Shown: piece after piece, positions 1 to 29,042 of the stretch | Layout of the letters: every line of letters starts with the position of its first letter | Position numbering within the stretch: position 1 is the first letter of the stretch | Virus record (IMG/VR): IMGVR_UViG_3300025168_000448 | Location: 1 to 29,042 of that record | DNA length: 29,042 bases | Strand: one strand, 5' to 3' | From: a virus | Notes under the pieces: model-generated | Told to the model about the DNA's origin: nothing | Database searches by the model: none | Seen by the model: only the letters and a program-made list of their open reading frames with translations | Translations under genes and position numbers: made by a program

Positions 1-86
1 GAAGTAGTTTTGAAGGTTTAGAATGGAAAGGTGAGCCGATGGACATGGCATTCCGGTTACTCAAGATGATGGCGTTTTACAGATAG
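1..86 (+). CDS. 3' end of an unidentified gene (partial)
   Basis: An open frame enters from the left edge (first full codon at position 3) and stops at TAG 84-86. The visible 27 residues end in EPMDMAFRLLKMMAFYR. This is too little to name a family. The stop lies 12 nt before the terminase start, so the gene is probably co-transcribed with the packaging genes. In this position a small terminase or a replication gene would be usual, but nothing here shows that. Confidence 0.55.
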   Translation, partial: SSFEGLEWKGEPMDMAFRLLKMMAFYR

Positions 87-98
87 GAGTGATGAGAT

Positions 99-1580
99 GT
101 GGGAGGAGTCGATGAACTGGTCAAGGACATGGATATACAGATGTCCAAGAAATCATTTGAATACTTCTTCACTGAAATCTTGGGATTTGAGTTCTCCGAC
201 CATCACCAGCAGTGGCTTGATGGACTGAACGGTCATCGGTACTACTGTGTCAAGGCGAGCCGTGACCACGGTAAGTCTGTATTCTTCATGTCCTATGCTC
301 TTTGGCTAGCAGCATTTAATCCTAATACTCATGTTATGGTATTCAGTCACTCGCTTGAACAGACGCTGGAGCACATGAGGTTTATTAGAAATAACATAGA
401 AACCTCTGACATTCTAAAAGACTTGAAGCCACAGGGTAAACCTTGGGCCAAGTCTTACTTTGAGTTCACCAATGGTAGTCGTATGATGGCTAAGTCCGTT
501 GGTGGTGCTACTCGTGGTTTCCACCCTAATGTCGTAGTATGTGACGATATTCTCGACGGGACATCAACAGGGGAACTGCAGCGAGCGGCTGATTGGTTCT
601 ATACGGTTTTACTTCCGGTTCTGCATCACACGGGACGCCTCATGATGGTCGGTACACCTTTCAGTTACAATGACTTGTACGCAGAATTGGAGGACAAAGA
701 CACATTCCAAGTCGAAACTTATCCGGCTATTCTACCTAACGGTGAGCCACTTTGGCCTAGTCGATGGCCGCTTGATGCCCTCAAGCATCGTGAAGAATCT
801 ATGCCCGCAATCAAGTTCGCTCGTGAGTACCTTTGTGAGCCTATACACGACCTGAGTAGTATGTTCCCAATGACTTTGCTTGAAAAGGCAAGGAGTAAAG
901 AATTGGTAGTATTAGACAAGGCTGAAGAAGAGTTGGATGAAGAAGGCGAATCTCAGGGTGTGTTTGGTCAGCACTTCATAGGTTGGGACCCTGCTATTGC
1001 TAGTGACTCTAATGCCGACTATACTGCTATGACTATTTTACGGATGCCTCCCGGTAGTGAAGAGAAACAACTTGTATATGCTTTGAATCAAAAAGGGCTT
1101 AATGGCTCTGCACAAAAGAGACAAATCCTCCTCCTTAACAGCAGGTTCCAGCCTGACTTAATCGAACTTGAAGGTAACAATTTCCAACGAATGTTTGCTG
1201 CGGAGTTACAAGAGATGAGAGGGGACATACCCATTAAGACATTTATGACTACTCGACAAAGAAAAGAGAGTATGTTCATGAGCCTTCTTATGGCATTTGA
1301 ACAGGGTAAACTGAAAACCCCTTGGGGGGATGAAAAGAGTAAAGAGTTTACTCGTACATTAGAAACTCAACTTAGTAGATTCGGTATGCAGAAAAACGGT
1401 AGGTTGGAGTCTGTAGGAAGCCATGATGACTTGGCTATGTCATTAGCGCTGGCTAACTGGGCTACTAAAGAGTTCACAGGTAGCATAGTTATGCTTGACG
1501 ATTATCTTGACGGATTCGATAAATGGTTTGGAGATGTCCCTCAAAATAATGTAGCGGGAGTTAACTGGTTCGTAGCCTAA
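99..1580 (+). CDS. terL: Terminase large subunit (packaging ATPase-nuclease)
   Basis: This is the motor that pumps viral DNA through the portal and cuts the concatemer. Visible ATPase motifs are a deviant Walker A ASRDHGKS (residues 53-60), Walker B VVVCDD (145-150) and a coupling motif around GTP at 185-187. The RNase H-like nuclease half has the expected acidic residues: D297 in GWDPAIASDS, E356/E358 in LIELEGNN, and D443/D444 in SHDDLAMSLA. The length of 493 residues is normal for the family. The start is GTG at 99, preceded by an AGGAGTGATGAG ribosome site. An ATG at 96 is in a different frame that does not encode these motifs. The upstream gene ends 12 nt before it. Confidence 0.95.
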   Translation: MGGVDELVKDMDIQMSKKSFEYFFTEILGFEFSDHHQQWLDGLNGHRYYCVKASRDHGKSVFFMSYALWLAAFNPNTHVMVFSHSLEQTLEHMRFIRNNIETSDILKDLKPQGKPWAKSYFEFTNGSRMMAKSVGGATRGFHPNVVVCDDILDGTSTGELQRAADWFYTVLLPVLHHTGRLMMVGTPFSYNDLYAELEDKDTFQVETYPAILPNGEPLWPSRWPLDALKHREESMPAIKFAREYLCEPIHDLSSMFPMTLLEKARSKELVVLDKAEEELDEEGESQGVFGQHFIGWDPAIASDSNADYTAMTILRMPPGSEEKQLVYALNQKGLNGSAQKRQILLLNSRFQPDLIELEGNNFQRMFAAELQEMRGDIPIKTFMTTRQRKESMFMSLLMAFEQGKLKTPWGDEKSKEFTRTLETQLSRFGMQKNGRLESVGSHDDLAMSLALANWATKEFTGSIVMLDDYLDGFDKWFGDVPQNNVAGVNWFVA

Positions 1581-1612
1581 GTATTAAATGACACCAAAAG
1601 GTGGAGATGCAT

Positions 1613-2914
1613 ATGTGGGCCGGACTAAGCGTAGGAGAATCGCATCAGCGAATCGACATGGGTAACGAGGTCTTAGATACAATCGCTACTAGTTTACTGT
1701 CCCACCCTCTTGTTAACGAAAGGCTTGCTAAGTCAATAGCCTCTCAATCAATCATCCTAAAAGATGACACTCCTGTTAATTACGCTCCTTTTTGCCCTAC
1801 CGGTGCTGGGTGGTTTGAAGATAGACTAGGCAAGGGCGCTAATGACATCATTAGGGATTTGAGAAAGGCCCGTAGGGTTTTCAAAGAAGATAAAAGTGAG
1901 ATTGACGGTATTATATCTAGCGTCAGAGCCCTCAAGAGTATGGAAGTTGAAGCCACTATCAGTCAACTTGATTGGGGCACAGAGTATAATGACACTATGA
2001 GGAAGATGGGAATTACTGATAAAGATTTACGAGCACTAAGGCTCTTTGGAAACACTAGGAAATCTAGTTTGGTTAGGGCGTGTAACTTTTGGAAATCTGC
2101 AGAAGATTCGCTAACTAAGTTGGATGAGTTTCAAGATGTATGGGGCGAAGAAGAGCAGAACGCTTGGGTAGGTGCTATGCAGAAAAAACAAGATGCTAGG
2201 AAAATGTGGAGGGTTTCACTTCATCAATTTGACGGCCTTTCTAAAGAGCAGCAGAAGTGGATGAAACTCGCCAAGGAAGAGGTAGAGTTCAAGGGTGCCA
2301 TGAGTGCTAGGAGTATAACTGAGAACCTCATCACTAAAGGTGTTACTAGGCTGAATGTTAATCGCTTGTCCAAGTTGCTCAACATGTACGGTGAAGAAAT
2401 TAACATCATCAAAGCCCCTCGTAAAGGTGAGTACATGTGTTTATCTAAAGACGGGTTGATTATCAAAGACCCTTGGGCATATGCTGCGGGCTTCCTCGAT
2501 GCTGACGGTTACATTACTATTACTGAAAGAGGGGAACCTCGTGCAGGCTTTATCGCTACAGGTGACAGAGGTCGTATGCATTGCGAGCAGTTGCATAAAA
2601 ACCTTGGAGCAGGTGTGCTTCAACTTGACCAAAAGGTGTACAAGAACGGACAAAGAAGTCAGCACCGAGTAAGTTTCTATTCTAAAGACGACTTGACTAA
2701 ATTACTAGACAAGATTACCCCTCATCTTAGAATGAAAGACCAGCAAGCGAAGGCTGTAGTGGCCTTCCTTGCTGAGAAGGACCCATTACGCAAAACTCAA
2801 TTAAAGAGGTTCGTACAGTTCTCTAATAGAGAAGGGACTGCTAAGGGCGAAGAGTCTTTGAAAGAATGGGGAATTGACAGAGACACAATAATAAGTTGGG
2901 CGGAGGAATTGTAA
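1613..2914 (+). CDS. LAGLIDADG-endonuclease-domain protein in the packaging operon
   Basis: The C-terminal third carries one clear LAGLIDADG motif (AAGFLDADGYI, from about residue 291), followed by an alternating beta/helix pattern typical of these homing-endonuclease folds. The first 270 residues are helical, rich in Lys/Glu and Trp, and not recognised; residues around 230-270 could form a DNA-binding helix-turn-helix. With a single motif the protein would act as a dimer if it is active. ATG 1613 is preferred because GGTGGAG at 1600-1606 is well placed. GTG 1601 and ATG 1607 are in-frame alternatives. The stop TAA overlaps the portal start (TAATG). It sits between terL and portal, where many phages carry a packaging-associated HNH nuclease, so a packaging role is as plausible as mobility. 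This is inference. Confidence 0.8.
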   Translation: MWAGLSVGESHQRIDMGNEVLDTIATSLLSHPLVNERLAKSIASQSIILKDDTPVNYAPFCPTGAGWFEDRLGKGANDIIRDLRKARRVFKEDKSEIDGIISSVRALKSMEVEATISQLDWGTEYNDTMRKMGITDKDLRALRLFGNTRKSSLVRACNFWKSAEDSLTKLDEFQDVWGEEEQNAWVGAMQKKQDARKMWRVSLHQFDGLSKEQQKWMKLAKEEVEFKGAMSARSITENLITKGVTRLNVNRLSKLLNMYGEEINIIKAPRKGEYMCLSKDGLIIKDPWAYAAGFLDADGYITITERGEPRAGFIATGDRGRMHCEQLHKNLGAGVLQLDQKVYKNGQRSQHRVSFYSKDDLTKLLDKITPHLRMKDQQAKAVVAFLAEKDPLRKTQLKRFVQFSNREGTAKGEESLKEWGIDRDTIISWAEEL

Positions 2915-4701
2915 TGGCAGAAGATAAAGGTAGAATAGGTCGAATGTTAGAGTCAATGGCTAGTCCATTTAGAAGAAGAAGAACTCCTGAGCCACAGATG
3001 CCACTTTGGACAACTGGTATTCAAGAGCCTGTGTTAGTGCAGGGAATTACCATACCTGCTCTTTATGGAGTCTCCCAAGAAAACCTAATTCTAAGGACAG
3101 TGTTGTCCACTCTTCAACAAGAGATATTCCGCAGAGGTTACTATTGGGAAAAGAAGTTTCACAAAAAGTGCTCGGCGTGTGATGCAGAGTTTCAAAACGA
3201 TGTAGACGAGTGTAAGGATTGTGGTAGTACTGAACTGACAGAGCCTGACCCCAGCCAGTTAGTTTACCCAAGATGGTTACTAGAGCAAACTAACTCTATG
3301 GAACAGACCTTTATGGATGTACTTAGAGAAATAGAATACGATTTGAACATCACCGATGATGCCTTCTTGATACTAATTAAGGAGTACTACATCGACCCTG
3401 AGACTAACGAAATGGCCTTTTACAGAGTGAAAGAGTTCGTAAGAGGTGACCCTATCTTTATGCGTATTATTGCGGATAAGCGTGGAGTTAGAGGGGGAAG
3501 ATTTAGAGTCTGCCCTATTCATCGTGACCAAGTTAAGTCCTACAGTGAGGAAGAGAAGCAATGCGACTCTTGTAGTCATGAACTAGAAGATGTTCACCAT
3601 GTGAATACTGCTGGTAGTGGTAAGACGCAGTATTATCTCAAAGGAGAGGTCATACATGTTAGTAAATACAATCCCGGTAAACTCTATGGTCGTTCTCCTG
3701 TCTCTACACTATGGCGACAGGCTATGACTTTGACAGCGATGGACAATTACATGTACACCGCTTATTCAAAGCGAAGAATACCAAGAGGTATACTTAGTAT
3801 CAATACAGAAAATCTTGAATCAATGAAGGCCTTTTGGAAGGCGACTGATGAGAAACTTGAGCGGGACCCTCATTATATTCCTAAAATCGCTACCGAAGGT
3901 AACGGTGGCAAAGGTGGAGTTAACTGGGTCAAACTGATGGACAGTCTTGAAGAGATGCAATACATTGCTGCTCGTGACGAAATGCGTCAACGCATCGCTG
4001 CCTTTTATGGTGTATCGAATGTATTCATGATGGACACTGGTAAATCCGGCGGTCTAAACAATGAAGGTATGCAGATTCTCGTTACTAACCGAGCAGTTGA
4101 GTTCGGTCACAAGGTATACACTGAGCACCTATTCCCACGAATGGGTAAAGAGATGGACCTTACCGATTGGAAATTAACACTCTATCCTAATGAAGAAGAG
4201 GACGAGGTTACAAGGTTACGCCGTGATGAAATGGAAGTTAATATCGCACAGCGTATGATGATGCTAGGTTACCAGCCTAAACTAGCCGAAGATTCAAACC
4301 GTGATATTCGATTCATCTACAAACAACCTGACCCAAGTCAACAACCTCCTCCGGGCCCTCCGGGCGGCGGCGGTATGGGCGGTATGCCTCCGGGTATGCC
4401 TCCGGGCGGCGGTATGGGTGGAATGCGAATGGGCGGTGGCATGGGTCAGCCCGGTGCTTTACCGGGTCGTAACATAAGTCCACAAGGTGCAGCACAGATG
4501 GCTAGACAAGTAGGCATGAGTCAACCGGGTGGAGAAGGAGCAGGTATTCGTACTCCAAGCGGACCAGCGAGCCCTCAAAATAGAACATCGATGGGAGCAG
4601 GTTCACCTGTCTCTAGTGTACAACAGAGAGGTTCGCAGATGGGCGGAGTTCAACAAGCCTCTCAGAATATATTAGATGCTCGTAATTTCAAAGGAGCATG
4701 A
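2914..4701 (+). CDS. Portal protein with two Cys-rich zinc-knuckle insertions
   Basis: The portal is the dodecameric ring at one capsid vertex through which DNA enters and leaves. It is assigned from size (595 residues), position after terL and before the protease/capsid genes, and portal-like segments such as EVIHVSKYNPGKLYGRSPVS and the region around FYGVSNVFMMD. Two Cys-rich motifs interrupt the body: C86-x2-C89 with C100-x2-C103, and C200-x2-H203 with C217-x2-C220. Each could bind zinc. The last 120 residues form a low-complexity Gly/Pro/Met tail followed by a Gln/Ser/Gly-rich segment, probably disordered. ATG 2914 overlaps the upstream stop and has GGAGG at 2902-2906. A GTG at 2896 in the same frame is less likely. 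Confidence 0.85.
   Translation: MAEDKGRIGRMLESMASPFRRRRTPEPQMPLWTTGIQEPVLVQGITIPALYGVSQENLILRTVLSTLQQEIFRRGYYWEKKFHKKCSACDAEFQNDVDECKDCGSTELTEPDPSQLVYPRWLLEQTNSMEQTFMDVLREIEYDLNITDDAFLILIKEYYIDPETNEMAFYRVKEFVRGDPIFMRIIADKRGVRGGRFRVCPIHRDQVKSYSEEEKQCDSCSHELEDVHHVNTAGSGKTQYYLKGEVIHVSKYNPGKLYGRSPVSTLWRQAMTLTAMDNYMYTAYSKRRIPRGILSINTENLESMKAFWKATDEKLERDPHYIPKIATEGNGGKGGVNWVKLMDSLEEMQYIAARDEMRQRIAAFYGVSNVFMMDTGKSGGLNNEGMQILVTNRAVEFGHKVYTEHLFPRMGKEMDLTDWKLTLYPNEEEDEVTRLRRDEMEVNIAQRMMMLGYQPKLAEDSNRDIRFIYKQPDPSQQPPPGPPGGGGMGGMPPGMPPGGGMGGMRMGGGMGQPGALPGRNISPQGAAQMARQVGMSQPGGEGAGIRTPSGPASPQNRTSMGAGSPVSSVQQRGSQMGGVQQASQNILDARNFKGA
4351..4446 (+). repeat. Gly/Pro/Met low-complexity repeat in the portal tail
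   Basis: Imperfect GGG-, CCTCCGGG- and GGCGGTATG-type units encode runs of Pro-Gly, Gly-Gly and Gly-Met. The segment is much richer in G and C than its surroundings. It is coding sequence rather than a regulatory repeat. Its length probably varies between relatives through slippage. Confidence 0.75.
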
Positions 4702-4736
4702 GTAAGGTTAAAGTTAAGAGGGAGAGTGGCTAAAAC

Positions 4737-5072
4737 ATGGACCTGAAGAAATTGGACCCAATGGCTAGAAAAATGCGTACTCATGTAGACGGGTTTTACA
4801 AAGCACTAGATGACCAAGATGCTCTGACCGCTCGCTCACATATTAACGAAATTACAAAATATGCTGATTACCTTAGTAGAGATGTAGAAAAGGCAGTTAC
4901 TAAGATTGAGAAATCAAACGGGGTCAATGAGACATACGCTGGTGGAGTACCGATTATGCGATACAACAATATCGAAAAGGTACATCCTTCTTCTAGTGAT
5001 GTTTTACCGGGAACTATCCGAACTAACAGGATTGGAAGCATTATGCGCCCACAATCCAACCGTACACTTTGA
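4737..5072 (+). CDS. Small helical head-region protein, unknown function
   Basis: This 111-residue protein has a charged, helical N-terminal half (residues 1-65, with DQDALTARSHINEITKYADY) and a less ordered C-terminal half ending in PQSNRTL. I do not recognise its family. It lies between the portal and the other small head genes, all in one operon, so a minor head or assembly role is likely. The ATG at 4737 has only a distant GGGAG (4720-4724) in front of it. M9 (codon 4761) is an alternative start. An 11-codon frame (ATG 4698 to TAA 4733) fills most of the gap after the portal and could couple translation. Confidence 0.65.
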   Translation: MDLKKLDPMARKMRTHVDGFYKALDDQDALTARSHINEITKYADYLSRDVEKAVTKIEKSNGVNETYAGGVPIMRYNNIEKVHPSSSDVLPGTIRTNRIGSIMRPQSNRTL

Positions 5073-5082
5073 GGTGATTTAG

Positions 5083-5454
5083 ATGAGTAACGAGGGGGAA
5101 AAAGTTGCTGAGCGTCTCATGGGTGCTCTAATATCTAAGATGGAAAACATGGATGTAGGTCTACAGATGCTCAAGGCTGAAAACCAAGAGTTGAGAAGAA
5201 TAATGAACGACCCTACTAATCTTTTGAAAAAGGCTGGTTTTATCAGAGCATCTACTCAAAGGCCACACGACATATCCGATGACCAATTTAGAGGGGATGT
5301 GTCAGATACTATACTCAAAGGAATTGATGCAGAAGGTATAGCGTCTCCGCAAACAAACGCCGATTTCCATAATATGGAATGGGATGACATTCACACACTA
5401 GCCGAGCAAGCGAAGAGTTCAGGCGCTTTAGGCAATCAACTAGGAATGGAGTGA
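5083..5454 (+). CDS. Small head-assembly protein sharing a C-terminal peptide with the scaffold
   Basis: This 123-residue protein begins with a likely coiled coil (residues 5-45, including MGALISKMENMDVGLQMLKA). A Ser/Asp/Gly-rich linker follows, then the motif NMEWDDIHTLAEQA at about residues 95-108. Nearly the same peptide, NMSWDEVHSLAGTVWE, closes the protease-scaffold protein encoded at 11806-13209. Both proteins therefore have the layout coiled coil, linker, short amphipathic peptide, as scaffolding proteins often do. The start ATG follows a fused stop/ribosome-site TGAGGTGA (5070-5077). It may be a second scaffold or an adaptor bringing the portal to the scaffold. That is inference; the shared peptide is seen directly. 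Confidence 0.75.
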   Translation: MSNEGEKVAERLMGALISKMENMDVGLQMLKAENQELRRIMNDPTNLLKKAGFIRASTQRPHDISDDQFRGDVSDTILKGIDAEGIASPQTNADFHNMEWDDIHTLAEQAKSSGALGNQLGME

Positions 5455-5458
5455 TAAC

Positions 5459-5845
5459 ATGAAACCAAGATTTGAGTCTCAAGACCCGGAATTAGAAATT
5501 ATGCTTAAAGAAGCAAAGGCTTTGGAAGAGCGAATAGCAAAGCAGGCTAGTCAACCCGAATACACTGGTCAAAAAGAAGGCTCTACGCAAGGTAGTGCTC
5601 GTTTTGAAATACAGCCGAGTAAAGTACCAAACGCTTTCTACAACACTAATAATACCATCCCTGATTCAGAAAAGAAAGAGAACTCAGGCGCCATTTCAGA
5701 AAAAAGTAACATACTTGACAAACCAACTCAGTACCCTGATGCAATGAGCGATAATAAGTATCGCTTGAATAACAAAGGCGGGGACGGTCCGACAATGACC
5801 GATTTGAAAAAGTCTGTAGACCGATTGTCCAGCCGTCTCAATTAA
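5459..5845 (+). CDS. Small hydrophilic head-region protein, unknown function
   Basis: This 128-residue, very polar protein has a short N-terminal helix (PELEIMLKEAKALEERIAKQ), a Gln/Ser/Asn-rich disordered middle and a C-terminal helix (MTDLKKSVDRLSSRLN). I do not recognise it. The composition and position, in a run of three small genes after the portal, fit an assembly or minor virion protein. It starts 4 nt after the previous stop, and the preceding gene's end supplies only GGAGTGATAAC as a possible ribosome site. The stop at 5845 is 16 nt before the preferred start of the giant gene. Confidence 0.65.
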   Translation: MKPRFESQDPELEIMLKEAKALEERIAKQASQPEYTGQKEGSTQGSARFEIQPSKVPNAFYNTNNTIPDSEKKENSGAISEKSNILDKPTQYPDAMSDNKYRLNNKGGDGPTMTDLKKSVDRLSSRLN

Positions 5846-5861
5846 GCGGCTGGTGATGTGG

Positions 5862-8800
5862 ATGAGAGAAGGCCCATTAGATATTCTTGACAGGTCAAGA
5901 TACTATTTTCTAAAGTCTCTTTCTGACGGCATAGACAAGGCCGACTCTGCTGCTGACTTTTACTTTAATTCAATTAGCGCTCAGCGTAAGGGCTATCTCC
6001 TTAGCGCAGACGATACTGCTCTCGTTAAGATGGTTTACCATGTTATGAAAGACGAGAAATACGGAGAGGGGGGCATCGAACAGACAGGCGACATGAGCAT
6101 GGATAGCGCAGTGCCCATGATGGCTACTGATTATCTTCAAATCAGAGCGGGAAACCATTTAGCAGGTCAGCAATTGGTAGACGGGTCTTACCAAGATAAC
6201 AGGGTCGTAGCACCCGACGCTAAGCAGGGCTTGGCGGGCTATCACCCTACAATGCAAGACGGTGACCCTAACGACCCTTACGCTACTCATGACTTCTTTG
6301 GCTCTGAGTTTAACCCGCTACAGGGTAGGTATCACCATCATTTAGGGGACTTCTATGTGAATCCTAGTAGGGACGGTTACTCAGTAGAGTCTGAAAGTCA
6401 AAGGGCTCATCATAAGGAATTGGCTTGGGACGAGCATAATAGCCAATTAAGTAATGCCTTTCTTTTAGATGCTAGTCATTACGGTGAACTTGACGCTAAG
6501 GCTACTAGTCACTCTCTTTATGAACAGGACTTTGCCAATTGGGAAATAAACAACGATAGAGCGATTGCCAGTAGAAGACTTGAGTTAGAAAATCAAGGGC
6601 TATCTGATGATGAAATAGACCATCAAGTCGCTCTTGACCATATCAATGAAAAGAAACAAGAATGGAAACACAACTTAGGATTTTGGGATTATTTGTTTGG
6701 GATGGAATGGATGACTCCTGAACAGAGAAATATGGCTTATGACCACATTCATAGATTTGGTACAGATGACTCTCAAAGCAAGTTTAACGGTCATAAAACT
6801 GGACACGCCCATGACGACTGGCTTCCTAGATTTAAGCGCAGTTTCGCTCAAAGATTCGCAGGTATGTATGACCACTGGGTAAGAGACCCAACTCATCCCG
6901 GTAGCGGTGGCATGCAAAAAAGAGTGAGATTACCTGACGATGCTGGTATAGTAGGCGTCGAGGATAATTTTCGTAGTTTGACTGAGCATACTGTTGAGGG
7001 ACAAGGTAATGCTTATGATTTGTTAATGAGTTATTTACTAGAAAGAACGGGAATTGAGAGGCAAGATAATCATGGTAAGCCTTACATCCATACTGATGCA
7101 GCAACTGAAGCGGAAGCACAAGTAGCGGGCGTTACGGCTAACTTTGCTAATGGTGGAAAAAATATACAATTTCGTTCTACGACTCCACCAAAGAAAGGAG
7201 GTAAGTCTGCCGACGCTCATTATAGTGGGATAAACAGAGAAATGCATAGGCTTCTTCTGAATATAGACAATGACGGTAATATATATCGAGACGGAGAGCA
7301 TCCACTGTACCCTAACTGGGAAGCCTCTGATTCTCCTCTTAGTCAAACCGAGATTAACAAGATTCTTGCGAGGGCAGAATCTGAGCCAAGAAAAAAGTTC
7401 TCTGCCCGTATAGGTCAAAATGAAAACGCCTTTATGGTAGGTGACGCCATTGACCACAATACTTACCCTGAGTATGCTATGGAAGGTGACGATAAACCTC
7501 ACGAAACTCTCAGTACATATTGGCAGAAGCCTTGGATAGGAGGGGGTATGGCTAAGCCTCCTAACCAACTGTTTGACCTTTTGCATCAAGCGTCTTTGAT
7601 GTATGAAATGGGCGATAATCCTCCCGTCTATGAAGACAAACCAAAAGACGGTGACAAATCAGTGTATACTGACGCTTGGGAAAAAATAAAGGAAGCAGAA
7701 GAAGGAGAGCGACAATATCCAATCAAGCGCAATAAGCATGGTCAGCATGAAAGTTTGTTATTTTCAAGGAGTAAGCGACATATCAACGCTCGTCATGACC
7801 ATGATTCGGAAGGGGGTTTGGAGTCAGGCGCTTCGGTATTAGGACTAATTGCTAGTTTCGCTCAGCCCCAGCACGAATTAACTAGAATGAATGTAGGTGG
7901 TAAAGAAAAAACCACCAGTATAACAGGGGACGCTACAGATGCACCTACTAATCTAAATCCTCATAACAAGCGATTTAGTTCATCAATTTCAGGGCATTCG
8001 CCTAGTGTACAAGTTATGAGACACGCCACTTGTTTTAACCCTGCCTTTATCAATAGAATGTATAGTGAATATCATAATGCAAGAGAGGCAACGGGTAGGT
8101 TTCATAAAGATTTAATGTCTACTGAACAGCGATACAAAGAGTATCAGCGTATTCGCCAAATGATTAGTAATGGTAAAGATGCAAGAGTTTTACCGATTAG
8201 TAATGCATTTACCGGCTCAGGAGGCGCTTATGAGTTTAACAAAAAGATTGATAGAAACGCTCACACTTACCATAGAATTGGCTCTATGTGGAGAGTGGAT
8301 AACCCGCCTTTGAGTCCGGGCACGGGCATACAGCAACTGTCGCCTGCCTCTACACATACTACTTACGGCGGCCATCAAGACCTAAAAGATTTAGAAATTA
8401 AAGACCCCGAAGGTGTATCGATTCAAACCCCTCAGGAACTAAATGCATATATTGATAATTTGGATAAAGAGTTCAGAAATGAATTGGCTAAGTTAGAAGC
8501 GCACGAACATAAGCCTGAAGCATGGACAGAGCAACTACCTGACGGCACTTCTCGCCAAGTTCAATTTACTTCTGAAGAAATGAAAGAGCAGCGGATTGAT
8601 GCACTGAAAGGAGAGTATCAGCGCAAAATAGAAAGACTGCAGCAAAAGTTTACTCACGACCCTTCTTCATATCAGACCTTACAGGCAGGCGATAAGAGGA
8701 TTACTATGGCACGGGTTAACCCTGCGGCTCAGATGACAGAGGAAGAGGATAAGCGACTGGCTATGCGTCAAGCACCTGAGGCTTACTTGTCAGAAGATGA

Positions 8801-11792
8801 GGACGAGTTGAATAGACTTACAGAAACCGCCGGTCAAATAATGTCGCAGTTAGATGATAAGGAGTTGTCTGCGGAGGATAGAGAAAGACTTACTCATAAA
8901 CTCCATGACCTTAACGAAGAAATTGCAGCAAAGGACAGGGCTATAGTTCACGGTGCTAAAACTCGACTAAATATAAACGATGAGGCCAAGGGTGCAGAAC
9001 ATGAGCAGTATCAACACGCTTCTAAAGCGTTTGAAGATGCAGCAAACCATGTCAGAAAAATGTTAGGAGACTATCATAACGAACTGTTTGACCCTAACTT
9101 GTCCCTTGAAACCTTAGAGGCCAATGTCAGAATGTTCGCTAAGATGGTTAATGATTATCTACACATCGCACCCCATGAAGCGCACGGCCTGACTACAATG
9201 GGTATAGACGACCGTGCAGTTGAGAGACCAATGGCCGGTGCAGCACTGACTAGTGACATAAAGCGAGTAGTGCATGATAGCCCTGTCAAGGTGGGCATAA
9301 AAGACTTGATAGATTACAAAGGTCTTGTTGAAAAATTAGGGCTACCTGATTATGATTCTAACCCACATGTGCAGCATACTATCACTAATTTCCTTGACAT
9401 GTTTGAAAAGAAGTTTGTAGAATCAGGACATGACCCTAACTTCCAACTCCCTGTTATGACAGTAGGTCAGTATCTGAAGGAGACTGGCAAGGTAGACCCT
9501 GACATGGACTTTGAAGAAGAAATTGTAAATCTGAAAACAAATAAGAAAAGTCGTAAAGAAGATTTATTCCAATTAACTAATCAAATAGACAGACTTGTAA
9601 AGCCTTTCCAAGGTAAAGGGGTAAGGGGTGCAAAGGCAGATATTGACAAAATGAATGAGCAAGCAGGCCTAATGTACCATGTCGCTCATAACGGCGACCA
9701 CCGCTTAGCAGAGCCTACTACTCAGAGGGTTGGCTCAAAGTCCGGTCAAAGAGGCAGTAGTGAAAGTAAACCTGAGAAAAAAGTTTCTGATGCTTACAAT
9801 ACGCAGCAGGTTTTGCAGTCTTTGTTATTCAGTGACCCTAACATTGAGCCTAGAGAAGCGCAAAGCGTCAGTACTAGTCAGATTGGGTTTGGCAAAGTAC
9901 CTATAGATGCATTCGGTCCAAACTCACATTCTGTACCTAGCATTTACAATTCTAATGGTCTAAGGCATGAGTTTGGAGAAAGAGTAACACCTTCATTCGA
10001 TTACCATATTGCGCCTAATGGAGAAATTAGGCTAAGAGACAACAAGAAACCTATGCGTTTGTTAAATCCGCTACAAAATATATTTGAGTCAATCGCCCCT
10101 CACTTATCACATATGTTGCATCCTGATTACACACACCATAATGGTTCGACTAAGGACGATTTATTAGGTAAAGACAGACAGGGTGCACATAAACACATGG
10201 ACAGTATGGGTGTTGTGAACAGTATGGACACTCGCAAGGTCGGCAAGTCTGAAATGGGGTTAGCGTCTTTGACTAACCCTGATATAATCAGAAAGGAACT
10301 TGGAAAAGAAGTACCTCTTCTACAACCGATGCATCGTATATTCAAATTAGCAGACTTGGAGCACCTTCGTGGCTTTACAGGCGACTGGATAGTTTCGGTA
10401 ATGCCTGAAGGTGAAAGAGGATTCGTAAAGAAAGATGATGATGAAATCTCAGCCAAACCGTTCACATTATCAAAGGAAGATAAAGAGAACTTCAAGAAAG
10501 TTACCGATAACAATTTCCACGCCGATGTCATAAAGACAGAAGATGGTTACTACATCTTTGATGTAATAGAGTATGATGACAAGGAAGTACATGATACATT
10601 ACTAGATGACCGCATCAAGATTCTAAGAGGGGGCATGGAAGGAGTAGAGAACATACATGTCCCAAGTGCCAGTGACACGAGACTTACAGACGATGCAGGT
10701 CTTGAATTGATAGTAGAGGATTTGCAGAAAGAGCACGATAAGTTGATTTTGCGAGATGCTAAGTCTACTTATATGGTAGGCGAAATGCGCCATCCTAAGT
10801 GGGTCATGCTTAACGAAGGGAATGATGTAGTGCTAAGAGTACTTGAAAGAAGAGGGGGCGGCCCTTACACTTATCGCTTGGGTACCGGACCTATTACACA
10901 AGAAGATGACTTAGGTGATAGAGGCGTTGAGTCAGGTGGAGAAACTTACATGGATGTAGGAGCCGCATTCGACAGCCCTGATAAATACAACGAAGGTGAC
11001 CATGTTAGGGTCAATGTCTCTAATGTAGCCGAGTCAGAGGCTAGTAGCGGTCAGAAACTGTACACAGTTAGTTCTTCAGATGTCAAAGAAGAAGCAGAAG
11101 GTGAGGGTCTCGTTAGCCAAGAGACGCTAGGTATGCTATCCAAATCTGAATCTACTCAATGGCTATGCGAGTTATCAAGGGCCAGTAGTGGAGTCAGAGT
11201 AACTATGCCACAAGGCGATGTACTATACAAGTGCACACAGACTGGTAACATGTGGACAGTGCATAGTCCACTGGCTTCTAACTCCTATCTCATTCGTTTG
11301 TCTGAAAGCCAAAGACAGTATTGGAGTCCGGTTGCAGGTGCTTTGTTGAAAGCAGGCTTGGAAATCAGAGAAGAAGAAGATGAAAACGGAGGCTTCTCTG
11401 CTGACGGAATAGAACCCGGCGAACCTTTAGTCAAGCCTAAGAAAGTTAAAGGTACTGACTGGTGGGACGAAGAGCAAAAAAAGAAGGTACTTGTCAAAGG
11501 ATTACAGTTAGTCGAAAAACTCATCAAGAGCGGGGCGGGCTCTGTTGGGCAATCTAGCACAGGTGCTATGGGACTGGGCATAGGTTATGGTACTCCTATA
11601 GAGTCGCCGACTGGTCCGACTAACTTGCACGACGAAAAGACAATGCCTGACTTTGATGCTAGAAAACGCCCCGGAGAAGATTCTTACATAGAGCCGGGAG
11701 CGGAGGACAGCGAGCCTGCTAAGCACATGACTATACCTTTAGAAGGTGGTACTCTTGAAGTAACAGGTGAATCTGCGACATTCCGTACTTGA
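5862..11792 (+). CDS. Giant head-region protein (1976 aa) with a degenerate DNA-ligase-like domain
   Basis: This is by far the largest gene in the window, lying between the portal group and the protease. The first 1480 residues are unrecognised: mixed alpha/beta, many His, Asp and Tyr residues, and likely coiled coils near residues 860-930 and 975-1100. Residues about 1495-1745 resemble an ATP-dependent DNA ligase. WIVSVMPEGER (around 1507-1518) fits motif I, YYIFDVIEYDDKEV (around 1561-1575) fits the motif IIIa region, DKLILRDAKSTYMVGEMRHP (from about 1626) fits motifs IV and V, and an OB-like beta stretch follows. The motif I lysine is Met (MPEGER instead of KxDGER), so nucleotide transfer is unlikely. 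The C-terminus is Gly/Pro/Asp-rich. GTG 5853 and ATG 5856 are alternative starts; GGTGATG at 5852-5858 is the ribosome site for ATG 5862. An internal capsid or ejection protein is possible but not shown. Confidence 0.75.
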   Translation: MREGPLDILDRSRYYFLKSLSDGIDKADSAADFYFNSISAQRKGYLLSADDTALVKMVYHVMKDEKYGEGGIEQTGDMSMDSAVPMMATDYLQIRAGNHLAGQQLVDGSYQDNRVVAPDAKQGLAGYHPTMQDGDPNDPYATHDFFGSEFNPLQGRYHHHLGDFYVNPSRDGYSVESESQRAHHKELAWDEHNSQLSNAFLLDASHYGELDAKATSHSLYEQDFANWEINNDRAIASRRLELENQGLSDDEIDHQVALDHINEKKQEWKHNLGFWDYLFGMEWMTPEQRNMAYDHIHRFGTDDSQSKFNGHKTGHAHDDWLPRFKRSFAQRFAGMYDHWVRDPTHPGSGGMQKRVRLPDDAGIVGVEDNFRSLTEHTVEGQGNAYDLLMSYLLERTGIERQDNHGKPYIHTDAATEAEAQVAGVTANFANGGKNIQFRSTTPPKKGGKSADAHYSGINREMHRLLLNIDNDGNIYRDGEHPLYPNWEASDSPLSQTEINKILARAESEPRKKFSARIGQNENAFMVGDAIDHNTYPEYAMEGDDKPHETLSTYWQKPWIGGGMAKPPNQLFDLLHQASLMYEMGDNPPVYEDKPKDGDKSVYTDAWEKIKEAEEGERQYPIKRNKHGQHESLLFSRSKRHINARHDHDSEGGLESGASVLGLIASFAQPQHELTRMNVGGKEKTTSITGDATDAPTNLNPHNKRFSSSISGHSPSVQVMRHATCFNPAFINRMYSEYHNAREATGRFHKDLMSTEQRYKEYQRIRQMISNGKDARVLPISNAFTGSGGAYEFNKKIDRNAHTYHRIGSMWRVDNPPLSPGTGIQQLSPASTHTTYGGHQDLKDLEIKDPEGVSIQTPQELNAYIDNLDKEFRNELAKLEAHEHKPEAWTEQLPDGTSRQVQFTSEEMKEQRIDALKGEYQRKIERLQQKFTHDPSSYQTLQAGDKRITMARVNPAAQMTEEEDKRLAMRQAPEAYLSEDEDELNRLTETAGQIMSQLDDKELSAEDRERLTHKLHDLNEEIAAKDRAIVHGAKTRLNINDEAKGAEHEQYQHASKAFEDAANHVRKMLGDYHNELFDPNLSLETLEANVRMFAKMVNDYLHIAPHEAHGLTTMGIDDRAVERPMAGAALTSDIKRVVHDSPVKVGIKDLIDYKGLVEKLGLPDYDSNPHVQHTITNFLDMFEKKFVESGHDPNFQLPVMTVGQYLKETGKVDPDMDFEEEIVNLKTNKKSRKEDLFQLTNQIDRLVKPFQGKGVRGAKADIDKMNEQAGLMYHVAHNGDHRLAEPTTQRVGSKSGQRGSSESKPEKKVSDAYNTQQVLQSLLFSDPNIEPREAQSVSTSQIGFGKVPIDAFGPNSHSVPSIYNSNGLRHEFGERVTPSFDYHIAPNGEIRLRDNKKPMRLLNPLQNIFESIAPHLSHMLHPDYTHHNGSTKDDLLGKDRQGAHKHMDSMGVVNSMDTRKVGKSEMGLASLTNPDIIRKELGKEVPLLQPMHRIFKLADLEHLRGFTGDWIVSVMPEGERGFVKKDDDEISAKPFTLSKEDKENFKKVTDNNFHADVIKTEDGYYIFDVIEYDDKEVHDTLLDDRIKILRGGMEGVENIHVPSASDTRLTDDAGLELIVEDLQKEHDKLILRDAKSTYMVGEMRHPKWVMLNEGNDVVLRVLERRGGGPYTYRLGTGPITQEDDLGDRGVESGGETYMDVGAAFDSPDKYNEGDHVRVNVSNVAESEASSGQKLYTVSSSDVKEEAEGEGLVSQETLGMLSKSESTQWLCELSRASSGVRVTMPQGDVLYKCTQTGNMWTVHSPLASNSYLIRLSESQRQYWSPVAGALLKAGLEIREEEDENGGFSADGIEPGEPLVKPKKVKGTDWWDEEQKKKVLVKGLQLVEKLIKSGAGSVGQSSTGAMGLGIGYGTPIESPTGPTNLHDEKTMPDFDARKRPGEDSYIEPGAEDSEPAKHMTIPLEGGTLEVTGESATFRT

Positions 11793-11819
11793 TTAAATAG
11801 TATGAATGGATTTAATCAA
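11789..11819 (+). promoter_or_regulatory. 10-bp perfect inverted repeat at the protease start; possible promoter
   Basis: TTGATTAAAT (11789-11798) and ATTTAATCAA (11810-11819) are exact reverse complements separated by 11 bases. The left arm covers the stop of the giant gene, and ATG 11806 lies in the loop. There is no ribosome site in front of ATG 11806. The A/T-rich TTAAATAG is centred about 27 bases before ATG 11824, the spacing of an archaeal TATA box to a leaderless start. The element may be an operator/promoter or an RNA hairpin controlling translation. There is no T-run after it, so it is not a standard terminator. Confidence 0.45.
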
Positions 11820-13209
11820 AACAATGTCGGCATCGATGACCCTGCGTACCTCCCCTGTTAACCACAGGGGTAGTATTAGTATAGTCAAGGCTGACAATGA
11901 CCTCGTAATTGCTGGCTACGCATCTGTTGAGATGGTAGATAAGCAAGGGGACTTAATTACCCGTGGAGCATTGAAGAACGCATTTGGCGACTTCATGAAG
12001 GCAGATGCCTTCCGCAATGTACAACTCGCACACTCTAACATACAGGTTGGTAGTGTAATACCACAGTACACAGACTCCGATGGTCGTGTATGGAAGTCCG
12101 GCGTCGATGACGCTGGCATGTTCGTTGTCATACAACTAAGAGATGACATCGAGAAGGCTCGTGAAGTAGCCAATGAGATTCGCAAAGGGGCACTTAGAGG
12201 CTTCAGTATTGGAGGACAAGCATTCAAGAGAATGCGAAAGAGTGACGCTGAACACGGCGATTACACTGAGATTTCCAAACTGGAACTACACGAAGTGACA
12301 ATTTGCGAAAAAGGGATTAACCCTGAAGCGACCTTTAGAATACTAAAGGAGGACACAACAATGGTAAATGATGAAAATAATGCATTAAGCGAACTGTCGA
12401 CTGTACTGGATAGATTAAACAAGCGTATGGATAATATGGAAAAAGAAGATGGCGAACTGCCTGCATTCCTAAAACCTAAAGTCAACGATGATGATTCAGA
12501 TTCAGATTCAGACAAAGATGAAGATAAAGATAAAGATAAAAAGGATGATGAAAAAATGAGTGAAAAGAAAGAAAACCCGTTTGAAAAGAGCGATGGCTAC
12601 TCTGATGTTATCACAAGTGAATACCTAAACTGGATGGAAAACACCCTGAAGTCTCAGGGCGTTAACACTGGAGAAGCACGCAGTCACTTTGACGATGTTG
12701 CTAAGGCTAACCTTGGTAGCACACCCGAAGAGTTCCCTGATGAACAGATGAATGGACAAACCAGTGACCGCACATCAGAAGGCGGTAACCCGTCTACTGG
12801 CGCTGTTGGTAAGATTAACTCCGGCAAAGTTGCTAAGGGTTACTTGAGTCCGACTTCCGTAAGCCCTACAGATATTGAGGCTGCTTACGAAGTTTACAAG
12901 GCTGCAGCATTAGAAGAACAGTTCAAGGGTAACCTTGGTACTGTATTCGGTGACCGTCTACAAAAGGAACTTAGCCACGAAGCAGAGAGCCGTGCAGCAG
13001 CACAGTTCGACGCTCGTACACCACTATCTAACATTGAAAAGGCGCTTTCTGACCTAAGCAATCGCATTGACAACATTAGTACTGCTCCGGCAGAATCAAC
13101 TATCCGCAAGTCGGATTCATCTTCCACAGTAGGAATACCATCTACAGAGGAACTAGCAAACATGTCGTGGGACGAAGTACACAGTCTCGCAGGGACGGTT
13201 TGGGAATAA
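11806..13209 (+). CDS. Prohead maturation protease fused to scaffold
   Basis: Residues 1-180 look like an HK97-type prohead protease (peptidase family S78). There is a His in VQLAHSN (H76), a Ser in LRGFSIGG (S134), and a conserved acidic strand LELHEVTI (around 159-166). It would cleave scaffold and other head proteins inside the procapsid. The remainder (186-467) is a scaffold-like region: a coiled coil, an Asp/Ser/Lys linker (about 229-250), helical segments, and the closing peptide NMSWDEVHSLAGTVWE. A strong internal ribosome site and in-frame ATG at 12361 suggest that the scaffold is also made alone. The true N-terminus is uncertain: ATG 11806 has no ribosome site, and ATG 11824 or 11836 could be leaderless starts. 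Confidence 0.9.
   Translation: MDLIKTMSASMTLRTSPVNHRGSISIVKADNDLVIAGYASVEMVDKQGDLITRGALKNAFGDFMKADAFRNVQLAHSNIQVGSVIPQYTDSDGRVWKSGVDDAGMFVVIQLRDDIEKAREVANEIRKGALRGFSIGGQAFKRMRKSDAEHGDYTEISKLELHEVTICEKGINPEATFRILKEDTTMVNDENNALSELSTVLDRLNKRMDNMEKEDGELPAFLKPKVNDDDSDSDSDKDEDKDKDKKDDEKMSEKKENPFEKSDGYSDVITSEYLNWMENTLKSQGVNTGEARSHFDDVAKANLGSTPEEFPDEQMNGQTSDRTSEGGNPSTGAVGKINSGKVAKGYLSPTSVSPTDIEAAYEVYKAAALEEQFKGNLGTVFGDRLQKELSHEAESRAAAQFDARTPLSNIEKALSDLSNRIDNISTAPAESTIRKSDSSSTVGIPSTEELANMSWDEVHSLAGTVWE
12345..12352 (+). promoter_or_regulatory. Internal ribosome binding site for a nested scaffold start
   Basis: AAAGGAGG lies inside the protease-scaffold gene, 8 nt before ATG 12361, which is in frame (Met186). 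It is one of the best ribosome sites in the window, with a core like that of the major capsid gene. Its position is exactly the junction between the protease domain and the scaffold region. Confidence 0.75.
12361..13209 (+). CDS. Scaffold protein from a nested in-frame start (predicted)
   Basis: Starting at ATG 12361, the same frame gives a 282-residue protein: coiled coil (SELSTVLDRLNKRMDNMEKE), acidic repeat linker, helical region, and the terminal peptide NMSWDEVHSLAGTVWE. This matches the known lambda C/Nu3 arrangement, where the scaffold is encoded in frame within the 3' part of the protease gene. The full-length fusion would deliver the protease into the procapsid and the nested product would be the bulk scaffold. 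The sequence supports the start signal; the product itself is predicted. Confidence 0.65.
   Translation: MVNDENNALSELSTVLDRLNKRMDNMEKEDGELPAFLKPKVNDDDSDSDSDKDEDKDKDKKDDEKMSEKKENPFEKSDGYSDVITSEYLNWMENTLKSQGVNTGEARSHFDDVAKANLGSTPEEFPDEQMNGQTSDRTSEGGNPSTGAVGKINSGKVAKGYLSPTSVSPTDIEAAYEVYKAAALEEQFKGNLGTVFGDRLQKELSHEAESRAAAQFDARTPLSNIEKALSDLSNRIDNISTAPAESTIRKSDSSSTVGIPSTEELANMSWDEVHSLAGTVWE
12493..12555 (+). repeat. Hexamer-type simple repeat coding an acidic Asp/Ser/Lys linker
   Basis: Three exact GATTCA units (12493-12510) are followed by repeated GATAAA/GATGAA units and encode DSDSDSDKDEDKDKDKKDDE. It is in frame inside the scaffold and probably forms a flexible charged linker. Repeats of this type change length easily. 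Confidence 0.85.
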
Positions 13210-13225
13210 ATAAGGAGGAATTGAC

Positions 13226-14407
13226 ATGGCACGAAATTACATGAGAACAGTTAACGATATGGAACGCTATTATTACGGTGCGGGTAGTTCAATGGGCTAC
13301 ACTTACAGTGGAAGCGAACTATTGAAAGCAGATGCTCCGTTATTGAGCACAACCGCTGGTACATACCAAGCGATTTACGGACGAAAAGTTTGGAGTCAGT
13401 TGAACCAAGAGTTCAATGCCTTCTCTATACTACCTAAGAAACCTTGGGATAGAAGCGGATGGCGTGTTGTCACTGCTAAGCCTTCAACATCTGTTGGTGG
13501 CGGAGTTGCTGAAAACGCAACCCTTCCTGAAACTACCAAGCCTGTATTCCAAAATGTTGCAGCAAAGCCTAAGACTATCGCACACACATTCGATATGTCT
13601 GAGGTTGCAATCTTCTTGAATGACAAGGATGACGGACTGGGCGACATTCGCTCTGTCCTAAAGGAAGAGATGGGTAAGCACCACGCTGAGCACATCAACC
13701 AAATGCTAACACAGGATGTAGACACACCTGCAGGTAACGACATCGAGTCCTTGGACCGTGTTACTGCAAGCGCTGCTACAATGGATGTAAGCGGTTCTTC
13801 AACTGCAGACCCTGCAGTGGCTCACGCAGACGCTGCTGCTGACCTTGACATTTACAGCATTGACCGAAGTAATAACACTTGGTCCGATGCAGAGACTGTC
13901 TTGGCTAACACAGCAAGCAATGTCCGTGCAGGTAACGCAGTATTATCCCTTGACCACCTTGACGAAATGTTCCAGAAAATCTGGATTCGTGGTGGTAACC
14001 CTAAGGTTATGCTAACAGGATATGACACTCTAATGCGTATTCAGCAACTTCTACAGTCTCAGCAGAGATTCATGGAAGAGAAGAGAGTTGTACCAACTTA
14101 CAACGGTGTCAAAGGTGTACCGGGTGTTGAGGCTGGATTCATAGTCGCAACTTACAACGGTGTCCCAATCATCCCATCTAAGGATGTACAGGCAGAACCT
14201 AACAGCGGTATTAGCCGTATTTACTGCTTAGACACAGATTACCTATACTACAGTACTGCGAAACCAACTCAATACTTTGAGTCCGGTATCGAGACTGGAG
14301 ACCCATTCGCTGTTAACAGGCTTGGACAGGAAGGACTTTACCGCACAATGGGTGAAGTTTGGACTACTTTCTTTGGAGGTCAAGGTTCAATCCGAGACTT
14401 GTCTTGA
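13226..14407 (+). CDS. Major capsid protein, HK97 fold
   Basis: This 393-residue protein directly follows the protease-scaffold gene. Its ribosome site, AAGGAGG at 13212-13218, is 7 nt before ATG, as expected for the most abundant virion protein. Features typical of the fold are an early segment likely to form the N-arm and E-loop (residues about 35-110, with GWRVVTAKPSTSVGG), a helix-rich P-domain (KEEMGKHHAEHINQML), an A-domain segment around GNPKVMLTGYDTLMRIQQLL, and a C-terminal beta region (EGLYRTMGEVWTTFFGG). A Thr/Ala/Asp-rich segment near 175-215 may be a surface insertion. There is no obvious cleavable delta-type coiled coil at the N-terminus, which fits a separate scaffold. Confidence 0.9.
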   Translation: MARNYMRTVNDMERYYYGAGSSMGYTYSGSELLKADAPLLSTTAGTYQAIYGRKVWSQLNQEFNAFSILPKKPWDRSGWRVVTAKPSTSVGGGVAENATLPETTKPVFQNVAAKPKTIAHTFDMSEVAIFLNDKDDGLGDIRSVLKEEMGKHHAEHINQMLTQDVDTPAGNDIESLDRVTASAATMDVSGSSTADPAVAHADAAADLDIYSIDRSNNTWSDAETVLANTASNVRAGNAVLSLDHLDEMFQKIWIRGGNPKVMLTGYDTLMRIQQLLQSQQRFMEEKRVVPTYNGVKGVPGVEAGFIVATYNGVPIIPSKDVQAEPNSGISRIYCLDTDYLYYSTAKPTQYFESGIETGDPFAVNRLGQEGLYRTMGEVWTTFFGGQGSIRDLS

Positions 14408-14440
14408 GGTTAACTGTGATAAATAATAGGAGATGAAAAT

Positions 14441-14842
14441 ATGGCAGCAGAATTAACATTAACAGGAACAGCAAGCGGAAATGCAACTCTTGTAGGAGCA
14501 TGGGAACTGAGAGCAGGGTCAGCGGACACAACAGAGTGGCTTGATGGCGCAGCAGATGTATCTTATCCCGGCGGTGGACCGGGAACCTTCAACGCTTCTA
14601 ACAGCGATGGAGCAAGCGGATATGACCCAGCACCTAAGATGGCACTAATCACACTCGGTTCAACAACTGATGGACAAACAATTATTCTTGGTGGCGGTGC
14701 ATCTGCTATTCTTGGATTCGTTGTATCAGGTGGAACAGCCAACAATGGACAAACCATTGGTGGAAACCACTCTGCACTTACCGTCACTTTTGAAACCACA
14801 GGAACTGTGACCAGTGGACAATTGATAGTGTTTTACAACTGA
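14441..14842 (+). CDS. Probable capsid decoration protein
   Basis: This 133-residue protein is rich in Gly, Ala, Ser and Thr and almost free of Lys and Arg. It has predicted beta strands throughout (for example LTLTGTASGNATLVGAWEL, and SALTVTFETTGTVTSGQLIV near the end). It has no signal peptide and no membrane segment. Placement right after the capsid gene and the composition fit a head decoration or cement protein; no specific family is recognised. ATG 14441 is preceded by TAGGAGAT at good spacing. Confidence 0.6.
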   Translation: MAAELTLTGTASGNATLVGAWELRAGSADTTEWLDGAADVSYPGGGPGTFNASNSDGASGYDPAPKMALITLGSTTDGQTIILGGGASAILGFVVSGGTANNGQTIGGNHSALTVTFETTGTVTSGQLIVFYN

Positions 14843-14853
14843 GGTGAGGAAAC

Positions 14854-15258
14854 TTGCCTACGATAACCTATCTAGGTCCATATATGTACAGGCGTATGCT
14901 TGGCATGAGTGGACAATGGGTCAGAGGAGAGCCTGTTCAGGTTAGTCAGGAATGGCTTAACCACAACTCGATATACAGAGTATCGACTGAACAGTTCAGA
15001 ATTGAAGGCGATGAAGGTGTCACAGTAGACGCTGGAAACGACGGACTTCCTGACAGTGGTTGGACTAAGAAAGACATAGGCGCATGGCTTAAAGGAAAAG
15101 GCGAGGCTGTGAGTGGGTATACTACCAAGAGCAAGTTGCTCGACATGGTAAAGACCACTCTCAGTCCGCCTGCTCCTGAGCCTGTAGTCGAAGAGGTCTT
15201 AGTCGAAGAGACTATAATCGAAGACCCAGTGGATGAAACATTAGGAGTTGAAGAATAA
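14854..15258 (+). CDS. HeH/SAP-like domain protein, head or neck
   Basis: The start is TTG at 14854, set by the fused stop/ribosome site TGAGGTGA (14840-14847). The 134-residue protein has a beta-type N-terminal part (TYLGPYMYRRMLGMSGQWV onward), then a short helix-extension-helix segment at about 68-102 (DSGWTKKDIGAWLKGKG through YTTKSKLLDMVKT) resembling HeH/SAP/LEM-like modules, which are often nucleic-acid or protein-binding. A Pro/Glu/Val-rich acidic tail follows, with EEVLVEETIIEDP. Proteins of this layout occur next to capsid genes in many tailed viruses, but their exact job is often unknown. The stop overlaps the next start (TAATG). Confidence 0.6.
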   Translation: MPTITYLGPYMYRRMLGMSGQWVRGEPVQVSQEWLNHNSIYRVSTEQFRIEGDEGVTVDAGNDGLPDSGWTKKDIGAWLKGKGEAVSGYTTKSKLLDMVKTTLSPPAPEPVVEEVLVEETIIEDPVDETLGVEE

Positions 15259-15791
15259 TGGCATTCGCAAAGACACAAGACACAAGGGTACATGTCATGG
15301 GTGACATGACAATGATAACAGGAACTTTCACTGACGGTGGTACAGAAGTATCATACGCTAGTCAACTAAGTCAGGTATTTGCAGCGGGAGGTCATTTGAC
15401 TTCCTTACAGAGTACTGGCATTGATGTTAACAATGGGAATGTTGCAATTGCTTCAACCGTACTTACAGTAAGTGCAGTTGATGCAAGATTACATCTTGCT
15501 GCTGGACAATCACTATACAATGCAGCAGGTAACAGATTAGGAGTTATTGCATCTGTAGACAGTGCTACTCAAGTCACATTGGCAGCACCCGGTCTAACCG
15601 TGGCTGTCGTTGATGAAGACATTTACTATGTACTGGGTGCTAACAAGCCCTCTATTACCTTAATTTCAACATCATTGGATGTTTCAATTGATGAGACAAA
15701 TAAATTGGTGATTTTTGAAAGTGGAAATAGAAGTGCCGCTAGTGTAGTTTCAGCAACCGATGGTCGCTGGTGGATTCTAGGAACTCGTTGA
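15258..15791 (+). CDS. Beta-rich virion protein, tandem family member 1
   Basis: First of four consecutive related genes. It has the family's N-terminal pattern (a strand, then MTMITGTFTDGGTEVS) and a short closing strand (GRWWILGTR). Between them, residues about 60-128 form an inserted beta module around LAAGQSLYNAAGNRLGVIAS and ending in DEDIYYV. This module resembles insertions in several other virion proteins of this window. There is no signal peptide or membrane segment. The number of copies and location after the capsid genes suggest capsid surface, neck or fibre subunits. The function is not established. Confidence 0.6.
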   Translation: MAFAKTQDTRVHVMGDMTMITGTFTDGGTEVSYASQLSQVFAAGGHLTSLQSTGIDVNNGNVAIASTVLTVSAVDARLHLAAGQSLYNAAGNRLGVIASVDSATQVTLAAPGLTVAVVDEDIYYVLGANKPSITLISTSLDVSIDETNKLVIFESGNRSAASVVSATDGRWWILGTR

Positions 15792-15802
15792 GGTGATGAA
15801 CC

Positions 15803-16129
15803 TTGGCAGTAACATTTAGCAAAAGACCAATCTACCTTGGCGACAGGATTATTCTGACCGGCTCTTACGAGGCGGGAGACACAGTTATTACTACTGCTGC
15901 TATTCCAGTACCGGGTATACTAATCGACGCAATCGCAGTAACAGGACTAGCGCCTACTAACATTGTCTTAGATAACGCTACGGTAGCAGGTGGTGCAGGT
16001 ACTATTAACCTCGCTACGCAGGCTGCACTAAGTGCCGATAGACGGAGTTTTCAGTTATTCGGTATCGACGGTAGCCCTGCGACTAACAACGGTGCTGGTA
16101 AGTTCACAGTCTATGGAAGGCGAGCATAA
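15803..16129 (+). CDS. Beta-rich virion protein, tandem family member 2 (core form)
   Basis: This 108-residue protein has the simplest version of the shared fold: MAVTFSKRPIYLGDRIILTG at the start, AGDTVITTAAIPVPG next, and KFTVYGRRA at the end. It starts with TTG, directed by TGAGGTGATG at 15789. It has no extra domain, so it probably shows the ancestral unit of the family. The stop TAA overlaps the ATG of the next gene (ATAATG). Confidence 0.6.
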   Translation: MAVTFSKRPIYLGDRIILTGSYEAGDTVITTAAIPVPGILIDAIAVTGLAPTNIVLDNATVAGGAGTINLATQAALSADRRSFQLFGIDGSPATNNGAGKFTVYGRRA

Positions 16130-16914
16130 TGGCAGTTACTTTTGAAAATAGAATAACTAGTATCGGTGACCAACTTATGGTCAGAGGTACTTTCGCCGCT
16201 GCAGATACAACTATCGATTTAAGCCCCTACATGAGGGTTGTCGATAGCGTTAACATATTACCCGCTAGTGGAGGCACTACGCCAGTTATAGCCGCTACTG
16301 CTGATGTTACTGGTGCATTCAATATATCATTACCTGATGCGTGTCACCTCGATTCATTGACTGGTACAACCGTCACTTTGTTTGGAGGACAGACAGGTGT
16401 AGGTTCAATAACAGTTGCTGACGGAGATGCCGATGTAACTATGACAGAAAAACAAATAATTACAATTGTTTCTACTGACGGTACAAGTAAAGTATACGCA
16501 GTAATTGACGACAATGCAACCACCGTAGCCACAGCCGCTATTTTAGCAACAGACTCCGATGTTGGGGCAGGTGCCGCAGGTGCGGCCTTAGTCGGAGCGA
16601 TTGCAGTTGCAGTTAATACGACAGGTACTAAGGCGACACAGAATGCATTTTTAGTACAACTCAAAGCAGCAATAGAGCATGCTAATGGTCACAACGGTAA
16701 GATAGTAGTATCTGCCGTACCGGGTGCTGCTGATGGAGCGCAGTCAATCGTTCTAACTCAGAAAACACTTGCATCCGATGGAACATCGGGTAACGCCACT
16801 ATTACAAGTGATGTGCACGGTGTTGGAGGCGGAGGCGGTGGAGCCGTTGCAGGCTTCACAGGTACTGGTGCTACGGCAGCAGGTATATTTACAGCAATAG
16901 GGAGGAAGGGCTGA
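16129..16914 (+). CDS. Beta-rich virion protein, tandem family member 3 with inserted domain
   Basis: Begins MAVTFENRITSIGDQLMVRG, closely matching member 2, and ends GIFTAIGRKG. Between them residues about 105-245 form an extra domain beginning EKQIITIVSTDGTSKVYAVI, with a helix near KAAIEHANGHNGKIVVS and a Gly-rich stretch GGGGGGAVAG. I recall similar domains from structural proteins in marine viral metagenomes, but this was not checked. The extra domain makes the protein 261 residues, against 105-108 for its unexpanded relatives. GGAAGG upstream may serve as the ribosome site. Confidence 0.6.
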   Translation: MAVTFENRITSIGDQLMVRGTFAAADTTIDLSPYMRVVDSVNILPASGGTTPVIAATADVTGAFNISLPDACHLDSLTGTTVTLFGGQTGVGSITVADGDADVTMTEKQIITIVSTDGTSKVYAVIDDNATTVATAAILATDSDVGAGAAGAALVGAIAVAVNTTGTKATQNAFLVQLKAAIEHANGHNGKIVVSAVPGAADGAQSIVLTQKTLASDGTSGNATITSDVHGVGGGGGGAVAGFTGTGATAAGIFTAIGRKG

Positions 16915-17231
16915 TGGTAGTTACTTTCGATAACCCGACTAATGTAAACGGCCTTGTAGTTGTAGCCTTCAAGTCAACTGCAGGTGCAACGGCTTCTATT
17001 GATGTTAGTACTTACATGAATGAGATTTTTCAAGTTCATGTTAATCCCATTGGCGGTGCAACATTCACACTCGCCCCTCTTAGCGGAGGTGCCCCTACTC
17101 CGATTAACATACCTATATTCACAGAGTGGGCAGGTACAACAGTTACACTTAAAGTAACAAACCAAGATACAGGTGTAGTAAGTGCTACAATAGGCGCCTC
17201 TACATCAGGGATAGTAATAGGAAGGAAGTGA
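16914..17231 (+). CDS. Beta-rich virion protein, tandem family member 4 (core form)
   Basis: This 105-residue protein shows the family pattern again: MVVTFDNPTNVNGLVVVAF, then ATASIDVSTYMNEIFQVHV, ending GIVIGRK. The IDVSTYM segment matches IDLSPYM of member 3. The start ATG overlaps the upstream stop (TGATG) and GGAGGAAGG lies just before it. The function is unknown; it is likely a virion subunit, like its neighbours. Confidence 0.6.
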   Translation: MVVTFDNPTNVNGLVVVAFKSTAGATASIDVSTYMNEIFQVHVNPIGGATFTLAPLSGGAPTPINIPIFTEWAGTTVTLKVTNQDTGVVSATIGASTSGIVIGRK

Positions 17232-17235
17232 TTAG

Positions 17236-17427
17236 ATGGCAACATTAGAACCAAAGTTCAAACTGGTAGGACCTTATTCTCCTAGACAATTTTCAAATAC
17301 GACCACATTGCTGGCTTTGATAGAAAGCGATGTAGGTACATTGACTGGCATCACTACCTCTAGCCTAGTAGCATCAGACCCAATGCTAGTTTTAGGGAAT
17401 TATTATATTTTAATCACATTCCTTTGA
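17236..17427 (+). CDS. Small protein of unknown function
   Basis: This 63-residue protein has a polar N-terminal half (LEPKFKLVGPYSPRQFSN) and a hydrophobic end (MLVLGNYYILITFL). It is not recognised. It starts 4 nt after the preceding stop, with GGAAGG upstream. The stop is part of another TGAGGTGA element (17425-17432). The tight packing supports it being real. The hydrophobic end is too short for a confident membrane anchor and could be a packing strand. Confidence 0.5.
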   Translation: MATLEPKFKLVGPYSPRQFSNTTTLLALIESDVGTLTGITTSSLVASDPMLVLGNYYILITFL

Positions 17428-17436
17428 GGTGATTAA

Positions 17437-17721
17437 GTGGAAGGATTCGGTAGCCTTGGTCTTGATGACATACAGCGCTTAGAGAAGCGTGGTATTCGCC
17501 TTAACGAATCATACGGCGCATCAGTCAGAACTAACGAAGATAAGCCCTTAGACGGCCTCACTCTCAAGCAAAGGAATCGTAACAAGAACGCAGGTGATGT
17601 ACTGAACATTGGTTCAGGCACTCGGTGCAAGGGTTGCGGTATGCTTTACTTTTGTTGGGTTGACAAGTGTAGAACTTGTGGAGCCCACATCGATTTCAAT
17701 TTAGGCAAGAAGGAGATGTAA
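17437..17721 (+). CDS. Small zinc-ribbon protein
   Basis: This 94-residue protein starts with GTG, set by GAGGTGAT (17426-17433). Its basic middle (KQRNRNKNAGD) leads to a zinc-ribbon-like motif: C64-x2-C67 and C78-x2-C81, with an extra C73. It is one of several Cys-rich elements among the structural genes of this window. It may bind nucleic acid or another protein during neck assembly. Lying between the beta-rich family and the connector gives no decisive clue. The function is unknown. Confidence 0.65.
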   Translation: MEGFGSLGLDDIQRLEKRGIRLNESYGASVRTNEDKPLDGLTLKQRNRNKNAGDVLNIGSGTRCKGCGMLYFCWVDKCRTCGAHIDFNLGKKEM

Positions 17722-17724
17722 TCT

Positions 17725-17763
17725 TTGGCGACAGGGTTATTGAAGAGTTATAGCGTGGCTTAG
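17725..17763 (+). CDS. Possible 12-codon leader peptide
   Basis: TTG at 17725 lies 8 nt after AAGGAGAT (17709-17716) and opens a 12-codon frame, MATGLLKSYSVA. It ends 16 nt before the next gene's start. It fills most of the gap after the zinc-ribbon gene and could couple translation to the connector gene. There is nothing else to support it. Confidence 0.2.
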   Translation: MATGLLKSYSVA

Positions 17764-17779
17764 GTGAGGGGAATGAAAC

Positions 17780-19519
17780 ATGCCAGCAGTATTCTCTCCC
17801 GGTGAGGCTGAAACAAGACCTCTTGACCCTGATGGCATAGTGTACACCACCGCTCAAAAAGTAGCAGACTTACTTGGTATTGGACCGGGCGAAGCAGTTT
17901 TAGCAAGTGGCGATACCGTCGACAACGCTGTGTTTGTAACTGGTGCAGATTACCGAGCGCATGGCTTTTCAGTAGGAGACACTATCCTAGTTTACAGTGA
18001 CGCATACCCTATTGGTTTTACGGGAGAAATCACTACTATTGTTAGTGGAGGTAACAATGGCGTAAAACTTAATCTAATTGACATAAATGGTTCCGGCAGT
18101 GCTACGATTGCTTCACATGTTGACTTGACAGATGTGTTCGTAGCAGACAATACTTACATTCAAAATCAAGCGGCATTTACCAACGGCAAGACTCGTGGAA
18201 TGAAGAAATCTATAGTCGAGCAGCGCATCAAAGAGGTGCAAGACCGCATCGACAACATTACTCACAACGCTTGGAGACCTTATCTCGCAGTCGCAGAATA
18301 CATCAATTTCGACACATACAAGCCTTACCGAAGGCGATACTATACAGATTATGTCGGTACATCTCCTCTTCTATTCAGAAATGTTCAACAGGTTCTGCGC
18401 CTAGAAGTATGGCAAGGTGACGATTACAGAGAACTTGCTAGTGCAGAGGCTAGGTTGAACATGTTAGATTTCAGAGGGATGGCTGGAGGTGCACTTGCAC
18501 TTTGCCCCGGAGGGGGAGGCTTTGCTAAACTGGCTGTAGGTGTAGGTACTCAGCAATGGGATGCTGACTTCAACAAAGTTACCACCGCCCAAAATCTTGC
18601 AGACTTAATCAACGAAGAGGACAGGACTAGCAGAGGTGCTGTGAGTTTTACTACCGCTACTGCTGCTTCAGGTAACGCTAGTCCGGGCGGGACAACCTAT
18701 ACTCAACCCGGAGCATCGGGGAATGTAAATGTCAATGTGAGTGACGAGTTCTTGGCTTCGGCTAATTCTGACTATGGTAACGGTAAGATGAAAATTACTA
18801 GCATGCAACAAACCAAAGGTGGGGAAACTGCTACTATTGCTGTCAGCGATTTAACTAAAGTACAAATCTCTCAAACGACTTCGGTGACTAAAACTGGTGT
18901 CTTAAATGTGTCCGGGGGTGACGGTAGTTACACTATGACCTTTACCGACTCTTCTGACTTTGTAGATTTTGGACTGGTGACTGTTCCCGGTGAAAGTGGT
19001 ACAACTTTAGGAATTGTAGGTTACAGAACCAACAGTGGCACTGTGCTGGCTGGAGGTTATTTGCTACACGGAAACTTGCCGGGTAACGGTACATTTACTG
19101 TCACTCAACACAAGTTCAAGACTGACATAGGCGCTCAATCCACAGGCTCAACTACAATCGTAGACGCAGTCACAGGAGAAACTACAGTCGAAACACAAGG
19201 TGGAGTAGGCGAGCAAGCGAGGCTGGGCGACTGGTGGCTAGACTCAGAAATGGGAATTATCTACTTCAACAACTCTTATCCATTCTTTGAGTGGAACGCT
19301 GTCAAGGCTACTTACATTTACGGAGAGCGCTATTTAGAAAAGGCTATTCAAGAAGCGGCTACCAAGATGGTCGCAGCCGATTTACTCATGTCTGATGACC
19401 GCTCGGTACTGATACCCGAAGGCTCTCAGAATGTTGACCTTGGGTCTAAAATACAGTTGTACAGAAAGCAAGCAATGGAAATACTAAGTCGCTACAAAGA
19501 AGTGGTGGCATTCTCATGA
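17780..19519 (+). CDS. Head-tail connector (gp6-like) with large inserted beta domains
   Basis: The ends match a head-tail connector of the HK97 gp6 kind: an N-terminal helix VYTTAQKVADLLGIG, helices around RIKEVQDRIDNITHNAWRPY, a beta region RNVQQVLRLEVWQGDD, and a C-terminal helix pair after VKATYIYGERYLEKAIQEAA. Family members are usually about 100-250 residues; this one has 579. The excess comes from a beta module at about 38-105 (HGFSVGDTILVYSDAYPIGF) and a large Thr/Gly/Ser-rich insertion at about 250-480. It would join the portal to the tail. ATG 17780 has GGTGAGGGG upstream. The stop overlaps the next start (ATGA). Confidence 0.7.
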   Translation: MPAVFSPGEAETRPLDPDGIVYTTAQKVADLLGIGPGEAVLASGDTVDNAVFVTGADYRAHGFSVGDTILVYSDAYPIGFTGEITTIVSGGNNGVKLNLIDINGSGSATIASHVDLTDVFVADNTYIQNQAAFTNGKTRGMKKSIVEQRIKEVQDRIDNITHNAWRPYLAVAEYINFDTYKPYRRRYYTDYVGTSPLLFRNVQQVLRLEVWQGDDYRELASAEARLNMLDFRGMAGGALALCPGGGGFAKLAVGVGTQQWDADFNKVTTAQNLADLINEEDRTSRGAVSFTTATAASGNASPGGTTYTQPGASGNVNVNVSDEFLASANSDYGNGKMKITSMQQTKGGETATIAVSDLTKVQISQTTSVTKTGVLNVSGGDGSYTMTFTDSSDFVDFGLVTVPGESGTTLGIVGYRTNSGTVLAGGYLLHGNLPGNGTFTVTQHKFKTDIGAQSTGSTTIVDAVTGETTVETQGGVGEQARLGDWWLDSEMGIIYFNNSYPFFEWNAVKATYIYGERYLEKAIQEAATKMVAADLLMSDDRSVLIPEGSQNVDLGSKIQLYRKQAMEILSRYKEVVAFS

Positions 19520-19989
19520 CGGCTACATGGAAGGAGCCGCTTGAGACAGTTGTTGATATGCTAAAGGCTAACTTTGCTGCCAGCGATTCTACTGGCTGGA
19601 ACAGAGCAAACTCTGACAATATCAAACCAATAGTATTGGATATAGCCAGCGAAGGACCTGAGCGTGGTAAGCGTTTGGACTTAGAGCGTAGTGACTATAT
19701 CCTATGCTATGAAACTGCACTTAACGAAGAAGTCCCTGACCTATTCTATAATTTCGTCACAACTCGTGTAAACATCACAGTAGACATGAGGACCGCAAAG
19801 GGTCGCTCAAGGTTGCGTAAAATGGAAGATGAGATGCGTCGCATAATCCATGTGTCACGAAAGGGAGATGGGGCTAACTTTGACCGTATGATTCTCAAGA
19901 CTCGTACTGACTTGAGTGACAGAACTAAGAAACTATTCAGACATACATTCCAAGTAGAAGTAGTGATACTTGCGGAGGCGATACCATGA
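19516..19989 (+). CDS. Tail completion or neck protein
   Basis: This 157-residue protein lies between connector and tail tube, where tail-terminator or neck proteins normally sit. It has an N-terminal helix (PLETVVDMLKANF), strands around SDYILCYETAL and RVNITVDMRT, then helix KGRSRLRKMEDEMRRIIHVS and a final strand KLFRHTFQVEVVILAE. The pattern of strand, Arg-rich helix and strand is typical of tail completion proteins in siphoviruses and archaeal tailed viruses. Both ends overlap neighbours by 4 nt (ATGA), indicating translational coupling. The call rests on position and pattern, not on a conserved motif. Confidence 0.6.
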   Translation: MTATWKEPLETVVDMLKANFAASDSTGWNRANSDNIKPIVLDIASEGPERGKRLDLERSDYILCYETALNEEVPDLFYNFVTTRVNITVDMRTAKGRSRLRKMEDEMRRIIHVSRKGDGANFDRMILKTRTDLSDRTKKLFRHTFQVEVVILAEAIP

Positions 19990-22052
19990 GTGGGTTTGGC
20001 GCACATTACAAGGGAGATGTCTCGGAAGTCACTATGGGTCACGAGACTGGCCTGCACTTAGAGCACGGTCAGCCTTTTACATGGGTCGCTACCAACTACA
20101 CAGACTATACAGAAATTGTCTTTGGTGGGGCAGTTGGGAGTGTGAACGGTACAATAGGCCGTCACAGCACCACTGGTGTCCTGTCTGTGCCTGTGGGCAT
20201 GTTGATTGGAACTAAACTCACTTTTCATGGTACCAGTGGTAATTTTGCAAGTCACTATTATGACGGTCTGAATGGCAAGATTTTCAGCATTGTAGACCAT
20301 ACATTTGACACATATACTAAGATTAAGATTGTACCTGCACTGGGTGGGACCGTTAGTAGTTCCAGTACTGATATAATTTTCATTCATTCTTTAGGTATAC
20401 CTACGATTACGGCAAGCACCGAGTTTTCACTAAACTCTCAGGCTAAAGTTTCCAAGGAGATTAGTCTAATAGACCAGTTCGTAGGGCTGGCTTCTTTCAT
20501 GACTTTACCTGACACAAAGGTTGACATTCATAAATACCATGTCGTGGGACTTGGTAGACAAGCAGCAGTACAGCAGACAGGTAAAGTGCATCATATGGGC
20601 GGAGCGCTTGAGATGCCGTTACATAACGCCCGCTGGCTATACTACAGTCTCGGTAGAGAAGTCGTAGACGCTTACAACTGTGGCAGGCTGTTAGGTACAG
20701 ACCAAACAGATTTCACCTACACAGTGTCTCCGGGTCAAACTTACATTGACATTCCTGACATGGGCTTCGGCTCAGTTACATTAAACCTGACAGCAGGTGA
20801 CCCTAGTTACGCTGTCGGCAAGTATATCATGATAAAGGACTCTACAAGAAGTCCCACTACAACATACAAAGCACCTTCTTTGGCTACTAACAAGTACTGG
20901 CCTCCGGGCGCCAATCTTGCATCTCCAAACAGCACTTTAGGCTCAGACGCTCATCACTTTGAGTGGTCAGAGACAAGCGAGTGCAGGCGCATAGTTGCAG
21001 TCGAGGCTTTATCCAGTGGCTTTAGAGTATTCGTAGATGACCCTTGGCAATTTGCTCACTCAAACGACCCTGTGGGAATTAGAAAGTATGACGCTGATGG
21101 AACTAACGGACCTCATATATTATCTTCTAAATTAATCAAATGGCCTGTAAGAAAACTATTCTTTTCAGCAGATACTATTCCTTCCTTCTGTATAGAGCAC
21201 AGTATTAGAAACAGAGATGTAGGGTCTTATTCTGCTGAAACAGGAGACGGTGTAAATGCACCGGGCGGCTCTACAGACAGTAAGCAACTGACTCGTATCT
21301 TTAGAGGCTGCAAAGTAGTAGAATGGGAATTGTCCTCAACTGTAGACGCTGAACTCAAGTACAGGTGCATCTTTGATGCGCTCTCCTGTTATACAGACAC
21401 AGGTAGACTTGAGGCGTCTAACAAGGGAGACAGGTATAATTCTCATCGTATGTTCCAAAATGTCGCTACTGACGAGGCATCAAGAAAATCATCCGGTATA
21501 GCGAGCGGTACAGAGAAACCGTTTATGTTTTACAACGGAAGCGTAGAAGCGTTTGGCTCTAGTTTAGGGTATGTAAGTGCGTTTGAATTGAGAGGTAAGA
21601 CTGGAGTAGAAGTGTTCCATACAATCCAAAGCAACCCTGTTGCAGAAAGCACAGATACTGACACAGGACTAAGCCTCAAACAAGTACCTTACGGTGGTAC
21701 ACGAAATGCTTCAATTATCCGTGAAGGTCGTGAAGAGTTTGAGATGGAAATAGATGTAGTCTTAACTGACGCTACCTTATTCCATCAACTCAGAAGTCAC
21801 ATTGAGCAGAGTGGTACAGTCGGCTCGACTGGAAATCTAATTCATCTTTACTTTACTAAGCCAGTAACGGCTGCTGCTAACCTATCATCTGATAATACGG
21901 CTGTACAGTCTCTAAGAATCCTCATAGACGATTATATGATAGTCTCCGCTCCTATACCTGTCCCTGACGACAAGGGACTTTTGCATTCAAAGATTAGGCT
22001 AGAGCCTAGGAATATGAAAATAATTAGCGAAGATACGCTTTACCACTGTTGA
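19986..22052 (+). CDS. Major tail tube-like protein, expanded (688 aa)
   Basis: Position, just before the chaperone pair, and features point to the tail tube. LEMPLHNARWLYYSLGREV resembles the loop-helix of tube proteins, KPFMFYNGSVEAFGSSLGYV resembles the tube beta-sandwich, and a final segment FEMEIDVVLTDATLFHQLRS precedes the last strands. Tube proteins usually have 150-350 residues. Here insertions enlarge it, including a beta module at about 50-135 (VGMLIGTKLTFHG through KIFSIVDHTF) and a long loop near 250-350. Such expansion could decorate the tube surface. The start ATG overlaps the upstream stop. Confidence 0.65.
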   Translation: MSGFGAHYKGDVSEVTMGHETGLHLEHGQPFTWVATNYTDYTEIVFGGAVGSVNGTIGRHSTTGVLSVPVGMLIGTKLTFHGTSGNFASHYYDGLNGKIFSIVDHTFDTYTKIKIVPALGGTVSSSSTDIIFIHSLGIPTITASTEFSLNSQAKVSKEISLIDQFVGLASFMTLPDTKVDIHKYHVVGLGRQAAVQQTGKVHHMGGALEMPLHNARWLYYSLGREVVDAYNCGRLLGTDQTDFTYTVSPGQTYIDIPDMGFGSVTLNLTAGDPSYAVGKYIMIKDSTRSPTTTYKAPSLATNKYWPPGANLASPNSTLGSDAHHFEWSETSECRRIVAVEALSSGFRVFVDDPWQFAHSNDPVGIRKYDADGTNGPHILSSKLIKWPVRKLFFSADTIPSFCIEHSIRNRDVGSYSAETGDGVNAPGGSTDSKQLTRIFRGCKVVEWELSSTVDAELKYRCIFDALSCYTDTGRLEASNKGDRYNSHRMFQNVATDEASRKSSGIASGTEKPFMFYNGSVEAFGSSLGYVSAFELRGKTGVEVFHTIQSNPVAESTDTDTGLSLKQVPYGGTRNASIIREGREEFEMEIDVVLTDATLFHQLRSHIEQSGTVGSTGNLIHLYFTKPVTAAANLSSDNTAVQSLRILIDDYMIVSAPIPVPDDKGLLHSKIRLEPRNMKIISEDTLYHC

Positions 22053-22061
22053 GATGATACT

Positions 22062-22277
22062 ATGCCATTGAAGATTTGGAAAAACCTTCACTCGCCTGTA
22101 GTAGACGACTTAGTAGATGACGAAGAAGAAGAGGGAGGAGACTACCTTTTCGACCCCGAAGCAGGGAAGGCCAGCGATGACCCGTTTGCCCACCTTGCTG
22201 ATAAGGGCGCCCCCTCAGATGAGGCTGCGTCCGACGATAAAGAAGTGAGTAAGTATGTTACAGGAGAAGAAGAATAA
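22062..22277 (+). CDS. Small acidic protein, unknown
   Basis: This 71-residue protein is extremely acidic: DDLVDDEEEEGGDYLFDPEA in the first half, and ending EVSKYVTGEEE. It is probably disordered. It lies between the tail tube and the chaperones and overlaps the next gene by 23 nt. GAGATGAT before ATG is an acceptable ribosome site. It could be a tail assembly accessory protein; no family is recognised. Confidence 0.55.
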   Translation: MPLKIWKNLHSPVVDDLVDDEEEEGGDYLFDPEAGKASDDPFAHLADKGAPSDEAASDDKEVSKYVTGEEE

Positions 22278-22590
22278 ACTAGAGATAGATAGCCAGCCCT
22301 TAGAAATTACAGCAAAACGCTTGACATTCTTTGATGTCCAAGCAGTGGCGCCGTTACTAATGGACGGTACAATGGACTTTTCTCAATACTGGCGACATGC
22401 TTTCATTCACTGGCTTACCTATTCAGACCCCGATGGTAATGTAGCCTCACTCAATATAGACACGCTGTCCCCTATGGATGGGGCGAAACTAAGCGCTCTT
22501 TTGCCGCAACCCAATGAAGTTATGGGATGGTTAGTTTTTCGGGAGGCGAAGTCGGAGACATCAAAGGGTTCATCCACGGGAGACCAGTAA
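22255..22590 (+). CDS. Tail assembly chaperone G-like protein
   Basis: This 111-residue, soluble alpha/beta protein (RLTFFDVQAVAPLL; FSQYWRHAFIHWLTYSD; FREAKSETSKGSSTGDQ) lies between the tail tube and tape-measure-like genes, the fixed place of the G/T chaperones. The frame overlaps a second frame at -1, with slippery heptamer AAAGGGT seven codons before the stop. G products normally coat the tape measure during tail assembly and are absent from the virion. Start ATG 22255 lies inside the preceding gene and has no strong ribosome site, so translation is probably coupled. Confidence 0.75.
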   Translation: MLQEKKNKLEIDSQPLEITAKRLTFFDVQAVAPLLMDGTMDFSQYWRHAFIHWLTYSDPDGNVASLNIDTLSPMDGAKLSALLPQPNEVMGWLVFREAKSETSKGSSTGDQ

Positions 22591-22799
22591 CTGAACGGCT
22601 TCGCTTTCAAAAAGAAGGAATGGAATACTTACTAATGACACACTACGGAATGGGACTAAAGGAGGTCAGAGATTTGGACATAGACGACGCTAAGCAACTT
22701 TTGTACTGGGCACAGGCTATGCAAGGGGAAGAGCAGGCTTCAGAAAACAAAGTCTACTTGGGCTATGACTCTGTCCCACCACTGGAGAGAGATAGATGA
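22527..22799 (+). CDS. T domain of the tail chaperone, made as a G-T frameshift fusion
   Basis: The -1 frame is open from before 22527 to TGA 22797-22799. Its useful part begins after the slippery site (FIHGRPVTERLRFQKEGMEY) and is helical (LKEVRDLDIDDAKQLLYWAQ). The predicted fusion is about 181 residues: 105 from the G frame and 76 from this frame. In the lambda model the T part brings the fusion to the tail tube protein. The ATG at 22527 has no ribosome site, so separate translation is unlikely. The stop overlaps the next start (ATGA). Confidence 0.7.
   Translation: MVSFSGGEVGDIKGFIHGRPVTERLRFQKEGMEYLLMTHYGMGLKEVRDLDIDDAKQLLYWAQAMQGEEQASENKVYLGYDSVPPLERDR
22563..22569 (+). other. -1 programmed ribosomal frameshift site (A AAG GGT)
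   Basis: AAAGGGT fits the X XXY YYZ rule exactly in the reading frame of the G-like gene (codons TCA AAG GGT). A -1 slip moves ribosomes into the frame that runs to 22799. It lies inside the overlap of the two frames, 18 nt before the zero-frame stop TAA. The known lambda site is GGGAAAG. I did not find a clear downstream stimulatory structure by eye. Confidence 0.75.
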
Positions 22800-22990
22800 C
22801 TACTGTTACATGTTTGGTCTGCAATAGCCAAGAAATGGAAATTGATACTGTAATCATGCAGGGTAAATGGAGTCGCTTACTTAATTATTCAAACAAGAAG
22901 TACAATGCGATAAGTTGCAAAGATTGTGGATATACAATGTTATTCAAGCAAAGTTCTAAGTTCAACATACTTGAGGCCATAATGGGGTGA
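22796..22990 (+). CDS. Zn-ribbon protein resembling DUF2082
   Basis: This 64-residue protein has two Cys pairs, C6-x2-C9 (TCLVCN) and C41-x2-C44 (SCKDCGYTMLFK), spaced about 32 residues apart. The arrangement is like the DUF2082 'nucleic-acid-binding Zn-ribbon' family: a first knuckle, a Gly-containing strand before a phrase like LLNYSNKKYNAIS, and a CxxCGYT ending. These are usually cellular proteins of unknown role. Here it is translationally coupled to the chaperone gene (ATGA) and precedes the tape-measure-like gene. That suggests a tail assembly role, but the family resemblance is by eye only. Confidence 0.6.
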   Translation: MTTVTCLVCNSQEMEIDTVIMQGKWSRLLNYSNKKYNAISCKDCGYTMLFKQSSKFNILEAIMG

Positions 22991-22995
22991 ATAGA

Positions 22996-23478
22996 ATGGT
23001 GAACGGCGAAATAGACCCACGCTCCGTTGATGCAATGGAGAACTTCAAGAAATACAGCGAAGATGCAAGTAAGAATATGAAGGCGCTGCAAACCCAAATG
23101 GACAAGTTCACCAACAGCATGTCTATGACCAAAGCACATAGTACCGACCTCAGAGAATCTCTCAGACAAATGGGTGGTATAGAGCCATTCAAGCAAATGG
23201 AAGAGTCAATCAAAGGTGTCCAAGAAGGTCTTGAAAAAACCAAGTCTACTCGCCAAACTCCTCAAGCAAATACTGCAGAAAGGCGACCCTTAGGTAATTC
23301 CCCTAGTCAAGAAGAGCAGGGTAATGTCACTGTCAATCTAAGAATAGATGTCAGTGGAGTTACAGACAGAACTGACAAAAGGTCACTTGCAAAAGAAATC
23401 AGTGCAATGGTTACCAAAGAATTACGCTCTAAAATAGGCGGACCGCTTAGCAGCAGCGGTTTTAGTAGGAGTGGTTGA
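22996..23478 (+). CDS. Short tape-measure-like tail protein
   Basis: It sits exactly where a tape measure gene is expected. The first 85 residues form a long helix or coiled coil (ENFKKYSEDASKNMKALQTQ onward). A Gln/Pro/Ser linker follows, then a segment NVTVNLRIDVSGVTDRTDKR with helix LAKEISAMVTKELRSKIGG, which resembles the C-terminal ends of tape measure proteins. It has only 160 residues, while tape measures usually exceed 600, and no transmembrane segment. ATG 22996 is chosen because GGGGTGA (22984-22990) is 5 nt upstream; GTG 22987 is an alternative. It may be a true minimal tape measure or only a remnant. Confidence 0.55.
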   Translation: MVNGEIDPRSVDAMENFKKYSEDASKNMKALQTQMDKFTNSMSMTKAHSTDLRESLRQMGGIEPFKQMEESIKGVQEGLEKTKSTRQTPQANTAERRPLGNSPSQEEQGNVTVNLRIDVSGVTDRTDKRSLAKEISAMVTKELRSKIGGPLSSSGFSRSG

Positions 23479-23480
23479 GT

Positions 23481-25976
23481 TTGGCAGAAATAGGGGAGAG
23501 AGTACCTATCCGCCTCGTTAAAGAGAATGGAGATACTATTTCCCTAGATGCGACTAGTATAGATATGGCAGTAGAAAGAGTTCAATCTAACTTTGCTTTA
23601 CCATTAATGAAAGCAAGGAAAATGGGAATAGACTTGAACCAAGCAGCCGTTGCGTTTGAGATACAGGGTGTGTTCACCGACGATGAAGGTCAAGAAGCAA
23701 CATCACAAGCAAAGGCTATATTTGACTTTTATCAGCCTCATAGTCTTATTCTAAATCCTGATGATGAAGACGGGCCTACCACGGGTGGCGACTTAACTGG
23801 AGGCGGTGGCTTTGGACTATTCAATTCACTTGGGTTTAGCAATACCAATACCGGCACTAATTTCGCTGGTATGGTCAATGTTGCCCCTTCGGTAATGAAC
23901 TATGGAAATTGGAAAAACAAGTATGTCGACTTACCCGTAGGCTATTGGGTCGAAAAGTCAGCAGCGGCTGATAACCCAGTTGAGTCGGGAATAAGCGCTT
24001 GGTTCAAAGCAAGCGCTATCACCGATAGTAATGTAACAGGACTTTTAGGCCATAATGCAGTCGTAAACACTTGGGTAGATTCTAGCGGTAACGGAATAAC
24101 TGGTACTAAATCAGGCTCGCCTAGATACAGAGAGGCAGGTGCAAACGGCCAACCTTATGTTTACTTTGATGGCTCTGCTAAGTTCGATATTCCATTTAAT
24201 GCTGCACTAAATCCTAGCGAGTTTACTCTGTTTATAGTTGCACATAGCATTGACGATACTAATGCTAGTCAATTTGTTATCAGTAGCACAAACGGTACTA
24301 GTAAAGGCTGGTCAATTAATCATAGATACGGTAGCGATGACGACATTAGATTAACTTTGCATAGTGGTTCTGATGTTACTGCAGATACTACCGCTACTTT
24401 GACGGCGGGCTACTCAAAAGTACAGTTACACTCTCACACAGTAGATTTCACTGGTAGCAATTATACTACTAAAACCTACAATAAAGGCGTTTTAGAGGCA
24501 ACCACTACTGGAGGAGCATTTACTATCAACAATGATTCTCCAACCCAAATAGGTGCTAGTGGTAGCAGTAGTAAACTTACTGGTAACATTTACGAAATCT
24601 TACTCTATAACAGAGTACTAAGTCAGGCAGAAAGAGAGCAAGTAGAAGGCTACCTTTCTAAGAAATACGGAGTTACTGTACTGGGCGAAAGCGGCGGGGA
24701 GCACCCTTACGGTGGATTTACTTTCAATAATGACAAGAATACTGTTAGGTTAGCATTCGATAGCAGCAGGCTAGGGAGTTTCAAGGAACCTAATGGGTAT
24801 ATCAATAGGCCTAGAGTTACAGATATGGTGGTTTCTGCTTACAATGGGACTACTGGTGTAATTACAATTGATTCAGGTGACGCTCGTGAATGGTTTGAAA
24901 CAGACAGCACTTCTGCTTATCATATAGGATTCAAAAAGGCAGGTGGGACTTTGAGAGGGGCAAGTGGGCTAATGACAAGGTTACGAGTAAAGTCTGTGAC
25001 TCAAACGACTATTACAGTCGAGTTGCCCTTTTTTACAGGCACCAGCGCACCAGTCGACAATGACACCATAATGATGCTCCCTAACCAGTCTCTTCCCGCT
25101 AAATTATCCTCTTCAAATTATGACGGTACTACCGTCGTAGTAAGTATACAGAATATAGGTGCTGGTACAGATGGAGGTGATACTTATGGTGGACCGACCT
25201 TCCCTGCTTATGAAAACACCAGTGCGAGAGCCGGTTCTACTTACGAAAGAAGTGATGAATACATCGCTTACTTGACAAAGAATATGCTGACATCTACTTT
25301 AGTGTTAGGCGAAAGGTCAGTCGACGCTTTGAATAACTATACTCTAAGCAAGGTATTCAGCGTAGATATAGGAGAGTCAAGTCATGGTCACCAAACTAGA
25401 TTGGTAATAACCCAACTACATGCAACTTCTCTTGGTACAGTTAACGAAACAATCACTCACACTTTCAGTCCGGGTAATTTTATGGTAGTACAAGGCTTTA
25501 CTGGCGGCAAGTCAGGTAAGAAAGTCAAGTCTGCTGGAGATAAGGTACAGGACATACTCGGTATATTAGCGAACAGTAACAACTTCAAAACTAACAGAAG
25601 CAATCATCAATTAGAAAGTTGGGTAAATACCTTTGTAAATCAGATTTCTGAAACAATATACGGCGAAGTAGAATCAGGTGATTTCATAAATGGTATACAG
25701 ATACCTTACAATACCTTGGTGACTAAAGGAGAAAACGCATTAGATTCTCAAGTTGCACAGAGAAATCACTTCTTGACATCAGGAAACACAGGTACTAGTT
25801 CTAAACTTTCGATGGATAACAAAGTTCACTCTTCTAGGCTATATGCACCTTGGGCAGAAGGTAGCAGAATGAATGGCATAAGCGGACTAATTACTGAGTT
25901 CAATGTACACAGAGAGGCGGAGATGAAAGCATACGAGTTCTCCCTGAAGTTCATAGCGGCTGATATAATAATTTGA
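23481..25976 (+). CDS. Distal tail / baseplate protein with central lectin-like (LamG/ConA) domain
   Basis: The N-terminal 90 residues (ISLDATSIDMAVERVQSNF, then AFEIQGVF) and the last 150 (KSAGDKVQDILGIL, NGIQIPYNTLVTKGE, SLKFIAADIII) match the next gene. The middle differs. Residues about 170-400 form a concanavalin-A-like/LamG lectin fold, with AWFKASAI, VNTWVDSSGNGITG, YVYFDGSAKFDIPF, FTLFIVAHS and the typical closing helix LSQAEREQVEGYLSKKYG. A beta module follows at about 455-535. It is probably part of the tail tip and may bind host surface sugars. The start is one of two TTG codons (23475 or 23481); 23481 is better spaced from AGGAG. Confidence 0.7.
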   Translation: MAEIGERVPIRLVKENGDTISLDATSIDMAVERVQSNFALPLMKARKMGIDLNQAAVAFEIQGVFTDDEGQEATSQAKAIFDFYQPHSLILNPDDEDGPTTGGDLTGGGGFGLFNSLGFSNTNTGTNFAGMVNVAPSVMNYGNWKNKYVDLPVGYWVEKSAAADNPVESGISAWFKASAITDSNVTGLLGHNAVVNTWVDSSGNGITGTKSGSPRYREAGANGQPYVYFDGSAKFDIPFNAALNPSEFTLFIVAHSIDDTNASQFVISSTNGTSKGWSINHRYGSDDDIRLTLHSGSDVTADTTATLTAGYSKVQLHSHTVDFTGSNYTTKTYNKGVLEATTTGGAFTINNDSPTQIGASGSSSKLTGNIYEILLYNRVLSQAEREQVEGYLSKKYGVTVLGESGGEHPYGGFTFNNDKNTVRLAFDSSRLGSFKEPNGYINRPRVTDMVVSAYNGTTGVITIDSGDAREWFETDSTSAYHIGFKKAGGTLRGASGLMTRLRVKSVTQTTITVELPFFTGTSAPVDNDTIMMLPNQSLPAKLSSSNYDGTTVVVSIQNIGAGTDGGDTYGGPTFPAYENTSARAGSTYERSDEYIAYLTKNMLTSTLVLGERSVDALNNYTLSKVFSVDIGESSHGHQTRLVITQLHATSLGTVNETITHTFSPGNFMVVQGFTGGKSGKKVKSAGDKVQDILGILANSNNFKTNRSNHQLESWVNTFVNQISETIYGEVESGDFINGIQIPYNTLVTKGENALDSQVAQRNHFLTSGNTGTSSKLSMDNKVHSSRLYAPWAEGSRMNGISGLITEFNVHREAEMKAYEFSLKFIAADIII

Positions 25977-25985
25977 GGTGAATAG

Positions 25986-27971
25986 ATGGCATTACCAATT
26001 AAACTATTTGCTGGTGCAAGAGGGGATATAGAAATCCCTCTTGAAGCACAGTCCATAGATATAGCAATTGATAGAAATGCTAGTCATTTCCCTCTCCCTA
26101 ACATGCCTAGGGTTGCTATTGATACCAACACTCCTGAGATTGGTATAGAGATTCAAGGTATTTTACAAGACGATGCTGTTAACTTTGAATCTGAATCCAA
26201 CACTACACCAGTTACTATACAAAGTGATTTAATTATTAACTTTGCGTCAATCATTCCTACTAGCCTTCAGTTAATGAACGAACAGGTAAACGAAGGAGAT
26301 GCACATTTACACATGACAAAGGCTACAGTTACGCTAAGGCAAAGCGTTAATTCTTATGTGGGAGTAACTGGCGGCTCTACTACTATAGATATTCACGATA
26401 TGGAAAAGGGTAGTGAAATAAGTAATTCGGTTTGGAATAACTTAGAAGCAACGGACAACAGCGCTAATGTTGACACTGGTGTAGACATAAGTAACCCAAG
26501 TGGCTATTCAGCCGGAGCGGGTAGTATAGTAGTAGACAACGCTTCACACTCTATAGAGGTGGGCCAAAGACTTCACAAAGATGACGGTACATTTATTGGT
26601 ACTGTCTCTGCAGTAAATGGGGCAACGCTTTCTATGGGCACAGGTATTGTAGTCAGTGTTAGTCATAATGAAGATGTTTATTCTTATCAAGCGACTCTTT
26701 TTAATCGCTTCCAGCAAGTCATTGGTAGTATCATTGACTTCGTAACCCGTGTAGAAGAAGACGATGATGGAAATGTTACTTCTAAGAAGTTTACCCACAT
26801 TACGCTTGATAGAGTAGAAGTCCCAATGGTAGATACAGAACTATACATTATGGTAACTACCAGCAGACCTCCTAATGAAGCCTTTTTGCACGAAAAAAGA
26901 ATTACCTTTTGGCCTAACAAATGGAGATATAGTGCTGAAAAGATATACAACAGTCCACCTCATGTGGTCATAAAACTCGACGCTAGTCAAAATGCATTGC
27001 ATGATTTTACCACAGATTCTTCAGGCGGTGTAGATTTTACAGTCGTCCAAACTGGCAAAAGAAGCCAGCGAAATGCCGTAATAAATCTCCCAATAAAGGG
27101 TATAACTACTAAATCAAGTAACGGTAACCCTGCAGCGACTATGGCTTTATTACTCAAGCGGGTTTTAGAGAATACAAGTGTTCAAGTTGTAGATAATGCA
27201 AATAGCACAAGCGACCAATTAACATCGAGTGGCGGTACTACGCTAGGTAGCGCTTTTTCTGCAACAGTAAGCGGTCCGCTTATATCAGTGACGCAGAAGC
27301 AAGCACCTACTTCTGTAGCGTTAAGTAGTAATTTTGGACCTACTTCACAACTTAACGAGGGTGTAAATTGGTATGTAATAGGCGAAGTTATACAGTCATT
27401 TCCCTTAGTTTGCGAACACTTTGGTTCTGACAAGGGTGAGAGTCTATCATTTAGCAGCAAGTCTAAGTCAGCCGGAGACAAGGTACAAGACTTGTTAGGT
27501 TTGTTTTCAAACGCTCACAAACAAAGGGATTTAATCAGAGGCATACAGGTGCCTTATGACAGCCTCATTCAGAGTTCAGGTGTAACAGGAGTTGCTAGAA
27601 ACTTCTTCCTTACATTCGGAGAGCAGTCGATTAATGACAAAGGTTCGCTTGGAAACACTGTCAGTGCATCTAATAAAATGGTACCTTCTCTTTTACCCTA
27701 CGAAGTAGGTGGTAATCCAGTTACAGAAAAGGACTCTGACTGGGCTGAAAGATTTGGCTTAGGAGAACTAACTGGTGTAGATGCTAGTTTAGGCAACTTT
27801 TTGGAAAATCTAGTTGCAGACACTCTCATTACTTTGACTAGCAATTCTCGTGGTAACGAAGGTGGAATGAGGATTCTTCCTGAAAAACTACATGTACGCT
27901 ATGATGCTGGGAACAACTACTACGCTTTCAATATGAAGTTGTTAGCGTCTGACTATGTGCTGGGGGTATGA
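25986..27971 (+). CDS. Distal tail / baseplate protein, paralog without the lectin domain
   Basis: This 661-residue protein starts LPIKLFAGARGDIEIPLEAQ, then SIDIAIDRNASHFPLP and EIGIEIQGILQDD, clearly related to the preceding gene. Its end repeats KSKSAGDKVQDLLGLF, IRGIQVPYDSLIQ and FNMKLLASDYVLGV. In place of the lectin there is a different central part, with a beta module at about 177-235 (EVGQRLHKDDGTFIGTVSAV) and a strand-rich region with EVPMVDTELYIMVTTS. It is likely a second ring or hub component of the tail tip. ATG 25986 follows TGAGGTGA. The stop overlaps the next start (ATGA). Confidence 0.65.
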   Translation: MALPIKLFAGARGDIEIPLEAQSIDIAIDRNASHFPLPNMPRVAIDTNTPEIGIEIQGILQDDAVNFESESNTTPVTIQSDLIINFASIIPTSLQLMNEQVNEGDAHLHMTKATVTLRQSVNSYVGVTGGSTTIDIHDMEKGSEISNSVWNNLEATDNSANVDTGVDISNPSGYSAGAGSIVVDNASHSIEVGQRLHKDDGTFIGTVSAVNGATLSMGTGIVVSVSHNEDVYSYQATLFNRFQQVIGSIIDFVTRVEEDDDGNVTSKKFTHITLDRVEVPMVDTELYIMVTTSRPPNEAFLHEKRITFWPNKWRYSAEKIYNSPPHVVIKLDASQNALHDFTTDSSGGVDFTVVQTGKRSQRNAVINLPIKGITTKSSNGNPAATMALLLKRVLENTSVQVVDNANSTSDQLTSSGGTTLGSAFSATVSGPLISVTQKQAPTSVALSSNFGPTSQLNEGVNWYVIGEVIQSFPLVCEHFGSDKGESLSFSSKSKSAGDKVQDLLGLFSNAHKQRDLIRGIQVPYDSLIQSSGVTGVARNFFLTFGEQSINDKGSLGNTVSASNKMVPSLLPYEVGGNPVTEKDSDWAERFGLGELTGVDASLGNFLENLVADTLITLTSNSRGNEGGMRILPEKLHVRYDAGNNYYAFNMKLLASDYVLGV

Positions 27972-29042
27972 TTATGACAGTGATAATAGACCCCGGATAT
28001 GCGCTCCGCTTTAACGGAGTAACTGACGGGGTACTGGTGCCTCCAAACCAAAATATAATTCATGGCACAGACGCTGGGGATTACAAAAACCTACCTCAGT
28101 TCTTAGACTCGTTTACTTTAGAAGCATGGATTATGCCTGACTGTGGTGGTATAGTATACGAATACGAGAATATAATGCGCTTAACTGTGGGTAGCCCTTC
28201 TAGCCCTGCGCCTGCTACCTTTGAAATATACTTAGAAAATGAGGCGGCTGGCACTAAGAGTATACACAGTATAGGTAGCGCCAAGCCTGTTAACAAAATT
28301 AACGGAGACTTCGGTTATTGGGATGGAGTTCTTTTCCCAAGCCCTGCTTTAGATTTACATAATTCTTACATTTCTACAGATGCTGCCGTAAATGACTCTA
28401 CTGCTCTTAACGACGGTCACAGAGAATTACTAAATGTAACTGTTACATTCAACCGCCGCTACCTGTCTATGCACATTAATGGCGACTTGGTGGTAGCGAA
28501 GGAGTTCGATGAAAACCAAAGAGTGGTCATGTCCCCTGCTAACATGTATATCGGTGGTAGAGGAGGAGAGTACAGAGGTACTATAGAATCGATTCATCTT
28601 TCAAGAGGGGCTAAGAAATCAGGAAGGGCGGCTTATGCGCCAATAAAGAGTGATGACACAATTGGTCTTTGGAGATTTGAAGAGCCTATAAATCCCATCT
28701 CTACAGAGGTTACCACACCCTCTATTTCTGCCTCCACTAGTGCGAGTGCTACAATTAACATAGGTACGGCTGCTGCAAAGGCACTTTCTAAAGAACTGAC
28801 AGGCAGTGCCTTAGAAGCCGTGGATTTCACTATTGCACCACCTTGGACCTCGATGGGTTCATACAAAGTAAAGAAGTATAGTGCAACATCTTCTAGTGAC
28901 ATTACTATACCAAAAGTACCTTTCAACATCATAGTCAACCCATTAGGTTACAGTACTACTACTGGTAAACCTACCAACAAAGCGCCTGAAAGATTGAGGC
29001 TTATGGTAGTCGACGGAGGGGCGGGGACTATCACAGTCGAGT
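27968..29042 (+). CDS. LamG/ConA-like lectin tail protein, cut off at the window end
   Basis: An uninterrupted frame runs from ATG 27968 to the window edge (358 codons and one base), with no stop seen. Residues about 10-235 have a LamG pattern: ALRFNGVTDGVLVP, DSFTLEAWIMPDCGG, LLNVTVTFNRRYLSMHINGD, MYIGGRGGEYRGTIESIHLS, and IGLWRFEEP at the end. A Ser/Thr/Ala-rich beta region follows. It is probably a host-binding tail fibre or tip protein. The start overlaps the upstream stop (ATGA), with GGGGGT close before it. The C-terminal part lies outside the window. Confidence 0.75.
   Translation, partial: MIMTVIIDPGYALRFNGVTDGVLVPPNQNIIHGTDAGDYKNLPQFLDSFTLEAWIMPDCGGIVYEYENIMRLTVGSPSSPAPATFEIYLENEAAGTKSIHSIGSAKPVNKINGDFGYWDGVLFPSPALDLHNSYISTDAAVNDSTALNDGHRELLNVTVTFNRRYLSMHINGDLVVAKEFDENQRVVMSPANMYIGGRGGEYRGTIESIHLSRGAKKSGRAAYAPIKSDDTIGLWRFEEPINPISTEVTTPSISASTSASATINIGTAAAKALSKELTGSALEAVDFTIAPPWTSMGSYKVKKYSATSSSDITIPKVPFNIIVNPLGYSTTTGKPTNKAPERLRLMVVDGGAGTITVE

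What the first reader, a model, noticed from the sequence alone, without database searches (positions are those of the whole stretch)
10340..11095. Degenerate DNA-ligase-like domain inside a giant head-region protein
Residues about 1495-1745 of the 1976-residue protein line up by eye with ATP-dependent DNA ligases in the right motif order. WIVSVMPEGER stands for W-V-E-x-K-x-D-G-E-R, YYIFDVIEYDDKEV for the F-D-x-x-x-x-D-G strand, and DKLILRDAKSTYMVGE then HPKWVML for motifs IV and V. A beta region that could be the OB fold follows. The nucleophilic Lys is Met and the motif IV Glu-Gly is Asp-Lys, so catalysis is probably lost while the fold may still hold DNA ends or nicks. A ligase-fold protein apparently co-opted as a head component would be unusual.
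Basis: partly seen in the sequence, partly recalled or inferred. Interest (0 to 1): 0.8.

Follow-up and report, generated by a model that had tools for sequence, protein, structure and literature searches.

The report
Dead DNA-ligase domain in archaeal viruses
A huge head-region protein of abundant viruses that probably infect marine archaea carries a DNA-ligase fold whose catalytic residues are gone in all 195 versions examined yet which is strongly conserved, so it very likely binds something rather than joining DNA, and the "DNA ligase" reported for these viruses is probably this inactive domain.

Summary
Residues about 1490-1747 of the 1979-residue protein (window 5853-11792) are an ATP-dependent DNA-ligase fold (nucleotidyltransferase plus OB). 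Support: Pfam DNA_ligase_A_M 1.2e-6; ligase models match all relatives; AlphaFold2 model pLDDT 83; Foldseek best match Pyrococcus furiosus DNA ligase, 9e-11, across both domains. In 195 distinct relatives the motif I Lys is never Lys but a bulky W, M, Y, F, L or I. Motif III Glu and the first motif V Lys are also gone. Yet it is the best-conserved part of the protein, dN/dS about 0.05 against 0.3 upstream. All 61 capsid-anchored relatives with enough upstream sequence carry it, always between portal and prohead protease. The virus is magrovirus-like. In 72 related records up to 109 kb no free-standing ATP-dependent ligase was found. A paper places the magrovirus "ATP-dependent DNA ligase" beside the prohead protease (PMC7318539), so that gene is probably this one. 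Best reading: a pseudo-ligase binding module in a head/ejection protein. Fold and loss of catalysis are well supported computationally; virion location and ligand are inferred.

The parts
5853..11792 (+). Giant head-region protein, 1979 aa; 1.6-2.1 thousand aa in nearly all relatives
5853..10247 (+). N-terminal ~1465 residues, fast-evolving, no family match (dN/dS about 0.3)
10317..10820 (+). Degenerate nucleotidyltransferase (adenylation) domain of ATP-dependent DNA-ligase type
   Evidence: Pfam PF01068 1.2e-6; AF2 pLDDT 83; Foldseek PDB
10386..10418 (+). Motif I remnant WIVSVMPEGER; nucleophile position (10401-10403) is Met instead of Lys; the Arg is kept
   Evidence: Never Lys in 195 distinct relatives; Arg in 190/195
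10521..10532 (+). Motif III remnant (ADVI for LDGE[IL]); Asp kept, Glu lost
   Evidence: Asp 189/195, no Glu at the Glu position
10548..10589 (+). Motif IIIa-type strand-turn YYIFDVIEYDDKEV
10737..10784 (+). Motif IV region DKLILRDAKSTYMVGE; Glu-Gly not conserved, RD..STYM.GE nearly invariant
10791..10811 (+). Motif V remnant HPKWVML; Trp invariant, first catalytic Lys replaced by Leu/Met/Val/Ile
   Evidence: W 195/195; first Lys position L120/M50/V21/I4
10821..11093 (+). OB-fold domain
   Evidence: AF2 strands at model residues 193-282; Foldseek alignments span it
11094..11789 (+). Conserved C-terminal region of the giant protein, function unknown
   Evidence: dN/dS about 0.09; conserved across clades
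2896..4701 (+). Portal protein (context)
   Evidence: phrog_18178 1.8e-64; ~28% to Druskaviridae portals
11806..13209 (+). Prohead protease (S78) with acidic scaffold-like C-terminal part (context)
   Evidence: PF04586 7.5e-11
13226..14407 (+). Major capsid protein (context)
   Evidence: phrog_24667 9.5e-53; 32% to HVTV-1/HCTV-1

Best explanation
The region is a pseudo-ligase: a two-domain ATP-dependent DNA-ligase fold (nucleotidyltransferase plus OB, without the N-terminal DNA-binding domain) that has lost the catalytic Lys and most metal- and phosphate-handling residues and is kept under strong purifying selection as a binding module near the C-terminus of a ~2000-residue protein encoded between portal and prohead protease in magrovirus-like tailed viruses. 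Well supported by computation: fold, loss of catalytic residues, selection, universality, gene position. Inferred: the giant protein is packaged in or on the head near the portal, perhaps ejected with the DNA, and the dead domain uses its conserved surface (RD..STYM.GE.RHPKW plus the OB element RG..P.TYRLG.GP) to hold nucleic acid, most likely an end or nick of the packaged or entering genome, as snurportin uses a dead guanylyltransferase-type fold to hold an RNA cap. These viruses would then depend on the host's DNA ligase.
For: Fold. Catalytic loss in 195 distinct sequences. Strongest conservation and lowest dN/dS (0.04-0.06 v. about 0.3). Gene order portal - giant - protease - capsid in every informative locus; domain in 61/61 capsid-anchored loci with upstream sequence. 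No free-standing ligase in 72 records. Same slot in Druskaviridae holds MuF and zeta-toxin/ADP-ribosyltransferase proteins of the type linked to head delivery. Dead-nucleotidyltransferase precedent: snurportin-1 matches over motif I to IIIa (PDB profile 0.027; PF21974 in 6/13 members, best 0.0032).
Against: No virion proteomics and no binding data. Bulky hydrophobic residues where Lys sat suggest the nucleotide pocket is filled, so a nucleotide or cap-like ligand is not assured; the ligand could be a protein. Snurportin similarity is weak. Position next to head genes does not prove packaging.
Confidence: 0.65

Rival explanations
1. Pure protein-protein scaffold: the ligase fold was recruited as a rigid structural module (for example docking on portal, capsid or prohead protease) and binds no nucleic acid.
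For: Pocket positions are hydrophobic in all relatives; adjacent to the prohead protease and capsid genes.
Against: The strongest conservation includes basic residues in the motif IV-V loop (R.HPKW, RD) and the motif I Arg, and the OB fold is kept, the parts ligases use on nucleic acid.
Confidence: 0.25
2. Injected effector: the giant protein is ejected with the DNA and the dead ligase competes with the host ligase or shields nicks in incoming DNA, as a member of the polyvalent head-delivered protein class.
For: The same slot in Druskaviridae encodes MuF and zeta-toxin/ADP-ribosyltransferase proteins; N-terminal part evolves fast.
Against: No MuF or other effector domain found here and no sequence match to the Druskaviridae proteins; conflict effectors usually vary between relatives, whereas this domain is universal and very conserved.
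Confidence: 0.15
3. Active ligase with an unusual nucleophile, for example the Lys one residue upstream in the KWYDGKR clades.
For: 79/195 relatives have Lys one residue before the nucleophile position; those clades keep YDG.
Against: The window and most clades lack it; the K-x-D-G spacing is otherwise fixed; motif III Glu and the first motif V Lys are lost in the same proteins.
Confidence: 0.05
4. Replication accessory factor: made as a non-virion protein that recruits the host ligase or clamp to viral forks.
For: The literature lists a ligase among magrovirus replication genes (PMC10768690, PMC12999244, PMC10160649).
Against: It is embedded in the head gene cluster in every locus, away from PolB.
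Confidence: 0.07

Closest known systems
Archaeal/eukaryotic ATP-dependent DNA ligases (P. furiosus 2cfm, Thermococcus 4eq5, human Lig1/3/4)
   Same: Nucleotidyltransferase and OB folds in the same order; PM element, motif I G-x-R, motif IIIa, motif IV-V loop and Trp recognisable.
   Different: No nucleophilic Lys, motif III Glu or first motif V Lys; no N-terminal DNA-binding domain found; embedded in a ~2000-aa head-region protein.
Snurportin-1 m3G-cap-binding domain
   Same: Non-catalytic nucleotidyltransferase fold reused for binding; P-x-G-x-R in place of K-x-D-G-x-R; aligns over motif I to IIIa.
   Different: Eukaryotic import adaptor without this OB arrangement; weak sequence similarity; ligand here unknown.
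Magrovirus (Magrovirales) 'ATP-dependent DNA ligase'
   Same: Reported next to the prohead protease gene in a group A magrovirus (PMC7318539), exactly where the giant gene lies; probably the same gene.
   Different: Described as part of an active replisome; the domain lacks the catalytic residues.
Druskaviridae HVTV-1/HCTV-1 proteins between portal and protease (MuF, zeta toxin/ADP-ribosyltransferase)
   Same: Same genomic slot, similar size; related portal, protease and capsid.
   Different: No detectable sequence relation to the giant; no ligase domain found by Pfam.
T4 gp63 (RNA ligase 1 / tail fibre attachment protein)
   Same: Ligase-family protein with a separate role in virion assembly (PMC3004832).
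   Different: gp63 is catalytically active and not a virion component.

Membership tests
ATP-dependent DNA ligase (active enzyme) | Motif I nucleophilic Lys (K-x-D-G-x-R) | tested here: not met
   W84/M53/Y26/F16/L14/I2, Lys 0 of 195
ATP-dependent DNA ligase (active enzyme) | Motif I Arg | tested here: met
   Arg 190/195, His 5
ATP-dependent DNA ligase (active enzyme) | Motif III Glu (DGE) | tested here: not met
   Asp kept; the Glu position is I/V/F etc.
ATP-dependent DNA ligase (active enzyme) | Motif IV Glu-Gly | tested here: not met
   Columns variable (Glu in 38/148); Gly not conserved
ATP-dependent DNA ligase (active enzyme) | Motif V Lys residues after the Trp (W-x-K-x-K) | tested here: not met
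   First Lys L/M/V/I in 195/195; second is R or K in 115/148 but Asn in the window
ATP-dependent DNA ligase (active enzyme) | Motif VI (R-x-D-K) at the end of the OB fold | tested here: inconclusive
   No such motif seen at the end of the OB region, but alignment to ligases there is uncertain
ATP-dependent DNA ligase fold (superfamily) | Nucleotidyltransferase fold followed by OB fold | tested here: met
   AF2 pLDDT 83; Foldseek 9e-11 to 2cfm over ~350 columns; rmsd is high, which fits a different domain orientation
Cellular ATP-dependent DNA ligase | N-terminal DNA-binding domain (DNA_ligase_A_N) | tested here: not met
   No Pfam match upstream; minimal ligases also lack it
Snurportin-type cap binder | m3G-cap binding | not testable with these tools
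   Only weak profile similarity
Magrovirales | Head module related to Druskaviridae, virus-encoded PolB, 90-110 kb genome | tested here: met
   MCP/portal ~30% to Druskaviridae; PolB in 21/22 long relatives up to 109 kb; direct comparison with type genomes not possible
Virion component | Presence in purified particles | not testable with these tools
   Uncultured viruses; gene position only

The most novel reading that the evidence does not exclude
A whole order of abundant marine archaeal viruses carries no DNA ligase of its own but keeps a dead ligase inside a giant virion protein, where it clamps genome ends or nicks at the portal or during entry: an enzyme fold converted into a packaged genome-end binder, mistaken in the literature for a replisome ligase.
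Probability: 0.3. Interest if true: 0.78.

Novelty: new variant of a known kind. Interest (0 to 1): 0.62.

Why it matters
It probably corrects a repeated statement that magroviruses encode an active ATP-dependent DNA ligase and replicate with little need of host factors: the only ligase-like gene found is catalytically dead and lies in the head module. It also gives a deep, universal example of a pseudoenzyme made from a DNA ligase in a virus structural gene cluster, with clades that keep intermediate states (KWYDGKR, FYDGKR, MPEGER), so the conversion of an enzyme to a binding module can be traced and tested.

Tried and rejected
First AlphaFold2 run with 18 close relatives failed (pLDDT 39) and was discarded; the 48-sequence alignment gave 83. 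Genome contigs gave no relative. tblastn against GenBank phages found no relative of the domain. PHROGs had no match for the giant. A profile of the giant found nothing in Druskaviridae or methanogen-virus proteins of the same slot. NAD-dependent ligase was looked for and not found in 22 long relatives. Considered and rejected: a chance match by eye (several libraries and structure agree); recent pseudogene decay (dN/dS about 0.05 and universal retention); a mis-called frame (open frames of 1.6-2.1 thousand aa in nearly all relatives). Magrovirus type genomes ON649702 and OR863078 are not in the collections, and the original magrovirus paper and the Poseidoniales-virus paper could not be read.

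Full report
What was checked. Pfam's DNA_ligase_A_M matches the excised region at 1.2e-6, above its gathering score, and the whole protein at 2.4e-5, just below it. NCBIfam's ATP-dependent ligase model TIGR00574 matches 18 of 18 close relatives, and Pfam matches 16 of 16 and 13 of 13 in two broader sets. A profile of 48 diverse relatives finds archaeal and human DNA ligases in the PDB (4eq5 1.5e-5, Lig3 2.5e-4). A single protein from a diverged clade aligns to archaeal ligase 4eq5 in two blocks, the first covering the ligase PM element and KYDGAR, where it reads FYDGKR.

Structure. With 18 close relatives AlphaFold2 failed (pLDDT 39). With 48 relatives down to 38% identity it gave pLDDT 83.4 and pTM 0.68. 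Foldseek against the PDB gives the P. furiosus DNA ligase at 9.2e-11 and then archaeal and human DNA ligases, with human mRNA guanylyltransferase at 2.3e-7. Against predicted viral proteins the best match is an unnamed 827-residue protein at 2e-21, then DNA ligases and capping enzymes. Alignments of about 350 columns span both domains; the high rmsd fits a different relative orientation of the two domains (inference).

Catalytic residues. In 195 distinct domains the motif I Lys position is W, M, Y, F, L or I and never Lys. The motif I Arg is Arg in 190, the motif III Asp is kept in 189 while its Glu is gone, and the first motif V Lys is L, M, V or I in all, although the Trp before it is invariant. 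In 79 relatives a Lys stands one residue upstream (KWYDGKR), out of register; those clades still lack the motif III Glu and first motif V Lys. The states seen in different clades suggest stepwise decay from K-x-D-G (inference; no tree was built). New invariants appeared instead: RD..STYM.GE.R(H)PKW and the OB element TY.LG.GP.

Selection and distribution. The domain is the best conserved part of the protein (about 0.8 identity against 0.3-0.45 over most of the rest). dN/dS is 0.04-0.06 for the domain, 0.09-0.10 for the C-terminal tail and 0.28-0.32 for the N-terminal 1465 residues (pairwise Nei-Gojobori, and synonymous sites are near saturation for the more distant pair). Among loci found by the domain, all 107 with markers on both sides have the order terminase/portal - giant - protease/capsid, with no exception. 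Loci found independently by their capsid protein carry the domain in 61 of 61 cases with at least 3.5 kb upstream.

Which viruses. Capsid and portal are about 30% identical to those of Druskaviridae (HVTV-1, HCTV-1), and 21 of 22 long relatives (80-109 kb) encode a family B DNA polymerase. This fits Magrovirales as described in PMC10768690 and PMC12999244. The type genomes were not available for direct comparison, so the assignment and the Poseidoniales host are inferred.

The published ligase. Those profiles and PMC10160649 count an ATP-dependent DNA ligase among magrovirus replication genes. In 72 records searched here, every match to the ligase family lies in a long open frame of the giant's kind; four records gave no family match at all at E <= 10, although the more sensitive domain profile finds the domain in those examined. 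No NAD-dependent ligase was found in 22 records. [quoted passage not shown] In the window the giant ends 13 bases before the protease gene. The published ligase is therefore very probably this protein (inference, not yet shown by sequence comparison).

How it may work. A conserved, non-catalytic nucleotidyltransferase-OB pair is most simply a binding module. Snurportin-1, which binds a trimethylguanosine RNA cap with a guanylyltransferase-like fold (relation from general knowledge; cap complex 1XK5 cited in PMC5396385), matches the viral profile weakly over motif I to IIIa and is a precedent. The gene slot in Druskaviridae holds MuF and zeta-toxin/ADP-ribosyltransferase proteins, a type discussed as head-delivered (polyvalent and MuF proteins, PMC5512222, listed, abstract only), so packaging and ejection of the giant is plausible but untested. 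T4 gp63 shows that a ligase-family protein can act in virion assembly apart from catalysis (PMC3004832). Whether the ligand is DNA, RNA or a protein is open.

Limits. All sequences are metagenomic. Virion location, ligand and entry role are inferred. The count of 195 is of distinct sequences, many closely related.

Noticed in passing
window 5083-5454 (C-terminal part) and 11806-13209 (last 15 aa): Two head-region proteins flanking the giant share a short C-terminal motif M-x-W-[DE]-[DEQ]-[IVL]-H-x-[LM]-A. In fetched loci 533 ORFs carry the core motif, all from these two families and all near the C-terminus, none elsewhere (loci partly redundant). Possibly a capsid- or scaffold-binding tag.
   Followed up: partly
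window 1601-2914: A protein with a weak LAGLIDADG / homing-endonuclease-like part sits between terminase and portal and is conserved there in relatives; Druskavirus HVTV-1 has an HNH endonuclease in the same place.
   Followed up: partly
window 15258-17231: Four consecutive small ORFs after the capsid gene look like paralogues (MAVTF... starts), perhaps decoration proteins.
   Followed up: no
window 23475-25976 and 25986-27971: Two adjacent tail-region proteins have similar N-termini and look like paralogues.
   Followed up: no
L124:10623-14564 and L125:11929-15561 (HVTV-1, HCTV-1): Druskaviridae proteins in the slot of the giant carry zeta-toxin kinase domains, and in HVTV-1 also an ADP-ribosyltransferase domain.
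   Followed up: partly
BFVD A0A516LT18 (827 aa, unnamed): Closest predicted viral structure to the domain (Foldseek 2e-21, 24% identity); probably a more distant relative worth identifying.
   Followed up: no
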